Shown here: positions 1 to 64,000 of the stretch, in pieces
Numbering within the stretch: position 1 is the first letter of the stretch
How the letters are laid out: each line of letters starts with the position of its first letter
Assembly (NCBI RefSeq): GCF_003633755.1
Contig: NZ_RBIL01000001.1
Coordinates: 791,426-855,425 of the forward strand
DNA from: Solirubrobacter pauli
GTDB lineage: Bacteria > Actinomycetota > Thermoleophilia > Solirubrobacterales > Solirubrobacteraceae
Reading direction: 5' to 3'
Length of the DNA stretch: 64,000 nt
Made by a program: the position numbers and the translations under genes
The notes under the pieces: model-generated
Database searches by the model: none
What the model saw: only the letters and a program-made list of their open reading frames with translations
Told to the model about the DNA's origin: nothing

Positions 1-474
1 TAGGTGGATGGCGGTCAGGTTGCCTTTCTGATCGAGCAGCCACGTATCTCCGCCGCCCTGACGCAGCCGCGGGTACGCCCGGCGCCACGTCTTCAGCGAC
101 GACCCGACCGTCGCCCGGCGCTTGGCGTGCAGGGCGGAGCCGAGGATCTCAAACCCGATGATGCGCTTGGCGTCCGTTCGCACGATCAACCCACGGCCGT
201 AGCTGAGCTCGGTGTACTCACCGGACCGCTGGATGTCGCCGGGCACGCCCCACGCTCTGATGGCGGCGTTCTTGCTCGCTCCGAGGCGGACCTTCCCCAC
301 GCGACCCGCGGCGTCGAAGACGCGAGGGCGGCCGATCGCCGCCGCGTCGGCGCCCGGGCCGGGCGTTGCCGACCTCGCGTCCACCGCCGTGGCCTGCACC
401 GAGGGCGCAGTCGCGGCGGGCACCGCAAGCGCCGCAATCGCCCCCGCTAGCCCCGTCAACAATCTGCCGACCAT
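1..474 (-). CDS. Secreted protein of unknown function, C-terminus beyond window
   Basis: The reading frame starts at ATG 474 and stays open for 158 codons to the window edge, so the C-terminus is missing. A purine-rich AGGGGGT ribosome site lies just upstream. Residues 1 to about 28 form a signal peptide (Leu/Ala core, cleavage near VPAAT or VQA). The mature part has a pattern G-x-S-x(n)-W-G-x-P-x-D followed by a central Y-G-R-G-L strand, as in small repeat domains of secreted actinobacterial proteins. No catalytic motif is visible. It lies downstream of the 670-1002 gene on the same strand and may belong to the same operon from the 1269-1314 promoter. Confidence 0.7.
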   Translation of the reverse strand, partial: MVGRLLTGLAGAIAALAVPAATAPSVQATAVDARSATPGPGADAAAIGRPRVFDAAGRVGKVRLGASKNAAIRAWGVPGDIQRSGEYTELSYGRGLIVRTDAKRIIGFEILGSALHAKRRATVGSSLKTWRRAYPRLRQGGGDTWLLDQKGNLTAIHL

Positions 475-669
475 CACGACCCCCTGGGAAGACAACGAGA
501 TGAAGCTGCTTCAGAAGCAACCGCGGTTGCGCAGGCAGGCGGACGCCCGTCTCCGTGACCGGAACCGCACGGGACACTGCATCCGCGTCGAAGGCCCACG
601 CCGGGCATCGATCTGCGGCGACGCGGGCGCCGCGGTCGACGTTCGACCGGCGCGCTGTCTGCCGGAGCG

Positions 670-1002
670 TCAGCGCACATGTTGCTTCCACTTGACGACG
701 CGGTCGATGTCGAAGCACAGGAGGCGGTCGTTGCCCTGTCCGGAGCACTCGAACCCTTGCACGATGCGGACCGACGACCCGCCGCCGGCGACTTTGTAGA
801 ACCCGCGGACCACCCGGCGCGCCTTCGCGCACGAGACGTCGCGCGTTCGCAGCGCCGATACGTCGACGGTGTAGTTCGGGCGCTTGACGGTGAACCCCGC
901 GCATTTGGTGACGGGGCCCGCTCCCGCAGGGGCGGTCATCGCCGAACCAAGCGCGACCGCCACCGCAGCCAGCACGCCCAACCGGATTATGTACGTGAAC
1001 AT
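670..1002 (-). CDS. Small secreted cysteine-containing protein
   Basis: The 110-residue product has a clear signal peptide (residues 1-28, cleavage after PAGA). The mature part is about 80 residues with four Cys, probably two disulfides, and a basic C-terminus. The start is supported by AGAGGAAG about 5 nt upstream of ATG 1002. It follows the Arg-rich leader ORF 1018-1263 by 15 nt on the same strand. I do not recognise the family; its length and Cys pattern recall the small secreted protein at 9981-10385 in the same island. Function unknown. Confidence 0.72.
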   Translation of the reverse strand: MFTYIIRLGVLAAVAVALGSAMTAPAGAGPVTKCAGFTVKRPNYTVDVSALRTRDVSCAKARRVVRGFYKVAGGGSSVRIVQGFECSGQGNDRLLCFDIDRVVKWKQHVR

Positions 1003-1017
1003 CCGCTTCCTCTTCTG

Positions 1018-1263
1018 TCAGATCACGCGAACCGACCGCGGGCGGGCCGCCGCGTACTCGCCGGTGACCGGGTAGTCGTATGTCGTCGTCCGCACGATCG
1101 CGGACGACGCGGTGTGCCGACGCGCGGTGTGGCTCGGGCGCTCGGCACAAGCCCGCGCGCGAGGCCTTGGCACGAGGCCGCGCCCTCGACCGCCGCGCGT
1201 GCGTGGCGCTTCGCCCCGTCGTCCATGACCCACGATCCGTGACCCTTTCCCCGCTGTCTGCAC
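1018..1263 (-). CDS. Arg-rich leader ORF (module A)
   Basis: This 81-codon ORF starts at GTG 1263, 5 nt after the CGTAGCGTCG element, and has an internal in-frame GTG at 1233 exactly 10 codons later. The sequence after that GTG (VGHGRR) matches the start of the M23 protein at 7051 (VSHGRR) and the leader ORF at 10821 (VRHGRL). The rest is Arg/Thr-rich without a signal peptide or known domain. It may be a real small basic protein or an exported-protein N-terminus that has lost its body. Supported by position and by similarity among the modules, not by family recognition. Confidence 0.45.
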   Translation of the reverse strand: MQTAGKGSRIVGHGRRGEAPRTRGGRGRGLVPRPRARACAERPSHTARRHTASSAIVRTTTYDYPVTGEYAAARPRSVRVI

Positions 1264-1268
1264 GGCGC

Positions 1269-1314
1269 CGACGCTACGTGTCATCGTCGACCGGGGAAAC
1301 GTCGCAAAGTGATG
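1269..1314 (-). promoter_or_regulatory. Promoter module copy A
   Basis: On the minus strand, CATCACTTTGCGACGTTTC (1296-1314) is followed by exactly 17 bp and CGTAGCGTCG (1269-1278). The same layout occurs at 6971-7016, 10739-10784 and 14489-14534. The hexamer TAGCGT fits a TAnnnT -10 element, with TTTCCC as the matching -35 at 17 bp. The GTG of the leader ORF begins 5 nt downstream, so a leaderless transcript is likely. Whether the extended upstream conservation is sigma or activator contact is inference. Confidence 0.65.
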
Positions 1315-1326
1315 AAGTGACGGCAA

Positions 1327-1342
1327 TTGGCGTTTCCGCCAA
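1327..1342. promoter_or_regulatory. Palindromic operator copy A
   Basis: A perfect inverted repeat, TTGGCG-GAAA-CGCCAA (minus strand), with further pairing outwards (GGCAA on both flanks). It lies 12 bp upstream of promoter module A, the same distance as in copies B and C. Unlike B and C, no divergent mini-LuxR gene is found on the other side, so this copy would be controlled in trans. Confidence 0.6.
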
Positions 1343-1776
1343 GTTGCCCGTGCTCGCGACGCGCCGCCCGCGCCGGGCTGCACCAGTCGCATCGGCGGCG
1401 GACGGGCGCCGCGGTCGCTCCGAGCTGGTCGCGCCGACACGTGTGCCCAGCGTCAGCGCGCCGCTCCATCGTCTCCCGTCGCGGTCGAACTCTGGCAGTC
1501 GAGGCTGCGACCGTCCGTGTGCGGCACGCGCCGCCGGAGTTCGACCCCGGCGGACGCTCCGTATCCGCGATACGGAACCGCGAACCGCCAGTGTGCGTGG
1601 ATCCCCCGCGACTACGCACTGACGCCGCGGTTACGTAGGATTGATGCGCCTGCCCGGCATGCGTGGGGCCGTCGTCGATGCGGTCCTCAGGCGTGATGGG
1701 CCCTGAGACCAGACGAAGGGTGCGCCACCGGTCGGCGCAGAAGCCGCTCGCGGCCGACGCGGTCGGGCGGAGCGAG
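1343..1776. other. Intergenic stretch, no gene seen
   Basis: All frames across these 430 bases translate to Arg/Pro/Ala-rich sequence without family resemblance or ribosome sites. In the other modules a mini-LuxR gene occupies the equivalent position beyond the operator; none is detectable here. A short run at 1707-1719 resembles the -35 region of the mini-LuxR promoter (accagacgaagg) but has no matching -10. Confidence 0.4.
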
Positions 1777-3852
1777 TCAGAGCATCCGCACCGTCACTCG
1801 CAGTTCGTTCGCCTTGACCTTGGCGACGGCGCGCCGCTGCGCGGGCGTCAGGGTGAGCGTCACCGTGGACGCCCCACGCTCGAGCGTGACGCGTTTGGTT
1901 GCCGCGATCGCCTTGCGCATCTTGCCCTTGCGTTTGGTCGTATAGGTGAGCGTGATCCGAACCCGGCACTCGGCCGCGCCTTCGCAGCGCACGCGCAGTC
2001 TCGAGACGCCCCGTTTGTCGATCGACACCCGACGCTGGCTCAGCGTGACTTGCGGGCTGCCGCCCGAGGTCGCCGTAGGCGACGCCGCCGCAAGCGGCAT
2101 CACCGGGACAGGCGCCGGGACCGCAGTTGCGTCCGGTGCGGGGGTCACGGCGACGGTCGCGGTGGCTGTGACGGTCGGTGTCGTGTACGCCGTCGGGGTG
2201 GCGGTCATGGTGGGCGTGGGCGTCGTCGTGGGAACGGGCGTCGCCGTGGGCGTGGGCGTGGGCGTCGTCGTGGGAACGGGCGTCGGCGTCGGCGTGGGCG
2301 CGATGCACGCGTCGGTGGAGATCCGCTGTGATGAGTAGCCCACGTCGCGCATGACGCCTGCCTCACCCATCGAGCTGGTCAACGCGCGCTGCTGGCGCGG
2401 CAGGTAGAAGGGGCTCGAGTAGGCGCTGAACGTGCGACTGCTGCCCGCCTTGGTGAAGCGCGCCTCCACCCGGAGAAACGTGGTCGGTGCCTGTAGGCAG
2501 GAGCCGATCCGGCGCGCGTAGAGCTCGACCGGCGTGACGGTGACCGTATGTTCGCCCGTCGCCGGTTTAAGGTCCGCGAGCTCGCGCCAGGTCGCGCAGC
2601 CGGAGAGTGCGCATTCGCCCGCCGAGTCGCAGCGATCCGTCACGCAGCCCTGACCGACGACCTCGCCGACGATGATGCGCAGGCTGTTGATCTTGAAGCG
2701 ACCGGCCGCATCCCAACGGACCTTGAGCCCATAGGCGTTTGCGACCGACGGTTGCGTCACGTCGCTCGGCGGCTGGCCGTCGAGCGCCAACGCGATCTTC
2801 GGGCCGTCGCTGGCGATCGCCCGGCCATGCAGCAGCGCGTCGCGGACCGGCTCGGTGCGCGCATCGCTGTCGAAGTTGGCGTTGGGCCGGCCCAGGTCCG
2901 GCCGGTACACGAACGTGCGTGCGCGGCCGTCAGTCGCGATCTCCGCGAGGTTGCCGGGTTGCTGCGCGCCGAGCCGTTCCGCCTCACGCCGTGTCGTGTG
3001 GACGTCACTGCCGCCGACGATCCCCACTCGCAGCCCGTAGCGCAGCAGCTGTTCCCAACGCACGAGGACGTCGTGCTTGACGGTTTCCTCGCCGGTGAAG
3101 ACCTCCAGCGACCGCATCTGCTCCGGGAACTCGACCGTGCCGCGGTCGCACGCGCCCGCGGTCCAGCACCCCCACGTGTTCCCGCTGCCCGGATGGTTGA
3201 TGGCCCCCCAGCCGCCCGCGTCGCGGACGCGCTCGAGGTACTGCCATTCCTTGTTGTCGGTAGGACGATTGACGACGTAGTCGGGCGTGAAGTACGCACT
3301 GAAATGGCCGGAGCTCGTCAGCGGCGGCGAGCTCCCGAGCTCCTCGCCCATCAGCATCCGCACCCCGTGCCGCGGGGCGCTGCGGTTCGCGCTATCGCGG
3401 ATCAGCCTCCAGCTCGAACGCCCGAAGGTCTCATCGTAGGTCGGGAACCCCAACGGGGGGTCATAGGACTTCAGGCCGAGCCAGGCGCCGTGCTCGGCGA
3501 GAACCAGCCAGTCCAGGCCGGCCCGGCTGGCCGTGCTTGCTACCTGATCGACGACGTACGCCGCGCACGCCGTCGCCTGAACGCTCTCCTCGCTGCGCGG
3601 CACGGGATCGTCGATCACGTTGTTGTCCCGGCACACCCGGTTGGTCAGCAGACTGGAGTCGCCGCCGGCATGCACATGCACGTCTCCGGCCTTCCAGCCC
3701 GTGAGCTCGAGCGGTCCTGTGGTCTGCGCGGTCGCGGTGGCCGCGCTCAGCAGCCACGTGACCGCCACGGTCCCGAGGAGCACCACCAACCATCGCCGCG
3801 CCCAGGCGCCGCTACGAGCACGGCTTCTAGCCATGCGACCAACCACGTCCAT
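1777..3852 (-). CDS. Secreted PHP-domain (CehA/McbA-like) phosphoesterase
   Basis: The 691-residue product starts at ATG 3852 behind GAGAGGAAG; the frame is open further upstream but without a ribosome site. A TM/signal segment at about residues 17-42 (WLVVLLGTVAVTWLL) implies export. The mature domain carries PHP metal-binding motifs in order: DVHVHAGGD, LAEHGAW, INHPGSGN and GGSDVHTTR, as in CehA/McbA-type metal-dependent hydrolases. A later all-beta region leads into a long Pro/Thr repeat linker (translated from 2130-2310) and a C-terminal beta domain. Substrate unknown; a phosphodiester or carbamate is possible from the family. It stands alone on the minus strand. Confidence 0.82.
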   Translation of the reverse strand: MDVVGRMARSRARSGAWARRWLVVLLGTVAVTWLLSAATATAQTTGPLELTGWKAGDVHVHAGGDSSLLTNRVCRDNNVIDDPVPRSEESVQATACAAYVVDQVASTASRAGLDWLVLAEHGAWLGLKSYDPPLGFPTYDETFGRSSWRLIRDSANRSAPRHGVRMLMGEELGSSPPLTSSGHFSAYFTPDYVVNRPTDNKEWQYLERVRDAGGWGAINHPGSGNTWGCWTAGACDRGTVEFPEQMRSLEVFTGEETVKHDVLVRWEQLLRYGLRVGIVGGSDVHTTRREAERLGAQQPGNLAEIATDGRARTFVYRPDLGRPNANFDSDARTEPVRDALLHGRAIASDGPKIALALDGQPPSDVTQPSVANAYGLKVRWDAAGRFKINSLRIIVGEVVGQGCVTDRCDSAGECALSGCATWRELADLKPATGEHTVTVTPVELYARRIGSCLQAPTTFLRVEARFTKAGSSRTFSAYSSPFYLPRQQRALTSSMGEAGVMRDVGYSSQRISTDACIAPTPTPTPVPTTTPTPTPTATPVPTTTPTPTMTATPTAYTTPTVTATATVAVTPAPDATAVPAPVPVMPLAAASPTATSGGSPQVTLSQRRVSIDKRGVSRLRVRCEGAAECRVRITLTYTTKRKGKMRKAIAATKRVTLERGASTVTLTLTPAQRRAVAKVKANELRVTVRML

Positions 3853-4699
3853 GCACTTCCTCTCACGCGTCGACGGCGCCAGGCCGGTTGACCGGTGGCG
3901 AAGTCTCTCGCGGATCGTCAGTTGCGGCAAGGGCACAAAGTGAGGAGCTACCACGGTCGAGCTCGACCGATACCAGTGCGCAAGCGGTGCGTGCCAGCCG
4001 CAGCCGCGGGGATGCGCCGCAGATTGCCGGCCTTAGGCGCTTGTCACCTGCAGACTCGGCTGTCGAGTGCGTGCACGCGTCGCGTCGGACGAGCCGCGGG
4101 CCTTGTCACTGCACGGGTCACACGCCCGGGCAGGCCTTACGTGCACTTGATCGCTCGTGACCCACGGCGAAGGGTGACGTCAATTCGAAATGGCGTCTGT
4201 GCGAGGCCTTCGGTCGCACAGACTGCTCGACATGCGCGGACTACCGGCGCGACCGCTGCTTCGAACGCCGGACCGTACCGAGCCTGCGGCGCGCACGTAT
4301 CGGCGTGGGTTTCGTCCGATGGAGCGTCAGGCCTACCAGCCGCGGCGCGCGGCAGCGCGGGCCGGCTTGGACCGACGGACGCGACGAGCCTGCACCCGGC
4401 GTCGCGGGAGGCGCCAACGGTGCGGTATCCGTTGCGACCGGCGGGACGGTCCTGACGATCGGGCTCGCATCCGGCGTCGCCGTCGGTGATGGAGCCGGAG
4501 TCGCGGTCGATGTCAGCGCCGGATGATCACCGAAGTTGGTTTGACGTGACCATTTGAGCCCGGAAGAGCGAGAGTCGCGCCCGCCAGCGGCGTCGTGGCC
4601 CTGACGCGGCACGGCTCGACGAAACGGGAGCCGGTTCCACTGAGCGTTCGCTCCGGATACGGTGGCGCGCGGTCGCTTGATCGAAACGACGAGGAACAC
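3853..4699. other. Long intergenic region with a degenerate promoter-module copy
   Basis: No convincing gene. On the minus strand 3927-3945 reads CCTCACTTTGTGCCCTTGC, resembling the upstream box of modules A-D, but the expected TAGCGT at the right distance is GAGACT, so it is at best degenerate. At about 4241-4540 the minus strand encodes a Pro/Thr/Ala-rich run like the linker of the neighbouring phosphoesterase, possibly the remnant of another secreted protein. Confidence 0.35.
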
Positions 4700-5578
4700 G
4701 TGGACAGGACGCACTCAGAGCAGCGACGACTGGCCTTGGACGGGCTCACCGCAGCGCTGGCGCTGTCGGGTTGGGTCGCGCTTGGCAGCTTCGTGCTGGC
4801 CGTGGCAAATAGTCAGAGCGATGACGGGCTCGGGGAACACCCGGTACGCCGGATCACGCTCGGCGTGCTGTTGCTGGGCTTCTTCGTTTTCGCTCTGTGG
4901 AAACGCCGTGCGGTGTGGGCAGCCCTTACCCGCCGTCCTGAACTGGTGGTCGTGCTCGCGGCGGCGCAGATTGCCGCGGTGGCGGCCGACGAAGTGGTGG
5001 GCGGCGCCTACGTCGCGGTGAGCCTGACGTCGCTGGGTCTCGCCGTTCTGGCGGCAGACGACCGGCTGGTCTGGGCGTGCGTCGCCGTACTTGAGGTCGG
5101 ATTCGTGGTGGGGCTGCTGTCGCGATACTCGCTGGCCGAGCTCGCCGACGACGGAGAACTCGGCGGGGTCGTGTCGTCGATCGTGAAGTTCCCCGTCGTC
5201 GCGTTCATGTTGCTGGCCATCCGCAGGCTGTTCAACCGCTTCTCCGACGGCGCCGGAGAGATGCTCATGCTCCTGCGAGCCGGAGCCCCGGCACTGACCC
5301 CGGCGCTCGACCAAGCCGTCGCGTCCCGTGGGGCGCCGCTGCTCCTCGGGCCGGGCGAGCCCCAACCGATCGTGATCGACCTCACGCCCGCCGAGGTCCG
5401 GGCGGTCGAAGGGCTCGCGGCGGGGCGCGCCCCCAAGCAGATCGCCTTCGACCAGGGCGTGACCCTCGCAACGATCCGGACGCACCTCAAGCACGCCAAG
5501 CGCAAGACCGGGGCGCGCACGCTACGTGAGCTGGCCGCGTTCGTCGCTCGTCCTGACTGGCCGCGGGTGACGCGATGA
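4700..5578 (+). CDS. Membrane-anchored LuxR-type HTH regulator
   Basis: The product is 292 residues from GTG 4700, chosen because GACGAGGAA precedes it; the longer frame from 4595 has no ribosome site. Residues about 15-190 form several hydrophobic helices, followed by a cytoplasmic linker and a C-terminal LuxR/GerE-like helix-turn-helix (DLTPAEVRAVEGLAAGR to TIRTHLKHAKRKTG, about 230-280). There is no receiver domain. It overlaps the next gene by 4 nt (ATGA), so the two are translationally coupled and probably act as a pair. A membrane sensor directly carrying its DNA-binding domain is inferred; the signal is unknown. Confidence 0.82.
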   Translation: MDRTHSEQRRLALDGLTAALALSGWVALGSFVLAVANSQSDDGLGEHPVRRITLGVLLLGFFVFALWKRRAVWAALTRRPELVVVLAAAQIAAVAADEVVGGAYVAVSLTSLGLAVLAADDRLVWACVAVLEVGFVVGLLSRYSLAELADDGELGGVVSSIVKFPVVAFMLLAIRRLFNRFSDGAGEMLMLLRAGAPALTPALDQAVASRGAPLLLGPGEPQPIVIDLTPAEVRAVEGLAAGRAPKQIAFDQGVTLATIRTHLKHAKRKTGARTLRELAAFVARPDWPRVTR

Positions 5579-6591
5579 CCACGCTCGTCCCGACGACGCC
5601 GCGCCTGGCAGCAAGCGGTGCCGAGCTCACCGCGCTGGCCGAGCGTTTCTGTCTGCGGGCGTTCGCGGCCGGAGCGTTCTTCTGCGGCGCGGCAGCCGTC
5701 AGCGCGCTCGTGATGCTGCCCCTGCGCGATTCCGCAGATCCCGTGACTTGGTCGACGCCGACCGTGCTCTTGACGGCACTGGTCGCCATCGCGGCGTTCG
5801 CGGTCGCGTGGCTGCCCGCGCCGGTGTACCGCGCGCTGTGCCGGCGGCCCGACCTCGAACTCGTCCCGGTGATGCTGGCGGCGGCCATGCTTGCCTATCC
5901 GCTGCGCAGCGAACTGTGGTGGCCGTCGTGCGCGTTGGTGATGCTGGTGGCCCAGGTCGCGCCGCTGCGCCGCACCTGGAGCTACTGCGCGGTCGTGTTG
6001 ATCACCAACCTCGCCGCCCATGCGCTCTCCGGGGACCTGGCCGAGTCCCCAGCCGTGTCAATTTTGGGACTCTGGATCGGATTCGGCTTCTGGACGACGC
6101 TGACGGGCTTGGTCGTCGAACGGATCGCGCGGCACCTTTTGCGCGTGGACGTCGGGCAGGTCGGGCCGCCCGCGAGCACCGCCGCGCTGGCGCTCGAGCT
6201 GGCCACCTGGGCCGCGCCGAACCGGGCCGCGCAAGACGCCGACCCTGAGCCCGCCGGGTCGTCGCACGGCGTGCCTGCGGAAGCGGTCACGGTGGTCGAG
6301 GCGACACCATTCGAAGCGGTCGAACCACGCGTTCCAGCTGTGGTGCCCGCACCGGCGCCCGCGTCGAACGCGCTCGCGGACCCAACCCTCAAGTTGACCC
6401 GTAGGCAGCTGGAGGTCGTCGCCCTGCTTGCCGACGGACATCGCTACGACGAGATCGCCAAGTGTCTGTCGATCTCCCGCAGGCAGGTCCAGCGGCACGT
6501 GACGTCAGCTGTCGAGCGGCTGGGCGTGCACAACGCGAACGAGCTCGTGGCAATCGCCGTCGCCTCCGGTTTCGTACCGCCTATGAGCTAG
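5575..6591 (+). CDS. Second membrane-anchored LuxR-type HTH regulator
   Basis: The 338-residue product has the same architecture as its coupled upstream neighbour: N-terminal hydrophobic helices (about residues 25-190), an Ala/Pro-rich linker (about 200-265) and a C-terminal LuxR HTH (LKLTRRQLEVVALLADG to ISRRQVQRHVTSAVERLG, about 270-325). No phosphoacceptor domain is seen. The two proteins are diverged paralogues with the same helix layout. The context, next to mini-LuxR genes and repeated promoter modules, makes control of the secreted-protein operons plausible but unproven. The ATG at 5575 overlaps the previous stop. Confidence 0.82.
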   Translation: MTTLVPTTPRLAASGAELTALAERFCLRAFAAGAFFCGAAAVSALVMLPLRDSADPVTWSTPTVLLTALVAIAAFAVAWLPAPVYRALCRRPDLELVPVMLAAAMLAYPLRSELWWPSCALVMLVAQVAPLRRTWSYCAVVLITNLAAHALSGDLAESPAVSILGLWIGFGFWTTLTGLVVERIARHLLRVDVGQVGPPASTAALALELATWAAPNRAAQDADPEPAGSSHGVPAEAVTVVEATPFEAVEPRVPAVVPAPAPASNALADPTLKLTRRQLEVVALLADGHRYDEIAKCLSISRRQVQRHVTSAVERLGVHNANELVAIAVASGFVPPMS

Positions 6592-6655
6592 CCGCAGCAG
6601 ACCACGATGGAGCTGATCCTCGAGGCCCCGTGGTCAGCGTCCGCGCGGCCCGTCC

Positions 6656-6883
6656 TTAAGGGTCCAGCGGGATCAAGCCAAATCGCAGCGCCTGGACGGC
6701 GAGATGCGTGCGCGAACGCGCTGCGAGCTTGCCACGTGCGGCGGCGACATGCGCTCGCACCGTGCGCACGGTGATGCGCAGCTCAGCGGCAATCTCGGCG
6801 TCGGTACAGCCTTCGGCAACAAGCACGACGACCTCGAGCTCGCGCGCAGTGAGCACTTGAGGGGCGGCGTCGGCGTTGCCCAT
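6656..6883 (-). CDS. HTH-only mini-LuxR regulator (module B)
   Basis: At 75 residues this is essentially only a LuxR/GerE DNA-binding domain: LTARELEVVVLVAEGCTDAEI at 11-31 and the recognition helix region TVRTVRAHVAAARGKL at 38-53. It ends in GLIPLDP, nearly the same tail as the mini-LuxR at 10421 (RLIPLDID), so the two are recent paralogues. It is divergent from the M23 operon across operator B, the layout of an autoregulated local regulator. There is no ribosome site; ATG 6883 lies 9 nt after a TAGCGT hexamer, suggesting a nearly leaderless mRNA. Confidence 0.85.
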   Translation of the reverse strand: MGNADAAPQVLTARELEVVVLVAEGCTDAEIAAELRITVRTVRAHVAAARGKLAARSRTHLAVQALRFGLIPLDP

Positions 6884-6892
6884 GGCGACGGC

Positions 6893-6930
6893 ACGCTACC
6901 CCGCCGCGCAGCCTTCGCCCACCGGACGAA
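6893..6930 (-). promoter_or_regulatory. Promoter of mini-LuxR gene B
   Basis: The minus strand carries TTCGTCCGGTGGGCGA (6915-6930), a 16-bp gap and TAGCGT (6893-6898), 9 nt before the ATG. The mini-LuxR gene at 10421 has the corresponding TTCGTCTGGTGAGCGA, a 15-bp gap and TAGCGT. The -10 hexamer is the same as in promoter modules A-D. Confidence 0.5.
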
Positions 6931-6942
6931 AGTGGGGAGCCA

Positions 6943-6958
6943 TTGGCGGAAACGTCAA
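6943..6958. promoter_or_regulatory. Palindromic operator copy B
   Basis: TTGGCG-GAAA-CGTCAA is an inverted repeat with one mismatch, between the divergent mini-LuxR and M23 operon promoters and 12 bp upstream of promoter module B. Placement between two divergent promoters fits a shared binding site, probably for the mini-LuxR protein. Confidence 0.6.
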
Positions 6959-6970
6959 TTGCCACCGCCT

Positions 6971-7016
6971 CATCACTTTGGGACCTTTCGCTAACGACCG
7001 GCCGCTCGTAGCGTCG
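6971..7016 (+). promoter_or_regulatory. Promoter module copy B
   Basis: CATCACTTTGGGACCTTTC (6971-6989), exactly 17 bp, then CGTAGCGTCG (7007-7016). The ATG of the 10-codon leader begins 6 nt later at 7022. It should drive the contiguous plus-strand genes from 7022 to 10385. Confidence 0.7.
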
Positions 7017-7021
7017 CCGGC

Positions 7022-7054
7022 ATGGGACCTGCCAGGAGAGGAACGGGATCGTGA
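7022..7054 (+). CDS. Ten-codon leader peptide (module B)
   Basis: This tiny ORF reads MGPARRGTGS and stops in TGA overlapping the GTG start of the M23 gene (GTGA). The ATG is 6 nt after the -10-like element, the expected transcription start, so it would be read from a leaderless mRNA. The AGGAGAGG site for the main gene lies inside it. Module D has the same arrangement; in modules A and C the equivalent ten codons run in frame into the following ORF. Confidence 0.5.
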   Translation: MGPARRGTGS

Positions 7055-8490
7055 GTCACGGACGACGGACGGCGCGTCTGTACGCCGACGGGCGCAGCGC
7101 AGCGGGCAAGTCGGTGGAGGCGACGGCTCGGAGCGGCTCGCAGGATCACCTGGTGCGCGCGGCGGCGCTCGCGCTGCTGCTCGCCGTCGGCGCCTGGCTG
7201 CTTGCCGGCGAGCCAGCCGACGCGCGCAACAAACTCAAGGTGAAGGCGACGCCCGCGACGGTTGCTCCGGGGTCGAGCGTCAGGGTCGTGGTCACCGGCA
7301 CTTCGCGCACCCGCTGTGCGCTCACGGTCCGCGCTGACCGTGCCGGTTCGCGTCCGTCGGTTCGCCGCCGCGTCGCACGCCAGAGCCGGCTGGCAATCCC
7401 GGCCTCCAGCGCTGCCGGCGTCCGGATCGTGACGGTTCGCTGCGGCACGCAGACGGCCCGCACGCGCTTCACCGTCGCCGCCGCAACTGCCGCTCCTCCC
7501 GCACCGTCGCCCGCCGCCGACGAGCACGAGACCTACGGCGAGCTGCCGATCGACATCAACGAGATCGCCGGCTACACCGTCGGCGACGGCCTCGGCGGTG
7601 GCGAATACACGACCCGCATTCCGTTCACCAACGGCACCCGAATCCGCGTCAGCCAGGGCGCCAACGGCGGCTACTCGCACGGGAACGCCTACACACGCAA
7701 CGCCGTCGACCTCCCGGCCGCCCTAGGCACCCCCGTGCGCGCCGGGTTCTCCGGCGTCGTCGCCGCGGCCGTAGGCGGGTGCCCGACCACCACGCAGTGG
7801 GGCTGCAACCGCGGGTTCGGCAACTTCGTGCTGCTCAAGAACGTCGACGGCACGTGCGCCCTGCACGCTCACCTGACAGCGATCAACGTGAGCCCCGGAC
7901 AGCCCGCGGCCCGCTACACCCAACTGGGTACGGTCGGCACCTCCGGCAGCTCCACCGGCGCCCACCTGCACTACGACCGAATCGACTGCGCGAGCCGGGC
8001 CTCGCTCCCGTGGTCGTTCGAGGAGGCCGGCAACCCGCGCGAAGGCGCCTGGGTGACCTCCTCCAACGAGCCCGCGCCCGCCGTCGCTCCCCCGACACCC
8101 GACCCCGCCCCCGCCCCCGCTCCGCCGTCGGCGCCCGCGCGACGGCCGATCACGGTCGACAACCGCGTCACCAACGGCATGAGCATGCGCGAGGACTCCA
8201 GCCCGGCCCGCCTGACGACCAAGGCCTGGATCCGCTGCGGGACCCGCGGCTGCAACATCGGCGGCACCGAGCGCGGCAGCGGCGGCACCTACGACGCGGC
8301 GGTCTGCCAGACCTCCGGTGAGCGCACCACCAACGGCAACGACTCCTCCGCGGCCGACGACGGCAACCCCGAACGCTTCGAGTCGACGCGCTACTACGGC
8401 GTGCGGCTGCATGACGGCACCTTCGGCTTCATCAGCGAAGTCTGGATCCGTGCGAGCGACCGTGGCGGACTGGGGCTGCCGGGATGCTGA
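7051..8490 (+). CDS. Secreted M23 metallopeptidase with SH3-like tail
   Basis: The 479-residue product starts at GTG 7051 behind AGGAGAGG. It has a long basic N-region and hydrophobic segment (about 35-53), a beta domain (58-142), then an M23/LytM peptidase with zinc and catalytic residues visible: H210 (YSHGNAY), D220 (NAVDLP), H272 and H274 (LHAHL), H305 and H307 (GAHLHY). A Pro/Ala linker (about 350-370) leads to an SH3-like region similar to that of the 8594 protein. M23 enzymes usually cleave peptidoglycan cross-bridges. It heads the module B operon. The roughly 34-residue extension before the hydrophobic segment is unusual. Confidence 0.85.
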   Translation: MSHGRRTARLYADGRSAAGKSVEATARSGSQDHLVRAAALALLLAVGAWLLAGEPADARNKLKVKATPATVAPGSSVRVVVTGTSRTRCALTVRADRAGSRPSVRRRVARQSRLAIPASSAAGVRIVTVRCGTQTARTRFTVAAATAAPPAPSPAADEHETYGELPIDINEIAGYTVGDGLGGGEYTTRIPFTNGTRIRVSQGANGGYSHGNAYTRNAVDLPAALGTPVRAGFSGVVAAAVGGCPTTTQWGCNRGFGNFVLLKNVDGTCALHAHLTAINVSPGQPAARYTQLGTVGTSGSSTGAHLHYDRIDCASRASLPWSFEEAGNPREGAWVTSSNEPAPAVAPPTPDPAPAPAPPSAPARRPITVDNRVTNGMSMREDSSPARLTTKAWIRCGTRGCNIGGTERGSGGTYDAAVCQTSGERTTNGNDSSAADDGNPERFESTRYYGVRLHDGTFGFISEVWIRASDRGGLGLPGC

Positions 8491-8597
8491 CCCGGGCGTA
8501 CACGTGCTTCTCCGGTGCCGGCGCCGGGACGTGTCGCAACAAGCCGACCGCGCAGGACGCACCCCGGATCGCCGGCTACGAGGCCGACGCCAAATGA
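8484..8597 (+). CDS. Small coupling ORF between M23 and SH3-hydrolase genes
   Basis: A 37-codon ORF whose ATG (8484) overlaps the M23 gene stop and whose TGA overlaps the next gene's ATG at 8594 (ATGA). It encodes a peptide with two Cys and no signal sequence. The next gene has no strong ribosome site, so passage of ribosomes through this ORF could couple the two. Alternatively it is a C-terminal piece of the SH3-like domain displaced by a frameshift. Not recognised as a family. Confidence 0.35.
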   Translation: MLTRAYTCFSGAGAGTCRNKPTAQDAPRIAGYEADAK

Positions 8598-9685
8598 GCC
8601 GCGAGGAGCGCGCTCGCGGCGCTGATGTCGGGCGTGTCAGCGCCCAGGGACCTAACTTGGTCCGCGTCGTCGGCGCGCTCCTCGCAACCGCGCTGGTGAC
8701 ACTCGCTGCGGCCGCGCCGGCGGCCGCGGGAGCAGTGCACACCGTGGTCGACTCCGACAACGATCCGTATGCGGGCATCTACCTGCGCGACGGCAAGTCG
8801 ATGGGCGAGTTCCGACGGATCCTCGAGCGCTACATGCCCTACGGCACGAGGGTCGAACTGCTGTGCGCGGACAACGGCGAAGCGGTCGGACCGTACGCGA
8901 ACCGCCGCTGGCATTCCGTCCGGGTCGCCGACGGCGCGATCGCCGGACAAGTGGGCTGGATCGCCGACCGCTACCTGGACACGCCCAATCGGGCCAACGA
9001 AGCAACGCCCGGCGAGCCGGAGTGCCCCAGCGGAGGCACTCCGGCCCCCGGCCCCGGCACGCCGCCACCCGCCGGCGTTCCGGCGCGTGACGGCGCATCG
9101 GTGTATTTCTCGCCGCCGTCGCCCGACGATCTGTCCTCGCCGGCGACCTTGCACCGTCCGTACGAGCAGTGGCGAGGCGCGAACTGCTCCGCGTCCAAGG
9201 CGGCCAGCGTCCCGTCCTGGGTGGCCCCCGCCAACCAGAACGTCACGGTCCTCAGCGGCTGGAGCATCGGACGACTGGGACCGATCTATCTCCTGCAGTC
9301 GACGTCCGCGGGCAACCGGTCACGCTGGCAGGAGATCGACTACATCCTGCTGTTTGACCCCGGCAACCTGGAACAGCTCACCGGCAACCGCTGCGACAAG
9401 ACCTACCCAGCCGCCCGGCTCTACACGGAGTGGCTGAAGGCCAACGCGAGCGCCCGCCTGGTGATCCTTGCGGGCGAAGCGACGTCGCCCCGCCGTCACG
9501 AAGGCATCCAGCAGGCCTACTTCAACTACCTCCGCGAACACGGTGGGCCTCGCGACCGCGTGATCGTGTGCAACTACGGCTCGCTCAAACACCGGAGCGT
9601 GTACACGAAGTACCGGAGCTGGATCACCAAGCCCGCGATCACCAAGTCCAGCTGCCCCGACGGAGCGCTCGGATGGAATCCCTGA
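8594..9685 (+). CDS. Secreted SH3-like plus GxSxG hydrolase-like protein
   Basis: The 363-residue product starts at ATG 8594, overlapping the preceding small ORF. A signal segment (about 22-46, ending APAAAGA) is followed by an SH3-like region (about 48-130) resembling the tail of the M23 protein at 7051, a Pro/Gly linker (about 145-165) and a C-terminal alpha/beta-type domain. That domain contains GWSIG at 222-226, a nucleophile-elbow pattern, with D255 (LLFDPGN) and H302 or H333 as possible triad partners. I do not recognise a named family; a secreted esterase, lipase or amidase is possible. Expected to be co-expressed with the M23 enzyme. Confidence 0.72.
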   Translation: MSREERARGADVGRVSAQGPNLVRVVGALLATALVTLAAAAPAAAGAVHTVVDSDNDPYAGIYLRDGKSMGEFRRILERYMPYGTRVELLCADNGEAVGPYANRRWHSVRVADGAIAGQVGWIADRYLDTPNRANEATPGEPECPSGGTPAPGPGTPPPAGVPARDGASVYFSPPSPDDLSSPATLHRPYEQWRGANCSASKAASVPSWVAPANQNVTVLSGWSIGRLGPIYLLQSTSAGNRSRWQEIDYILLFDPGNLEQLTGNRCDKTYPAARLYTEWLKANASARLVILAGEATSPRRHEGIQQAYFNYLREHGGPRDRVIVCNYGSLKHRSVYTKYRSWITKPAITKSSCPDGALGWNP

Positions 9686-9711
9686 GCCAATCGATCACGG
9701 AAGGCCCCCGC

Positions 9712-9936
9712 ATGCCCGACGAACCACGGACGGTGTTCCCGCGAGCCCTGGCCAGCTTCGCCGGGCTAACGCTCGCGGCGCTCGCCGATGCTTGGGCGGC
9801 GCGGCTGCGCGCTCGAGAAGATCGCCCCGCAACGCTCGACAACGTCGCACGGGGACGCGTGATCCGCTCGCGGCCGGCTCCGGGGCCACGCGAGCTGCGG
9901 ACTCGCATCACGATCGTCGTGAGCAGCGGCCGATGA
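9712..9936 (+). CDS. Small basic protein of unknown function
   Basis: The 74-residue product starts at ATG 9712 behind GGAAGG. A moderately hydrophobic stretch (ALASFAGLTLAALADAWAA, residues 12-30) could be a membrane anchor or amphipathic helix; the rest is Arg-rich. It fills the gap between the 8594 and 9981 genes on the same strand, and its stop overlaps a possible ATG at 9933. Not recognised. Confidence 0.45.
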   Translation: MPDEPRTVFPRALASFAGLTLAALADAWAARLRAREDRPATLDNVARGRVIRSRPAPGPRELRTRITIVVSSGR

Positions 9937-9980
9937 CGCCCAGGCCGACCCCCGCAAATACCGAACGAGATGGAGATTGG

Positions 9981-10385
9981 ATGCCGCACGTTGGCGCAGC
10001 CTCTTCGCGCGCGCGCAAGATCACGGTGTTGCTGATGTCCGCATGGGTATTCGCCGGCGCCGCCGCCGACGCCCAAGCAGCATTCGAGCTCGGGGACATC
10101 CGCCCCTACATGGAGAGCGCGATCAAACGAACGTTGGGCTCGTCGGTCGCGAAGCAGTTCACCACCGACAACTGCGCGGCCGCAGGTGCGCGAGGTTGGA
10201 CGTGTCTGTGGAATCACCCGGACCGCGGCGCCAGCGCCGAGATCGGCGGCAGCGCGACCGTGAAGGCGATCAAGGTGCGCGGCCGGTGCAAGGTCAAAGT
10301 CAGTGGCGAATTCCGCGACCTCGACTCCGGGCGGTCTGGGAAGCTCCGCTATACGACGAGCGGCCGCAGCCGGTTCTGCCGATGA
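9981..10385 (+). CDS. Small secreted protein, module B operon
   Basis: The product is 134 residues from ATG 9981, chosen for GGAG about 8 nt upstream and a standard signal peptide (about 1-33, cleavage after DAQA). An alternative ATG at 9933 overlaps the previous stop and would add 16 residues. The mature part has Cys residues at both ends and a central Trp-Thr-Cys-Leu-Trp pattern; no catalytic motif. It resembles the 670-1002 product in size, Cys content and basic C-terminal strands. Last gene of the operon, convergent with the second mini-LuxR. Confidence 0.65.
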   Translation: MPHVGAASSRARKITVLLMSAWVFAGAAADAQAAFELGDIRPYMESAIKRTLGSSVAKQFTTDNCAAAGARGWTCLWNHPDRGASAEIGGSATVKAIKVRGRCKVKVSGEFRDLDSGRSGKLRYTTSGRSRFCR

Positions 10386-10420
10386 AACCGCTCGGCTCTG
10401 TCGAGCCCACCGCGGATCGG

Positions 10421-10651
10421 TCAGTCGATATCGAGTGGGATCAGACGCTGCCGCAAGGCGAGTACCGCCAAGTGGGTGCGCGACCGCGCCTGCAGCTTGC
10501 TGCGCGCGGCGGCAACGTGCGCGCGTGCGGTGCGCTCGGTGATCCCGATCACCCCGGCGATCTCGGCATCGGTCAGGCCTTCGGCGACCAGGCGCACCAC
10601 TTCGAATTCGCGGGCACTGAGCACCCGGATGGTGGCGTCCACGATCGGCAT
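10421..10651 (-). CDS. HTH-only mini-LuxR regulator (module C)
   Basis: The product is 76 residues from ATG 10651. The frame is open further upstream, but the region before this ATG is the conserved promoter, and the paralogue at 6656 starts at the equivalent place. The HTH reads LSAREFEVVRLVAEGLTDAEI at 11-31 followed by the recognition helix ERTARAHVAAARSKL. It is divergent from the module C operon across operator C. No sensor or receiver domain is present, so activity may depend on protein level or a partner such as the membrane LuxR proteins. Confidence 0.83.
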   Translation of the reverse strand: MPIVDATIRVLSAREFEVVRLVAEGLTDAEIAGVIGITERTARAHVAAARSKLQARSRTHLAVLALRQRLIPLDID

Positions 10652-10661
10652 CACGGCGGGC

Positions 10662-10698
10662 ACGCTACCCGTTCGGGAGGGATCGCTCACCAGACGAA
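10662..10698 (-). promoter_or_regulatory. Promoter of mini-LuxR gene C
   Basis: The minus strand carries TTCGTCTGGTGAGCGA (10683-10698), a 15-bp gap and TAGCGT (10662-10667), about 10 nt before the ATG. It matches the promoter of the mini-LuxR gene at 6656 in both boxes. Confidence 0.5.
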
Positions 10699-10710
10699 GG
10701 TATGGGTCCA

Positions 10711-10726
10711 TTGGCGGATCGGCCAA
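10711..10726. promoter_or_regulatory. Palindromic operator copy C
   Basis: TTGGCG-GATC-GGCCAA is an inverted repeat with one mismatch, between divergent promoters and 12 bp upstream of promoter module C, the same geometry as copies A and B. Confidence 0.6.
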
Positions 10727-10738
10727 TTGCAAGGGTCT

Positions 10739-10784
10739 CATCACTTTGCGACGTTTCACTCGGCGTCGGCAGGACGTAGCGTCG
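10739..10784 (+). promoter_or_regulatory. Promoter module copy C
   Basis: CATCACTTTGCGACGTTTC (10739-10757), exactly 17 bp, then CGTAGCGTCG (10775-10784), with the leader ATG 7 nt further on at 10791. It should drive the genes up to 14450, where a terminator follows. Confidence 0.7.
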
Positions 10785-10790
10785 CCGGTC

Positions 10791-10997
10791 ATGGGGATTG
10801 TCGAGAGAGGAACCACGAGCGTGCGTCACGGACGACTCATGAGGAGCGCCCGCCGCGGACACCTGTCGCGGGTGGGTCTGACCCTTCGTCGCCACTGGAG
10901 CGGCGGCGGCGATGTCCGTCGGCGCGCGTACCGCTCCGTCGGGTTCAAGTTTTCTGGCGCACGCTCTACGAAGATCGAGGCGATGCCGTCGTGTTAG
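10791..10997 (+). CDS. Arg-rich leader ORF (module C)
   Basis: A 68-codon ORF from ATG 10791, with an in-frame GTG exactly 10 codons later (10821) giving VRHGRL, homologous to the start of the M23 protein in module B. AGAGAGGAA precedes that GTG. The remainder is Arg/Gly/Ser-rich with no signal peptide and ends by overlapping the GTG of the next gene by 7 nt. Either a small basic protein or a vestigial N-terminus kept for translational coupling. Confidence 0.45.
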   Translation: MGIVERGTTSVRHGRLMRSARRGHLSRVGLTLRRHWSGGGDVRRRAYRSVGFKFSGARSTKIEAMPSC

Positions 10998-11473
10998 CTC
11001 CGAGCTCTCGCTCGCCTATCGTGCGCGTCCGGCCGGTGGTCGGCGCCTTCATGGTCGCCGCCGCCCTCGCCGCGTCCGGTCCGTCAACAGCGAGCGCCCG
11101 CGTGTTCGTTGGCGAGATGTCGCTTAACTGCGGCGGCGGCTGCCTGGGCCCCGCCGCGCTGAAGTACAAACCGACGACGCTCTGGCTCCGCGAGCAGAAC
11201 GAGGGCGGCATCTATGCAGTGCGCCTCACGGGCCTCAAATGGACTCGCTGGGGCGGACGGACTGCTACCGGGCGCGGGCGCGTCCGCCACGGGGACCCGG
11301 ACAACGGGACCTACAACGACGCGGTCACCGTCACGTTGTCGCGCATCACTCGTGCCGGCTGCAGTGACGAGGCCGGGCGCTTCCGCGCCTACAACCGCGC
11401 CTCGATTCGAGCGGGCGGCGAAAGCGCCCGCGTGATCGCCAAGACGGTCTGGACACCGCTTCTTGCCTGCTGA
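10991..11473 (+). CDS. Small secreted protein, module C operon
   Basis: The product is 160 residues from GTG 10991, inside the end of the leader ORF; starts further downstream would cut into the signal peptide. Residues about 12-37 (VVGAFMVAAALAASG) form the signal, cleavage near TASA. The mature part has a Cys-Gly-Gly-Gly-Cys motif, Trp-rich beta strands and two later Cys, consistent with a compact disulfide-bonded beta domain. No family recognised. It sits between the leader ORF and the M23/ricin gene, so a role alongside that enzyme is likely. Confidence 0.65.
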   Translation: MLAPSSRSPIVRVRPVVGAFMVAAALAASGPSTASARVFVGEMSLNCGGGCLGPAALKYKPTTLWLREQNEGGIYAVRLTGLKWTRWGGRTATGRGRVRHGDPDNGTYNDAVTVTLSRITRAGCSDEAGRFRAYNRASIRAGGESARVIAKTVWTPLLAC

Positions 11474-11599
11474 ACGTCCGAGCTGTCGTGGGCTCCACGA
11501 GCGCACGCCGCAACGAGCACGGACGGAGCACGCGTGCTCCTGGCAACTCCCGACGAACAGCTCGAGCAACCGCTCGTACGTCACCGTGAGCGCAGGGGA

Positions 11600-13417
11600 A
11601 TGAAACGGCTCAATGGTCCGGCGCGCAAGCTCGGCCGGGCGGGCGCGCTGGCGACGGCGTTGCTTGCGCTGCTCGCGTGCCCCGCCCACGCTGACCCTGG
11701 CGCAAGCCCGGAGCTCGTCCCGTTCACCGGCACCCGCACGCTGACCGCCACCTGGGGCCCGCCGTCAGGCAACTATCACTCGTATCCCGCGATCGACATC
11801 GGCCTGCCGACCGGCACGCCGGTCTACGCCACTGGCGCGGGCACGATCGTGGCCAGCCACAGTGGCTGCCCGACCGGGAGCCTGACGTCTACCTGCGGGA
11901 TCGAGAATCTCGGCAACATGATCCGGATCGCGCACGCGGACGGCCGGCACAGCCGCTACGGCCACTTGAGCTCGCTTGTCGTGAGCTCCGGCGCGGTCGC
12001 CGCCGGGCAGCTCATCGGCTACTCCGGCAGCTCCGGCAAGTCAGAGGGCCCGCATCTGCACTACCAGGAAACGAGCGGGGTCTCCTACAACGCCGCCGTC
12101 GATCCAGGCACGTGGGTCGCGTGCCACGGGGCGACGCGGATCGAGTACGCGAACGTGCAACAGCGCGTGAAGCAGGCGGTCCGCAACGACGGGTACGGCT
12201 GCATGAACGAGCCGCTGAGCACCGGGCCGATCGGCAACGGCGGGGGCACGATCCGCGGCCTCAGCAGCGGCCGTTGCGTCGATGTGGCCAACGCCGGCAC
12301 CGCGAACGGCGCCAGGCTCATGCTGTTCGACTGCCACGCCGGGGTGAACCAGCAGTGGACATTCTGGGGCGGGCAACTCAGCGTGTACGGCAACGCCAGC
12401 AAGTGCCTGGACGCCGCGGCCGGCGAACTCGGCGTCAACGGCACGCCGGTTCAGATCTACGACTGCCACAGCGGCAGCAACCAGCGATGGGTCGCCCACC
12501 CCGACAGCACGCTGCGGTCGGCCGCGTCCGGACGCTGTCTGGACGCCTCCGGCTTCGGGACGGAGAACGGCACGCCGCTGCAGCTCTGGGACTGCAACGG
12601 GACGAGCAACCAGCAATGGATCGGGATCCCGTCGGGCAACGGCGGTGAGACCATTCGCGGACTGGGCAGCGATCGGTGTCTCGACGTGCCGGGAGCGAGC
12701 ATCTCCCCCGGCGCACGGCCACAGCTCTGGGACTGTCACGGCGCCGCGGAGCAGCAGTGGTTGTTGGCCGGGACCGAGATCCGCGTGTTCGGGGACAAGT
12801 GCCTCGACGTCGCCGGCGCCGGCACCGACAACGGGACTGGCGTCCAACTCTGGTACTGCAACGGCAACGCTCAGCAGCAATGGCGCTGGGACAGCGACGG
12901 GACGATCCGCTCGCTGCACAGCGGACGCTGCCTCGACGCCATTGGCGTCGGCACTGACAACGGCACCCTGCTGCAGATCTTCGACTGTCACGGCGGCCCC
13001 AATCAGGTCTGGCAACGGCCCGCAAGGCCGCCAGCTCCGGCAGCACCGGCAGAACCGGCAGCACCGGCAGAAGACAACAGAGCCCAATCGACAACTCCCA
13101 GCGCTGCAGTGGCGCCGGGTGGGACAGTGCCCCCGTCGACGCTCCCCTCCACCGTCTTGCGTAATCGTGTGCGCCCGTCGCTCACGGGCACCGCGCGCGT
13201 CGGTCGCGTGCTGCGGTGCGGGGGAGGAGCCTGGAGCGAGCAGCCGCATGCCGTGACCCGGGGTTGGCAGCGAAACGGCAAGGCGATCTCAGGCGCCCGC
13301 GCGAGGAGCTATCGGTTGCGACGAACGGACCGCGATACGCGCATCCGCTGCGTCGTCACCGCGATGAGCGGGGCTCAGCGGGTGACCGCGACCTCCCGAA
13401 CGGTGCGAGTTCGGTGA
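11600..13417 (+). CDS. Secreted M23 metallopeptidase with two ricin-B lectin domains
   Basis: The product is 605 residues from ATG 11600 behind GCAGGGGA. Signal peptide 1-31 (LALLACPAHA). The M23 domain (about 45-175) has H60 and D66 (NYHSYPAIDIGLP), H122 (RYGHL) and H152/H154 (GPHLHY), all ligand and catalytic positions intact. Two ricin-type beta-trefoil lectin domains follow (about 215-345 and 350-475) with repeated G-R-C-L-D and Q-x-W motifs. A Pro/Ala linker leads to a C-terminal Ig-like domain (about 525-605). Cell-wall binding and peptide cleavage are expected; targets are unknown. Lectin-M23 fusions are typical of secreted actinobacterial hydrolases. Confidence 0.88.
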   Translation: MKRLNGPARKLGRAGALATALLALLACPAHADPGASPELVPFTGTRTLTATWGPPSGNYHSYPAIDIGLPTGTPVYATGAGTIVASHSGCPTGSLTSTCGIENLGNMIRIAHADGRHSRYGHLSSLVVSSGAVAAGQLIGYSGSSGKSEGPHLHYQETSGVSYNAAVDPGTWVACHGATRIEYANVQQRVKQAVRNDGYGCMNEPLSTGPIGNGGGTIRGLSSGRCVDVANAGTANGARLMLFDCHAGVNQQWTFWGGQLSVYGNASKCLDAAAGELGVNGTPVQIYDCHSGSNQRWVAHPDSTLRSAASGRCLDASGFGTENGTPLQLWDCNGTSNQQWIGIPSGNGGETIRGLGSDRCLDVPGASISPGARPQLWDCHGAAEQQWLLAGTEIRVFGDKCLDVAGAGTDNGTGVQLWYCNGNAQQQWRWDSDGTIRSLHSGRCLDAIGVGTDNGTLLQIFDCHGGPNQVWQRPARPPAPAAPAEPAAPAEDNRAQSTTPSAAVAPGGTVPPSTLPSTVLRNRVRPSLTGTARVGRVLRCGGGAWSEQPHAVTRGWQRNGKAISGARARSYRLRRTDRDTRIRCVVTAMSGAQRVTATSRTVRVR

Positions 13418-13523
13418 CTCGGGGCTTCGGCCGCGCGTGCGGCGCAACGGTGTGCGCGAACGGCATCAACGAGCGCCGGTCCGCGCAACTACCACGTAGC
13501 AACCAGTCAAGGAGAGACACGCG

Positions 13524-14450
13524 ATGACGGCAGGACGATTGACCGGGTTCTGCCTGGTGCTGGCCATCGGGTTCGGCGGCTGCGGGTCCAGCGAACCCGA
13601 CTCGACTGCCACGGGCGCGCCCGTCGTCGCCGATGGCGGCAACAAGATCGCTCGAACGGCCGCGACCACTCTCCAGGACGCGATGTTGACCGCGCAGCGC
13701 TCGCTGGACTCGACCACGGGTACGCGCTCGTCGCTCGCGCGCGCCGCATTGAAGCTGCGCGCAGCGAGTTCGCAGACGAGCGACGCCATCGCGATGCTGT
13801 CGGCAACCTCCGAAGCGACGGTCCCCGAGCTCGCGCAGGCTGCGAAGCACCAGCGCGACTACCTGGAGGCGATGGAGTCGGCGGCCACGTCGCGCTCGCG
13901 TACCGATGTCCGTCAGGCGCTGCGCGGCGCTCAGTCCGCCGGCCGCGCAGCCGGCGAGGCCTACGTGGAGATCGGCCGCGGTGCCCCGGATCTCGCCGGG
14001 TCGCTCCCGGAAAGCTCCTCATTCCGGGTTGCGGAGATGCGGTCCGCCACGGCCGCGGCACTGCCGAGAGCCAAACCCAAGGCAAGAAAGCTCAGCGCCG
14101 GCTCGACACCCGGAGGCGCCGCTCCAGCCGCTGACGGCGGGTCGCGCACGTTCCACGCCCCCAGCGGGAACGTCGCCTGCACGGTGTCCGCGGAAACCGC
14201 GGCGTGCACGGTCGCCTCCCTTTCCCAGACATTCGTGCTTCCGGCCTCCGGAGCTGGGTTCCTGGAATCCGGCACCAGGGTCGGTCGCGGCGCGGGCCAG
14301 TCCGTCGGCTACGGCTCGAGCGTGCGGATGGGCTCGATCACCTGCTCGGTCCCGGCGCAGAACGTCGCCGGCGGCATCACCTGCACGAACGCGAACACCG
14401 GGCACGGCTTCGAGGCCAGCCGTGTCTCCTCCCGGCAGAAGCTCTTCTAG
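13524..14450 (+). CDS. Lipoprotein with C-terminal DUF6636-like domain
   Basis: The 308-residue product has a lipoprotein signal: hydrophobic 6-16 and lipobox FGGC with Cys20, followed by a Ser/Asp-rich tether. Residues about 40-160 are helical and Ala-rich. The C-terminal part (about 205-300) has F-x-x-P-S-G-N-V-A-C and a final G-I-T-C-x-N with GHGF, the Cys pattern of the domain often labelled DUF6636. GGAGAG precedes the ATG at 13524. Last gene of module C, directly before a terminator. A cell-surface partner or protective factor for the M23 enzyme is possible but unproven. Confidence 0.75.
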   Translation: MTAGRLTGFCLVLAIGFGGCGSSEPDSTATGAPVVADGGNKIARTAATTLQDAMLTAQRSLDSTTGTRSSLARAALKLRAASSQTSDAIAMLSATSEATVPELAQAAKHQRDYLEAMESAATSRSRTDVRQALRGAQSAGRAAGEAYVEIGRGAPDLAGSLPESSSFRVAEMRSATAAALPRAKPKARKLSAGSTPGGAAPAADGGSRTFHAPSGNVACTVSAETAACTVASLSQTFVLPASGAGFLESGTRVGRGAGQSVGYGSSVRMGSITCSVPAQNVAGGITCTNANTGHGFEASRVSSRQKLF

Positions 14451-14460
14451 GCAGACGAAA

Positions 14461-14487
14461 GGCCCCGCGGAACGTGACCGCGGGGCC
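14461..14487 (+). terminator. Rho-independent-type hairpin after module C
   Basis: A 10-bp perfect stem GGCCCCGCGG / CCGCGGGGCC with a 7-nt loop, 10 nt after the lipoprotein stop. It abuts promoter module D and takes the place of the palindromic operator seen in modules A-C. Confidence 0.6.
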
Positions 14488-14488
14488 T

Positions 14489-14534
14489 CATCACTTCGCG
14501 ACGTTTCACGACAGACCAACCGAACGTAGCGTCG
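14489..14534 (+). promoter_or_regulatory. Promoter module copy D
   Basis: CATCACTTCGCGACGTTTC (14489-14507), exactly 17 bp, then CGTAGCGTCG (14525-14534); leader ATG 6 nt later. It differs from copies A-C in lacking the TTGGCG palindrome, so this unit may share the promoter type but not the repressor or activator site. Confidence 0.68.
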
Positions 14535-14540
14535 GCGGCC

Positions 14541-14573
14541 ATGCGGACAAAGACGAGGGGAGCACGATCATGA
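14541..14573 (+). CDS. Ten-codon leader peptide (module D)
   Basis: Reads MRTKTRGARS and ends in TGA overlapping the ATG of the next gene (ATGA), as in module B. GAGGGGAG inside the leader serves as ribosome site for the main gene. The leader ATG is at the expected transcription start. Confidence 0.5.
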   Translation: MRTKTRGARS

Positions 14574-16507
14574 GTCAAGAACGACGGAGCCGCTGGACGC
14601 GCACCGCCGCGCTGTTGAGCGTTGGCCTGTGGATGCTCGGCGGCGCGCCGGCGCTCGCCAAGACCACGGTCGGCGCCACGTACGGCCAGGTGGGCGCGCG
14701 TTCGCTGAGCGCGTACACGCTCGTCGACGGCGCGCCGCGCAAGGCCTACGCCGTGCTGGAGACCAAGCGCTTCTCGCGGAGGCGCACCGGCGTCGCCCGC
14801 TCGACAACTCGACGACTCGCACGCAGCGGACGGACGACACTTACGATCGGCGCGCCGCGCGGCACCAAACGCATCACCGCTCGCGTGCGCGTGATCACCC
14901 GGACCAAGCGCAACAACGGCCGGGTCCGAACGCGCACGGTCGGTACGGGTCGATGGACGACGATCGAACTCACACGCACCGGGCGCACGGCGAAGGTCGG
15001 CGCGGTCAAGCCCAAGGACGTTGTGGCCGTCACGGCACCCACGGCAGCAGCACCAGGATCAATCCAGCTCACGGGCGCCTCCTCGCGCGTGAGGCCGGGC
15101 GAGGTGATCGCGCTCGGCATCACGCCCGCCGCGCCCGATGGGCTCTTGGCCCAGGTCACGCAAGTCACCCCCAGTGGCAACGGAACCGTGGCGTCGCTCG
15201 TCCCGGCGCGGCTGTCGGACGTGGTGCCGGCTGGCGCGTTCGACGTGGATATCCCGGTTGAGCAGGTCGCATCCATCAGCGGCAAGACGACGTCGGAAAA
15301 GACGCCGCGAGCCCTGCAGTGCACGTCCTCGCGCTCCGCCACGGCGGCGGCGCTCGCCGAGCTCTCGGCCGGCGTGAAGCTGTCGGCGAAGTGGACGGGC
15401 GGCAGCATGTTCCCGCCCAGGCTGCCGCAGCTGCAGGCCGGTGTGACCGGGACCGTCGAGGCGCGCCTAGAGGGCGAACTCTCGCTCAACGGCGAAGCCA
15501 AGTGCACCCTCGCGCCGCAGACGCTGTTCCCCGCACCGGTCCGGCTGGCCACGTTCACCGTCCAGGTCGGGCCGGTGCCGATCCCGGTCGTCATCGACGG
15601 CCAGGTCACGCTCACCGGCTCCGCGGAAGCCACCGGCTCACTGTCGACCAGCGTCAAGGCCCGGGCGAGCGCCGCTGCCAGCGTCACCTACGACCGCGGC
15701 AAGCTCACCCCCGGCAAGACGTTCGAGCGCTCGTTCACGCATCAGCCGCCCGCGGTCAACGGCACCGGCAGCGCGCAGGTCACGCTGTCTCCGGCGATCG
15801 GTGTGCGCCTCGCTGGCGCGGCCGGCCCCGAGATCGATCTGTCGGGAGGCCTGAAGCTCACCGGCAACCTCGCGGCGCCCGCGGGCCAGCCCTGGTGGAC
15901 GCTGACCGCGCCCGTCAGCCTCGGCGCGAAGTTCAAGTTCGCGCTCTGGGGCATCGAGGTCGACTCGCCGCGCTACGAGCTCTGGGGCGAGGAGTTCCCG
16001 GTCGCCTCCGCCGACCCCGCCACGGGCGCCCCCGGCTCCTCGATCGCCGGCGGGGGACCCGCGCCCGAACCGCTGCCTCCGGGTGTCCGCACGCGCTTGA
16101 CGTGGGACAGCGACACCGACGTGGACCTGCACACCTGGAACCAGACGGGCGACCACGCCTACTTTCGCGACCTTGAAGCGATCCCCGGCGGCTACCTGGA
16201 CCGGGACGTGATTCCCGGCTACGGCCCGGAGACGTTCTTCGAAACCGATCCCGCCAAGGGCAACCAGTTCACGTTCGGCGTGTGCCAGTACTCCGGCAAG
16301 AACGCCAACGTGATCGTCGACGTGCGCGACCCGGACGGTCAGACGCGCCGGTACACCGTGACGCTGCGCGGCCGCAAAGCGGCGGCGCTGTTGACCACAA
16401 GCCCCGTCGGCATCGCGCCGTACATCGACCCCGACGGCGACTGGTGCAACGGGGACGGAGGCGATCCGACACAGCTCGGGCAGGTCACCACCGGGTCGTT
16501 CGGATGA
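14570..16507 (+). CDS. Large secreted beta-rich protein with C-terminal DUF2135/YfaP-like domain
   Basis: The 645-residue product starts at ATG 14570 with GAGGGGAG upstream. Signal peptide about 1-30 (SVGLWMLGGAPALA). A basic, Thr/Arg-rich region (30-150) precedes a long beta-rich section with repeated Val/Thr strands (about 170-480). The C-terminal part (about 515-640) reads LTWDSDTDVDLHTW, then GGYLDRDVIPGYGPE, the signature of YfaP/DUF2135-type domains of extracellular proteins. No catalytic residues are apparent; a structural or adhesion role is inferred. First gene of module D, followed by two M23-type genes. Confidence 0.72.
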   Translation: MSQERRSRWTRTAALLSVGLWMLGGAPALAKTTVGATYGQVGARSLSAYTLVDGAPRKAYAVLETKRFSRRRTGVARSTTRRLARSGRTTLTIGAPRGTKRITARVRVITRTKRNNGRVRTRTVGTGRWTTIELTRTGRTAKVGAVKPKDVVAVTAPTAAAPGSIQLTGASSRVRPGEVIALGITPAAPDGLLAQVTQVTPSGNGTVASLVPARLSDVVPAGAFDVDIPVEQVASISGKTTSEKTPRALQCTSSRSATAAALAELSAGVKLSAKWTGGSMFPPRLPQLQAGVTGTVEARLEGELSLNGEAKCTLAPQTLFPAPVRLATFTVQVGPVPIPVVIDGQVTLTGSAEATGSLSTSVKARASAAASVTYDRGKLTPGKTFERSFTHQPPAVNGTGSAQVTLSPAIGVRLAGAAGPEIDLSGGLKLTGNLAAPAGQPWWTLTAPVSLGAKFKFALWGIEVDSPRYELWGEEFPVASADPATGAPGSSIAGGGPAPEPLPPGVRTRLTWDSDTDVDLHTWNQTGDHAYFRDLEAIPGGYLDRDVIPGYGPETFFETDPAKGNQFTFGVCQYSGKNANVIVDVRDPDGQTRRYTVTLRGRKAAALLTTSPVGIAPYIDPDGDWCNGDGGDPTQLGQVTTGSFG

Positions 16508-16752
16508 GCAGCCACCAACGCACTCGCCGGCTTCGCGCATTGGCCCTCCTGTCGCCTGATCGAACGCCGGCTTTTCGCCTGACACCAGGGCCCGCCGGGT
16601 CCACGTTCGTGCACGGCCGCGGTGGCGCTCCTGCTCGCGCGGGCAGTGTCCAGCCGTCGCGCCAGGCGACAGATCGCGCAGGGGTTTGTTCGGCGTTCCG
16701 GGCGGCCCGGAACGGCGGAGATTTGTCCGTTCGGCCAGTGGTGAGGTACCCA
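16508..16752. other. Intergenic stretch with a GC hairpin
   Basis: No gene. A perfect 8-bp inverted repeat GTTCCGGG-CGG-CCCGGAAC lies at 16695-16713, between two same-strand genes; it could attenuate transcription or bind a regulator, and it lacks a T tract. No copy of the CATCACTTTG promoter module is present here. Confidence 0.4.
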
Positions 16753-18444
16753 GTGATCACCTACGTGCGCTCGATGCGCCGCTCGCAACTGCGGACACTT
16801 GTCCGCGCCGTCGTCGCCTGCCTCGCCGTGGCACTTTGCTGTCTGCCCGCCGAGGCATCCGCAACGCCGGAGCGCGCGACGATCTTGTCTCCGGCTGATG
16901 GCTCGTTGACGAGCTCGCCGCTGGAATCACCGCCGCACCACACGCCGTTCACGGGCGACTGGGCGGTCGACATCGCCGGCGCAGTCGGGCGTCCGGTGTA
17001 TGCGCGCTTTGCCAACGTGTCGGGGTCGCTGGCACTGAACGTGATCGGCCGCTTTGAGCCGTGCGCGTCGCCGAACCAGGGAACGGCCGGAATCGGCCTA
17101 CGCGTGCAAGTGTCCGTCGATGGCGTCGCGCTCGGGGTGGTCAACTACGTCCACCTCGCCAACGCTCGCGGCAACGGGCCCGTCGGCAACGGGGAGCAAT
17201 TGGGCACGATGTCGAGCGGCACACGGACGTCTTGCTGGACCGGCGCGCACGTGCACATGGAGCCCCGCAACGACAGCAAGTACTCGTGCTTTCAGTCGAC
17301 GCCCCTGGGCGCGGGCCTCGGCGGCGGCTCCAAGCTCGGCGTGCTCGGCGGCGAGTACGCCGCGGCCAAGAACCAGCTGTGCCCGCCCGGGGCCGTGGAC
17401 GCCGCGGCCGGCACCAGCCCACGCGGCGCGTACGACGAAGCGAGCTCACCTGGCGCGGGAACCGTTCGCGTGCGGGGCTGGACCTACGACCCGGACGCTC
17501 CCACCAGCACGGGCGCCATCCACGTCTACGTCGGCGGCCCCGCCGGCAGCCCCGGCGCCGAAGGCCACGCGTTCAACGCCGACGCGGTGCGCGCCGATGT
17601 CGCCGCGGCGTTCCCAGGCGTCGGCGATCGCCATGGCCTCGACGTGACCTTCGGAACCGGCAAACGCGGCGCGCAAACCGTCTGTGCGTACGCCATCAAC
17701 ATCGCAGCCGGGGGCGAGAACGTCGGGCTCGGCTGCAAGACCGTCACGATCGATGAGCCCAACCCGTTCGGCAACTTCGAGTCAGCCGACTCCCCTGCCG
17801 GCGGCCAGCTGCACGTCTCCGGCTGGGCGACCGACCGCAACGCCTTCACCCAGCCCTTGACCATGCACGTCTACATCGGCGGGCCAGCGGGAACGCCAGA
17901 CGCCGAGTTCCGCGTGCTCACCGCCGGCCGCGAGCGACGCGACGTCGCCGCCGCCGTCGCCGGCGCGGGCGCCGCCCACGGCTTCGACGACATCCTCACT
18001 ACCGCCCGCCGCGGGTCGCAAGCCGTGTGCGTGTACGCCATCAACGTCGGTCCCGGCGAGAACATCGCCCTCGGCTGCAAGACGGTCACGATCCAGGATC
18101 CACCGCCGCCTACTGCTGACGCCGGCGCAAACGACCCCGCTCCCGCCCCGTCCGCGGCACCGCCCGATCCCACCGCGTCGCCCGTGCCCGCCACGGCGCC
18201 CACCACCGCACCCGGCTCCGCCCGGCGCACCCTCGCGCGGACCGTGCGCCTCGCGCGCGCCAGCTGCTCACGCGCGCGTCTTCGCTTGAGCGGCCAGAAC
18301 GCCTCGATCGCACGCGCCACCCGCCTTCGCCGCGGACGCTGCCGATTGACCATCGTCACGACCGCCCCCGCCGGCACGCGGTACGACCTACTCATCCGGC
18401 GGAGCGGTAACACCGTGCGCCGGGCGTCCGCGATCGGCGTCTAG
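16753..18444 (+). CDS. Secreted M23-like peptidase with two GW-type repeats
   Basis: The product is 563 residues from GTG 16753 (GTGAGG 8 nt upstream; ATG 16774 is an alternative). Signal segment about 13-36. An M23-like domain (about 45-175) retains H62/H63 and D73 (WAVDIAG), H134 (NYVHL) and H166/H168 (GAHVHM). Two about 100-residue repeats follow (about 225-335 and 340-450), each with G-W-x-x-D, H-V-Y-x-G-G-P-A-G and a closing L-G-C-K-T-V-T-I, a module common in actinobacterial cell-wall proteins. A Pro/Thr linker and a basic C-terminal beta domain complete it. Peptidoglycan endopeptidase activity inferred from ligand conservation. Confidence 0.83.
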   Translation: MITYVRSMRRSQLRTLVRAVVACLAVALCCLPAEASATPERATILSPADGSLTSSPLESPPHHTPFTGDWAVDIAGAVGRPVYARFANVSGSLALNVIGRFEPCASPNQGTAGIGLRVQVSVDGVALGVVNYVHLANARGNGPVGNGEQLGTMSSGTRTSCWTGAHVHMEPRNDSKYSCFQSTPLGAGLGGGSKLGVLGGEYAAAKNQLCPPGAVDAAAGTSPRGAYDEASSPGAGTVRVRGWTYDPDAPTSTGAIHVYVGGPAGSPGAEGHAFNADAVRADVAAAFPGVGDRHGLDVTFGTGKRGAQTVCAYAINIAAGGENVGLGCKTVTIDEPNPFGNFESADSPAGGQLHVSGWATDRNAFTQPLTMHVYIGGPAGTPDAEFRVLTAGRERRDVAAAVAGAGAAHGFDDILTTARRGSQAVCVYAINVGPGENIALGCKTVTIQDPPPPTADAGANDPAPAPSAAPPDPTASPVPATAPTTAPGSARRTLARTVRLARASCSRARLRLSGQNASIARATRLRRGRCRLTIVTTAPAGTRYDLLIRRSGNTVRRASAIGV

Positions 18445-18486
18445 CGAACCAGCACACCAACCGATGCGCACTCACGGAGGACGCAG

Positions 18487-20886
18487 ATGAGCAACCGGCG
18501 GCGGTCGCTGCAAATCGCGCTGGCCATGACCGTTGCCTTCGCGGTCGGATTCTGCGGGCAGGCGCCCGCCGCGTGGGGCGCGACGAAGTTGCCGTACCCC
18601 ACGAACGGATGGGTGAACCCCGTTACGCCCGCGGCGTTCGAGGACTGGGGATTCGCCAGCTGTAGCCCTCCCTACAACGGCAACCAGGCGCACCTGGGCG
18701 CCGACTCACAAGGAACCACCGCCGGGCAAACCGTGATTGCCATGGCCAGCGGAACCGTCGTCCGCGTCGTGGTGTCGAACTGGGGCCCGGGCGGGGCAAT
18801 AGGCATCGAGCACGTCACCGCCGACGGGACACGCTTTGTCGCTCTGTACGGGCATATCGACGTCACCATGCAGCCAGGCCAAGCCGTCGCTGCAGGACAA
18901 GCGATCGGGACGCTTCACGACCAGCGCGCCAACAGCCATCTGCATCTCGGTCTACGTCCACTCGGCCCGGGTGAGACGGGCAGCGCGATCACCCTCTGGG
19001 GATCGTCGACGTGCATCAACGGAACGGCACGATCCTACGGATTCGTCAATCCGATTCCATGGCTCGCGACTCATCCTCCAGCAACGCCTCCCGACCGAGA
19101 GCCCGATGCCGACGGGGACGGGACGCCGGATGTGCGAGATGCATGTCCGTCCGAGGTCGGGCCAAGGCTCACCAGCGGGTGTCCAGACGACGACGGCGAC
19201 GGCGTCACGGACCGCGCGGACATCTGCTCCACGATCGCGGGATCGTCGACGCTGTCGGGCTGTCCCGAAGAGCTCATCGGCGGCCAGCCACGGTCTCGAG
19301 TGGACTTCGACGGCGACGGCAGAGCGGACTTTTGCCGGCTCACCGGCGGTCAGAACAACCAGAGCAGCTACGCCCAATGCACCCTCAGCACCGGCAGCGG
19401 CTTCGGCGCCACCATCACCAGCGCCCTGACGGACTGGGGATACGACTCCGGTCGAGCCTGGGTGGACTTCAACGGGGACGGCAAAGCGGACTTTTGCCGG
19501 CTCACCGGCGGTCAGAACAACCAGAGCAGCTACGCCCAATGCACCCTCAGCACCGGCAACGGCTTCGGCGCCACCATCACCAGCGCCCTGACCGACTGGG
19601 GATACGACTCCGGTCGAGCCTGGGTGGACTTCAACGGGGACGGCAAAGCGGACTTTTGCCGGCTCACCGGCGGTCAGAACAACCAGAGCAGCTACGCCCA
19701 ATGCACCCTCAGCACCGGCAACGCCTTCGGCGCCACCATCACCAGCGCCCTCATCGACTGGGGCCTCGACGCCGGACGCGCCTGGACCGACTTTGACGGC
19801 GACGGCAAAGCGGACTTCTGCCGCCTCACCGGGGGCCAGAACAACCAGAGCAGCTACGCCCAATGCACCCTCAGCACCGGGACCTCGTTCGGTCCCACAA
19901 CCACCAGCGCAGTCCTCGACTGGGGGCGCAACCTCGGCCGCGCCTGGGCAGACCTCAACGGCGACGGCAAAGCAGACTTCTGCCGGCTCACCGGCGCCCA
20001 GAACAACCAGAGCAGCTACGCCCAATGCACCCTCAGCACCGGCAACGCCTTCGGCGCCACCATCACCAGCGCCCTCATCGACTGGGGCCTCGACGCCGGA
20101 CGCGCCTGGACCGACTTTGACGGCGACGGCAAAGCGGACTTCTGCCGCCTCACCGGCGCCCAGAACAACCAGAGCAGCTACGCCCAATGCACCCTCAGCA
20201 CCGGCACCGCCTTCGGTCCCACAACCACCAGCGCAGTCCTCGACTGGGGGCGCAACCTCGGCCGCGCCTGGGCAGACCTCAACGGCGACGGCAAAGCAGA
20301 CTTCTGCCGACTCACCGGCGCCCAGAACAACCAGAACAGCTACGCCCAATGCACCCTCAGCACCGGCAGCGCCTTCGGCGCCACCATCACCAGCGCCCTC
20401 ATCGACTGGGGCCTAGACGCCGGACGCGCCTGGCCGGGAACCGGCAACGCGGTCGCGACCACGTGCCCGCAGCCGTCGACCGGCCGACCGCCCACCTGTG
20501 ACCCGCAGTCAGTTTCATGCTCGCCCAGTCAGATCGGCGCGCCGCCAAACTGTCAGCCGCCGGCCGAAGCTTCCTGCGGTGCAGGGATCTCCCCGACTCC
20601 GCCCGACTGCGTGGCTGGCGCTGCCGCACCGCCCGTACCCAGTGGAATGGCAGCGACCAGCAGATCGCGAAATCAGCACGTGACCGTAAGGCTCGCGCAG
20701 GGTTGCGCGAAGCGCTACCTCCGCGTCTCAGGAACGGGAGTCTCGATTCTCGCCATCAAACGCATGCGCAACGCGCGATGCCGGATCACGCTCCGCATAC
20801 AGGCCTCCGCGCGCGGCCTGCGAGCCATCTCGGTGAAGCTGCCGCACCAGACCCGCCGGACCGTCAAGAAGGTTCGCGTCGCTTGA
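18487..20886 (+). CDS. Secreted M23 peptidase with thrombospondin-3 and seven VCBS-like repeats
   Basis: The 799-residue product has ATG 18487 behind ACGGAGGA. Signal peptide 1-31. The M23 domain (about 40-195) has H69 and D73 (AHLGAD), H123 (LYGHID) and H151/H153 (NSHLHLG). Calcium-type thrombospondin-3 motifs (DADGDGTPD, DDDGDGVTD) cover about 206-255. Seven 54-residue repeats beginning DFDGDGKADFCRL, each with a DxDGDG-type calcium loop, span about 272-649 and probably form a beta-propeller. A Cys/Pro linker and a basic C-terminal domain follow. Calcium-stabilised extracellular hydrolase inferred. The DNA repeat array is listed separately. Confidence 0.87.
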   Translation: MSNRRRSLQIALAMTVAFAVGFCGQAPAAWGATKLPYPTNGWVNPVTPAAFEDWGFASCSPPYNGNQAHLGADSQGTTAGQTVIAMASGTVVRVVVSNWGPGGAIGIEHVTADGTRFVALYGHIDVTMQPGQAVAAGQAIGTLHDQRANSHLHLGLRPLGPGETGSAITLWGSSTCINGTARSYGFVNPIPWLATHPPATPPDREPDADGDGTPDVRDACPSEVGPRLTSGCPDDDGDGVTDRADICSTIAGSSTLSGCPEELIGGQPRSRVDFDGDGRADFCRLTGGQNNQSSYAQCTLSTGSGFGATITSALTDWGYDSGRAWVDFNGDGKADFCRLTGGQNNQSSYAQCTLSTGNGFGATITSALTDWGYDSGRAWVDFNGDGKADFCRLTGGQNNQSSYAQCTLSTGNAFGATITSALIDWGLDAGRAWTDFDGDGKADFCRLTGGQNNQSSYAQCTLSTGTSFGPTTTSAVLDWGRNLGRAWADLNGDGKADFCRLTGAQNNQSSYAQCTLSTGNAFGATITSALIDWGLDAGRAWTDFDGDGKADFCRLTGAQNNQSSYAQCTLSTGTAFGPTTTSAVLDWGRNLGRAWADLNGDGKADFCRLTGAQNNQNSYAQCTLSTGSAFGATITSALIDWGLDAGRAWPGTGNAVATTCPQPSTGRPPTCDPQSVSCSPSQIGAPPNCQPPAEASCGAGISPTPPDCVAGAAAPPVPSGMAATSRSRNQHVTVRLAQGCAKRYLRVSGTGVSILAIKRMRNARCRITLRIQASARGLRAISVKLPHQTRRTVKKVRVA
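19300..20433 (+). repeat. Seven tandem 162-bp coding repeats
   Basis: Units begin at 19300, 19462, 19624, 19786, 19948, 20110 and 20272 with no length variation. Units 1-3 are near-identical; units 4-7 alternate in two types (starting with Asp-Phe-Asp and Asp-Leu-Asn), so a 324-bp pair was itself duplicated. High DNA identity implies recent expansion or gene conversion; copy number may vary between strains. Confidence 0.92.
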
Positions 20887-21583
20887 TAAGTGCTCCCGGC
20901 GCGTCGGCGCGCTTCATTGCGGCTTCCCCTGTAGCACCGCTGAAAGAGGCGCTACCTGCCCCGCCGTCGCCTCACGGTGGTCTCGCCCCGCCCACACGAT
21001 GGCACGAGCTTGGCGACCTTATCGGCGAGCGTGACTCTCAAACGAACGGGATCACCGCCGGAGATCGTCGAAGCGCCGGGGCAGACGTGGCGGCCGTCGC
21101 TCGCACCAGCGAAGTGCCCAACGGTGAAGTCGCTCAGTGGACTCTCGATATCGCGGAAACGGTCACCTCCGCTCGCCCCTCGTGTGTCGCGGTGCTCACG
21201 AAAAGGGCGCAGGGATCGGTCCCAAAGGTCGAGCCAGAGTCCACTTCGAGGACGGCCCGCCCGTGGCCTTGACGATACATTCATACACGACAGGTCGTCG
21301 TTGCTGGTTGACGCCAAGCACTTATATGGACGACTAGCGCCAGGCGAGCATGCAGCCGAATCAGCGACGCGGCGCTGGGCAGCAACGAAGGCCGTCCTCG
21401 AGTCAAGCGGCGACCTGCCCGCTGACGCCGGGCCGACGTTTGTGCCGATGAGCGAGTTCGTGCACTCCTGGGTCAAGACCCTCCAGCGCCATGCGGCGGT
21501 CGGCCATGCCGGTGGCCGGCAGACTTTCGCGCCGAGGTGCCATGGGCTGCCCGCGCCGCTCGCCGGTTGACCGACGAATCGTT
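20887..21583. other. Region without a convincing gene
   Basis: Open frames exist on both strands but none has a ribosome site, family resemblance or consistent composition. A minus-strand frame near 20955-21200 ends in a plausible short domain (PVRLRVTLADKVAKLV) but lacks a believable start, so it may be gene debris. GC content drops by eye compared with the flanks. Confidence 0.35.
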
Positions 21584-22186
21584 CTATCTCGCGCCCGCCA
21601 TCGCCGCCGTTACCGCGGTGTGAAACTCGTCGAGCTTGCCGCGGACGGAGTGCCTCCACTCCTCGTCAGCCGCGGAAACATCGTCGGCAAGGAACGCAGC
21701 CGCGGGCGAATCATGGTGCAGCGTCAAGCGTCTACCCGCGCGTTCGATGCGATCGATCTCGTTGAGCGGCCACGCGCAACAGAACGCGCGCGGGTACAAG
21801 TCGACCAACCCGAACCCCGTGATGACCTTGCTTTGCGATTCGCACGCTCCAGGACCACCGAATCCGATGTACAGAGTCGTGTCGCTGAGGAGCAGGTTCG
21901 CAACCCCCGAAGCGACAATTGTGGGCTGCGCCTCCGGGTCCTCGGGTATTTGAGCCACTACCTGGCACGCGTTAGCAACGCCGGCCACCCAACGTCCAAG
22001 TATCACCTCCCCGTCCCGTGCGACCTGCGGGCCGGCAGATACGCTGAACACTATCCCGCGTGCCTCGTCGCGCTCGACGGGATCGTCACACTCGAATACG
22101 CGGCCTGGAGGGAAGACAGTGCTGGCGTTCCACCCGGAAGGCCGGTTCGGTGTCGGCCCGCTGGATTTCCGGCTGAAGAATCCCAC
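21584..22186 (-). CDS. Hypothetical protein with bacterial PH-like domain
   Basis: The product is 200 residues from GTG 22186 with AGGGAG upstream, reading VGFFSRK. The central and C-terminal part has LLLSDTTLYIGFGG, then AWPLNEIDRIERAG and LTLHHDS, the strand-helix pattern of bacterial PH-like domains (Y-x-x-x-x then W-P-L-x-x-I). No transmembrane segment. The family is not certain and no partner genes are adjacent; a scaffold or membrane-associated role is the usual guess for such domains. Confidence 0.62.
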   Translation of the reverse strand: MGFFSRKSSGPTPNRPSGWNASTVFPPGRVFECDDPVERDEARGIVFSVSAGPQVARDGEVILGRWVAGVANACQVVAQIPEDPEAQPTIVASGVANLLLSDTTLYIGFGGPGACESQSKVITGFGLVDLYPRAFCCAWPLNEIDRIERAGRRLTLHHDSPAAAFLADDVSAADEEWRHSVRGKLDEFHTAVTAAMAGAR

Positions 22187-23002
22187 GTTGTCTCCCTGTC
22201 ATCGATCGGTTTGCGGGCCGCCGAAGCCGCTGGCGGCGTCGTCAACGCGCTAACGTGCCACAAGCGCCTTAGCTCTCACTGTGGCATTAACGTCGCTCGT
22301 TTGCGCTGCTGAAGGTGCCGCGTGGAAGCAGAATGTCGGAGTGACAGCCGTTCGGGTTTCTTGCGGGTCGTCTTCATCGTCGGTCATGCCAGGGTCGCCG
22401 AAGCCCGGTGGGTCCCGGCGGTGATCTCGACGCCGCGAAGCTGAGCACACAACGGCCGTCGAGGAGGGCTTCCGCGATGGCATCGCGGGACCGTACCAGC
22501 GCATCACACAAGTGTCGACCGCTGTTTGCCTCAGCGATGGCGATGGGCGACATGGCGGGCTCGCGCTCGAGGTTGGTGTGCTGGAGCTGCTCCTCGACGC
22601 TTTGTCATCGACCGAAGTGGGCCATCCGCCGAAACGAGCGCGATCGCGTTGCGTCACTGGCGGCAGGCGCCCTCGCCACCCCCGGAGCTTGGTACTACGC
22701 GCGCCCAAGTCGTCGTCGCCGCTGGCCCGACGTGCTTGCGAGCGTGAAGGCTCGGTGTTCATACGTCGTGAGCGGTAGGTACCGACGCTTGGCAACCCCC
22801 GAGCTATCTAGAGCCTCGGCTGGATGCGCGCCGCGGGTGAGAAGGGGGTCAGCTCACCGCCCGCGCTGACAAGACAGGCCCCTCGTCGAAAACGGACGAG
22901 ATCGTCGAAAATGACAGCGTTGCGTGACGGAACTTGGTGTCCGCACAAGACAAGGACGGACACTGAGATGGACTTAGCTGATCCGAGACAGCAGTTCGCG
23001 GT
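22187..23002. other. Region without a convincing gene
   Basis: About 815 bases with frames on both strands that read as low-complexity Ser/Arg/Pro sequence. No tRNA, inverted repeats of insertion-sequence type or promoter-module copy were found. Confidence 0.35.
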
Positions 23003-24229
23003 TTACGGCTTCGCCTTCTTGCGCCTCACCGCACGCGGCAACGGCTCGGTGAGGTCGTAGCGCAGGATGCCGGAGGCAACAATTGCCCGGACGTCAGGCT
23101 TGATGAGCGCCAGCAGCGCGGCTGGCGCGTCCGGCGACGCGAGCACCGGTTCAAGCTCGTGTTGTGAGTACCAACTCGCCCCATCCTCGTTCGCCGTGAA
23201 GCCTCCGTCGAGCAGCTCGTTTATCTGAGATCGGAACTTCGAGCTGCCCTCGTCAAGAGCCGCGTCGGCATCGCGCGGGGCCACCGTGACGCCGACCAAC
23301 GGTTGGCGATCCTCCATCCAACACTCCACGATCACGACCGCCTTGTTGTACTCGGCCGGTACGCTCAGCCCGAACTTCACCTCGTACACCGTCGCCTGCA
23401 CGATGCTGGAGGCCTTCAATTGACCAGCTAGCTCGTTCTCGGAGCGCCCTGTGCGATAACGCCTGAGCTCGGTGCGCAGCGTCGCCAGTGTCTCGCCGTG
23501 GACTTGCTCCAACAGCCAGCGCAGCGCCACCCGCCCGTCGCTGTACTTCGCCCATCCACGCACCGCGTCGGCGTCAATAGTCGTCATCCCCAGGTCCCCC
23601 TGTTCGTCAAGCACTTCGAGCAGGCGCTGCCACTGTCCGGCGACTCCGGCGTCCTGCGGCGACAAGCCGCGGAGACGAGGCAGCAGCCTTGCCCATCGGA
23701 TAGAGCCCAGCCATTCCTCTTCCGTCGGCTCAAGCTCACCGCGAGCAGGCACGTCACGCGTAACTGCCACCAGGCCGCCGCGCCCGCCACGTTTACGCAC
23801 CTCGCGCAACGCACGGTGGTAGCGAGCCAGCTGTTCGGGCCCGTAACCGGCGTAGAGCTTATTCTCAACAAGCAGCGTGAACTGGCTCTGTTCCCCGGGC
23901 TCCTCGAAGATCAGGTCGATGCGTCCGAGACGGTTGCCGTCCTCGTCGGACAGACGTCGCTCCCGGTCAACCTCCAAGGCGTCGGGTATCGGCTTCAGTC
24001 GCTCCTGGGCCGCTGCGGTGTAGGCACAGTCGTCGGCCACTTGGTCGAGAACCGCGCGCGCGAAGCCGGTGGCAAAGCGCGCATCGGCGGCGCCGATTGC
24101 GGCGATGACATTCGTCAGCTGCACCTCATCGCCGGGCCGGCGCAATCCCACGACCAAGGCGTGGGCGACCGACCGCTCGACCGACCCGCCGGCTGGCATC
24201 CTGGCGGGTGCGACTTCGGACTCCTCCAT
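23003..24229 (-). CDS. PD-(D/E)XK nuclease superfamily protein
   Basis: The 408-residue product carries a PD-(D/E)XK core at about 100-140: D105 (RIDLIFEE), E122-x-K124 (LLVENKLYAG) and Q133 with Y137 (EQLARYHRAL), the layout of the PF14281-type group. The C-terminal half is alpha/beta with no recognised domain and a Lys/Arg-rich end. Such proteins are frequent in genomic islands, and some act in phage defence or DNA repair, but this one is solitary. ATG 24229 lacks a strong ribosome site, so the start is uncertain by a few residues. Confidence 0.8.
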   Translation of the reverse strand: MEESEVAPARMPAGGSVERSVAHALVVGLRRPGDEVQLTNVIAAIGAADARFATGFARAVLDQVADDCAYTAAAQERLKPIPDALEVDRERRLSDEDGNRLGRIDLIFEEPGEQSQFTLLVENKLYAGYGPEQLARYHRALREVRKRGGRGGLVAVTRDVPARGELEPTEEEWLGSIRWARLLPRLRGLSPQDAGVAGQWQRLLEVLDEQGDLGMTTIDADAVRGWAKYSDGRVALRWLLEQVHGETLATLRTELRRYRTGRSENELAGQLKASSIVQATVYEVKFGLSVPAEYNKAVVIVECWMEDRQPLVGVTVAPRDADAALDEGSSKFRSQINELLDGGFTANEDGASWYSQHELEPVLASPDAPAALLALIKPDVRAIVASGILRYDLTEPLPRAVRRKKAKP

Positions 24230-24563
24230 GCCACCAATTAAAGGCTCGAGACCGGCGGTTAAGTCACTCGGGCACCACCGGCGACTCCCCGTGCTTCACG
24301 GAGCATCAACCCACCGCGCGCTCGGGTCCCGAGGGGCCGCCGGAAGCCGACGCTCCACGAGGGGCGAGCCGGTGACAAGAGCTACTCCGCCGTGCACGGC
24401 TGCGCTCCAGTCGGCTGAGCACCCTGGGCCAGCAAAGAGGGGCGATCGGGCAGCGGTGCACCAGGGCTTTTCGCGGCTCGCGCCCCTACCAAGCTTTCCT
24501 AGGCGCTTTCCTCGAGATCCGCCACGTCGGTCGTTCGCGATGGTACGCCAACATGACCGGCGG
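24230..24563. other. Region without a gene
   Basis: About 330 bases between two minus-strand genes. Nothing recognisable: no ribosome site with a plausible frame, no hairpin terminator and no repeats noticed. Confidence 0.35.
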
Positions 24564-24905
24564 TCAGGCGTTCCCGGTCTGCTTCAGCATGCGATAGGCA
24601 ACATCGCTCCATTGCGGCTTCCACGGTTCGACGACCGGCAGCCCTTCGGTGCGAGCGAGCTCGCGCCCGGACGCGTCTTCAAGGACCATCGTCTTCTGCT
24701 TACCTGCGATCCAGTCACGAATGAACAGCCCGGTCGGCTTCGCGTGTCCGGTCTTCGTGCGTCGCAGCGTGACTTCGTGCAGAAACGTGCCGTCGTCGTC
24801 CTTATGCCAGCGCCGGCCGGTAGTTCCAGAGCCACCAGACTTGTCGATGGCGCGCCGCTGATCGCAGCGCCAGCCGTTGGGATACGGGTTGATCGGGACG
24901 CCCAT
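24564..24905 (-). CDS. Hypothetical protein, 113 aa
   Basis: Starts MGVPINPYPNGW and is hydrophilic with Lys/Arg and Trp residues throughout; contains GLFIRDWIAGK and a C-terminal WSDVAYRMLKQ. No signal peptide or membrane segment. Codon positions look normal for the genome. It lies 21 nt downstream of the 24927 ORF on the same strand, so they are probably a two-gene operon. Family not recognised. Confidence 0.55.
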   Translation of the reverse strand: MGVPINPYPNGWRCDQRRAIDKSGGSGTTGRRWHKDDDGTFLHEVTLRRTKTGHAKPTGLFIRDWIAGKQKTMVLEDASGRELARTEGLPVVEPWKPQWSDVAYRMLKQTGNA

Positions 24906-24926
24906 GACTGTGGAGTGACCTCGGCC

Positions 24927-25187
24927 CTACCCGATCTCGCGCACGGGCGTGATCGTGATCACTTCAGACCAGGTAGGCGCGAAGCTGGCAGCGAGCTTGC
25001 GGAGAGCCTTCGCTCCTGCATCGGCGTCGGCCTGCGTGAGGTGTACCCGCACACCACCCTCCGGCAAGTCGGAGACCGACGCGGACGTATTGGCAATCGC
25101 CGTGAGCTCGAGGACGAGTCGCTGCGCCTGTGCGCCCGGTTCGAGGATTCTGATGTCGACATGCTGTCCGACGGTCAAGCGCGGCAT
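24927..25187 (-). CDS. Hypothetical protein, 86 aa
   Basis: From ATG 25187 the product is 86 residues, predicted alpha/beta with a strand-rich start (VDIRILEPG) and a helix of Ala/Asp (QADADAGAKALRKLAASF). The frame is open to ATG 25298, but the extra part looks non-coding. No ribosome site is clear at either start. Upstream partner of the 24564 gene. Function unknown. Confidence 0.5.
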   Translation of the reverse strand: MPRLTVGQHVDIRILEPGAQAQRLVLELTAIANTSASVSDLPEGGVRVHLTQADADAGAKALRKLAASFAPTWSEVITITPVREIG

Positions 25188-25384
25188 CGAGACATTGTGC
25201 GACGCGCGAAGGACGGACCGCCGAGTGACGGCTTTCGTGCTTCGCTGGATCTGGCATTCGTCTGATTCGTTCTGAGTCAACGCGCCGCGCACCCTCATGC
25301 GGACCCCGGCCGCTGTCGCGCCTCAGCGCGCGATAAGCAGACACGGTTAGTGTCGCGTCCGGCTGGACCGGCACCATCAGCCCC

Positions 25385-26053
25385 ATGTTCGACGGCGATC
25401 CACGATGCGATGTTCTCGGTGGCTCGCCGCAACAGCAGACCGCCTTAGGCACTGCCGCTAAGCGCGCGATGCGCACGCTGGGATTCGGAGGACCCGTCAC
25501 GGCGACCGTTGGCAACCCGGATCACGCGCCCCCGGGCACGGAAGCTGGCGCGGATCGTGGGGGAAGGATCTGGGTCGCGAAGCGCATCGTGCGCGAGGGA
25601 GAACCGCGACTCGGATGGATCGTGAGCGAGGAGATCGGACACGTCTACCTCGCGGATCGATTCGGCTTGCCACACGGTGGAACCTTCATCGAGGTCCTGA
25701 TTCAGGAGTTGTTCGGAGCGTGGGCGCAGTACCGCGAGCACGTGCTGACCGGGCGCATTCCCGAGTCGGCGCTGTCAACCACGCCCGTTATGCGCATTCC
25801 CCCAACGCCTGCCGCCGACTTGCCGCCGCAACTGGGTTACCAGCTCGGCAAACACCTCGCGGCCGCGGCACTTGGGAGCCGTGCGAACGACGCGCACCTG
25901 CGGGCATGGGCGGCCGATCCCAGCGTCGCGGACGAGTTGAAGGAAGTAGTCAAAGGTCTGCGCCGCGAGTTGCCTTGGACGAGATCTCCGCAGCGACTCG
26001 CCGAGGCGCTGCAAGGGTTTTACGTCGCTCTCGGCGGCTCAGTTGAGGCGTAA
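25385..26053 (+). CDS. Zincin-like hypothetical protein with EExxH motif
   Basis: The 222-residue product contains IVSEEIGHVYLADRFG at 79-94, which matches the HExxH helix of zinc peptidases such as M78 except that the first His is Glu (E82-E83-x-x-H86). A downstream helix IQELFGAWAQY (about 106-116) has a Glu where the third ligand often lies. The first His change would weaken or alter zinc binding, so it may be an inactive or altered relative. No signal peptide. ATG 25385 has no strong ribosome site. Neighbours are unknowns in the same island segment. Confidence 0.62.
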   Translation: MFDGDPRCDVLGGSPQQQTALGTAAKRAMRTLGFGGPVTATVGNPDHAPPGTEAGADRGGRIWVAKRIVREGEPRLGWIVSEEIGHVYLADRFGLPHGGTFIEVLIQELFGAWAQYREHVLTGRIPESALSTTPVMRIPPTPAADLPPQLGYQLGKHLAAAALGSRANDAHLRAWAADPSVADELKEVVKGLRRELPWTRSPQRLAEALQGFYVALGGSVEA

Positions 26054-26267
26054 GCGCCTCCCTGTGTAATGACGTGCAAGACCAAGCGTCTCTGAGCTTC
26101 GCGGCCCTTGCGTGGGCCGTCCGGGCTGCTGTGCCATTCAGCGCGGAGTCAGGCAACGTCGCTGCCGCGGCTTCCCCTCGAGCGCCCTTGGCGCCGTCCG
26201 CTCGCGCACGGTCAGTGAAGAAGCCTCTTGCTTCCGCCTTCGGCAGACGGCAGGTGCCCCCGGCTCG

Positions 26268-26519
26268 CTACTGCTCCCGTATCTCGTATGCGTAGCGGCG
26301 AGGCAACTCCGCGACCTCAGCCGGAGCCTCGGCGCGGGTGGCGTAACGACGCATGATCACGCCGCCGGGCTGCCTGAGTATCACGAAGCCTCTTGAAGGC
26401 AAACGCCCTCCAGGGGTCGGCACATGAGCCTGGTGCCGTTTCGCCGAGGCGCGGATCAGCGGGCGGCCGATCTCCATGTCGCCGTCGTCCATGTCCCAAT
26501 ACTTGATCCAGCGTGCCAT
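26268..26519 (-). CDS. Small hypothetical protein near island edge
   Basis: The product is 83 residues from ATG 26519, reading MARWIKYWDMDDGD and ending RRYAYEIREQ. Hydrophilic with mixed charge and normal-looking codon use, unlike the low-complexity frames around it. The start is weakly supported (no ribosome site; an upstream ATG at 26558 is possible). Not recognised; the closest gene to the tRNA fragment, but with no integrase or excisionase features. Confidence 0.4.
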   Translation of the reverse strand: MARWIKYWDMDDGDMEIGRPLIRASAKRHQAHVPTPGGRLPSRGFVILRQPGGVIMRRYATRAEAPAEVAELPRRYAYEIREQ

Positions 26520-26846
26520 CAGCTTGTGTATCGACAGCCTTTCTGACGCGGCGCGCATTGCTCTGACGGATGTTCGATCTGGGGTCTGCGTGAAAGACCA
26601 CTTCCCAACCAAACCGCCGCGGGCCAAGAGGCTTGTTCGACCACGCTCGAAATCAGTGCTTGTGGATAGGGTTATTTTCGATCGACGTCGAACTACGAGC
26701 GAACCTAGGGCTCCCTCCGCGGAAGCGAGTGCTTGAAAACGACTTTGAAAACGGACAGAGCGACTTATCCGTCTGATCCGTCGTTGGCCAGAGACGGTCG
26801 TTGGCTCTAGAGTGCGGTGTCGACAGGGCAACGTTCTCGTAGACGA
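26520..26846. other. Intergenic region left of the tRNA fragment
   Basis: About 330 bases, visibly lower in GC, with no gene I can support. A frame read through this stretch and the tRNA fragment gives protein-like phrases (EEDSNLHP) that are known artefacts of translating tRNA antisense. Confidence 0.4.
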
Positions 26847-26901
26847 GGTTGAGGGCCTGGTCCGGGCTAACCGGGTGGAGGTTCGAGTCCTCTTCGGCGC
26901 A
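26847..26901 (+). other. 3' fragment of tRNA-Leu(GAG), probable attachment site
   Basis: Reads GGTTGAGGGCCTGG (anticodon loop TTGAGGG, anticodon GAG), a variable arm CCGG-GCTAA-CCGG, a T-arm GGAGG-TTCGAGT-CCTCT, the acceptor 3' strand TCGGCGC and discriminator A. The 5' half is missing: GCGCCGA does not occur at the expected place some 34 nt before the anticodon, and the 5' side of the anticodon stem is mismatched. This is the displaced 3' end left by tRNA-targeted integration, or a degraded remnant of it; the intact copy should lie left of the window. Confidence 0.72.
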
Positions 26902-26908
26902 TGTGTAG

Positions 26909-26932
26909 AAAGGCCCGCTCCGGCGGGCCTTT
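26909..26932 (+). terminator. Terminator after the tRNA fragment
   Basis: A 10-bp stem AAAGGCCCGC / GCGGGCCTTT with loop TCCG, 7 nt past the tRNA end, as expected for the original tRNA transcription unit. Its presence supports this side being native chromosome. Confidence 0.75.
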
Positions 26933-27016
26933 CGTCGTTCTGGGGTCGCTCGCTCGCCGCGGGGAGCACCTTCCCGGCAATGCCTTCTCGGCGGCGAATC
27001 GGTTAAAACGCACGGA

Positions 27017-29278
27017 GTGTTCAAGCAGCCGCCGCAAGATCCTGGGGATTCCGAGCTGAAGGTCCGGGAGCCCGCGCATCACGCCGCGGGTGTCCCGGCG
27101 GTCCTGTCCGCGCTGCGGCACGGGGTGCGAGAGATGGGGCCGGTACGCACGGCGCGGACGCTCGCGCGCTTGAATCAGAGCCACGGCTTCGACTGCATGG
27201 GCTGCGCATGGCCGGATCCGGACAAGCGCCACCATGCCGAGTTCTGCGAGAACGGCGCCAAGGCGGTCGCCGAGGAGGCCACGCGGTTCCGGGCGGACCG
27301 GGCGTTCTTCGCGCAGTGGTCCGTTGAGGAGATCGCGGCGCAGTCGGACTTCTGGATCGGCAAGCGCGGGCGGCTGACGGAGCCGATGTACCTCGCGCCT
27401 GGCGCTACGCACTACGAGCCGATCACGTGGGACGCCGCGTATGGGGTCATCGGCGATGAGCTGGCCGCGCTCGGCTCGCCCGACGAGGCGACGTTCTACA
27501 CATCGGGTCGTACGAGCAACGAGGCGGCCTTCGCCTATCAGGCGTTCGTCCGCGCGTTCGGGACCAACAACCTGCCGGACTGCTCGAACATGTGCCATGA
27601 GTCGTCCGGGGTGGCGCTCAACCGGACGGTCGGGATCGGCAAGGGCAGCGTCACGCTCGAGGACGTCGAGCGGGCGGACCTGCTGCTGGTGATCGGGCAG
27701 AACCCGGGCACCAACCATCCGCGGATGCTCAGCGCGCTGGAGGCGGCGAAGGCGCGCGGGGCGAAGGTCGTGAGCATCAACCCCCTTCGGGAGGCGGGGC
27801 TCTCGCGGTTCGACAACCCGCAGAAGCTCAAGGGCCTCGTGGGGAGAGGGACCCGGCTCGCGGACCTGCACCTGTCGATCCGGATCAACGGCGACATGGC
27901 GCTGTTCCAGGCGGTCAATCGCCGCCTTCTGGAGCGCGACGCGGTCGATCACGCGTTCATCGAGCGGCACTGCGGCGGGTTCGAGGCGCTTCGGACGCAC
28001 CTGCTGTCCGGCACGCCGGTCGACGTGAGTGCGGCCACCGGGCTCGACGACGCGGAGGTCGAGGCGCTCACGGAGCTGATCGCCGGGTCCGAGCGGACGA
28101 TCGCCTGCTGGGCGATGGGGCTCACACAGCACCGCAACTCCGTGGCCACCATCCAGGAGATCGTCAACACGATGCTCCTGCGCGGGATGATCGGCAAGCC
28201 GGGCGCCGGCCTGTGTCCCGTGCGCGGTCACTCGAACGTCCAGGGCGATCGCACCATGGGCATCTGGGAGCGGCCGACCGACGCCTTCCTGGACCGGCTG
28301 CAGGGCGCGCTCGGGTTCGCGCCGCCGCGCGCGCATGGGCTGGACGTGGTCGAGAGCATCAAGGCGATGCGCGACGGGCGCGTGAAGGTGTTCGTCGCGA
28401 TGGGGGGCAACTTCCTGTCGGCGGCGCCGGACACGGGCGCGACGGCGGAGGCGCTGCGCCGGTGCCGGCTGACGGTGCACGTCGCCACCAAGCCCAACCG
28501 CTCGCACGTGACGCACGGCGCGCACGCGCTGCTGCTCCCGACGCTCGGGCGGACGGAGCGCGACGTGCGCGGTGGCCACGAGCAACGTGTGAGCGTCGAG
28601 GACTCGATGAGCGCGGTGCACGGGTCTCGGGGGCGGTTGGCACCGGCCTCCGACCAGCTGCGCAGCGAGGTCGCGATCGTGTGCGAGCTCGCGGAGCGCG
28701 TGCTCGGCGACCGGGTCGCGGTGCCGTGGCGTGCGTGGGCGGACGAGTACGACCTGATCCGCGACGCGATCGCGCGTGCCATCCCGGGCTTCGAGGACTT
28801 CAACACCCGGCTGGACGCGGGCTTCACGCTGCCGAGCCCGCCGCGCGACGAGTTGCGCTTCACCACCGCGTCCGGCCGTGCCGAGCTGACGGTCAACGAG
28901 TTCGAGCCGGTCGAGGTGGCGGAGGGGCGGCTGCTGCTGCAGACCCTGCGCTCCCACGACCAGTACAACACGACGATCTACGGCCTCAACGACCGCTACC
29001 GGGGGATCAAGGCGGGCCGCCGTGTGGTGCTGCTCAACCCCGCGGACATCGACGCGCTCGGCTTGCAGGAGAGCGCGATCGTGGACCTCGTCGGCGACGG
29101 CGGACGACGTGCGGCCCGGTTCCGGGTGGTGCCGTACGACACGCCGCGTGGCTGTGCCGCCGCCTACTACCCCGAGACCAACGCGCTCGTGCCGCTCGAC
29201 AGCGTCGCGGACGGCAGCGGCACGCCGACCTCCAAGTCGGTCGTGATCCGCGTCGAGCCCGCTCAGCACAGCGCCTGA
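27017..29278 (+). CDS. FdhF/YdeP-type molybdopterin oxidoreductase
   Basis: The 753-residue product matches the molybdopterin oxidoreductase alpha-subunit family of the FdhF/YdeP type in length and motif order: FDCMGCAWPDP near 58-68, FYTSGRTSNEAAFAYQ near 160, LLVIGQNPGTNHPRML, AMGLTQHRN, then the C-terminal dinucleotide-binding part with LQTLRSHDQYNT and NDRYRGI. No Tat signal or 4Fe-4S CxxCxxxC cluster is visible, so it is cytoplasmic. Electron partners and substrate are unknown. The start GTG 27017 lies right after CGGAG, so the true start might be slightly different. First native gene right of the tRNA fragment. Confidence 0.88.
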   Translation: MFKQPPQDPGDSELKVREPAHHAAGVPAVLSALRHGVREMGPVRTARTLARLNQSHGFDCMGCAWPDPDKRHHAEFCENGAKAVAEEATRFRADRAFFAQWSVEEIAAQSDFWIGKRGRLTEPMYLAPGATHYEPITWDAAYGVIGDELAALGSPDEATFYTSGRTSNEAAFAYQAFVRAFGTNNLPDCSNMCHESSGVALNRTVGIGKGSVTLEDVERADLLLVIGQNPGTNHPRMLSALEAAKARGAKVVSINPLREAGLSRFDNPQKLKGLVGRGTRLADLHLSIRINGDMALFQAVNRRLLERDAVDHAFIERHCGGFEALRTHLLSGTPVDVSAATGLDDAEVEALTELIAGSERTIACWAMGLTQHRNSVATIQEIVNTMLLRGMIGKPGAGLCPVRGHSNVQGDRTMGIWERPTDAFLDRLQGALGFAPPRAHGLDVVESIKAMRDGRVKVFVAMGGNFLSAAPDTGATAEALRRCRLTVHVATKPNRSHVTHGAHALLLPTLGRTERDVRGGHEQRVSVEDSMSAVHGSRGRLAPASDQLRSEVAIVCELAERVLGDRVAVPWRAWADEYDLIRDAIARAIPGFEDFNTRLDAGFTLPSPPRDELRFTTASGRAELTVNEFEPVEVAEGRLLLQTLRSHDQYNTTIYGLNDRYRGIKAGRRVVLLNPADIDALGLQESAIVDLVGDGGRRAARFRVVPYDTPRGCAAAYYPETNALVPLDSVADGSGTPTSKSVVIRVEPAQHSA

Positions 29279-29302
29279 GCGAGCCCGTCCGCCAATGCCG
29301 CG

Positions 29303-29326
29303 GGTGGGGCCGGTCGCGGCCCCACC
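29303..29326. terminator. Bidirectional terminator hairpin
   Basis: A 10-bp stem GGTGGGGCCG / CGGCCCCACC with loop GTCG in the 60-bp gap between two convergent genes (27017-29278 and 29339-30187). Confidence 0.65.
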
Positions 29327-29338
29327 GGAGGCGTCAGG

Positions 29339-30187
29339 TCAGCTGTCGCAGCGGAACTGGCTCTTGCCGGCCGCCATCTCGATGCCGCCGAGGACGTGCT
29401 CGAGGAGGAGCGGCTCGTTCCAGTACTCGCCCTTGTGGCCGAGGGCGGTGTAGAAGGCGCGACCGCCGTCGTAGTCGTGGCACCACGAGACGGGGTGATC
29501 GCCCATCGGCGCCGAGCCGCCGGGCTGGCTGTAGCCACGCGGGTCGTAGGTGCTCTCGTCGACCGAGAGCAGGACGTGCACGGCGTCCCGCGGGTTGGTG
29601 CGGAAGTTGTACCACTCCTCCTCGCGCACCCAGGGCGACGGCAGGCGCTTGGTCGCCTCGCTCTTGCGGTCCTCGACGTTGACGGTCGCGGTCTGGAACT
29701 GCTGGTTGACGCCGGCCACGCCCGGATGGTCGCGGAAGTAGGCGCCGACCAGGCCGCCGTACCACGGCCAGGTGTACTCGGTGTCGGAGGCGGAGTGGAT
29801 GCCGACGTAGCCGTGGCCGGCGCGGATGTAGCGCTCGAAGGCGGCCTGCTGCGTGTCGTTGAGCACGTCGCCGGTCGTGCAGAGCCAGATGACGGCGTCG
29901 TACTTGGCGAGGTTCGCGTCGGTGAACGCGTTCGCGTTCTCGGTGGCGTCGACCTCGAAGTGCTCGCGGCCGCCGAGCTGGCCGATCGCGGCGGTGCCGT
30001 TCGAGATGCAGTCGGTGTGGCGGAACGCGGCCGTCTTGGTGAACACGAGCACGCTGAACTTCGGCTTGCCGGCGGTCGCCGGCGTGCCGTGACCCTCCGG
30101 GCCGCGATCGGCGCTAGCCGACCCCAGCGGGACGAGCGCAGCGGCGATTGCCGCCGCGACGACCGACGTACGTGAGAGACGCTTCAT
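29339..30187 (-). CDS. Secreted ThuA-like domain protein
   Basis: The product is 282 residues from ATG 30187, with AGGGG upstream and a signal peptide (VVAAAIAAALVPLGSASA). The mature domain has FTKTAAFRHTDCI, YDAVIWLCTTGDVL, F-x-x-Y-I-R-A-G-H-G-Y-V-G-I-H and SDTEYTWPWYG, the hallmark order of ThuA-type glutamine-amidotransferase-like domains. These occur in sugar (trehalose and related) utilisation and extracellular glycoside contexts. No glycoside gene is adjacent here, so the substrate is open. ThuA-like assignment is firm; activity is inferred. Confidence 0.87.
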   Translation of the reverse strand: MKRLSRTSVVAAAIAAALVPLGSASADRGPEGHGTPATAGKPKFSVLVFTKTAAFRHTDCISNGTAAIGQLGGREHFEVDATENANAFTDANLAKYDAVIWLCTTGDVLNDTQQAAFERYIRAGHGYVGIHSASDTEYTWPWYGGLVGAYFRDHPGVAGVNQQFQTATVNVEDRKSEATKRLPSPWVREEEWYNFRTNPRDAVHVLLSVDESTYDPRGYSQPGGSAPMGDHPVSWCHDYDGGRAFYTALGHKGEYWNEPLLLEHVLGGIEMAAGKSQFRCDS

Positions 30188-30352
30188 ATGACCCCCTGGA
30201 CAGCTTGTGGCGCCGTCCCGTACGGCGCCCCAATCCGGCCGGAACGTAGCCGTCACGGCCGATATGTCCAGTCGCTCCACGAATCGGCGTCCGCCGGGGT
30301 GACGAGTCGGTCAAACCGCCGTGACCGATCGGAGCGCCGGTACGGTGGACCC

Positions 30353-30658
30353 ATGATCCGGACGGTCGAGCACAACCCTGATCGCAGCCGATACGAGCTG
30401 CACGTCGATGGCCAGCTGGTCGGGTGGTCGGACTACCTGCCCGCCGGCCCGAGCGTGATCATCGCGCACACGGAAATCGACGCGCGGCGCGAGGGTGAGG
30501 GGCACGGCAGCGAGCTCGTCCGAGGTGCGCTCGACCAGATCCGGGAGACCGGGAAGACGGTGATCCCGACCTGTCCGTTCACGGCGGCGTTCATCCAACG
30601 CCATCCGGAGTACGTGGAGCTCGTGGACCCGGGACTGCGATCCCGGTTCGCCGCGTAG
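30353..30658 (+). CDS. Small GNAT-like acetyltransferase (COG2388/YidJ type)
   Basis: A compact 101-residue protein, the usual size of the single-domain GNAT relatives of COG2388. It has the characteristic HTEIDARREGEGHGSELVRG (about 40-59; acetyl-CoA loop R-x-x-G-x-G) and the C-terminal V-I-P-T-C-P-F-T-A-A-F-I-x-R-H-P-E-Y motif. Likely acetylates a small molecule or protein; substrate unknown. Monocistronic, divergent from the ThuA gene. Confidence 0.88.
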   Translation: MIRTVEHNPDRSRYELHVDGQLVGWSDYLPAGPSVIIAHTEIDARREGEGHGSELVRGALDQIRETGKTVIPTCPFTAAFIQRHPEYVELVDPGLRSRFAA

Positions 30659-30722
30659 CGGATGCGCTCGTCGTCGACGCCCGCCCGGACCCGGACGGGC
30701 GGCCGACGATCCGCATCGGCGA

Positions 30723-31124
30723 CTAGGCCGCCGTGGGCGGCTGCGGAGGCACAGCGGACGTGTTGGGCGGCGTGGTGACGGTCGCCGTCGGCGGACCCGA
30801 GACGGGCGGGTTCGTGTCGGCCTTCGGCGGCGTGGAGGTGTGCGAGCCGCTGTCGTTGCCGCGCTTGCGCAGCGCGACGCCCGCCGCACCGACGAGGGCC
30901 AGGCCGGCGGCCGCGATCCCGCCCTTGCCGCTCGGCATCTTCGACAGGACCTTCTTCACGCCCTTGGGCTCGGGCTGGCGGCGCTGGAGCCAGCCGCCGG
31001 CGACGCCTCGGCGTGCGGTCGAGCCGCGGCGGGCCGCTGCGCCCCGGCGCATGGACGGCGTGCTCGTGGTGCGGCGCGAACGGCTCGCGGACGTGCGGGT
31101 GGGACGGTTCGTGCGGGTCGGCAT
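30723..31124 (-). CDS. Small single-pass membrane protein, Arg-rich head and Pro/Thr tail
   Basis: The product is 133 residues from ATG 31124 behind GAGGAGG. Residues 1-75 are Arg/Thr/Ser-rich, followed by a short hydrophobic helix (GIAAAGLALVGAAGVAL, about 79-96) and a Pro/Thr-rich C-terminal tail (about 100-133). The layout suggests a basic cytoplasmic part and an exposed tail. No family recognised. Isolated from its neighbours. Confidence 0.6.
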   Translation of the reverse strand: MPTRTNRPTRTSASRSRRTTSTPSMRRGAAARRGSTARRGVAGGWLQRRQPEPKGVKKVLSKMPSGKGGIAAAGLALVGAAGVALRKRGNDSGSHTSTPPKADTNPPVSGPPTATVTTPPNTSAVPPQPPTAA

Positions 31125-31300
31125 AGGGGCCTCCTCGTCGGGTGACCCACGTAGCGCTACCCCGCAGGACGAGCGGACGATTCGCAGCGTCAAACCGCGG
31201 TGACCCGACGCGTCTGGTCAAGGACTCCCGCCGCAGGGATCTGACGAGTCGCGCGTATCGGCGTTTGCCGGCGGTGTCCGCGTGGAGAGGCGTCGCGGGT

Positions 31301-31498
31301 ATGCAGATTCCCAAGGACAAGGTGCTCGAGCTCATCCGCGAGCGCGTCGGCGGCGACAAGGCCGACCAGGCCGCCAACGAGCTGCCCGACCAGGTCGACC
31401 CGGAGCAGCACGGCGACCTGCAGCAGAAGTTCGGCATCAACCCGCAGGACCTGCTCGGCGGCGGGCTCGGCGACATCGGCGGCAAGCTCGGGCTGTAG
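31301..31498 (+). CDS. Small conserved-looking acidic protein, 65 aa
   Basis: Starts MQIPKDKVLELIRERVGG with two predicted helices and a D-Q-V-D-P-E-Q-H turn, ending in a Gly/Leu-rich tail (LLGGGLGDIGGKLGL). This helix-turn-helix-like pattern is common among small actinobacterial proteins of unknown role. The start has only a weak upstream site (GGAGAGG about 20 nt away). Its stop is 8 nt from the convergent Lrp gene. Confidence 0.6.
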   Translation: MQIPKDKVLELIRERVGGDKADQAANELPDQVDPEQHGDLQQKFGINPQDLLGGGLGDIGGKLGL

Positions 31499-31506
31499 GA
31501 CCGGCC

Positions 31507-31941
31507 TCACGCGCGCGGCGCGATCAGGTCGCTCATGATGATCTGCGAGCGCGTGCGGATCACCTGGCCGTCCTGCTGGAGCTCCATGATCAGGCGCTCG
31601 AGGTCGCGGTTGTCGCCGGTGCGCACGCGGGCGATGGCGTCGGCGTCGCCGGTGACGCTCCAGGCCTCGACGACCTGGGGGTGGCGGGCGAGCGAGGCGG
31701 CCACCTGCTCGAGCAGGGTCCCGGGCGCGTAGAAGAGCTCGACGAGCGCCTCGGTGCGCCAGCCGAACGCCTCCGGATCGATGACGGCGCTGAACCCGCG
31801 GATCGCGCCGTCCGCGCGCATCCGGTCGATCCGGCGCTTGACCGCAGGAGCCGACAGGGACACGCGGCGCGCGATGTCGTCGTAGCTGCGCCGGCCGTCT
31901 TCGACGAGGAGCGCAAGAATCTGCCGGTTGACGTCATCCAT
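31507..31941 (-). CDS. Lrp/AsnC family transcriptional regulator
   Basis: The 144-residue product has an N-terminal winged helix (VNRQILALLVEDGRRSYDDI; recognition part APAVKRRIDRMRADG) and a C-terminal RAM ligand-binding domain (VVEAWSVTGDADAIARVR), the standard size for the family. It is divergent from the DUF6421-like/SDR operon at 32016, and a long inverted repeat spans its start codon, so it probably controls both itself and that operon. Ligand unknown. Confidence 0.93.
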   Translation of the reverse strand: MDDVNRQILALLVEDGRRSYDDIARRVSLSAPAVKRRIDRMRADGAIRGFSAVIDPEAFGWRTEALVELFYAPGTLLEQVAASLARHPQVVEAWSVTGDADAIARVRTGDNRDLERLIMELQQDGQVIRTRSQIIMSDLIAPRA

Positions 31942-31958
31942 GCGTTGGATTCTTGCGC
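31911..31958. promoter_or_regulatory. 11-bp inverted repeat spanning the Lrp start
   Basis: GCGCAAGAATC (31911-31921) and GATTCTTGCGC (31948-31958) are perfect inverted repeats 26 bp apart, on either side of the Lrp ATG. Such paired half-sites fit binding by an Lrp octamer and autoregulation. The left arm lies inside the coding sequence. Confidence 0.6.
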
Positions 31959-32015
31959 ACAGACGCCGGGAACCAGCATTGAGCGGCAGCGTGTGGCGAC
32001 GTACCGTTTCTGACC

Positions 32016-34088
32016 ATGGCCATCCTGCATCCGAACAAGCCCGCGCGCCTGCTCTTCGACGAAGCTCATAGCCAGGCCTGGACGATCCGGCCTGAGGTCG
32101 CGCAGCGGATGCAGCCGGCTCATCCCGAGGACGTCTCGTACGTGAAGGCCGCGCGCCTGCTCGAGCAGCGCGACTTCACCGTCGCGGCGCACACCGACGG
32201 CCTGCTGACGCAGATCGACGCGGACGTGCTCGTGCTCGCGCACCCGTCCGACCCGCGCTGGGAGGCGACGACGGGCGTCGGCTCGCCCCAGCTCACCGCG
32301 GAAGAGATCGAGGCCATCCGGGCGTTCGTGCAGGCGGGTGGCGGCCTGGTCGTGCTCGGCGAGTGCGATCACGACCGCTACGGCAACAACCTCAATGCGC
32401 TCCTCGAGACGTTCGGCATCCAGATCGAGACGGCGACCGTGCAGGACTACGAGCAGTCCGACGGCACGCCGACCTGGATCCGCCCGCTGCTGACGTCCAA
32501 CGGCCGCGGCTCGACCGCCGACGTGCTCGCGCGCGTGAATGAGATCCGCCTGTACCGCGCCGGCACGCTGGCGACGACCAACGGCGCGAAGGTGATCGCG
32601 CGCGCCTCGACGACCGCCACGAAGCCGCACGCGCCGCTCGCGGTCGTCACCGAGTACGGCGCGGGCCGCGTCGTCGTGCTGTCGGACTCCGACCTGTTCG
32701 GCGACGACACGCTCGGCGAGTACGACCACGCCGACCTGTGGCTCAACCTCGTGTACTGGGTCGCGAACCCGTCGCTGCACCACGCCGAGGACGTCGCGCC
32801 GTCGGCCGCCAAGGCCGACCCGGCGTGGGCCGCGCTCAAGGGCGAGGTCGAGGCGCTGCGCGCGCTCCAGAACGCCGACGGCTCGATCGACGCCGACAAG
32901 CAGGCCGACGCCGACATCGAGGCGATCACGACCGCGATCGACGTCCTGCGCCCGCACTTCCCGCACCAGGCCGCCTACATCGACGCCCTGATCGCCGACC
33001 TGAACGCGTGGGACCTCGGCGTCCCGGACTTCACCGCGAGCCTCGAGGCGTTCCGCCCCGACCTGCAGCGCCGCGACGGCATCGAGCACCTCGTCGTGTT
33101 CCCGATGTACAAGCAGAACGGGCCGAGCGAGAAGGTGTTCGAGGCGCTGATCGTGCGCGTCCCGTGGCCCGAGTGGCTGGCGCAGCTCGAGGCGACCCGC
33201 TTCCAGAACCCGAAGTTCGTGCCGGTGACGTTCGTGGACCGCACCTCCGGCTACGAGTCCAACTCGGCCGTGCTGTTCCCGGAGACGGTCTCCGTCGCCG
33301 GCACGCCGGCCAACCACTTCGGCGCGATCTTCTGCGACCGCGAGGCCGCACGCCTGCGCGCCGTCGCCACCAAGGCCGCGGACGTGCTGAGCCTCAACCT
33401 CGCGCCCGATGCGGCGGCACTGCTGGCGAGCCCCGAGCTCTCCCGCCAGGCGTTCGTGCTCTGGGACCTCATCCACGACCGCGCGCACAGCCGCGGCGAC
33501 CTCCCGTTCGACCCGTTCATGATCCGCCAGCGTCAGCCGTACTGGATGTACGCGCTGGAGGAACTGCGCTGCGACCTGACCGCGTTCGTCGAGGCCGTCA
33601 AGCTCGAGGAGGAGGGCTTCGCGTTCGCCCGCTACGTGCAGCACGCGATCCTGCTCGACCGCCTGTTCCGCTTCCCGATCACGGGCCCGCGCGTGCGCAA
33701 CTACGACGGGCTCGGCGGCCAGCTGCTCTTCGCCTACCTGCACAAGCACGAGCTCGTGCACTGGACCAACAACGAGCTGACGATCGAGTGGGACGGGATC
33801 GCCGAGGGCGTCGCCAACCTGCGCGCCGAGGTCGAGGAGCTCTACCGCAACGGGATCGACTCGACCAAGCCGCAGTACTGGGCGGCCGCGCACGACCTCG
33901 TGTCCACGTACGTCAAGCCGGCGGCCGACAGCGCGTGGCGCAAGGACGTCCGCGAGCTGAGCGACCAGGGCGACCCGCGCCGGTTCATCGACCTCGTGCA
34001 GCCCGACGAGTTCCCGCTCTCGCTGTTCTACATCTCGTTGCAGGCCAAGCTCGACGAGACGGTCGTGGCCGCCGGGGCCGCCGCGTGA
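32016..34088 (+). CDS. Two-domain protein: GATase-like N-terminus and DUF6421-like C-terminus
   Basis: The 690-residue product joins an N-terminal Rossmann-like domain (residues 1 to about 250: RLLFDEAHSQAW, FVQAGGGLVVLGECDHD, VVVLSDSDLFGDD, resembling DUF4350/GATase-like folds) to a C-terminal part (about 300-690) like the family labelled DUF6421, with VLWDLIHDRAHSRGDLPFDPF, a His/Asp-rich helix that may bind metal, and YLHKHELVHWTNN. It is coupled to the SDR gene by GTGA and divergent from an Lrp regulator, a grouping I recall from other actinobacteria. Role unknown; a metabolic enzyme partnered with the SDR is inferred. Confidence 0.75.
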   Translation: MAILHPNKPARLLFDEAHSQAWTIRPEVAQRMQPAHPEDVSYVKAARLLEQRDFTVAAHTDGLLTQIDADVLVLAHPSDPRWEATTGVGSPQLTAEEIEAIRAFVQAGGGLVVLGECDHDRYGNNLNALLETFGIQIETATVQDYEQSDGTPTWIRPLLTSNGRGSTADVLARVNEIRLYRAGTLATTNGAKVIARASTTATKPHAPLAVVTEYGAGRVVVLSDSDLFGDDTLGEYDHADLWLNLVYWVANPSLHHAEDVAPSAAKADPAWAALKGEVEALRALQNADGSIDADKQADADIEAITTAIDVLRPHFPHQAAYIDALIADLNAWDLGVPDFTASLEAFRPDLQRRDGIEHLVVFPMYKQNGPSEKVFEALIVRVPWPEWLAQLEATRFQNPKFVPVTFVDRTSGYESNSAVLFPETVSVAGTPANHFGAIFCDREAARLRAVATKAADVLSLNLAPDAAALLASPELSRQAFVLWDLIHDRAHSRGDLPFDPFMIRQRQPYWMYALEELRCDLTAFVEAVKLEEEGFAFARYVQHAILLDRLFRFPITGPRVRNYDGLGGQLLFAYLHKHELVHWTNNELTIEWDGIAEGVANLRAEVEELYRNGIDSTKPQYWAAAHDLVSTYVKPAADSAWRKDVRELSDQGDPRRFIDLVQPDEFPLSLFYISLQAKLDETVVAAGAAA

Positions 34089-34666
34089 TCGCGGTCACCG
34101 GCGGAGGCGGCGCGCTCGGGCGCGCGGTCGTCGCGCGCCTGGAGGCCGACGGGCACGGCGTGTCCGCGCCGCGCAGCGCCGAGGTGGACCTGCTGGACGC
34201 GGCGCAGACGCAGCGCTGGGCCGATTCGCTCGAGCGCGTCGACGCGCTCGTGCACCTCGTCGGCGGCTGGCGCGGCGGCGTCGACCCCGACGACACCGCC
34301 TGGCTGCAGGCGCAGCTCCTGACCACGGTGCAGAACGCGTCGCGCGCGTTCCTGGAGCCGCTGAAGACGAGCGGCGGGCGCTTCGTCATGGTGTCCTCCA
34401 AGCAGGCGGTCGCGCCGACGTGGGCGAACGCCGCCTACGCGGCCGCGAAGGCCGCCGCCGAGGCGTGGACGTTCGCCTTGTCGGACGAGATCACCGCCAA
34501 CGTGATCGCCGTCAACGCGATCGTCACGCCGGAGATGCGCGAGGCCAAGCCCGACGCGAAGTTCGCGTCCTTCACCGACGTGGCGCAGATCGCCGACGCG
34601 ATCGCGTTCCTGCTCTCCCCCGCGGCCGAGAAGATGAACGGCCAGCGGCTCGCGCTACACGGCTGA
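34085..34666 (+). CDS. Short-chain dehydrogenase/reductase
   Basis: The 193-residue SDR starts at GTG 34085, overlapping the upstream stop (GTGA). Motifs: N-terminal glycine-rich TGGGGALG, a short D-A-L-V-H-L-V-G-G strand (NNAG-type position), catalytic YAAAKAAAEAW with Tyr and Lys four apart and Ser in MVSSKQ. It is shorter than usual (about 250), with a compact N-terminal half. It forms an operon with the DUF6421-like gene. Confidence 0.88.
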   Translation: MIAVTGGGGALGRAVVARLEADGHGVSAPRSAEVDLLDAAQTQRWADSLERVDALVHLVGGWRGGVDPDDTAWLQAQLLTTVQNASRAFLEPLKTSGGRFVMVSSKQAVAPTWANAAYAAAKAAAEAWTFALSDEITANVIAVNAIVTPEMREAKPDAKFASFTDVAQIADAIAFLLSPAAEKMNGQRLALHG

Positions 34667-34819
34667 GTGCCCTGAGTCGGAAGTCCGCGCGTGCATAGCG
34701 GGCCCGATCGTCGTGGCTGGGGGACGCCGGTGATCCAGCGCATACTGGTGGTACGTGCGGGATCGCCGGCGGCCGCCAGGCGCGGCGAGACGCCCGGTAG
34801 GTGCCCGCGGAATTCCGGG

Positions 34820-35260
34820 TCAGGGCACCGATCGCCGCATCACGATCCGGGTCTCGGTCTGCGCCGCGCCGCCCTGCTGGCGGAGCGCGCGGACCGTCCG
34901 GTCGAGGTCGTCGGCGTCCATGCAGGCGACGCTGACCTGGTAGTCCCAGCGGCCCGTGAGGAACAGCACCTCGCGCACCGCGTCCAGCCCGCCCGCCAAC
35001 CGCTCGAAGTGCGCGCTGTCCGTGGACGGCATCAGCCGCACGTCGATCAGCGCCTCGAGCGAGCGGCCGAGGGTCTGCGCGTCGACGGTCGCGCTGAAGC
35101 CGGTGATCACGCCCGCACGCTGCAGGCGGCGCACGCGGTCGGCGGCGCCGTGCGGCGAGAGGCCCACCTCCGCGCCGATCGACGCGAACGGCGCCCTTCC
35201 GTTTCGGAGAAGGATCTTGAGGATCCGGTGATCTGTCTCGTCAAGGGCTACCGATTTCAC
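34820..35260 (-). CDS. Lrp/AsnC regulator, AldR-like
   Basis: The product is 146 residues from GTG 35260 (VKSVALDETDHRIL). Winged helix with FASIGAEVGLSPHGAADRVRRL and a C-terminal RAM domain (VREVLFLTGRWDYQVSVACMD). It is divergent from the alanine dehydrogenase gene with about 70 bp between them, the arrangement of AldR and ald in other actinobacteria, so it probably activates ald in response to alanine. The start has no strong ribosome site. Confidence 0.88.
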   Translation of the reverse strand: MKSVALDETDHRILKILLRNGRAPFASIGAEVGLSPHGAADRVRRLQRAGVITGFSATVDAQTLGRSLEALIDVRLMPSTDSAHFERLAGGLDAVREVLFLTGRWDYQVSVACMDADDLDRTVRALRQQGGAAQTETRIVMRRSVP

Positions 35261-35329
35261 AGTGACGCTCGATCCGCGCTGTGGACCCGTGGATGATCGC
35301 ACGGTTACCCCAGCCTTGGAGAGAACCCA

Positions 35330-36438
<1,109 letters not shown>

Positions 36439-36442
<4 letters not shown>

Positions 36443-36690
36443 TCCTGCTCTTCGTCGGGCCAGTGGCCGTGCGCGCCGAAGTACTCGCGCGCGGCCTCTT
36501 CCCGGTCGCGTTCCTCGTCGCCGGCCACGCCGAGCCGGAACAGCCAGTTGAGCAGCAGCACGGACAGGCCGGAGCCGACGAGCATCGCCCAGCCGTCCCA
36601 GCGGATCTCGTCCTCGATGGCGAACAACAACACGAATCCCCCCACCACGAGGGCGAACGGGATCCCGTAGCGCAGGGTCAAGAGGGGCAT
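36439..36690 (-). CDS. Small two-helix membrane protein
   Basis: The 83-residue product has two hydrophobic helices (about 7-25 and 33-52), then an acidic Glu/Asp/Arg tail ending GHWPDEEQD. It matches a common small actinobacterial membrane protein of unknown role. The stop overlaps the ald stop by 4 nt on the opposite strand. Confidence 0.75.
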
Positions 36691-36822
36691 GCACACAGCA
36701 TCGCCCTCAGGGCCCGCCTGGACCATCGGGTTTTCCCACGGATCAGGGCTCGACCTCGGTCCAGTTCCCGCGCTTGTGCCCGCGCGATCGGTGCGTTTAG
36801 ATTCGGCCTCTCGGGAGGACGT

Positions 36823-37008
36823 ATGTACTACTTGCTCATCGACAGCTACGGTGCCTCGCTGGCCGCGTTCCCATCGCCCACGCTGGCCTTGCAGGCCTAC
36901 CACGCGATGCTGCGCGACGACCAGCGCGCCGCGGACAGCCTCTCCGTCCTCGAGTGCGACAACGAGGGCACGGCGATCAGCAGCCTGGCCGCGCCCGTCA
37001 CGATCTAG
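36823..37008 (+). CDS. Small hypothetical protein, 61 aa
   Basis: Starts MYYLLIDSYGASLAAF behind a strong GGGAGGAC site. Hydrophobic N-terminal strand, then AYHAMLRDDQRAADSLSVLE, suggesting a single small alpha/beta domain. It lies 3 nt before the SDR at 37012 and is probably co-transcribed with it. No family recognised. Confidence 0.7.
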   Translation: MYYLLIDSYGASLAAFPSPTLALQAYHAMLRDDQRAADSLSVLECDNEGTAISSLAAPVTI

Positions 37009-37011
37009 GTC

Positions 37012-37839
37012 GTGACTCTCAAGGACAAGACGCTGTTCATCTCCGGCGGCAGCCGCGGGATCGGACTGCAGATCGCACTGCGGGCCGCGCGTGACGGGGC
37101 GAACGTCGCGCTGATCGCCAAGACCGCCGAGCCGCATCCGAAGCTGCCCGGAACGGTGTTCACGGCCGCCGAGGAGATCGAGGCCGCGGGCGGGAAGGCG
37201 CTGCCGATCGTCGGCGACATCCGGGACGAGGGCAGCGTCGACGAGGCGGTCGCGAAGACGGTGGAGGCGTTCGGCGGGATCGACGTGTGCGTCAACAACG
37301 CGTCCGCGATCAACCTGTCCAGGACGCAGGACCTGCCGGTGCGCCGCTACGACCTGATGCAGTCGATCAACGCGCGCGGCACGTTCGTCGTCTCCCGCGC
37401 GTGCCTGCCGCACCTCAAGCGGGCCGAGAACCCGCACATCCTCACGCTCTCGCCGCCGATCTCACTCGAGCCGCGTTGGCTCGGGCCGCACATCGGCTAC
37501 ACGCTCTCCAAGTACGGGATGAGCCTGCTCGCGCTCGGCCTGGCCGAGGAGCTGCGGGAGGACGGGATCGCGTCCAACGCGCTCTGGCCGCGCACGCTGA
37601 TCGCGACCGCGGCGGTGCAGAACCTGCTCGGTGGGGACGCCGCGATGCAGGTCTCGCGCAAGCCCGAGCTGTACGCGGACGCCGCCTACGCGGTGATCAC
37701 GAAGCCCAGCCGCGAGTGCACCGGCAACACGTTCCTGTGCGAGGACGTGCTGCGCGCCGAGGGCGTGACCGACTTCGACCAGTACGCGTACGTCCCCGGC
37801 TCCACGCCGCAGGTCGACTTGTTCGTCGACAGCCTCTAG
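37012..37839 (+). CDS. Short-chain dehydrogenase, HSDL2-like
   Basis: The product is 275 residues from GTG 37012. Glycine motif SGGSRGIG (about 11-18), CVNNAS, ILTLSPPIS and catalytic YTLSKYG (Tyr-x-x-x-Lys). Extended substrate loop with AKTAEPHPKLPGTV and conserved ALWPRT and GNTFLCEDVL, characteristic of the hydroxysteroid dehydrogenase-like 2 group; the exact substrate (acyl or sterol-like) is not determined. Confidence 0.9.
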   Translation: MTLKDKTLFISGGSRGIGLQIALRAARDGANVALIAKTAEPHPKLPGTVFTAAEEIEAAGGKALPIVGDIRDEGSVDEAVAKTVEAFGGIDVCVNNASAINLSRTQDLPVRRYDLMQSINARGTFVVSRACLPHLKRAENPHILTLSPPISLEPRWLGPHIGYTLSKYGMSLLALGLAEELREDGIASNALWPRTLIATAAVQNLLGGDAAMQVSRKPELYADAAYAVITKPSRECTGNTFLCEDVLRAEGVTDFDQYAYVPGSTPQVDLFVDSL

Positions 37840-37891
37840 TTTTCGTACTGACACATTGGACGCGCGCGGTTCTTGATACTGCGCGTTGAGA

Positions 37892-40369
37892 ATGGGCGCA
37901 GCCCTCAAGACCGCCGCCGGACTCGCCTCTGAGCTCCTCGAGCGGCGGAGTCCTGCGGTCGCGCGCCGGCTCGCGCCACGCGAGCGCGCCGTGGAGCTGA
38001 CCGCGGCAGGCCTGTTCCTCGTGGTCGCCGGGGTGATGGGCGCCGCGGCGGACCCGGAGCCGGTCACCACCGCGGCGCTGCTCGTGGCGTCGTACGCGCT
38101 CGTGCGACGGGTCCGGTTCCCGTTCGGCCCGGGGCTCATCCGGCCGACGCAGGTCGTGTTCGTGCCGATGCTGTTCCTCACGCCCGCGGCGGCGGTGCCG
38201 CTGCTGGTGACGCTCGGCGCGGTGGGAGGCGAGCTGCCGGACCTTTTGCGCAAGCGGGCGCATCCGGAGCGCCTGGCGGTCGTGGTGGCCGACGGCTGGT
38301 ACGCGATCCCGCCCGCGATCGTCGTCGCGCTGGCCGGCGATCCGACGCTGCTGGTGCTCTGCCTCGCGTTGCTCGCGCAGTTCGCCGGCGACCTCACGGC
38401 GTCCGCCGCGCGCGAGTGGTTCGGCGCGCGGATCACGCTCGGTGAGCTGCTGCCGGTGCTCGCGCTCGTGTACCTGATCGACGCGACGCTCGCCCCCATC
38501 GGCTTCCTCGCCGCGCGTGCCTCCGAGGTGCACGACTACGCGTACCTGCTGGCGGTCGCCCCGGCCGCGCTGCTCGGGTTGATCGCGGGTGAGCGCTCGC
38601 AGCGGATCGAGCACGAGCTGGAGCTCGAGCGGGCGTTCCGGCGTTCGACACGTGCGCTCGACGCCCGCGCCGAGGATCTCCGCCGCCAGGCCGGCAGGCT
38701 CCAGAGCGGCGACGCGCCCGAGGACCGCGCGCGGCTGGAGCAGATCCTGCTGGCCACGACGGTCGAGGCGCTGCGGGCCGACGCCGGCCGGCTGTCGGAG
38801 ATCGGCGAGGACGGCCGGTTGCACGCGCGGATGGTGATCGGCGAGGGCGGCGCGGCGCTCGAGCTGGCGGAGCTCGCGCTCGGGGCGCCGCAGGCGGACG
38901 CGCTCGCGATCGGCGTCGGCCACGACCACGTGCTGGCGGTCATGCGCTCGGCCGCGCCCTTCAGCGCGGTCGAGCGCGACCTCCTCGAGCACCTCGCCGC
39001 GCAGGCGGCGGTGACGCTCGAGAACCTGCGCCTGGAGGAGCTGATGCGCCGCAAGGAGGCCGAGCTGCGGACGATCCTTGAAGGCGTCACGGACGCGATC
39101 GCCGCCGAGGACCCGGACGGCCGGCTCGTGTTCGCCAACGGTGCCGCGACACGGCTGCTCGACGGCGCCGCCACCCTCGGCGACGCGCTCGGCGTCGCCC
39201 CCACGCTCCTCCCCAGCCGCCACGTGCTCGCGGGCGCGCCGGCCGAGCCGCTCGTGATCAAGCGCGAGCGGCGCTGGGCGCGCGTGCGGGCCAGCCCGGT
39301 GCTCGAGGGCACCCGGACACGGCTGGCGATCAGCGTCATCGAGGACATCACCGAGATCAAGCAGGCCGAGGAGTCGCAGCGCTTCCTGGCCGAGGCCTCG
39401 CGGGCGCTCGCGTCCTCGTTGCAGCTCGACCGCACGCTGCCCGAGGTCACGCGCCTCGCCGCGCGCCACTTCGACGGCGCGTGCGTGATCGAGCTCGACG
39501 GCACCCAGCGCTTCCGCGCGGGGACCGGCATGCCGTCGGTGCTGTTCCCGCTGCACCAGGGCCGGATGCTGCTCGGCGGAAGCGTCGACCACGCCACCGG
39601 CGGGGAGCTGGCGCTGCGCGTCGGCAACGCGGTCGAGAACGCGCGCCTGTACCGCCAGCGGGAGGCGATCGCGCACACGCTCCAGCAGTCGCTGCTGCCG
39701 CCGGAGCTGCCGAAGATCCCCGGCCTGGACGTCGCCGCGCTCTATCGCCCGGCGGGTGAGGTCAACGAGGTCGGTGGCGACTTCTACGACCTGTTCGGCA
39801 CCGGGCGCGACGAGTGGTTCGCGGTGGTCGGCGATGTCTGCGGCAAGGGTGCGGAGGCCGCCGCGGTCACGGCGCTCGCGCGCTACACGATCCGGGCCGC
39901 GGTGACGCGCCACCGCTCCCCCGCGAACGTCCTGCGCTGGCTGAACGCGGCGATGCTGCGCCAGCAGGCCGACCGCTTCGTGACGCTCGCCTGCGTGCGC
40001 ATCGAGCTCGCGGACGTGGTCACAGTGACGGTCGCCTGCGGCGGGCACCCGGCGCCGCGCGTGCTGCGGTCGACCGGGCTCGTCGAGGAGCTCGGCGCGA
40101 TCGGCACCGTGGTCGGCCTGCTGGAGGCGGTCGCGGCCGAGGACCGCACGACACGGCTCGCTCCCGGCGACGCGCTCGTGCTCTACACGGACGGCCTGAC
40201 CGAGGCGCGCGCCCCGCACGTGATGACGCCCGCGCAGCTCGACTCCGCCGTCGCCGGTGCCCGCCGGCTCGACGCGCGCGGGATCGTCGAGCACCTGTCG
40301 GCGCAGGTGCCCGATCCGCTGCGCGACGACCTTGCTCTCCTGGCGTTGAAAGTTCAGCCTTTGGAGTAG
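37892..40369 (+). CDS. Membrane PAS/GAF-type PP2C (SpoIIE) phosphatase
   Basis: The product is about 825 residues from ATG 37892 (TTG 37886 possible). Several N-terminal hydrophobic helices (about 30-235), a coiled region and GAF-like part (about 240-380), a PAS-like domain (ILEGVTDAIAAEDPDGRLVFAN), a second GAF-like part, then a SpoIIE/RsbU phosphatase (about 595-825) with VGGDFYDLF, GDVCGKG, LYTDGLTEAR and RDDLALL, the metal-binding Asp set. Likely dephosphorylates an anti-sigma antagonist in a stress or partner-switching pathway. No partner genes nearby. Confidence 0.9.
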   Translation: MGAALKTAAGLASELLERRSPAVARRLAPRERAVELTAAGLFLVVAGVMGAAADPEPVTTAALLVASYALVRRVRFPFGPGLIRPTQVVFVPMLFLTPAAAVPLLVTLGAVGGELPDLLRKRAHPERLAVVVADGWYAIPPAIVVALAGDPTLLVLCLALLAQFAGDLTASAAREWFGARITLGELLPVLALVYLIDATLAPIGFLAARASEVHDYAYLLAVAPAALLGLIAGERSQRIEHELELERAFRRSTRALDARAEDLRRQAGRLQSGDAPEDRARLEQILLATTVEALRADAGRLSEIGEDGRLHARMVIGEGGAALELAELALGAPQADALAIGVGHDHVLAVMRSAAPFSAVERDLLEHLAAQAAVTLENLRLEELMRRKEAELRTILEGVTDAIAAEDPDGRLVFANGAATRLLDGAATLGDALGVAPTLLPSRHVLAGAPAEPLVIKRERRWARVRASPVLEGTRTRLAISVIEDITEIKQAEESQRFLAEASRALASSLQLDRTLPEVTRLAARHFDGACVIELDGTQRFRAGTGMPSVLFPLHQGRMLLGGSVDHATGGELALRVGNAVENARLYRQREAIAHTLQQSLLPPELPKIPGLDVAALYRPAGEVNEVGGDFYDLFGTGRDEWFAVVGDVCGKGAEAAAVTALARYTIRAAVTRHRSPANVLRWLNAAMLRQQADRFVTLACVRIELADVVTVTVACGGHPAPRVLRSTGLVEELGAIGTVVGLLEAVAAEDRTTRLAPGDALVLYTDGLTEARAPHVMTPAQLDSAVAGARRLDARGIVEHLSAQVPDPLRDDLALLALKVQPLE

Positions 40370-40851
40370 GGGTCGATCCAGACGTCGTCGATCCGCAGCG
40401 ACCCGGTCGCGCTCGTGAAGCGGAAGCGCACGTCCTGCTCGCCCAGCACGTTCAAGACGACCGGCAGCACGGGCGACGGTGCCCACGCGCCCGTGCCGAG
40501 CACGACCCCGACCGGCACCTCGAGGCCGCCCTCGGTGAGCACGGAGACGGCGAGCGTGCCGGTCCCGCGGACGAAGAAGCGCAGCGTCGGATGCACGAGG
40601 GTGATGCACACCGGCGCGGTGAGGGCGCTGGCGCCGGCCGGGAGGCTGAGCGACTCGGAGCCGCCGCTCCACGGGTGCCCGCCGGGAACGACCGCCGCGC
40701 CGTCGAGCGTCCACGTCTCGGGCGCGGCCTGGTAGTGGGCAAAGTCCAGCCAGGGCGTGAACGGCTTCGAGAGCGGCTGGTCGATGCACGCCTGAGCGGC
40801 GGGGGCGGCGAACAACAGCGCGGTGAGCGCGAGCAGCAGTGGCCGGAGCAT
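40354..40851 (-). CDS. Secreted beta-rich protein, 165 aa
   Basis: Signal peptide 1-21 (LLLALTALLFAAPAAQA), a Cys just after it (ACIDQP) and a second Cys near 102. The mature part is all-beta with GTGTLAVSVLTEGG and a closing SLRIDDVWIDPY, typical of carbohydrate-binding-like jelly-roll domains. Its 3' end overlaps the convergent phosphatase gene by 16 nt. Binding function inferred only. Confidence 0.75.
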   Translation of the reverse strand: MLRPLLLALTALLFAAPAAQACIDQPLSKPFTPWLDFAHYQAAPETWTLDGAAVVPGGHPWSGGSESLSLPAGASALTAPVCITLVHPTLRFFVRGTGTLAVSVLTEGGLEVPVGVVLGTGAWAPSPVLPVVLNVLGEQDVRFRFTSATGSLRIDDVWIDPYSKG

Positions 40852-40879
40852 GAAGGCGCTATCCCCCGCTTGCCCGCAC

Positions 40880-41704
40880 CTATATCTGGTAGACCTTCAG
40901 CAGCCGCTTCTCGTGCTCGGCGTCGATCCGCGCGATCAGCTCGATGTGCGGCTCGAGGCCCGATCCGCGCAGCTTCGTCGCCATCAGGTTGTCGAGCTGG
41001 AAGACGCCGGCGGAGTTGTTCATCGCCACCTCGACGCGCACCGCGCGCTCCTGCCCCGGCACGATCCGGACCTCGTCGATCGCCGCCGCCGACAGCGAGT
41101 GGATGTTCGGCAGGCTCGTCTCGAACGCGACCCGGGAGCGGCCCTGCTCCATGTCCAGCGCGTCGGCGACGCGGACGATGCCGGCCTCGAGCGTCAGCGG
41201 CCGCCCGCCCTTGCGGTGGCCGATGATCGCGTGCGTGATCTCGGCCGCGACGATGGTGCGCTCGGGCTCCTCGTAGACCTTCTCCAGCAGCTCGTCGAGC
41301 AGGTCGGCGGCGAGGTGGAGGCTGTAGACCTCGTGGTCGATCCGGTGGATCGACATGCCGAGGTCGTGCAACAGGCAGCCACCGGCGATCACCACCTCGG
41401 CGTCCTTGTGCGACATCGAGAAGTCCTTCTCCATCGAGGACTCCAGCCCGGCGCGGTGCAGCAGCCGGAACAGGTGCAGCGCGCGGTTGAGCACGATCTG
41501 CAGGTGCACCCAGGAGTGGTCGTTCATGTCCATCCGGGTCGCCGTGACCTGCTGCATGTGCCAGCGGGCCTTGAGCCGGAGGCTGCCGTTCGCGTTCTCG
41601 AGGAAGCGGGAGAGCTTCGGGTTGCGCTCGGTGGGCGCGTGGATGCGCATCGCCGCGATGGCTTCGCGCGGCGTGAGGGGAGGGTCGGACATCGCGCCAC
41701 GCAT
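40880..41704 (-). CDS. HD-domain phosphohydrolase
   Basis: The product is 274 residues from ATG 41704 (GGTGAG upstream; ATG 41692 also possible). HD-type metal-binding motifs: first His in WVHLQIVLNRALHL, the HD pair in GGCLLHDLGMSIH, then EITHAIIGHRKGG and D in VADALDME. A soluble cytoplasmic hydrolase of nucleotides or a phosphodiester is typical of the family; the specific substrate cannot be told. No signal peptide. Confidence 0.87.
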   Translation of the reverse strand: MRGAMSDPPLTPREAIAAMRIHAPTERNPKLSRFLENANGSLRLKARWHMQQVTATRMDMNDHSWVHLQIVLNRALHLFRLLHRAGLESSMEKDFSMSHKDAEVVIAGGCLLHDLGMSIHRIDHEVYSLHLAADLLDELLEKVYEEPERTIVAAEITHAIIGHRKGGRPLTLEAGIVRVADALDMEQGRSRVAFETSLPNIHSLSAAAIDEVRIVPGQERAVRVEVAMNNSAGVFQLDNLMATKLRGSGLEPHIELIARIDAEHEKRLLKVYQI

Positions 41705-41810
41705 GATCTCACCGTGCAGCGACCTGCACGCCCAAAGCCCTTCCAACCCTCATGAGAAGTTGATTAGCTGAGCTTTATGGAGGGGTGGATCCAGAGTGAG
41801 AGGAAGAGGG

Positions 41811-44009
41811 ATGGGGACGAAGGTGCGAGGTGCGGTGGCGGCAGCCGGCGCGCTGGTGGCAGTGGCGCTGTGCGCGCCGGGGAGCGCGACGGCGCACCCG
41901 TGCGCAAGCGCCAACGCGAAGGCGGCGGCGAACAACAGCTTCCTGTCGCTCAACAACACATCCTGGGTCGGGATCCACCGGCCCGAGCTGGACCACGAGT
42001 GCGGTGGCGAAGGCGGCGCGGTCACGTCCACGCTGGCCAAGGCGCGTGCCGCCGGCGTGACGATCGCCGACGACCCGACGCTCGAGCAGGTCGCGGCCGA
42101 GTTCGAGCGCTCGTCGAACATGACGCCGGTCGGCTTCTCGGCGAACGTGATCCCGTACCTGCCGAACCCGTACAACTCGGACCTCGCGTTCCAGGGCGAC
42201 TACGCGTACATGGGCACCAACGACGGCTTCGTCGTGATCGACATCAAGGACCCGGCGAAGCCCAAGCAGGTGCACCTGAACAAGAGCTGCACCACGTCGC
42301 AGGGCGACGTCGTCGTCTACGGCAACATCCTCGTGCGCTCCTGGGACTCGGCGACCAACGCCAACGGCGCCGCCACGCAGTCCTGCGGTGGCACGCTCGT
42401 CGGCCTCGGCTTCGAGGGCATCCACATCTTCGACATCACCGACCCGGCGAACCCCGTCATGGTCGACGTCGGCAACAACCCGGCAGACGGCAAGCAGGGA
42501 CTGCGCTTCAGCGTCAACGACGTGCCGCGCAAGGGCTGCGGCTCGCACACGGCCACGGCCGTGCCGTCGCCCGCGAACGACGCGCTCTACATCTACAACG
42601 GCGGCTCGAACAGCAACTGCACGTGGATGGACGTCCTGAAGATCAAGATCTCGGACCCGACGCAGGCCGCCTACGTCAAGCAAGCGCCGGCCGGCCGCCA
42701 GTGCCACGACAACACCGTGTTCCTCAACGGCGCCGAGAGCCGCGCGACGTGCGCCGGCGGCAACGGCATCACGATGTTCAAGTTCGATGCCACGATCGAC
42801 CCGACGCTGCCGGGCGGCATCGAGAACCCGGTGCAGCTGTGGTCCAAGCAGATGGCCGGCCTGACCGGCGGTGGCCACTCGGCCGCGTTCAGCTACGACG
42901 GCAAGACCGTCGTGTGGGGCCACGAGCCGGGCGGTGGTGTGGCGCCGAACTGCCAGACCAACAGCGACATCCGCTTCAAGTCGCTGTACATCCTGAACGT
43001 CGAGACCGGCGACCAGATCTCCACGGTCCCGATGACGCGCGCGCAGGACAGCACCGAGAACTGCACCTGGCACAACTTCAACACCGTGCCCACCAAGGGC
43101 GGCAACTACCTCGTGTCCGGCAACTACCAGGCCGGCATCAACGTCGTCGACTTCACGCAGCCGGCCGCGCCGAAGATCATCGCCTACGCCGACCCGAAGC
43201 CGCTGCCCAAGACGACCACCTACGGCGGCGACGGCTACCCCGACGGCGGCGACTGGTCGACCTACTGGTACAACGGCAAGATCTACGAGGCCGACATCTA
43301 CCGCGGCCTCGTCGTCTGGGACCTCGACAACCCGTTCACCGACCGGGCGAACACGGTGTCCTACTCGAACCCGCAGACGCAGATCGGCGCGATCACGGCC
43401 GACAACGTCGCGCCGACGGCCACGTCGACGCAGACCGGCCCGATCGTGCTCGGCTCGACCGTGGCGCCGGCGTTCACCTGCGCGGACGAGGGCCTCGGCG
43501 TCGAGTCCTGCACGGCGAACGTGACGAGCCTCGACACCTCGTCGATCGGCCCGAAGTCCTACACGGTGACCGCGGTCGACAAGGCCGGCAACGAGGCGGT
43601 CACGACGATCGCCTACGTGGTCAACGCCACGGCCGCCACGGGCACGCCGGGCGGCACCGTCCCGGCCACGCTGGCCCTGACCCTGGGCACGCCGGCGTCG
43701 TTCGGCGCGTTCACGCCGGGCGTCGACGGGGAGTACACGGCCACCACCGACGCGACCGTGATCTCCACCGCGGGTGACGCGGCGCTGGCCGTCGCCGACA
43801 CCGGCGCCAATGCCGGCCACCTCGTCAACGGCGCCTTCGTCCTGCCGCAGCCGCTGCAGGGTCTCGGGGTCGTCAAGACCTGGTCCGGCCCGACGTCGAA
43901 CGAGAAGGTCACGGTCACCTTCAAGCAGGCCGTCAGCAAGACCGACGCGCTGCGCACCGGCAGCTACGGCAAGACGCTCACGTTCACGCTGAGCACGACG
44001 AACCCGTAG
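41811..44009 (+). CDS. Secreted LVIVD-repeat protein
   Basis: The product is 732 residues from ATG 41811 with AGGAAGAGGG upstream. Signal peptide (about 1-29, AGALVAVALCAPGSATA). The main body is a beta-propeller-like array of LVIVD-type repeats: FVVIDIKDPAKPKQV, IHIFDITDPANPVMV, INVVDFTQPAAPKII and LVVWDLDNP. Ig-like and variable C-terminal domains (about 540-732) follow. Extracellular; role unknown, as for most of the family. A terminator follows. Confidence 0.87.
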   Translation: MGTKVRGAVAAAGALVAVALCAPGSATAHPCASANAKAAANNSFLSLNNTSWVGIHRPELDHECGGEGGAVTSTLAKARAAGVTIADDPTLEQVAAEFERSSNMTPVGFSANVIPYLPNPYNSDLAFQGDYAYMGTNDGFVVIDIKDPAKPKQVHLNKSCTTSQGDVVVYGNILVRSWDSATNANGAATQSCGGTLVGLGFEGIHIFDITDPANPVMVDVGNNPADGKQGLRFSVNDVPRKGCGSHTATAVPSPANDALYIYNGGSNSNCTWMDVLKIKISDPTQAAYVKQAPAGRQCHDNTVFLNGAESRATCAGGNGITMFKFDATIDPTLPGGIENPVQLWSKQMAGLTGGGHSAAFSYDGKTVVWGHEPGGGVAPNCQTNSDIRFKSLYILNVETGDQISTVPMTRAQDSTENCTWHNFNTVPTKGGNYLVSGNYQAGINVVDFTQPAAPKIIAYADPKPLPKTTTYGGDGYPDGGDWSTYWYNGKIYEADIYRGLVVWDLDNPFTDRANTVSYSNPQTQIGAITADNVAPTATSTQTGPIVLGSTVAPAFTCADEGLGVESCTANVTSLDTSSIGPKSYTVTAVDKAGNEAVTTIAYVVNATAATGTPGGTVPATLALTLGTPASFGAFTPGVDGEYTATTDATVISTAGDAALAVADTGANAGHLVNGAFVLPQPLQGLGVVKTWSGPTSNEKVTVTFKQAVSKTDALRTGSYGKTLTFTLSTTNP

Positions 44010-44020
44010 CCGGGCGGCGG

Positions 44021-44046
44021 AGGCCCGGGGTGCTCACCCCGGGCCT
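44021..44046. terminator. Terminator between convergent LVIVD and WYL genes
   Basis: An 11-bp stem AGGCCCGGGGT / ACCCCGGGCCT with loop GCTC, starting 12 nt after the LVIVD stop and reaching the stop of the convergent WYL gene. Confidence 0.7.
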
Positions 44047-45014
44047 CACGGCACCGACCGCTGGTAGCGGCCGGCGAGCACCCGCAGGTGCTCGACGAGC
44101 TCCGGCGGCTCGGTCACGTGGAAGTCGATGCCGAGCATCCCGATCCACACGGCCACGGTCTCGACGCTGTCGGCGCCGGTGACGAGCACGCTGTGGTGGT
44201 CGTCGACGGTCTCGACCACGCCGACCGCGGGGTTGATCCGCTCCAGCACCGCCTCGGCGGGCGCGTCGATCAGCACGCGCGCGTGGAACGTCCAGCCGGT
44301 GGAGGCGACCTCGCGCAGCACGAACGACGCGTAGTCGCCCTGGCGGAGCGGCTCCGGCGTGAACCGCGCGGCGCCGGGGAACCGGAGCCGCATCCGGTCC
44401 GCGCGGAAGACCCGCCACTCGCGCTCGGGATGCCGACGGGCGACCAGGTACCAGCGGTGCTGCCAGCTCACGAGCCGGTACGGATCGGCGGTCACGGGCC
44501 GGTCGCCGCCGTCGTAGGTGAACCGGACGCCTTCACGGCCGCTGATGGCCGCGGCCAGCTGCGCGAGCAGGTCGGGGTCGACCGGCGCCTCCGGCTCGTT
44601 GGTGGTGGTGTTGGCCGGCCCGACCTCGGTGCTCGCGTCGATCGCCCGGACACGGCGCTGCAGGCGGTCCGGCAGCGTCCGCTCGAGCTTGGCCATCGCC
44701 GACGCGCTCGCGTCGGCCAGTCCCGGGGCCGTGCGCGCGTTCCCGAGGCCGATGGCCACGGCCACCGCCTCGTCGTCGCTGAGCAGCAGCGGCGGCAGCT
44801 GCCCGTGCCGGCCGAGCCGGTAGCCACCGCCCGGGCCGCGCGTGGCGTCCACCGGGTAGCCCAACGCGCGCAGCCGCTCGATGTCCTTGCGCAGGGTCCG
44901 GTCGGTCACCCCGAGCAGCGTCACGAGATCAGGCCCGCTCCACACGGGCTGGCTCTGCAGATAGTTCAAGAGCTGCAGCAGACGGCTCGACGTCGATTGC
45001 GGAACGTTTCGCAC
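44046..45014 (-). CDS. HTH/WYL-domain transcriptional regulator
   Basis: The product is 322 residues from GTG 45014. N-terminal winged helix (SGPDLVTLLGVTDRTLRKDIERLRALG, about 26-52), then the WYL domain (VRFTYDGG, DPYRLVSWQHRWYLVARR with the W-Y-L signature, ADRMRLRF) and the C-terminal WCX-like part. Typical ligand- or DNA-damage-responsive regulators. Only 25 bp separate it from the divergent epoxide hydrolase gene, so it very likely controls that gene. Confidence 0.92.
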   Translation of the reverse strand: MRNVPQSTSSRLLQLLNYLQSQPVWSGPDLVTLLGVTDRTLRKDIERLRALGYPVDATRGPGGGYRLGRHGQLPPLLLSDDEAVAVAIGLGNARTAPGLADASASAMAKLERTLPDRLQRRVRAIDASTEVGPANTTTNEPEAPVDPDLLAQLAAAISGREGVRFTYDGGDRPVTADPYRLVSWQHRWYLVARRHPEREWRVFRADRMRLRFPGAARFTPEPLRQGDYASFVLREVASTGWTFHARVLIDAPAEAVLERINPAVGVVETVDDHHSVLVTGADSVETVAVWIGMLGIDFHVTEPPELVEHLRVLAGRYQRSVP

Positions 45015-45039
45015 CGGAATTGATCATATCTTCCCGCTC

Positions 45040-46176
45040 ATGACGAACGCCGCCCACGCACTGACGATCGAACCCTTCGAGATCGACATCCCGCAAGCCG
45101 CTCTCGACGACCTGCAGGACCGCCTCGCCCGCACCCGCTTCGCCGCCGAGTGGCCCGGCGCGGACTGGACGCAGGGCGCACCCGTCTCCTACCTGCGCTC
45201 GATGGTCGACCGCTGGCGCAGCGAGTTCGACTGGCGCGCGCACGAGGGGCGGATGAACGCGCACCCGCAGTTCCGCACCGAGATCGACGGCCAGACGATC
45301 CACTTCCTGCATGTCCGCTCCCCCCACGCGGACGCGACGCCGCTGCTGCTCACCCACACCTACCCCGGCTCGTTCGCGGACTTCCTCGACGTGATCGGCC
45401 CGCTGACCGACTCGGCCGCGCACGGCGGACGCGCCGAGGACGCGTTCCACCTCGTGATCCCGAGCCTGCCGGGCATGGGCTTCAGCACGCCGCTGTCGTC
45501 GGCCGGCTGGACGCTGGAGCGCACCGCGCGCGCCTTCGACCGGCTGATGCGCGCGCTCGGCTACGAGCGCTACGGCGCGCACGGCTCGGACGGCGGCGCG
45601 ATGGTCTCCCGCGAGCTGGCGATCCTGCAGCCCGAGGGCTTCCTCGGCGCGCACGTGCTGCAGCTGTTCTCGTTCCCGTCGGGCGATCCGGCCGAGTTCG
45701 AGGCGATGGGTCCCGAGGACTACGCGGCGCTCGAGTTCGCCGGCTGGTTCCAGACCGTCAACGGCTACGCGGACATGAACGCCAAGCGCCCGCTCACGAT
45801 CGCGGCGGCGCTCAGCGACTCGCCCGTCGGGCTGCTCGCCTACCACGAGCTGTTCGAGAACTTCGGCAACGGCACGAGCCTGATGACCCCCGACCAGGTG
45901 CTCCTCCAGGTCAGCCTGCAGTGGCTGACCAACACGTCCGCAGGTGCCGTCCTGCTGCACCACGTCGAGAAGGACGTGCCCGTCCGCGTCAACCACGGAC
46001 CGATCGGCGTCGCGGTCTTCGCGGACGACTTCAAGACGATCCGCCCCTTCGCCGAGCGCGACAACACCGACATCGTCTCCTGGACCGAGCATCCCCGCGG
46101 CGGCCACTTCGCGTCCATGGAGGTGCCCGACGAGCTGGTCCGCGTGCTGCGCGAGTTCTACGCCTCCCGGGCCTAG
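45040..46176 (+). CDS. Epoxide hydrolase (EHN-type alpha/beta hydrolase)
   Basis: The 378-residue product has the EHN N-terminal segment (EIDIPQAALDDLQDRLARTR, then W and DWRAHEGRMN), the oxyanion motif HTYPGSF, nucleophile Asp in AHGSDGGA and C-terminal His in GGHFASME, in the order of soluble microsomal-type epoxide hydrolases. It opens epoxides to diols; natural substrate unknown. Divergent from the WYL regulator. Confidence 0.92.
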   Translation: MTNAAHALTIEPFEIDIPQAALDDLQDRLARTRFAAEWPGADWTQGAPVSYLRSMVDRWRSEFDWRAHEGRMNAHPQFRTEIDGQTIHFLHVRSPHADATPLLLTHTYPGSFADFLDVIGPLTDSAAHGGRAEDAFHLVIPSLPGMGFSTPLSSAGWTLERTARAFDRLMRALGYERYGAHGSDGGAMVSRELAILQPEGFLGAHVLQLFSFPSGDPAEFEAMGPEDYAALEFAGWFQTVNGYADMNAKRPLTIAAALSDSPVGLLAYHELFENFGNGTSLMTPDQVLLQVSLQWLTNTSAGAVLLHHVEKDVPVRVNHGPIGVAVFADDFKTIRPFAERDNTDIVSWTEHPRGGHFASMEVPDELVRVLREFYASRA

Positions 46177-46184
46177 AACATGCG

Positions 46185-46216
46185 CCGAGGCCCGGGGAAC
46201 CGGCCCCGGGCCTCGG
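46185..46216 (+). terminator. Terminator after epoxide hydrolase gene
   Basis: A 13-bp perfect stem CCGAGGCCCGGGG / CCCCGGGCCTCGG with loop AACCGG, 8 nt past the stop and just before the start of the isomerase gene. Confidence 0.75.
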
Positions 46217-46230
46217 TAGGGTCATTGCTC

Positions 46231-46761
46231 GTGTCTGAGGAGAGCGTGGTGCTGATCGACGAGGAGGACCGCGAGCTGGGGGTCGGCGAGAAGCTCGCCG
46301 TACACGTCTCCGGCCAGTTGCACCGCGCGTTCTCGGTGTTCGCCTTCAACCCGGCGGGCGAGCTGCTGCTGCAGCGCCGCGCGCTCGGCAAGTACCACTC
46401 CCCCGGGCTGTGGACCAACTCGGCCTGCGGCCACCCCCGCCCCGGCGAGACCACCGAGGCCGCCGCGGCCCGCCGCTTCCGCGAGGAGCTCGGCATCGAC
46501 GCGGGCGCCCTCCGCGAGGTCGGCATCCTCCGCTACCGCGCCGAGCTCGCCGACCTCGTCGAGAACGAGCTCGACCACCTGCTCGTCTGCGAGGTCTCCG
46601 TCGACCCCGACCCGGACCCGGACGAGGTCGTCGAGTGGCGGTTCGTGCCGGTCGCCGAGCTCGACGCCTGGATCGCCCGCGCCCGCGAGACCGAGTTCAC
46701 GGCGTGGTTCCCACCGGCGTGGGAGATCGTCAGCCCTGCATTGCCGTCATCGCGCGCCTGA
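46231..46761 (+). CDS. idi: Isopentenyl-diphosphate delta-isomerase, type I
   Basis: The product is 176 residues from GTG 46231, a normal type I length. Nudix-like fold with HRAFSVFAFN, WTNSACGHPRPGE (catalytic Cys and metal His), RREELGI-type Nudix box (AARRFREELGID) and ENELDHLLVCE with the metal Glu pair. Interconverts IPP and DMAPP in isoprenoid synthesis. The 3' end overlaps the convergent DUF1707 gene by 32 nt. Confidence 0.94.
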   Translation: MSEESVVLIDEEDRELGVGEKLAVHVSGQLHRAFSVFAFNPAGELLLQRRALGKYHSPGLWTNSACGHPRPGETTEAAAARRFREELGIDAGALREVGILRYRAELADLVENELDHLLVCEVSVDPDPDPDEVVEWRFVPVAELDAWIARARETEFTAWFPPAWEIVSPALPSSRA

Positions 46762-47281
46762 TCGCGAGCGGCGCGGTGCCACTGGCGGTGATCGCGGTCG
46801 AGTCGCCGTGGTCGGCCAGCTCGATCGTCACCCGGTCCTGCTCCTTGTAGAGCAGCGCCAGCAGCCCGATCGGGAACACGAGCACCGCGACGAAGTACGT
46901 CCACACCGGCGTGTGGTCGCGCACGAACGAGATCTGCTGGTCGGTCGAGTACTCCAGCCGGTACCCGTAGGCGCGCATCGACGGCGAGACGAACCGCATC
47001 ACGTCGCCCGCGGCCTGCCGTTGCCGGACCGGCGCGCGCCAGTACGAGCTGAAGGCGCCGCGCCCGTTGCGCTGCGGCAGCTTCCACCGCCCGCGCGGCT
47101 GCGTCGCCGGCAGGTGCGCGGTCGGCAGGTCGGCGATCAGCCGCGTCAGCTCGCCGCGCGTCTTGGCGGCGTACGCCGTCGCGGTGCGCTCGTCGAGCTC
47201 GTCGACGTCGAGGCGGCCTTCGGCGGCAGCGGTGCGCAACAGCGCCACGATCTGCTCGCGCTCCGCGTCTGAGGCTCGCAT
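46730..47281 (-). CDS. DUF1707 domain membrane protein
   Basis: The product is 183 residues from ATG 47281 (GTG 47296 also in frame, but AAGGAG directly abuts it). The N-terminus RASDAEREQIVALLRTAAAEGRLDVDEL is the DUF1707 signature. The C-terminal part has a TM segment (VWTYFVAVLVFPIGLLALLY) and beta strands. Family proteins are membrane- or cytoplasm-anchored actinobacterial proteins of unclear role, sometimes tied to envelope stress. Confidence 0.88.
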   Translation of the reverse strand: MRASDAEREQIVALLRTAAAEGRLDVDELDERTATAYAAKTRGELTRLIADLPTAHLPATQPRGRWKLPQRNGRGAFSSYWRAPVRQRQAAGDVMRFVSPSMRAYGYRLEYSTDQQISFVRDHTPVWTYFVAVLVFPIGLLALLYKEQDRVTIELADHGDSTAITASGTAPLAIRRAMTAMQG

Positions 47282-47340
47282 CCGGTCGGACGGCACCTCC
47301 TTATCTTGACCTGACGCGGTCCCCGCCAGGCTCGGTGGAC

Positions 47341-48468
47341 ATGACCGATCCCCTGCTCTGGCTCGACGGCGACCCGACCGACGGTCGTCGTGCGCGCCCG
47401 TATGAACCGGAGGTACCGCCGGTCCGGCCGCCGTCGGCGGTGCCTCCGCCTCCCGCGCCCACGCGGCGGCGAGGCCACTTCGCCTCGGCGGTCGCCGGTG
47501 GGCTCGTGTCCGCGGTGCTCGTGGGTGGGGGCGCGTTCGCGTTCGGCGTGCTCGACGACGAGCCGGGCACCGCCGCGGCGCCGAACACGCCCGCGCTCGT
47601 GGGTGCCAAGCAGGAAGGTGACGTGGCCGCGATCTACGCCGCGGCGCGTGACTCGGTGGTGTCGATCTCGACCGGCAGCGGGTCGGGCACGGGCTTCGTC
47701 ACGGACGCGTCGGGCACGATCGTGACCAACGCGCACGTGGTCGGCAGCGCGAGCACGGTGCAGGTGCAGTTCGCCGACGACGAGACGCTCACCGGACGTG
47801 TGACGGGCGTCGACCGCTCCTCCGACCTCGCCGTCGTGAAGGTGAGCGCGGGCCGGCCGCTGAAGGCCCTGTCGCTCGCCGACTCGACCGCGGTGCGCAC
47901 GGGTCAGCTCGCGGTGGCGATCGGCTCGCCGTTCGGGCTCTCGCAGACCACCACGGCCGGAATCGTCTCGGGCACCGGGCGCCACATCCAGGCGCCGGAC
48001 GGCTTCCAGATCGACTCGGTGATCCAGACCGACGCGCCCATCAACCCCGGCAACTCGGGCGGCCCGCTGCTGGACGCCAAGGGCCGCGTGATCGGCGTCA
48101 ACTCGCAGATCGCCTCGCAGTCGGGCGGGAGCGTCGGGATCGGCTTCGCGGTGCCGTCGAACACGGTCCGCGACGTGATCCCGCGGCTCGAGCGCGGCGA
48201 GACGATCAAGCGCGCCTACCTGGGCGTCTCCACCAGCGGCGGCGCCGGCGGCGTCACCGTCGCGTCGGTGTCGAGCGGCGGCCCCGCCGCGTCCGCCGGC
48301 CTGCGCGTCGGCGACGTGATCCGCTCCGTCGCGGGCGAGCGCGTCCAGGACGCCGACGACGTGGCCGCCGCGATCCAGGACCGCCGCCCCGGCGAGTCGG
48401 TCGAGGTCGCGATCACGCGCGGCGGCGCCGACCAGACCGTGCAGGTCCAGCTCGGGACGCGACCGTGA
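47341..48468 (+). CDS. HtrA/DegP-like membrane-anchored serine protease with PDZ
   Basis: The product is 375 residues from ATG 47341 (GTG 47335 possible). A cytoplasmic Pro-rich head, one TM (about 50-70), then a trypsin-like domain with H132 (TNAHVVG), D162 (SSDLAVVK) and S239 (GNSGGPLL), followed by a PDZ domain (about 290-375). Envelope quality-control protease. Its stop overlaps the next gene's GTG, coupling it to a VWA protein, an uncommon pairing. Confidence 0.93.
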   Translation: MTDPLLWLDGDPTDGRRARPYEPEVPPVRPPSAVPPPPAPTRRRGHFASAVAGGLVSAVLVGGGAFAFGVLDDEPGTAAAPNTPALVGAKQEGDVAAIYAAARDSVVSISTGSGSGTGFVTDASGTIVTNAHVVGSASTVQVQFADDETLTGRVTGVDRSSDLAVVKVSAGRPLKALSLADSTAVRTGQLAVAIGSPFGLSQTTTAGIVSGTGRHIQAPDGFQIDSVIQTDAPINPGNSGGPLLDAKGRVIGVNSQIASQSGGSVGIGFAVPSNTVRDVIPRLERGETIKRAYLGVSTSGGAGGVTVASVSSGGPAASAGLRVGDVIRSVAGERVQDADDVAAAIQDRRPGESVEVAITRGGADQTVQVQLGTRP

Positions 48469-49385
48469 GCTTCCAGACCCCCTGGCTGCTCGCCGGCCTG
48501 GTGCTGATCCCGCTGCTGGCCGTCGCGTACCTGTTCGCCGAACGTCGCCGCCGTCGTGCGGCGGCGGCGTTCACCTCCCCCCGTGTGGCGGTCTCGGCCG
48601 TCCCGCGTCAGCCCGGCTGGCGCCGCCACCTTCCGCTCGGACTGGCTGGGCTCGCGACCGCGGCGCTCATCGCCGCGCTGGCCCGTCCGCAGGTGAGCGT
48701 GGCGGTGCCGGCCGAGCAGGCGACGATCGTGCTCGCCATGGACCACTCCGGCTCGATGATGGCCACGGACGTCGCGCCCTCGCGACTGGTCGCCGCCAAG
48801 GACGCCGGTGAGGCGTTCCTGGACAAGGTGCCGAAGAAGGTGCGCGTCGGCGGCGTGGTCTTCAACAACCGCGCCCAGGCCGTGGCCTCGCCGACCACCG
48901 ACCGCGACGAGCTGCGCTCCGCGCTCGAAGCGGCGATGACGCCGAGCGGCGGCACCGCCACCGGCGACGCGCTCTCGACGTCGCTGGCGATGATCCGCTC
49001 GCAGAAGGCGCCGGGCGCGATCGTGCTCCTGTCCGACGGCAAGGCGACGCACGGCACCGACCCGTTGCCGATCGCCGATGAGGCCAAGCGGCTGAAGGTC
49101 CCGATCTACACCGTCGCGCTCGGCACGGCGTCGGGCACGCTGCCCAACGGCGACGCGGTGCCGCCGGACGTGGCGACGCTGCGCGAGATCGCGGAGCGCA
49201 GCGGCGGCGAGGCGTTCACCGCCGACCAGGCGGACGCGCTCAGCGCCGTGTACGAGAAGCTCGGCTCCGAGGTCGCGACCAAGCACGAGCAGCGTGAGGT
49301 CACCAGCGCCTTCGCCGGCGGCGCGGCGCTCCTCCTGCTCCTCGGCGGCGGCCTGTCCCTTAGGTGGTTTCGTCGACTCCTTTGA
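48465..49385 (+). CDS. VWA-domain membrane protein (BatA-like), HtrA-coupled
   Basis: The product is 306 residues from GTG 48465 (GTGA overlap with HtrA). Two N-terminal TM helices (about 5-22, 55-73), a VWA domain with MIDAS residues (AMDHSGSMMATD, TATGD, LLSDG) and a C-terminal TM (about 285-305). Closely similar to the protein at 57046, sharing the MSFQ start, ARP then MIDAS layout and KQE/KHEQREV near the C-terminus, so it is a recent duplicate that has moved next to HtrA. Confidence 0.9.
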   Translation: MSFQTPWLLAGLVLIPLLAVAYLFAERRRRRAAAAFTSPRVAVSAVPRQPGWRRHLPLGLAGLATAALIAALARPQVSVAVPAEQATIVLAMDHSGSMMATDVAPSRLVAAKDAGEAFLDKVPKKVRVGGVVFNNRAQAVASPTTDRDELRSALEAAMTPSGGTATGDALSTSLAMIRSQKAPGAIVLLSDGKATHGTDPLPIADEAKRLKVPIYTVALGTASGTLPNGDAVPPDVATLREIAERSGGEAFTADQADALSAVYEKLGSEVATKHEQREVTSAFAGGAALLLLLGGGLSLRWFRRLL

Positions 49386-49420
49386 GGTTGCGTTCAGCAA
49401 CCGGAGCTTGACTGCAGGGC

Positions 49421-49639
49421 ATGCGCCGAGCCGGATTTGCCGCAACGCTCGTCGCCGGGGTGGGTCTCCTCGGCGCATCCCTCCACGGCATGACCAGCGT
49501 GGACCGCACGCTGGCCGTCGCCGCCGCGACGCCCAGCCCCGCCGCCCCACGGCCCGAGCTCGTGCTCGAGCAGCGCAAGCGCGACTGCGACCGCTGGGAG
49601 CAGCGGCGTGAGCGGGGGCACGATCGCCCGCAGGTGTAG
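49421..49639 (+). CDS. Small secreted or membrane protein, 72 aa
   Basis: Starts MRRAGFAATLVAGVGLLGA, a signal or anchor segment (about 5-22), then a Pro/Ala stretch and a charged C-terminus with one Cys (RDCDRWEQRRER). The ribosome site is weak. Lies between the VWA and MetE-like genes on the same strand; role unknown. Confidence 0.5.
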   Translation: MRRAGFAATLVAGVGLLGASLHGMTSVDRTLAVAAATPSPAAPRPELVLEQRKRDCDRWEQRRERGHDRPQV

Positions 49640-49648
49640 TGTCGCGCC

Positions 49649-50692
49649 ATGCGAGGCACGCACCTGGTCGGGAGCCTTCCCGCCGACGGTCCGTCGGCGG
49701 CGATGCACGAGGCGCTGCAAGTGGTCGGCGCGGGGCTGAAGTCGCTGCCCGACGGCGAGACGGGCGAGCGCTACCACTGGATCATCCACATCATCGAGGG
49801 CCTCCGGGACCACCCGGACCTCGAGCTGGTGCGCGACGGCGGCTGGACGACCTACGAGGACGTGCCGGTGTTCCGCGTCCGCAAGGGCCACACGCTCGGC
49901 AACCTGGACCTCGGGCACGTCGCGGCGTTCCGCGAGTCCTACCCCCTGTTCCTCGAGGCGCGCGCGGCGGCGGCGCGGCCGGACCTGCAGTTCCAGGTCG
50001 GCATCCCGGGTGACTTCGACATGGCGCTGTTCGTGCTCGGCCCGCGCGGTGCGCTGACCGGCAAGCGGCCGTTCACCGACGCGACCGTCGCCGAGATCGA
50101 GGCGATCCACGCGCTCGGCGGCGACGACGTGGTCTTCCAGATCGAGATCCCGGTCGAGCTCGTGATGGTCGCGCGGATGCCGCGCGCGCTGCAACCCGCC
50201 GTCGCGCGGCTGCTGGCCCGCGGGGTGACCGCGCTCGCGCGCCGCGCACCGGTCGGCGCGCGCTTCGGCGTGCACCTCTGCCTCGGGGACATGAACCACC
50301 ACGCGCTCGGCAAGCTGCAGGACACGGCGCCGCTGGTGACGCTCGCGAACGCGCTGGCCCGCGCGTGGCCGGCCGACCGCCCGCTGGAGTTCGTGCACGC
50401 GCCGTTCGCCGCCGCCGACATCCCGCCGGTGACCGCGCCGCGCTGGTACGCCCCACTCGACCGGCTGCGCCTCGGCGAGCGCACCCGCTTCGTCGCGGGG
50501 TTCGCGCACGAGGACCAGCCGCTCGAGGACCAGCTGTTCGTGCTCGAGACGATCGAGCGCAGCGTCGGCCGGCCGATCGGGCTCTCGCACGCCTGCGGGC
50601 TCGGTCGGCGCACGCCGGAGGAAGCCGAGCGCGCGCTCGCCCGGCTCGCCGAGCTGGCCGCAGCCGCCGACCGCGGCCGCGTGCCGGCCTAG
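49649..50692 (+). CDS. MetE-like (cobalamin-independent methionine synthase C-domain) TIM-barrel protein
   Basis: The 347-residue product resembles the C-terminal barrel of MetE/URO-D-type proteins: VGSLPADGPS at the N-terminus, LPDGETGERYHWI, GVHLCLGDMNHHALG with the HxC pair, and SHACGLGRRTPEEAE with the zinc Cys at the end. The zinc ligands are therefore all in place. Stand-alone barrels like this act on other thiols or are uncharacterised; a methyltransferase is inferred. Overlaps the convergent 50689 gene by 4 nt. Confidence 0.78.
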   Translation: MRGTHLVGSLPADGPSAAMHEALQVVGAGLKSLPDGETGERYHWIIHIIEGLRDHPDLELVRDGGWTTYEDVPVFRVRKGHTLGNLDLGHVAAFRESYPLFLEARAAAARPDLQFQVGIPGDFDMALFVLGPRGALTGKRPFTDATVAEIEAIHALGGDDVVFQIEIPVELVMVARMPRALQPAVARLLARGVTALARRAPVGARFGVHLCLGDMNHHALGKLQDTAPLVTLANALARAWPADRPLEFVHAPFAAADIPPVTAPRWYAPLDRLRLGERTRFVAGFAHEDQPLEDQLFVLETIERSVGRPIGLSHACGLGRRTPEEAERALARLAELAAAADRGRVPA

Positions 50693-50886
50693 TCGTCCTT
50701 CGTGGCGCGGATGATCGTCTGGATCACGTAGTAGACGGACAGGACGAAGAACGCTCCGCCGATGATCGCGCGGGCGTTCTCGTCCTTGATCGGGACGCGC
50801 GGCGCGACGACGTTCGCGACCTTCTCGCGCCACCCGATCAACCCGGCATGCCCGACAGTCTTGTGCAGCTCCATGCGAGCATCCAT
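50689..50886 (-). CDS. Small single-TM protein, 65 aa
   Basis: Hydrophilic N-terminus, then a TM helix (IIGGAFFVLSVYYVIQTII, about 41-59) and a charged end. A conserved-looking small actinobacterial membrane protein; no function assigned. Convergent with the MetE-like gene. Confidence 0.68.
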   Translation of the reverse strand: MDARMELHKTVGHAGLIGWREKVANVVAPRVPIKDENARAIIGGAFFVLSVYYVIQTIIRATKDD

Positions 50887-50891
50887 ACCCA

Positions 50892-51320
50892 GTGATCGTC
50901 GAAGTCGAGCGCCAGGAGCGGTACTGGTACCCCGATGACGGTGGCGAGGTCTGGGTCGCCGGGTTCCAGATCGTCGACGCCGAGGGCCGCTACCTCGGGC
51001 GCCGGGAGCTGCCCGACGGGCTGAAGGTCACCCACGTGGCCGGCGCCGTCCACCGCCCGGACGCATTGGCGTCCGAGCTGGCCGACCCCGGCGAGCATCT
51101 GGTGCTCCGGCCGGAGCCGGACAACCCGCACGACCCGTCCGCGATCGCCGTCGACCTGGCGGACGGCACGCCGTTGGGCTACGTGCCGCGCGAGCACACG
51201 CACGAAGTGGTCGGCTGGAGCGCGCTCGTCCTGCGCGAGCGGCGCCGCTCCCCGCGCGACCCGCGCGACGGCCTGACCATGCTGCTCGCGCGCGAGCCGA
51301 TCGAGCTGCGCATCCGATGA
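50892..51320 (+). CDS. Stand-alone HIRAN-domain protein
   Basis: The product is 142 residues from GTG 50892. The central part VLRPEPDNPHDPSAIAV and LGYVPREHTHEV is the HIRAN signature, a domain that binds single-stranded 3' DNA ends in fork-remodelling helicases. Here it stands alone with a beta-rich N-terminus. Overlaps the GNAT start by 4 nt. Confidence 0.83.
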   Translation: MIVEVERQERYWYPDDGGEVWVAGFQIVDAEGRYLGRRELPDGLKVTHVAGAVHRPDALASELADPGEHLVLRPEPDNPHDPSAIAVDLADGTPLGYVPREHTHEVVGWSALVLRERRRSPRDPRDGLTMLLAREPIELRIR

Positions 51321-51739
51321 TCACGCGGCTGGGCGTCGACGACGCGGGCGAGCTGCTGACCGTGCAGCGCGCCGCGTACGTGGGCGAGTCGATGGTCTAC
51401 GACCAGTTCCTGCCGCCGCTGACCGAGACGCTCGACGAGGTGCGCGCGGTGCTGGCGCGCGACGACGCCGTCGTGCTCGGGCTGCGCGAGCACGGCCGCC
51501 TGCTGGGCGCGGTGCGCGTGATGCCGAGCGGCGAGGTCGCGCGGCTGTGCGTGGCACCGGACCGTCAGGGCGACGGGGTCGGCACCGCGCTCCTGCGCGC
51601 CGCGATCGCGGCCGGCGGGACGTGGCTGTTCACCGGCGACCGCAGCCTCGGCAACCTCCGCCTGTACGAGAAGCACGGCTTCACCGAGCAGCGGCGCGAG
51701 CCGTTCGGCGATCACAACCTCGTGTTCCTGTCCAGGTAG
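51317..51739 (+). CDS. GNAT family N-acetyltransferase
   Basis: The product is 140 residues from ATG 51317, overlapping the HIRAN stop (ATGA). Typical GNAT motifs: VARLCVAPDRQGDGVGTALL (motif A, acetyl-CoA loop Q-x-x-G-x-G) and NLRLYEKHGF. Substrate unknown. The 3' end overlaps the opposite-strand 51712 gene by 28 nt. Confidence 0.92.
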   Translation: MITRLGVDDAGELLTVQRAAYVGESMVYDQFLPPLTETLDEVRAVLARDDAVVLGLREHGRLLGAVRVMPSGEVARLCVAPDRQGDGVGTALLRAAIAAGGTWLFTGDRSLGNLRLYEKHGFTEQRREPFGDHNLVFLSR

Positions 51740-53322
51740 CACTCGACGCGGTCGTCGACGACCTCGGTGCGCACGTGCGGGCCGAACCGGGCCTTGAAGT
51801 ACGCGTCGGAGTCGGCGCGGGTGGTGACCACCTGGATCAGCACGGACTCCGTCGCGCGGTCCTCGTACGTGGCGGCGACGAAGAACCCGCCGAGCTCGCG
51901 CTGCTCGGCGATCGCGTCGTGGACCCGCTCCAGCAGCCGCTCGAGCGCGCTCCGGGTCACGGTCGCGGTCGCGACCCGGGCGTTGGCCGGGTGCTGGCTC
52001 CGCTTGCGGATGGCCCGCAGGTGTCCCTGCGCGTCCTTGGTGAAGCGGTAGACCACGAGCGGCGGCTTCGGGTACTGCGTGACGAACACCGATCCGGCGT
52101 AGGTCTTGGGGAACCGCTCCCACAGGTCAGAGTCGAGCGTCTCCTCGTCGCCGCTGTCGATCTCGTCCAGCAGCGCCACCCAGCGTGCCTCGGCCTTCGT
52201 GTACGGGCTGCCGCGCCGGAGCAGCGCCTGGACGTAGCCGGCGTCGGCGCGCATGCCGAACCGCGAGCGGTCGGCGATGGCCTCCTCGAGCCGCGTCCGC
52301 TCCCCGGTGCCCGCCGGACACGGCGGCTGGCCGGGGCGTGCGCCCACCTGGCGCAGGGTCCTGCGGTTGAACGCGTCGACGACCGGGCGGTCACCGAGCG
52401 GGGCGGCCAGCGGCGCGGCGTACGTCTCGTAGCGGAGGTCGGCGGTGTTCGGACCGTTGTAGACCTTCTCGACCAGGCCGACCTCTACGCGGTCGGGGAA
52501 CTCGGTGACCTCGACGCGGGCCCGCTCGTTGCCGCCGCCGGTCTCGTAGGACACGGTGACGCTCATGCCGTCCGCGGCGACCCGGTACGAGCCCGAGGCC
52601 GTGCACTGGAACCCGTACGGCTCGGTCGCCTCGACCTCGATCCGCAGCATGTCCCCGTAGCGCTCGGCGAAGTACGCCTTGAAGTCCGTGCGCTTGGTGA
52701 TCAGGTCCACGCGCAGGAAGCCGTCGGCCGCGTGCCCGGTGCCGGTGAGGTAGAAGCCCTCGGCCTCGAGCGCCTTGCTGTCCTTCCACAGCTTGTCGGC
52801 GACCTTGCGCAGGTCACGGTCCGAGTACCGGACCCGCTCCGCGCGCAGGTTGCGCGGGAAGCGCGCGACCCGCCTGACGGCCGCCAGGTGCTTGGCCACG
52901 TCGCGCTTGAAGTGCAGCAGCAGGTACGGCTCCCGCGGCCAGTCGTCCTCGACCGACACGCCGGCATCGACGTCCCGGTGCGCGCGCAGGTACCGCTCGG
53001 CACGCGGCCCCAGCTCGAGCCGGTCGCGCAGCCGCAGGTAGCGGTTCTCGGCCGGCGTGACGGGGATGTAGCCGACGTCGTACTCCCACACGCCACGCCG
53101 CACCAGCTCCTTGACGTACGGGATGTCGGCCCGGAAGCCGAACTCCGCGCGCTGGGCCGCCCAGTTCTCCAGGTTCGACTGCTCCTTCTCGGCCTCGGTC
53201 GGCGGCGGCTTCGGCAGGCTCTGCCCGACGCAGACGTGCTGCGCGGGCAGCTCCTGCGCGCCCGCGGGCGCGGCGACCATGAGCGCCGCCGACCAGGCGA
53301 CCAGCGAAGCGATGCGGAGCAT
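51712..53322 (-). CDS. Secreted two-repeat protein of unknown function
   Basis: The 536-residue product has a signal peptide (about 1-22). Two homologous segments follow: both contain R-x-F-G-x-R-A-D-x-x-Y-V (FGFRADIPYV and FGMRADAGYV), an R-x-x-x-L-x-R-R-G step and an end with T-x-x-D-F/A-Y-F-x-x-R-F/Y-G. An internal duplication of a roughly 250-residue unit is clear. No catalytic motif. Monocistronic, upstream of the histidine kinase gene on the same strand. Confidence 0.7.
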   Translation of the reverse strand: MLRIASLVAWSAALMVAAPAGAQELPAQHVCVGQSLPKPPPTEAEKEQSNLENWAAQRAEFGFRADIPYVKELVRRGVWEYDVGYIPVTPAENRYLRLRDRLELGPRAERYLRAHRDVDAGVSVEDDWPREPYLLLHFKRDVAKHLAAVRRVARFPRNLRAERVRYSDRDLRKVADKLWKDSKALEAEGFYLTGTGHAADGFLRVDLITKRTDFKAYFAERYGDMLRIEVEATEPYGFQCTASGSYRVAADGMSVTVSYETGGGNERARVEVTEFPDRVEVGLVEKVYNGPNTADLRYETYAAPLAAPLGDRPVVDAFNRRTLRQVGARPGQPPCPAGTGERTRLEEAIADRSRFGMRADAGYVQALLRRGSPYTKAEARWVALLDEIDSGDEETLDSDLWERFPKTYAGSVFVTQYPKPPLVVYRFTKDAQGHLRAIRKRSQHPANARVATATVTRSALERLLERVHDAIAEQRELGGFFVAATYEDRATESVLIQVVTTRADSDAYFKARFGPHVRTEVVDDRVECYLDRNTRL

Positions 53323-53352
53323 GGCTTCACCAGTGCCCGGAAATCCGGGAAG

Positions 53353-54258
53353 TTACGCGGCGGGCAGCGAGACGCGCACGGACAGACCACCTTCGGCGCG
53401 GGGCATGAGCGCGAGGCGTCCGCCGTGCGCCTCGGCGACGCTGCGCACGATCGACAGGCCGAGGCCGGCACCCTGCTGGCCGGTACGGCCGCCGCGCTCG
53501 AACGGCTCGGTCAGCCGCGCGGCCGTGTCGGGCGAGACGACCGGACCGGAGTTGACGACGTCGAGCACCGCGCCCGCGTCCGACGCGCGGGTCGTCACCG
53601 ACACGAAGCCGCCGGGCGCGTTGTAGCGGACGCCGTTCTCGATCAGGTTCGCGGCGAGGCGCTCGAGCAGGCGTCGTTCGCCACGCACGCCGGCGGGCGC
53701 GAGGTCGAGGCGCACCTGGACGGCGCCGCTGCGGACCCGCTGCGCCGCCGCGCGCGCCGCGACCGCGAGGTCGACCGGCTCGACCGCGCTCAGCCCGTGG
53801 CCCGAGCGCGCGAGCACCATCAGCCCGTCGAGCAGCGCGTCCATGTCGTCCACCGCGGCGACGACCTCGCGGCCCATCGCGCGCAGCTCGGCGACGTCGG
53901 CGTCCGGGTTGGCCATCGCCACGTCGGCCTCGGTGCGGATGACGGTCAGCGGCGACCGCAGCTCGTGCGAGGCGTTGGCGACGAAGCGCTCGCGCGCGTC
54001 GAACGCGGACGCCATCGACCGCAGCTCACGCCCAGCGAGCCACCAGCCGAGCGCGCCGGCCACGAGGCTCGCGCCGGCGAGGAAGAGCAGGTACTGCAGG
54101 CCCAGCTGGCTCTGCGCCGCGTCGGCCGCGACGTCACCCAGCGTGCGGTGCAGGTGGCGTCCCATCAGCCAGTAGGAGACGCCGAGCAGCACCGCCACGA
54201 AGACGACGAAGATGCCGCCGTAGATGACGGTCAGCCGGACACGCAGGTTGCCGATCAA
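53353..54258 (-). CDS. Sensor histidine kinase
   Basis: The product is 301 residues from TTG 54258, whose codon overlaps the response-regulator stop (TTGA). Two TM helices (about 8-30 and 47-69) flank a very short loop. H-box with phospho-accepting His in NASHELRSPLTVIRTE, N-box NLIENGVRYNAPGG and G-box GAGLGLSIVRS. Forms a two-component system with 54255-54908. The tiny extracytoplasmic loop suggests sensing within the membrane or through a partner. Confidence 0.93.
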   Translation of the reverse strand: MIGNLRVRLTVIYGGIFVVFVAVLLGVSYWLMGRHLHRTLGDVAADAAQSQLGLQYLLFLAGASLVAGALGWWLAGRELRSMASAFDARERFVANASHELRSPLTVIRTEADVAMANPDADVAELRAMGREVVAAVDDMDALLDGLMVLARSGHGLSAVEPVDLAVAARAAAQRVRSGAVQVRLDLAPAGVRGERRLLERLAANLIENGVRYNAPGGFVSVTTRASDAGAVLDVVNSGPVVSPDTAARLTEPFERGGRTGQQGAGLGLSIVRSVAEAHGGRLALMPRAEGGLSVRVSLPAA

Positions 54259-54908
54259 ATCCGGTAACCGGCTCCTCTGACGGTCTCGATCAGCTGCGGC
54301 TCGCCGAGCTTGCGGCGCAGGCCCATGACCGTCATGCGGACCGTGTTGGAGAGCGGGTCGAGCATCTCGTCCCACGCGCGCTCGAGCAGCGTCTCCGGCG
54401 TGACGACCGCGCCCTGCGCCTCCATCAGCGCCTCCAGGACCGCGAACTCCTTCGGCGTCAGGTCGAGGTCGCGCCCGCCGCGCGACGCCTCGCGCCGCGA
54501 CGGGTCGAGCACGACGTCGCCGGCGGTCAGCACCGGCGGCCGGGCCTCGCCGGTGCGCCGGCCGAGCGCGCGCAGGCGCGCGACCAGCTCGGCGAAGCGG
54601 AACGGCTTGGAGAGGTAGTCGTCGGCACCCAGGGCGAGGCCCTCGACGAGGTCGTCGGTGGACCGGGACGCGGTCAACATCAGCACCTTCGTGCGGGGCT
54701 GCTCGGCGCTGAGCGTGCGGCACACGTCGTCGCCGTGCAGCTCGGGCAGGTCGCGGTCGAGCACGACGATGTCGTACGGGTTGATCCGCGCCTTGTAGAG
54801 GGCGGCGGCGCCGTCCTCGGCGACGTCGACCGCCATGCCCTCGCGGCGCAGGCCACGCGCGACGGCGGAGGCGATCCGGGGATGGTCCTCGGCGACCAGG
54901 ATTCGCAT
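54255..54908 (-). CDS. OmpR-type response regulator
   Basis: The product is 217 residues from ATG 54908 (MRILVAEDHPRIASAV). Receiver domain with the acidic pair, phospho-Asp in IVVLDRDLP, Thr in LMLTAS and Lys in LSKPFRF; then an OmpR winged helix (LTPKEFAVLEALMEAQGAVV to NTVRMTVMGLRRKLG). No ribosome site upstream, so probably leaderless. Coupled to the kinase. Targets unknown; the adjacent divergent MoxR operon is a candidate. Confidence 0.93.
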   Translation of the reverse strand: MRILVAEDHPRIASAVARGLRREGMAVDVAEDGAAALYKARINPYDIVVLDRDLPELHGDDVCRTLSAEQPRTKVLMLTASRSTDDLVEGLALGADDYLSKPFRFAELVARLRALGRRTGEARPPVLTAGDVVLDPSRREASRGGRDLDLTPKEFAVLEALMEAQGAVVTPETLLERAWDEMLDPLSNTVRMTVMGLRRKLGEPQLIETVRGAGYRI

Positions 54909-54992
54909 GAGAGGCAAGTTAGGCCGGGTGTCTGAAGGCACGCTCAACGGCGCTTATGGGGATCTGACGAACCGCTCGCCACAGTCGACTCC

Positions 54993-56011
<1,019 letters not shown>

Positions 56012-56015
<4 letters not shown>

Positions 56016-57049
56016 GCCACGCGCTGGCCACCCCCGCCGGGGCGCAGGGCCCGGGCCCGATGCAGGCCGCGCTGGTCGAGTCCCTCGACCTCGTCCTCGC
56101 CAACCGCGGCGCCGGTGCGCTCCCGGGCGACCGGCGCGCGGCGGGGCTGGGGCTGGGGACCGAGCTCGCGCAGATCCGGCCGTACCAGGTCGGCGACGAC
56201 GTGCGCAAGCTCGACGCCGCCGCCAGCGCCCGCACCGGCCTCCCCCACGTACGCGACCACGTGCCCGAGCGCACGCTTACGACGTGGCTGCTCGTCGACG
56301 TCTCGGCGAGCATGGCCTTCGGCACCGCCGACCGCCTGAAGTCCGACGTCGCCGAGGGCGTCGCGCTCGTGATCGGCCGCCTCGCGGTGCGCCGCGCGGG
56401 CCGCATCGGCCTGCTCACGTGCGGCGCACCCGAACCGCAGCAGATGCCGCCGAGCGCCGGTCGCTCCGCGCTCGTGCAGCTGCATCGGACGCTCGGCAAG
56501 GGCGTCGCCGAAGACGGACACGCGCCCGCGGACGCGCTGGCGCAGGGCATGCGCCGGATCAACCGCCTCGCGCGTGGACACAGCCTCGTGGTGGTCGTCA
56601 GCGACTTCCGCGAAGGGCCCGGCGCCGCCGCCGCGGAGAGCGTGCCGCGCGCCGAGGACGCGCGGCCGGGGAGCTCCCCGCGCGGCGGCGTCGCGTGGCC
56701 GGGCGGCGAGAGCCTCGGGCGTGGCGGTCGTGGCGGCGCCGCCGAGCGTCCTGAATGGGCGCGAGCGCTCGCGGCTCTCGGCGCTCGCCATGACGTGCTC
56801 GCCGTCGAGGTGTTCGACCCGCGTGAGCAGGAGCTGCCCGACGTCGGCCACCTCACGCTCGTCGACCCCGAGACGGGCGCGCGCGTCGAGGCCGACTCGT
56901 CGAGCCCGGAGCTGCGCCGGCGGTTCGCCGCCGCCGAGCTCGCCCGCCGCGACCAGCTCAAGTCCGCGTTGCGCTCCGCCCGCGCGCGCCACGTGGAGGT
57001 CGGCACGGATCAAGACTGGCTGCGGGCACTCGGAAGGAGCCTCAGATGA
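56012..57049 (+). CDS. DUF58 (VWA-like) protein with a central insertion
   Basis: The product is 345 residues from GTG 56012, with the DUF58 motif YQVGDDVRKLDAAASARTG and VDVSASMAFG. Between VVSDFREG and PEWARALAALGARHDVLA lies an Ala/Gly/Arg-rich insertion of about 45 residues (about 206-250) with no counterpart in the fold, translated from a GC-rich repetitive stretch. Partner of MoxR; overlaps the next gene by ATGA. Confidence 0.9.
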
Positions 57050-57978
57050 GCTTCCAGGCCCCGCTGTTCCTGCTCGGCCTCGCGGTCGTCCCGATCGCGA
57101 TCGTGGCGCTGCTGCTGGCCCGCCGCCGGCCGTCCCGGTACGTGATCCGCTTCCCCGCGACCGCCACGCTGGCGGCCGTGGCGCCCAGGCATGGCCGCGT
57201 GCGCAAGCACCTCCCGCCGGCGCTGCTGATGCTCGCGCTGGCCGGGATGGCGGTCGCGCTCGCGCGACCCGAGGCGACGGTCGCCGTGCCCGTCGAGCGG
57301 GCGAGCGTCATGCTCGTCACCGACACGTCGGGCTCGATGAACGCGACCGACGTCACCCCCAACCGGCTGACGGCCGCCAAGCAGGCCGCCGACCGCTTCC
57401 TCGACCGCGTGCCCGACCAGCTCCAGGTCGGCCTGGTGGCGTTCGCCGACAGCGCGCACACCGTGCTGCGGCCGACGCAGGACCGCACGGTCGTCAAGTC
57501 CACCCTCGACGGCCTCCAGGCCGAGGGCGGGACCGCGACCGGCGACGCCCTCACCTCGGCGCTGCAGGCGCTGGAGACCGGGAAGGACAAGCCGCCGGCC
57601 GCGATCGTGCTGCTCTCGGACGGCGCGAGCAAGACCGGGCAGGATCCGGCCGCGGTCGCCCAGCAGGCGCGGGCGGCCAACGTGCCGATCTACACGGTCG
57701 CGCTCGGCACGTCCGACGGCGTGATCGAGACCATGGGCCAGCGGCTGTCCGTCCCACCGGACCCCGAGGCGCTCCAGCAGGTGGCGGACATCTCGGGTGG
57801 CCGCGCGTTCACCGCCGAGGACTCCGGCGCGCTGGACGAGGTCTACGAGACGCTCGGCTCGCGCATCGGCACCAAGCAGGAGAAGCGCGAGGTCAGCGCG
57901 GGGTTCGCCGCCTTCGGCCTGCTCGCCCTCGCGGGCGCGGCGTTCACCTCGCTGCGCTGGCGCGGCCGTCTGCCGTGA
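57046..57978 (+). CDS. VWA-domain membrane protein (BatA-like)
   Basis: The product is 310 residues from ATG 57046, overlapping the DUF58 stop. Two TM helices, then a VWA domain with MIDAS (TDTSGSMNATD, GTATGD, LLSDGAS) and a C-terminal TM. Parallel to the HtrA-coupled paralogue at 48465. Third gene of the MoxR operon; its 3' end overlaps the convergent AHSA1 gene by 35 nt. Confidence 0.93.
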   Translation: MSFQAPLFLLGLAVVPIAIVALLLARRRPSRYVIRFPATATLAAVAPRHGRVRKHLPPALLMLALAGMAVALARPEATVAVPVERASVMLVTDTSGSMNATDVTPNRLTAAKQAADRFLDRVPDQLQVGLVAFADSAHTVLRPTQDRTVVKSTLDGLQAEGGTATGDALTSALQALETGKDKPPAAIVLLSDGASKTGQDPAAVAQQARAANVPIYTVALGTSDGVIETMGQRLSVPPDPEALQQVADISGGRAFTAEDSGALDEVYETLGSRIGTKQEKREVSAGFAAFGLLALAGAAFTSLRWRGRLP

Positions 57979-58465
57979 GCTCGGCGACGATCTCGTCGAT
58001 GATGTCCAGGCCCTCCTGAGCCCCGGTCTCCATGCCGGTGCCGATGATCATGTCGCGGACCTGGATCGAGTCCACGGCGGTGACCATCGTCAGCCGCGTG
58101 CGACCACCCTCGAGCGCCTCGAACGTGTTCGTGTTGAGCGCCGCCCCCGCCTCGGGCGGCGCTCCCTCGAACACCTCGGTGTTGACGAGCTTCTCGGCCT
58201 CGACGATCTCGCGGTACTCGCCGTGGAAGGCGACCTCGTAGCCGCCCTCGCCGGCCTCCATCACGTAGCGCCAGCGGCCGCCGACCCGCAGGTCGATCTC
58301 GCAGGTCCGCATCGTGCCGCGCTTGCCCGGCCACCAGCGCGAGACCAGCTCGGGCGTCGTCCACGCCTTCCACACCAGCTCCGGCGGCGCGTCGAACTCG
58401 CGCATCATCACGATCTCGGTGTCCGACGGGGTCGTCAGCACCGCACTACCGCTAAGACTCGTCAT
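57944..58465 (-). CDS. AHSA1/SRPBCC domain protein
   Basis: The product is 173 residues from ATG 58465. REFDAPPELVWKAWTTPELVSRWW is the SRPBCC (activator of Hsp90 ATPase-like) signature, followed by GGRWRYVM and strands ending in a C-terminal helix. Start overlaps the ArsR gene end by 14 nt, so the pair is co-transcribed; ArsR/AHSA1 pairs are common. Ligand-binding role inferred. Confidence 0.93.
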   Translation of the reverse strand: MTSLSGSAVLTTPSDTEIVMMREFDAPPELVWKAWTTPELVSRWWPGKRGTMRTCEIDLRVGGRWRYVMEAGEGGYEVAFHGEYREIVEAEKLVNTEVFEGAPPEAGAALNTNTFEALEGGRTRLTMVTAVDSIQVRDMIIGTGMETGAQEGLDIIDEIVAELTADGRASAAR

Positions 58466-58802
58466 CGCGAGCCTCCTTTTCCTTGAGTTCTTCCAGGACC
58501 ACGTCCAGCGCGTCGAACCGCTCGCTCCAGGTGCGCTCGTAGTTCGAGACCCAGTCGTGGATGGGCTTGAGCCCGCGGCCATTGACGCGGTAGACCCGCA
58601 TCCGGCCCAGATCGCGTGCGTCCACCAGCCCCACCTCTCGGAGGACCTTCAGGTGCTTCGACACCTGCGGCTGGCCGAGCTCGAGCTGCGCGACGATCTC
58701 GTTCACCGGGCGCTCGCCTTGCATCAACAGGTCGAGGATCTCCCGCCGTCGCGGCTCGGCCACCGCGTTGAACACATCCGCTGTCGTCGCCGCTCGTGCC
58801 AC
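58452..58802 (-). CDS. ArsR-family transcriptional regulator
   Basis: A 116-residue winged-helix protein if started at GTG 58802; an ATG at 58814 is in frame but lies within the -10 region of the promoter. Motifs AEPRRREILDLLMQGE, then LELGQPQVSKHLKVLREVGLVDAR and WSERFDALDVVLEELK. No metal-site Cys pair, so it senses something other than metal. Likely autorepressed by the palindrome over its promoter. Co-transcribed with the AHSA1 gene. Confidence 0.92.
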   Translation of the reverse strand: MARAATTADVFNAVAEPRRREILDLLMQGERPVNEIVAQLELGQPQVSKHLKVLREVGLVDARDLGRMRVYRVNGRGLKPIHDWVSNYERTWSERFDALDVVLEELKEKEARDDES

Positions 58803-58809
58803 GCCAGGA

Positions 58810-58837
58810 AACATATACCCATATCGGTATATGTCAA
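58810..58837 (-). promoter_or_regulatory. ArsR promoter with overlapping palindromic operator
   Basis: The minus strand has TTGACA (58832-58837), 16 bp and TATGTT (58810-58815). A perfect palindrome CATATACC-CATATC-GGTATATG (58812-58833) lies across both elements, so bound ArsR would block RNA polymerase. Initiation about 7 nt after the -10 falls at the GTG at 58802, predicting a leaderless mRNA. Confidence 0.75.
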
Positions 58838-59577
58838 GTGTGGCCGAGGATCAGCTCCGCCGCTTCGAGTGGCACGTCCACCTGTGGGCAGTGGCCGACG
58901 TCGTCGAGCTCGACCCAGTCGGCGTGCGGGAGCAACGCGCGATAGCGCGCCGCCGCGCTCGGCCACGGAAGCAGCTTGTCCGCCGTGCCCCACACGATCC
59001 GCGTGGGGCAGCGCGGTGCGTCCAGCGGCCATCCGGACTGCGCCGCGAACGCCACCATCCGCGGCGCCTCGGTGCACAGCGCGCTCGCCCGGATCACGTC
59101 GACGACGAAGTCGGCGGGCACGTGGTCGGTCCGCTCGGCCAGCAGCGCGAGCGCTCGGCGGCGGCCGTCGGCGGTGGCGGCGACGAAGGCGGCGTTGCGC
59201 TCCGCCCCGCGGGTCAGCGCGTGCGACTCCGCGTTGAGCGCCAGCGTGGCGCGGCGGCCGTCCGCCTCGTCCCAGCCGCCCGCGGGGTCGAACGCCGTGA
59301 CGGTCCGCGCCCGGCCACGGGCGGCGAGCTGCAGCGCCACGTAGCCGCCGAGCGAGTTGCCGACCACGTGCGCGGTCTCGTGGCCGGCCTCGTCGAGCGC
59401 CCGCTCGACCGCCTCGACCATCGTCGTGTCGGTGATCTCCGTGGGCAGCGGCGGTCCGCCGAGATGGCCGGGAAGCGCCGGCAGGAGCAGCTCGTGGTGG
59501 CGCTCCAGCCGGGGCCGCACCAGCTCCCACACGCGCGGGGAGCTGGTGAAGCCGTGGATCAGGACGAGCGGCGTCAG
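58834..59577 (-). CDS. Alpha/beta hydrolase, probable CTG start
   Basis: A 247-residue alpha/beta hydrolase beginning TPLVLIHGFTSSPRVW after the start codon. Oxyanion HGF, nucleophile elbow GNSLGG, acid in WGTADKLLPW and His in VGHCPQV. No ATG, GTG or TTG lies in frame near the start; CTG 59577 overlaps the upstream stop as CTGA, matching the other NTGA overlaps in this window. Probably coupled to the 59574 gene. Confidence 0.88.
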   Translation of the reverse strand: MTPLVLIHGFTSSPRVWELVRPRLERHHELLLPALPGHLGGPPLPTEITDTTMVEAVERALDEAGHETAHVVGNSLGGYVALQLAARGRARTVTAFDPAGGWDEADGRRATLALNAESHALTRGAERNAAFVAATADGRRRALALLAERTDHVPADFVVDVIRASALCTEAPRMVAFAAQSGWPLDAPRCPTRIVWGTADKLLPWPSAAARYRALLPHADWVELDDVGHCPQVDVPLEAAELILGHT

Positions 59578-60695
59578 CGCTTGTGGTACTCGGCGATCAC
59601 GAACGGCGGCCGGAACTGGTCGGCGGTGAGCGCGATGTTGAGCACCGACCAGCGGTACTCCTGGTCGGACGCGGTCACGAGCGTCGACCGGCCGTGACGG
59701 CGCTCCGGCGGCAGGAACGCCGTCGAGACGGTGAAGTCGAACCGCTTCGCGTCTTTGGAGAGCACCTCGCGCTTGCCCGTGCGCGAGTGGATCCGGATCA
59801 GCTGCCGGCGGAACGGGTCGCCGGCGTAGATCCACGGGTCCTTCGCGTCGTACGGGTCGAACGTGATGCCCTTCAGGCTCTCGAGGTCGTTCCGGCGCGG
59901 CGCGACCGTGACGATCTCCGCGGCACGCTCGGCGGCCGGCCGCGACCCGTCACGCAGCGTCGCCAGCTTGAGCTTCTGCACGCCGCCGACGCACGTCGAG
60001 GACAGGTACAGCTCGTCGCCGTGGACGGCCAGCGAGCCCGCGCCCGGCGCGAAGTTCCCGGGCGCCGCGAACGGCAGCCCGCCGACGGTGTGGTTCGAGC
60101 CGAGGAACGGGCAGCCGGCCAGGCCGGGCAGCGGCTGGTCCGGCGCGGCCGGGACGAGCCCCGGCCGGACCTTGCCGTCGCGGCCGATCAGCCACAGCCC
60201 GCCGAACACGGACTCGGACACGACGTACTCGCCGTTGGGCAGCACCTCGACGTCCTCCGCGAAGCCGAGCGGGTTCCCGGCGAAGTCGACCGTGCGCGTG
60301 AGCTTGGCGTGCAGCTTGCCCTTGCGGTCGGTGCGGTACGCGTAGTCGTAGACGATCGGCGGCCCCTGCGGCGGGAAGCCGCCCGCGTCCAGCACGACCA
60401 GCCTGCCGTCGCCCGGCGCGCGCAGCGTGAACGGCAGCTTGAAGCCGCCGGGCGGCGCGGGGATGACGGCCTTCTGGCGGCCGGAGTCGCGGTCGAGCGC
60501 GACGACGCGCGGGCCGTCGGTGGCGACCCCGATGCCGGGCTCGGTGACGAAGACGTAGTCCTCGTCACCGGCGATGCCGTGGATGAGCGCGTCACGGTGC
60601 GCGAGCGTGTCGACACGCCCGCCCGACTTGGCGGATGCGACCTGCGGCGCGAGGAGCAGCACGAGCGCTGCCAGCGCCGAGAGCAAGGACCTCAT
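59574..60695 (-). CDS. Secreted SMP-30/NHL-like beta-propeller protein
   Basis: The product is 373 residues from ATG 60695 with a signal peptide (about 1-22, LLSALAALVLLLAPQVASA). Mature region of beta blades with DGPRVVALDRDSGRQK, EDVEVLPNGEYVVSESVFGGLWLIGRDGK and GITFDPYDAKDPWIYAGDP, resembling sugar lactonase/NHL six-bladed propellers. No clear metal-ligand set. Upstream partner of the hydrolase gene. Confidence 0.75.
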   Translation of the reverse strand: MRSLLSALAALVLLLAPQVASAKSGGRVDTLAHRDALIHGIAGDEDYVFVTEPGIGVATDGPRVVALDRDSGRQKAVIPAPPGGFKLPFTLRAPGDGRLVVLDAGGFPPQGPPIVYDYAYRTDRKGKLHAKLTRTVDFAGNPLGFAEDVEVLPNGEYVVSESVFGGLWLIGRDGKVRPGLVPAAPDQPLPGLAGCPFLGSNHTVGGLPFAAPGNFAPGAGSLAVHGDELYLSSTCVGGVQKLKLATLRDGSRPAAERAAEIVTVAPRRNDLESLKGITFDPYDAKDPWIYAGDPFRRQLIRIHSRTGKREVLSKDAKRFDFTVSTAFLPPERRHGRSTLVTASDQEYRWSVLNIALTADQFRPPFVIAEYHKR

Positions 60696-60716
60696 AGCGC
60701 GCCAATCTAGAGAGAC

Positions 60717-60736
60717 GGCGCCGCGCACGCGGCGCC
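60717..60736 (-). terminator. Hairpin after the aminotransferase gene
   Basis: A 9-bp inverted repeat GGCGCCGCG / CGCGGCGCC with a minimal loop, just after the aminotransferase stop on the minus strand. Short loop and no T tract, so moderate confidence. Confidence 0.5.
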
Positions 60737-60742
60737 CTCCGC

Positions 60743-61633
60743 TCAGACGGCCGCGTACAGCTCGGTGCGGTACGCCGCGTCCCGCGTCTTGGCGCGGTAC
60801 GCCTCCTGGATGCGCTCCACCAGCGGGTGGTTCGGGTACGTCACCGGCCGCCCGTCGAACGACCCGATCGGCACGACGCCCGCACCCGAGCCGCACACGA
60901 ACGCGCCGTCCGCGGCGTGCAGCTCCATCGGCCAGACGTCGCGCTCGACGGCCTCGATGCCCTCTTCGGCCGCGATCTCCAGCACGGTCCGGCGGGTGAT
61001 GCCCGGGAGCGCCGCGCGCGTGGTCGGCGTGACGAGCGTCTCGCCGACGACGATGAACAGGTTCGCGCCGGTGCACTCGGCGACCGCGCCGAGCGAGTCG
61101 AGCATCATGGCGTCGTGCACGCCGAGCTCGCCCGCCTGCTGCTTGGCGACGATCGCGTCCAGGTAGTTGCAGGACTTCACGTGCGCGCCGAGCGAGCGCG
61201 GCGCCTTGCGCACGATCGCGCTCGTGAACAGCTTGATCGGGTCGGCGCCGAGGAACGGCGGGAACGGGTAGGCGGACACCACGAGCGACGGCTCCGGGCA
61301 CAGCCGGGGATCGATGCCCGGACCGCCGAAGCCACGCGTGATCAACGGCCGCACGTGCGCGTCCCGGAGCTCGGAGCGTCGCACGACCTCGCCGATGATC
61401 TCCAGCACCTCGTCGGTCTCCACCGGCAGCCGGATGCCGATCGTGCGCGCCGACCGCGCGAGCCGCTCCATGTGCAGCTCGGCGCGGAAGAGCCCGCCGT
61501 CGAACAGCCGCATGCCCTCGAACACGCCGTCGCCATACAGGAAGCCGTGATCGAAGATCGAGACGGACGCCTCCCCGGCGGGCTTGTACTCGCCGTTGAC
61601 GTACGCGACCAATCCGGTGGGGTCGAAGCTCAT
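60743..61633 (-). CDS. Class IV (branched-chain type) aminotransferase
   Basis: The product is 296 residues from ATG 61633 (GGAGAGAG upstream). Fold type IV PLP enzyme: FDHGFLYGDGVFEGMR near 27-42, PLP Lys in HVKSCNYLDAIVAKQQA, EC-TG-NLF (VAECTGANLFIV) and GITRRTVLEIA. IlvE, D-amino-acid aminotransferase and aminodeoxychorismate lyase share this fold; the substrate cannot be fixed, though the motifs favour IlvE-like. Confidence 0.92.
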   Translation of the reverse strand: MSFDPTGLVAYVNGEYKPAGEASVSIFDHGFLYGDGVFEGMRLFDGGLFRAELHMERLARSARTIGIRLPVETDEVLEIIGEVVRRSELRDAHVRPLITRGFGGPGIDPRLCPEPSLVVSAYPFPPFLGADPIKLFTSAIVRKAPRSLGAHVKSCNYLDAIVAKQQAGELGVHDAMMLDSLGAVAECTGANLFIVVGETLVTPTTRAALPGITRRTVLEIAAEEGIEAVERDVWPMELHAADGAFVCGSGAGVVPIGSFDGRPVTYPNHPLVERIQEAYRAKTRDAAYRTELYAAV

Positions 61634-61646
61634 GGACTCTCTCTCC

Positions 61647-63161
61647 TCAGGAACGCCAGTATGCGCGGGTCAGGATGACGACGACGGGGATGATCTCGAC
61701 GCGGCCCAGCCACATCAACACCGTGCAGATCCAGGTGGACAGGTCGCTGAAGGGGGCGAACGAGCCGTACGGGCCGGCGAAGCCGAAGGCCGGGCCGACG
61801 TTGCCGAGGCAGGCCGCGGCGGCGCCGAACGCGTCGAACGCGCTCAGGTCCTCCCCCGCGCGCCGCGCGTCGGCGACCAGGCCGAGCGCGCCGACGGCGA
61901 ACGTCAGCAGGTAGAGCAGCACGAACACGATCGTCGAGCGCAGCGCCTTCTCGTCGACCACCCGGCGGTTGGCGCGGATCGGGACGATCGCCTCGCGGTG
62001 CACGGTCTGCTCGAGCTCGCGCTTGACGAGCTTGAACAGCAGCAGGTGGCGGATGATCTTGATGCCGCCGCCGGTGGAGCCCGCGGACGCGCCGGAGAAC
62101 ATCAACAGCAGCAGCGTCACGGTGGCGAGCGGCCCCCAGAGCGCGTAGTCGGTCGTCGCAAAGCCGGTCGTGGTCAGGATCGCCGTGGCCTGGAAGAGCG
62201 AGTGGCGGATCGCCGCCTCGCCGCTCTCGTAGCCACCGCCGATCACCTCGATGGCGATCAGGATCGTGCCGATCACGATCAGCGCGAGGTACAGGCGCAG
62301 CTCCTCGTCGCGCGTGAGCACCTGGAACCGGCGCTGCACGAAGAAGCGGTACAGGCGCAGGAAGTTGATGCCCGCGATGACCATGAAGATCAGCAGCACG
62401 TACTGGGTGATGGGCGCGAACGCCGCGATCGACACCGTGCGCGTGCTGAAGCCGCCGAGCGCCACGACCGACAGCGCGTGGCCGACCGCGTCGAAGAACG
62501 TCAGCTCGTCGTCGAGCCCGACCCAGCCGATCAGGCCGAGCACGGCGATGGCGATCAGCGTCAGCACGACGTACAGCCGCCACAGCCGGCGCGCGGTCTC
62601 GCGGATGCTGTCGCCGAGCTGCTCGATCTCGGTCGGCCCGGCCAGCTCGGATTGCAGCAGCTGGCGGCCGCCGATCCGCAGGCGTGGCAGGATCGCCACC
62701 GCGAGCACGATGATGCCCATGCCGCCGAGCCAGTGGCTGAGCTGGCGCCAGAAGAGCATCCCGCGGTCGAGCTCCTCGATCTTGGGCACGAGCGTCGCGC
62801 CGGTCGCGGTGAAGCCGGACACCGCCTCGAAGTAGGCGTCGATCGGCCGGCTCAGCACCGGGCCACCGGCGAGGATGTAGGGCAGGCAGCCGAAGATCGG
62901 GATCAGCAGCCACAGCAGCGCCACCACCAGGAAGCTCTCGCGTGGCGTCACCGCCGCGCCTTCCTTGTCGCCCGTGATCTGGTCGAGCGTCCAGCCCGCG
63001 ATGCCGGTGATCAGGGCCGCGAGGGGGAACGCCCACCACGAGGACTCCCCGTAGGCGAGCGCCACCAGCGCGGGCAGCAGGAACGCGGGCGCGAGCCACT
63101 TGAGCACGCCGCCGACGAGGTCCAGCGCGGCCCCGACGTCGATGCCGGTGCGCAGCCTCAC
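61647..63161 (-). CDS. TrkH/KtrB-type potassium transporter
   Basis: The product is 504 residues from GTG 63161, overlapping the TrkA stop (GTGA). Many TM helices with selectivity-filter Gly motifs (AVSGFTATGAT, VALGGFSTRTV, TTTGFATTDY and CLGNVGPAFG). The second-domain SGASAGSTGGGIKIIRH is the family hallmark. Forms a complete channel together with the TrkA subunit next to it. Confidence 0.94.
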   Translation of the reverse strand: MRLRTGIDVGAALDLVGGVLKWLAPAFLLPALVALAYGESSWWAFPLAALITGIAGWTLDQITGDKEGAAVTPRESFLVVALLWLLIPIFGCLPYILAGGPVLSRPIDAYFEAVSGFTATGATLVPKIEELDRGMLFWRQLSHWLGGMGIIVLAVAILPRLRIGGRQLLQSELAGPTEIEQLGDSIRETARRLWRLYVVLTLIAIAVLGLIGWVGLDDELTFFDAVGHALSVVALGGFSTRTVSIAAFAPITQYVLLIFMVIAGINFLRLYRFFVQRRFQVLTRDEELRLYLALIVIGTILIAIEVIGGGYESGEAAIRHSLFQATAILTTTGFATTDYALWGPLATVTLLLLMFSGASAGSTGGGIKIIRHLLLFKLVKRELEQTVHREAIVPIRANRRVVDEKALRSTIVFVLLYLLTFAVGALGLVADARRAGEDLSAFDAFGAAAACLGNVGPAFGFAGPYGSFAPFSDLSTWICTVLMWLGRVEIIPVVVILTRAYWRS

Positions 63162-64000
63162 AGCACGCGCTCGACCGTGGAGGCGCGGCGCGACTCCACG
63201 AACACGATCACGCGGTCCCCCGCGCGCAGGATGTCCTTCGAGTGCGGGATGATCGCGGCGCCGTTGCGGATGATCGCGCCGATCACCGACCCGGTCTCGG
63301 GCATCTCGTCGAAGCGCATGCCGGCCAGCTCGGACTCCGCGCGGACCGTGAGGTCGAGGATCTCGAAGCGGTCGTCGTCGAGCATCGCGATCTGACGCAG
63401 GCGCGGGTCGTGGCCGAAGCGCACGAGCTCCTCGGCGATCACCGCGCGCGGGTTGATCGCCACGTCGACGCCGCCGCGCTCATAGACCTTCAGCGACGTC
63501 TGGTCGTGCGCGAGCGCGATCGTCAGCTGCACGCCGTGCGCCTTGGCCAGCACGGCGCTGAACAGGTTGCCGGGGTCGTCGTTGAGCGCGAAGACCGCGG
63601 CGGTGGCGCGGCCGATCCGCTCACGCTCGAAGAACTCCGAGTCGAACGCGGACGCGTGGAAGACCCGCGCCTGCGGGATCTCCTCCGCCACCTCGCGCGC
63701 CCGCTCCGGCCGGCCCTCGACGAACCGGACGCGGATCCCGCGGTCGAGCAGCACGTGGGCGATCGTCGTGCCCATCCGGCCGCCGCCGAAGATCACGATG
63801 TCGTCGACGCGCTGGTGCTCGCGTGAGATCAGCCGGCTCCACTGGCGCGCGGCGTCCGGCGAGCCGATGACCACGATCCGGTCGCCCGCGAGGATCCGCT
63901 GGCCACCGTCCGGGATCGTCCGCTCGTCGCCGCGGATGATGCTCACGACCTTCGACTCCGCGGGCAGCTCCGCGTCCCGCAGCTTGCGGCCGACGACGCC
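63158..64000 (-). CDS. TrkA-type potassium regulator, N-terminus beyond window
   Basis: At least 281 codons, open to the window edge. A TrkA-C region at the edge (LRDAELPAESKVVSIIRGD, ILAGDRIVVIGS), then a Rossmann TrkA-N (IVIFGGGRMGTTIAHVLLDRG; NAD-binding G-x-G-x-x-G) and another TrkA-C (SELAGMRFDEMPETGSVIGAI). The domain order suggests a tandem TrkA whose first half is off the window. Overlaps the TrkH gene. Confidence 0.92.
   Translation of the reverse strand, partial: GVVGRKLRDAELPAESKVVSIIRGDERTIPDGGQRILAGDRIVVIGSPDAARQWSRLISREHQRVDDIVIFGGGRMGTTIAHVLLDRGIRVRFVEGRPERAREVAEEIPQARVFHASAFDSEFFERERIGRATAAVFALNDDPGNLFSAVLAKAHGVQLTIALAHDQTSLKVYERGGVDVAINPRAVIAEELVRFGHDPRLRQIAMLDDDRFEILDLTVRAESELAGMRFDEMPETGSVIGAIIRNGAAIIPHSKDILRAGDRVIVFVESRRASTVERVL

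Follow-up and report, generated by a model that had tools for sequence, protein, structure and literature searches.

A LuxR-type gene trio and its shared promoter box in Solirubrobacter pauli: a proposed membrane-coupled switch for secreted-protein operons

In Solirubrobacter pauli, genes for two membrane LuxR proteins (TM1 and TM2) adjoin a gene for a protein made of a LuxR-type helix-turn-helix (HTH) alone (mini-LuxR), and this trio shares its neighbourhood, here and in other genomes of the order, with a ten-base promoter box. We propose, with moderate confidence, that the three proteins form a membrane-coupled switch that would act at the box and drive both mini-LuxR and a set of secreted-protein operons, and that a TTGGCG-N4-CGCCAA palindrome found ahead of some of these promoters would be a lineage-specific extra. 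The window, by which we mean the whole 64,000-nt stretch analysed, covers positions 791,426-855,425 (forward strand) of contig NZ_RBIL01000001.1 in assembly GCF_003633755.1. Scans for the palindromic element and the box covered the entire 7.1 Mb genome. The four regulatory genes in the window are listed here.

4700-5578, + strand: TM1, several hydrophobic helices and a C-terminal LuxR HTH (PF00196 at residues 228-281)
5575-6591, + strand: TM2, membrane protein with a C-terminal LuxR HTH (PF00196, 41.6 bits), its start overlapping the end of TM1
6656-6883, - strand: mini-LuxR B, 75 aa, GerE/LuxR HTH only (PF00196, 53.4 bits), with orthologues in genomes G049, G193, and G110
10421-10651, - strand: mini-LuxR C, 76 aa, paralogue of B (PF00196, 54 bits)

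The PF00196 (GerE) match in TM1 scored 21.8 bits when the protein was scanned alone, just below the curated cut-off of 23.5, and 25.2 bits in the genome scan. TM1 and TM2 are roughly 290-340 aa long, and a simple count on hydropathy gives them three to five hydrophobic segments; a single-sequence structure model of TM1 was too poor for use or for counting helices. Neither protein has a Pfam receiver match, and mini-LuxR has no receiver domain. TM1 and TM2 had been missed in the earlier note on this DNA, as had a fourth strong copy of the box (D) and a weaker fifth (E).

Two HTH-only LuxR proteins of 75 and 76 residues, divergent from operons B and C, had been described in that note, and we recovered both as single PF00196 domains. 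They are the sole such short frames among the 111 GerE matches in the genome. The pair is 71 per cent identical, and because the codon differences fall mostly at the third position (15/15/41 at positions 1/2/3), these are real genes under purifying selection. The HTH occupies residues 9-65, with about eight residues N-terminal to it, and is complete and conserved across orthologues. An AF2 model (pLDDT 79) shows a helical HTH whose best structural match is the C-terminal domain of EsrB (Z 9.8, rmsd 1.5 over 64 residues), and a profile search matched GerE (1fse) with E = 3.2e-15. The VIA-align rows served solely to confirm the HTH. A contig scan with mini-LuxR returned HTH matches of 42-53 per cent identity, mostly from other classes or phyla, and was uninformative.

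The box, TC[AG]TCAC[AT][AT]T, is separated by 29 nt from a TANNNT −10 element downstream. It is matched in full before operons A-C and before mini-LuxR in two other genera, and at 9/10 at promoter D.

1271-1315, - strand: promoter A, box TCATCACTTT, −35-like TTTCGC, 17 nt, −10 TAGCGT
6970-7014, + strand: promoter B, box TCATCACTTT, −35-like TTTCGC, 17 nt, −10 TAGCGT
10738-10782, + strand: promoter C, box TCATCACTTT, −35-like TTTCGC, 17 nt, −10 TAGCGT
14488-14532, + strand: promoter D, box TCATCACTTC, −10 TAGCGT, no TTGGCG palindrome
3902-3946, - strand: promoter E (weaker), TCCTCACTTT, before the gene of a 691-aa secreted protein
6894-6938, - strand: promoter of mini-LuxR B, degenerate box TCCCCACTTT, 30 nt, TAGCGT

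Downstream of each strong copy of the box come TTTCxC, a gap of 17 nt, and TAGCGT. Across the genome, TCATCACTTTGnGACnTTTC was found only at A, B, and C, at 14488-14507 (+), and weakly at 3927-3946 (-), all within 14 kb. The boxes before mini-LuxR B and mini-LuxR C are both degenerate. If TAGCGT is taken as the −10 element, the box lies at about −51 to −42. Promoter D abuts a hairpin at 14460-14488.

The genes downstream of the four strong boxes encode the following products.

670-1002, - strand: first gene of operon A, 110-aa secreted protein
L141:11275-12921, partly left of the window: next gene of operon A, secreted, CHAP-amidase-like by eye
7051-8490, + strand: first gene of operon B, M23 peptidase with an N-terminal hydrophobic segment
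11600-13417, + strand: operon C gene, secreted M23 peptidase with ricin-B lectin repeats
14570-16507, + strand: first gene of operon D, secreted protein, no Pfam family

Taken over operons A-E, the products carry N-terminal hydrophobic segments. They include three M23 peptidases, of which one carries ricin-type lectin repeats and another FG-GAP repeats, along with several proteins that belong to no Pfam family.

TM1 was found in five of the 232 genomes of the order: the present genome (G000), G049, G193, G110, and G011. An even draw of 399 genomes from the class held none outside the order, and G120 matched by its HTH only. TM2 comes after TM1 in all five genomes, and a mini-LuxR gene adjoins the pair in four of them (co-occurrence P = 1.6e-4 before adjacency is counted). 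G049, from another family of the order, has two tandem mini-LuxR genes divergent from its TM1/TM2 orthologues, so that mini-LuxR is duplicated there as in G000. G011 keeps TM1, TM2, and the box; no mini-LuxR was found in it, and a large LuxR protein stands in its place. The trio is spread patchily over five genera belonging to two families; TM1 and the box are both missing from the six other genomes of the genus of S. pauli. At the short or HTH-only LuxR loci of genus g19 (G200, G202, G206, G201, G024), the HMM matches included no TM pair, and the upstream stretches inspected for the G200, G202, and G206 genes showed no box. Neighbours of the trio in G110 include genes for phospholipase A2, an SdrD-type surface protein, and an RTX protein, and in G049 a gene for a collagen-like protein. 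No box was found ahead of any of these neighbour genes, and no boxed secreted-protein operon was found in the other genomes.

The box accompanies the trio across these genera. Trio gene adjacency together with a box before mini-LuxR was found in G049, G193, and G110. The best intergenic matches to TCATCACTTT were 10/10 in G049 (shuffle P = 4e-4), 8/10 in G193 (P = 0.03), 9/10 in G110 (P = 0.0012), and 9/10 in G011 (P = 0.0028), with a combined P of 1e-7. This shuffle test is the independent one, since the degenerate pattern was generalised after the related loci had been seen. None of the four matches faces TM1: each is oriented toward mini-LuxR, or toward the large LuxR gene in the case of G011. 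The distance from box to TANNNT is 29 nt in G049 and G193, as in the window, and a third genus has a 9/10 match before mini-LuxR with a spacing of 28 nt. Searching the five TM1 genomes for TCRTCACWWT-N29-TANNNT gave five matches only, all at the loci described here. The other 227 genomes held five stray matches, none beside a LuxR gene. With no mini-LuxR, TM1, or TM2 in their vicinity, these strays were put down to chance. As judged from sequence, then, the conserved pairing is that of the LuxR trio with the box, rather than of mini-LuxR with the palindrome, and what the earlier note called a promoter box is the element that accompanies these regulators across families.

The strict position of the box relative to TAGCGT, and the recurrence of one promoter ahead of mini-LuxR genes and several operons alike, are also what would be expected if an alternative sigma factor recognised box and −10 together, with the LuxR genes merely among its targets. 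We think this very unlikely. The 29 nt from CACTTT to the −10 are far from the 16-19 nt of sigma −35/−10 pairs, and a separate TTTCxC stands at 17 nt. Furthermore, the ORF lists show no sigma factor gene beside the trio, and the box tracks TM1, TM2, and mini-LuxR across families.

Upstream of the box, promoters A, B, and C share a 20-bp element containing the palindrome.

1323-1342, - strand: element A, operon A, perfect palindrome at 1327-1342
6943-6962, + strand: element B, operon B, palindrome with one mismatch at 6943-6958, centred near −70
10711-10730, + strand: element C, operon C, palindrome with one mismatch at 10711-10726

The element, TTGGCGGAWMSGYCAATTGC, occurs in the 7.1 Mb genome with no mismatch at A, B, and C only; within three mismatches there is one unrelated site, apart from the element's own reverse at C. 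The twelve specified bases alone, with one mismatch allowed, gave 43 genome sites against twenty for a reversed control. The bare palindrome was accordingly dropped as a genome-wide operator, most of its sites being GC-biased chance. In a gapless alignment of A, B, and C, fifteen of the twenty element columns are invariant, compared with fourteen of fifty-three in flanks and spacers (P = 2e-4); for the remaining parts the counts are 19/22 in box plus −35, 7/7 in the −10, and 4/17 in the 17-nt spacer. Homology between A and B begins at the palindrome. For promoter D, homology to B and C is confined to the stretch from the box on. The palindrome is absent from promoter D and from all TM1-linked loci in the other genomes, including the mini-LuxR loci of G049, G193, and G110. 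It is thus a real constrained element, yet a dispensable one, and it is the box that the promoters have in common.

As the earlier note had it, at B and C alike a copy with one mismatch separates the mini-LuxR gene from the operon, and copy A is a perfect palindrome with no mini-LuxR beside it. The fixed spacing that it reported is constant in all three promoters, although the gap to TCATCACTTT is exactly 11 bp and becomes twelve only when counted to CATCAC. Its central idea, a pairing of mini-LuxR with the palindrome as operator, is not supported: the palindrome is missing at promoter D and at the G049, G193, and G110 loci, and the idea fails the co-occurrence test that the note itself had proposed, as none of these related loci carries the palindrome. 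One could still argue that mini-LuxR homodimers bind TTGGCG-N4-CGCCAA and touch RNA polymerase, with the downstream box an ordinary promoter element, as 16 bp is the size of NarL/BldM-type dimer sites and the palindrome is both constrained in A, B, and C and placed between regulator and operon at B and C. We consider this unlikely, given that promoter D and the three related loci keep the box and lack the palindrome. Nor was any mini-LuxR remnant detected beside copy A or in the D and E regions, though at A a regulator could act in trans. The palindrome is best seen as a putative extra upstream operator, specific to this lineage, for a LuxR-type dimer.

In the switch that we favour, mini-LuxR would be the soluble member and TM1 and TM2 its membrane-embedded LuxR-HTH partners. 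LuxR-type HTHs are the obvious candidates for binding the box, because it accompanies them across genomes and precedes the mini-LuxR genes, as in autoregulation. At least one of the three proteins would bind TC[AG]TCACTTT at about −51 to −42 (putative target TCATCACTTTG) as a class II activator beside a poor −35, with transcription starting about 7 nt after TAGCGT. It would turn on mini-LuxR itself and, in this genome, at least four operons (A-D, probably also E) for secreted proteins predicted to act on the cell wall. The palindrome near −70, present at A, B, and C only, would be an additional operator for a LuxR-type dimer. The most likely receivers of the signal are TM1 and TM2, a plausible role given that membrane LuxR activators of nearby genes are known (Eggerthella; PMC9734109). 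The missing input domain of mini-LuxR is likely explained by the adjacent membrane-embedded LuxR proteins: control over mini-LuxR may lie in the transcription of its own gene, and perhaps also in a pairing with the TM1 and TM2 HTHs. The box has a single TCAC that lacks a matching partner half, which would suit a mixed pair. A specific version, in which the HTH-only protein pairs with the TM1/TM2 HTHs on the asymmetric box, the membrane pair supplying the signal and the microprotein reach or specificity, strikes us as possible but doubtful.

Since G011 has the box, TM1, and TM2 without mini-LuxR, mini-LuxR need not be the protein that binds the box, and this genome argues, at the level of gene content, that TM1 or TM2 can act without it. 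A different division of labour would then have TM1 and/or TM2 as the true activators at the box and mini-LuxR as an antagonist or modulator, a feedback microprotein pairing with their HTHs. TM1 and TM2 are present in five of five genomes and mini-LuxR adjacent in four, and a box before mini-LuxR is what feedback predicts. Against this, a pure antagonist would not need the complete and conserved HTH that mini-LuxR has, and mini-LuxR is duplicated in both G000 and G049; we regard the antagonist role as improbable and retain the three-protein switch.

Each part of the proposed switch resembles a known form of LuxR regulation. GerE of Bacillus is a sporulation regulator controlled by the timing of its synthesis. 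Like mini-LuxR (about 75 residues), GerE (1fse, 74 residues) has a single GerE/LuxR HTH and no input domain; mini-LuxR differs in being encoded with two membrane LuxR proteins, beside secreted-protein operons. DadR, HcdR, and CadR of Coriobacteriia are LuxR regulators with ten to twelve TM segments that lie near their targets and activate transcription (PMC9734109). TM1 and TM2 share with them a membrane N-terminus and a C-terminal LuxR HTH, but have three to five hydrophobic stretches, form an overlapping pair, and come with a soluble HTH-only partner. BldM, an actinobacterial LuxR-HTH protein, binds a 16-bp palindrome of TCAC half-sites (TCACcCgnncGgGTGA) as a homodimer, and with WhiI in Streptomyces forms a heterodimer at a non-palindromic site (PMC4125116). 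The box described here contains TCAC, as does the BldM half-site (PMC4125116). As response regulators, BldM and WhiI both carry a receiver domain; mini-LuxR lacks one, and its proposed partners sit in the membrane. Single-domain LuxR proteins, with the LuxR HTH as sole recognised domain, are a main subfamily in Actinobacteria according to the portion of PMC3466318 drawn on here, which defines them by domain content and describes no linked membrane pair or shared box. The trio with its box is LuxR regulation of known kinds in a new form, with a putative membrane input.

For HTH-only LuxR proteins, which are common in Actinobacteria, the trio offers a concrete candidate route of signal input together with a candidate target site, in the form of a box conserved across two families of one order. 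In this genome the same promoter unit has been copied before several operons for secreted cell-wall enzymes, which points to growth of a regulon by promoter duplication.

Palindromes are also located immediately upstream of the promoter box at D and E, two of the promoters of secreted-protein operons, and they differ from each other and from the TTGGCG-N4-CGCCAA type of promoters A to C:

Window 3954-3969: perfect palindrome CGGTCGAGCTCGACCG, 7 bp before box E
Window 14460-14488: terminator-like hairpin GGCCCCGCGG-N7-CCGCGGGGCC, ending at box D

Another palindrome, TCCGTATCCGCGATACGGA, was found at window 1558-1576, where genes are sparse, behind copy A (the palindrome site at operon A). Repeated palindrome-like TTGACGGCGACGGCAA matches (window 19793 and 20117) are not operators; they derive from FG-GAP-type repeats, near-identical tandem copies of which occupy 19280-20470 of the gene at window 18487-20886.

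At the head of each of operons B and D, close to the transcription start, lies a possible ORF of 10 codons; its stop overlaps the main gene's start codon, GTG or ATG. At operons C and A the equivalent frame stays open and continues into the main or first ORF.

Window 7021-7053: possible 10-codon ORF, operon B
Window 14541-14572: possible 10-codon ORF, operon D

Two genes lie at related loci of other genomes (the trio is mini-LuxR and the membrane proteins TM1 and TM2):

L122:3341-6082: 913-aa LuxR-type regulator, genome G011
L121:5338-5814: prokaryotic phospholipase A2 gene, genome G110, adjoining the trio and convergent with TM2

The G011 regulator sits where mini-LuxR would be, divergent from TM1, with a mini-LuxR-like C-terminal HTH and the box ~190 bp upstream.

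In G049, G193 and copy B (a mini-LuxR gene in the window), the mini-LuxR ATG lies just downstream of the -10 hexamer:

L092:5195 (-): mini-LuxR promoter and start region, G049
L120:652 (-): mini-LuxR promoter and start region, G193
Window 6894 (-): mini-LuxR promoter and start region, copy B

Because only 7-9 nt separate hexamer and ATG in these sequences, the three mini-LuxR mRNAs may be leaderless.

What the first reader, a model, noticed from the sequence alone, without database searches (positions are those of the whole stretch)
26847..26901. Truncated tRNA-Leu(GAG) marks the right edge of an integrated island
The anticodon arm to discriminator base of tRNA-Leu(GAG) is present, with the native terminator 7 nt later, but no 5' half. 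This is the expected displaced 3' end after integration in the anticodon loop; everything to the left, including the regulon, would then be on the element. No integrase lies at this end.
Basis: partly seen in the sequence, partly recalled or inferred. Interest (0 to 1): 0.6.

Follow-up and report, generated by a model that had tools for sequence, protein, structure and literature searches.

The report
Right end of a 161-kb mobile island
The leftover 3' half of a leucine tRNA gene marks the far end of a 161,000-base block of DNA that inserted itself into that tRNA gene in a soil bacterium; this is a well-known way for mobile DNA to enter bacterial chromosomes, seen here clearly and at large size.

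Summary
Window 26846-26902 is a 57-bp exact copy of the 3' part of tRNA-Leu(GAG). The only intact copy found lies 161,014 bp to the left, same strand, with lexA on its far side and a tyrosine integrase just inside the interval. Composition differs from both flanks. In the closest congener, lexA and the gene where conserved order resumes are 21 kb apart, against 166 kb here. The interval carries VirB4-like and TrbL-like proteins, a coupling-protein/Replic_Relax fusion, ParA/ParB and many defence genes. The 'regulon' motif occurs four times in the genome, all inside the interval. Best explanation: a T4SS-type integrative and conjugative element, or a composite island built on one, integrated by crossover in the anticodon loop. 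The integrase clade sits beside tRNA-Leu (GAG or CAG) in the best 16 of 24 loci of a genome-wide scan, and all six congeners have a second tRNA fragment at this site. A new member of a known kind; whether the 161 kb moves as one unit is not shown.

The parts
26846..26902 (+). attR: displaced 3' part of tRNA-Leu(GAG), 57 bp identical to the intact gene 161 kb to the left (G000:C1:657257-657313)
   Evidence: crossover placed in the anticodon loop TTGAGGG by comparison with congeners
26909..26932 (+). terminator-like hairpin AAAGGCCCG..CGGGCCTTT that originally followed the tRNA gene
   Evidence: 26902 to about 26978-26985 matches the sequence directly downstream of the intact tRNA-Leu in G003 and G001 (87-88% over 145-153 bp including the fragment)
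1..26845 (.). right-hand 27 kb of the 161,014-bp element (whole element G000:C1:657258-818271; window = 791426-855425)
   Evidence: bounded by the 57-bp repeat; composition differs from both flanks
1296..1315 (-). copy 1 of the 20-bp motif TCATCACTTYGSGACSTTTC ('regulon')
   Evidence: four copies in the whole genome, all on the element
6970..6989 (+). copy 2 of the motif, upstream of an M23 peptidase gene
10738..10757 (+). copy 3 of the motif
14488..14507 (+). copy 4 of the motif, upstream of the gene at 14633
4700..6591 (+). two adjacent LuxR-type (GerE) regulator genes (4700-5578, 5575-6591), candidate regulators of the motif
   Evidence: the first is below Pfam's cut-off; the link to the motif is inference
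7153..20886 (+). run of putative secreted cargo genes: M23 peptidases (7153; 11600 with ricin-type lectin repeats; 18487 with FG-GAP repeats) and unknowns
27017..29278 (+). large molybdopterin-oxidoreductase-like gene (fdhF/ydeP-like, name recalled), first gene right of the element; on contigs other than that of lexA in G003 and G004
31507..48468 (.). conserved chromosome: 16 genes colinear with G003 on the contig of its lexA-tRNA-Leu (DNA match from 31511)

Best explanation
The fragment is attR of a mobile element that integrated site-specifically into tRNA-Leu(GAG). The element-encoded tyrosine integrase (G000:C1:657418-658653) recombined a copy of the tRNA 3' part on the incoming circle with the chromosomal gene, exchanging strands in the anticodon loop. 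The element's copy restored a complete tRNA beside lexA and the integrase, and the original 3' part with its terminator was pushed 161,014 bp to the right, where it is now. The element carries the core of a T4SS-type conjugation system and is most likely an ICE, or an ICE-based composite island, with partition genes, a large defence arsenal and, at the window end, a private LuxR/secreted-hydrolase cluster. Shown: repeat, intact tRNA, integrase gene, interval absent from the closest congener, gene content. Inferred: integrase activity, exact crossover position, conjugation, transfer as one unit.
For: 57-bp exact repeat in direct orientation, next longest repeat 20 nt. Intact tRNA-Leu(GAG) at C1:657228-657312; only these two places in the genome match. 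Integrase about 105 bp downstream, Pfam Phage_integrase E 3e-21. In G003, lexA-tRNA-Leu and 16 right-flank genes lie on one contig with about 21 kb between. Composition and coding scores differ between interval and flanks. VirB4/TraG-like, TrbL-like and T4CP+Replic_Relax genes, ParA/ParB. Integrase clade beside tRNA-Leu in 8 of 8 strong matches and in 16 of the 24 loci of a genome-wide scan, namely the best 16. A second tRNA fragment downstream of the intact gene in 6 of 6 congeners. The regulon motif is confined to the interval.
Against: A second integrase gene lies at C1:733357-734721, so the interval may be composite. In the six congeners the tRNA-to-fragment distances at this site are small (2.5-18.6 kb), none comparable to 161 kb. 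The first 4.5 kb right of attR is not ancestral either, and the neighbour gene of G001/G003/G006 has no close counterpart in G000, so this is not a clean empty-versus-full pair. Not all T4SS components and no oriT were identified. The coding-score comparison used a model trained on the same region.
Confidence: 0.9

Rival explanations
1. The 57-bp repeat bounds an accretion: two or more elements (or one element plus later insertions) accumulated between tRNA and fragment, and only part is one mobile unit. (A refinement of the best explanation rather than its opposite.)
For: Second integrase at C1:733357-734721; the site is occupied by different small elements in other congeners, as expected of a hotspot; tetranucleotide distance varies along the interval; a second non-ancestral segment lies right of attR.
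Against: No third tRNA-Leu copy or remnant and no other direct repeat over 20 nt within 640001-855425, so no internal attachment site is visible.
Confidence: 0.35
2. The fragment is an old remnant or ectopic duplication of the tRNA 3' end, and the region to its left is ordinary chromosome.
For: Decayed remnants do occur at this site (27 bp in G003, 89% identical in G004).
Against: Exact over 57 bp in the right orientation, with an integrase of a tRNA-Leu-associated clade inside the interval; the interval is missing between lexA and the right flank in G003; composition break at both ends.
Confidence: 0.03
3. Integrated plasmid or prophage rather than an ICE.
For: ParA/ParB are present; 161 kb is plasmid-sized.
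Against: Conjugation genes lie 13-23 kb from the integrase; none of the Pfam matches was a capsid, tail or terminase family, but not all genes were scanned and PHROGs was not run.
Confidence: 0.15

Closest known systems
tRNA-gene genomic islands as defined by Islander (PMC4383910; passages and section 4 read)
   Same: Regenerated tDNA, displaced 3' fragment in the same orientation, integrase inside, length 2-200 kb; anticodon-centred crossover sites are one of the classes counted there
   Different: Size near the upper limit of that method; host Solirubrobacter
T4SS-type ICEs of Actinobacteria (PMC3218068; passages and section 9 read)
   Same: Integrase plus VirB4-like ATPase, coupling protein and relaxase-like domain on one chromosomal element
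   Different: That survey sought MOBF (TrwC) relaxases; here the relaxase-like domain is Replic_Relax (PF13814), fused to the coupling protein
AICEs (PMC3218068)
   Same: Actinobacterial, tyrosine integrase, tRNA site
   Different: No FtsK/TraB-type transfer protein or RepSA/RepAM among the matches seen; that paper reports none in Rubrobacteridae

Membership tests
tRNA-integrated genomic island (Islander criteria) | Intact tDNA and same-orientation 3' fragment downstream, 2-200 kb apart | tested here: met
   161,014 bp, direct orientation
tRNA-integrated genomic island (Islander criteria) | Tyrosine integrase within the interval | tested here: met
   PF00589 at C1:658033-658566 and also at 734104-734571
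tRNA-integrated genomic island (Islander criteria) | Fragment does not overlap a conserved coding domain | tested here: inconclusive
   lies between predicted genes ending 817478 and starting 818442, but the overlapping ORFs were not scanned with Pfam
tRNA-integrated genomic island (general) | Interval absent from a close relative | tested here: met
   G003: lexA-tRNA to right-flank gene about 21 kb; the 4.5 kb beyond attR also differs
ICE (T4SS type) | Integrase, VirB4, coupling protein and relaxase genes | tested here: met
   Replic_Relax E 2.9e-7 and TrwB_AAD_bind E 1.1e-9, both above Pfam's cut-off; relaxase activity untested
ICE (T4SS type) | oriT, full mating-pair genes, excision and transfer | not testable with these tools
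   needs reads or experiment; the TrbL-like match is only E 1.5e-4, below Pfam's cut-off
AICE | FtsK/SpoIIIE-type TraB and RepSA/RepAM/Prim-Pol | tested here: inconclusive
   not among matches of the scanned genes, but many genes were not scanned

The most novel reading that the evidence does not exclude
The interval is one 161-kb conjugative element of a Solirubrobacterales lineage distinct from AICEs. Its transfer apparatus uses a coupling protein fused to a Replic_Relax domain, and it is steered by an integrase clade that targets leucine tRNA genes and has moved between the GAG and CAG isoacceptors while keeping the leucine tRNA target.
Probability: 0.4. Interest if true: 0.5.

Novelty: new member of a known kind. 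Interest (0 to 1): 0.35.

Why it matters
It fixes the right edge and the full extent of a large island, so anything noted in window 1-26845 (the LuxR/secreted-hydrolase cluster with its private motif included) should be read as mobile cargo rather than core biology of the organism. It also suggests a simple rule for this bacterial class: an integrase of this clade predicts an island in tRNA-Leu(GAG) or (CAG), and the lexA/tRNA-Leu(GAG) locus is the place to look.

Tried and rejected
tRNA-Pro(GGG) reported by ARAGORN at C1:673011-673092: overlaps the long TrbL-like gene and is not reported by Rfam at the gathering score, so taken as spurious. Third tRNA-Leu copy: no match with up to 6 of 27 mismatches beyond the two known copies in 640001-855425 (two places at 7 mismatches, taken as chance). 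Attachment site for the second integrase: no repeat of 18 nt or more tied to it. Relatives as a clean empty site: G003 is the only congener with right-flank synteny, but it has other DNA in between and a decayed fragment; the other five congeners show no colinear right flank in the 40 kb taken. Does the integrase tree separate GAG from CAG targets? Clustered but not one clade each (2 changes; 5 of 500 and 4 of 500 shuffles as low; 4 of 13 inner branches open). Solved structures for the fused coupling protein: 0 matches. Papers: searches on Solirubrobacter/Thermoleophilia islands and on Replic_Relax fusions listed no paper on this element or fusion by title; only the named passages and sections were read, plus passages of PMC9903846 and PMC5357655.

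Full report
What is there. The window is G000:C1:791426-855425 of a 7.1-Mb genome in four contigs. Window 26847-26901 equals the last 55 bases of tRNA-Leu(GAG), and the exact repeat is 57 bp (26846-26902). No full tRNA lies in the window.

The other end. A search of the whole genome with the fragment and its surroundings gave two places only: the fragment itself and C1:657246-657313, where ARAGORN calls an intact tRNA-Leu(GAG), 657228-657312, same strand. The distance is 161,014 bp. On its left is lexA (656469-657116, minus strand; gene; name by recall of the sequence, relatives in 59 of 61 genomes). On its right, about 105 bp from the tRNA end, is a 411-residue tyrosine integrase.

Chance. 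In 640001-855425 the next longest direct repeat more than 1.5 kb apart is 20 nt; 20 of 20 third-order Markov versions had longest repeats of 18-22 nt.

Comparison with relatives. The lexA protein was found in 59 of 61 genomes; loci were given for 30 of them, own genome included, and tRNA-Leu(GAG) lay beside lexA in 30 of 30. In all six congeners a second, partial copy lies 2.5-18.6 kb downstream of the intact gene: 98% over 53 bp in G001, G002 and G006, 96% over 55 bp in G005, 89% over 53 bp in G004, 93% over 27 bp in G003. Of 11 other regions that hold the intact gene, one (G035) has a second copy; three of the 11 contigs were shorter than the 20 kb asked for. The shared sequence begins at the anticodon loop TTGAGGG in G001, G002, G004 and G006, which places the crossover there. 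In G000 the identity continues three bases further upstream.

Which side is ancestral. The 77-84 bases right of the fragment in G000 (window 26902 to about 26985) match what directly follows the intact tRNA in G003 and G001.

Empty-site test. In G003 (lexA 98% identical) 16 genes from the right flank of G000 (822932 onward; 52-99% identical, 15 of 16 at 78% or more) lie in the same order on the contig that holds lexA-tRNA-Leu, beginning about 21 kb from the tRNA. In G000 the same two points are 166 kb apart. Against a simple picture: G003 has other genes in those 21 kb; G000 has the fdhF-like gene and small genes in 818411-822935 that G003 lacks here; and the gene next to the fragment in G001, G003 and G006 (92% identical) has only about 44-46% relatives in G000. 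The site is a hotspot with turnover on the right of the tRNA. The other five congeners gave no colinear right flank in the 40 kb taken.

Composition. GC is 0.69-0.71 inside against 0.71 and 0.72 in the flanks, third-position GC 0.84-0.88 against 0.91 and 0.96; tetranucleotide distance to the flanks is 109-203 inside against 77 and 41 (the flanks themselves are the reference, so their distances are low by construction). Per-gene coding scores are lower inside (100 genes, median 0.18) than left (15 genes, 0.30) or right (31 genes, 0.37); the model was trained on this same region.

Gene content. 173 genes were predicted in the 215 kb by a script; 58 predicted proteins of the interval were scanned against Pfam, 17 of them also against PADLOC, so statements of absence are limited. 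Near the integrase: YukD/ParA-domain ATPase, subtilase, TrbL-like (below cut-off), VirB4/TraG P-loop ATPase, and a 901-residue protein with coupling-protein and Replic_Relax matches. Then ParA, ParB, UvrD helicase, PD-(D/E)XK nuclease, SNF2 helicase, AAA_5; GmrSD-like and PDC-S11-like proteins and a second integrase; a 2034-residue PDC-S37-like protein, DISARM/Druantia-like helicases with a type IIG restriction enzyme (PADLOC 1469 bits) and SbcC/SbcD-like genes. The last 27 kb, in the window, hold two LuxR-type genes and putative secreted M23 peptidases.

Spread of one cargo gene. The gene at window 14633 (624 residues) has matches in 4 of 61 genomes, own included; the best outside is 34% identical in G024, another genus, and the two congener genomes that match do so only over about 240 residues at 26-28%. 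So it is not a shared gene of the genus at this site.

The regulon. The motif TCATCACTTNNNGACNTTTC, one mismatch allowed, occurs four times in the genome, all at C1:792721-805932, none for the reversed control. It is therefore private to the element. That the LuxR pair reads it is inference.

Integrase clade. In 61 genomes the integrase query gave 15 matched places in 12 genomes. The eight with E below 1e-74 (own included) all lie beside tRNA-Leu: GAG in six, CAG in two; the other seven places (three of them pieces of one G002 gene region) do not. A pattern-based scan of genome contigs with the alignment gave 24 loci: the best 16 (E up to 2e-26) all have tRNA-Leu upstream in the same orientation, GAG in 11 and CAG in five, 33-364 bp from the integrase start; the weaker eight (E 5e-17 or more) have none.

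Conjugation module elsewhere. The fused coupling protein has relatives in 22 of 151 genomes of the order, own included; the VirB4-like protein in 9 of 61, with three copies in G000. In G011, G016, G035 and G036 both lie on one contig within about 14 kb of each other.

Verdict. The fragment is the right attachment site of a 161-kb tRNA-Leu(GAG) island carrying conjugation genes. This is a known kind of thing (Islander: PMC4383910, passages and section 4 read; actinobacterial ICE survey: PMC3218068, passages and section 9 read). Its size, its hotspot and its integrase clade are of moderate interest.

Noticed in passing
G000:C1:679166-681871 (L086:4166-6871): A single 901-residue reading frame joins a T4SS coupling-protein domain and a Replic_Relax domain; relatives in 22 of 151 genomes of the order (own included), four of which match along nearly the whole length.
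   Followed up: partly
window 26986-31510: fdhF-like gene and small genes right of attR are not at this locus in G003; conserved DNA resumes at window 31511.
   Followed up: yes
window 1296-14507: Four copies of a 20-bp motif, absent from the rest of the 7.1-Mb genome, beside two LuxR-type genes and secreted-peptidase genes.
   Followed up: partly
G000:C1:733357-734721 (L088:18357-19721): Second tyrosine integrase inside the island with no detectable attachment-site repeat.
   Followed up: partly
G000:C1:342879-345479 and 2958572-2961145: Two further VirB4-like genes, probably other conjugative elements in the same genome.
   Followed up: no
G000:C1:737137-781496: About 44 kb rich in defence-type genes: PDC-S37-like, DISARM/Druantia-like helicases, type IIG restriction enzyme, SbcCD-like, UvrD-like.
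   Followed up: partly
window 19141-20574: 162-nt tandem repeat inside a gene with FG-GAP and M23 peptidase domains.
   Followed up: no
G000:C1:659634-666195: YukD-domain ATPase and subtilase genes next to the integrase, reminiscent of type VII secretion parts (the comparison is recalled).
   Followed up: no
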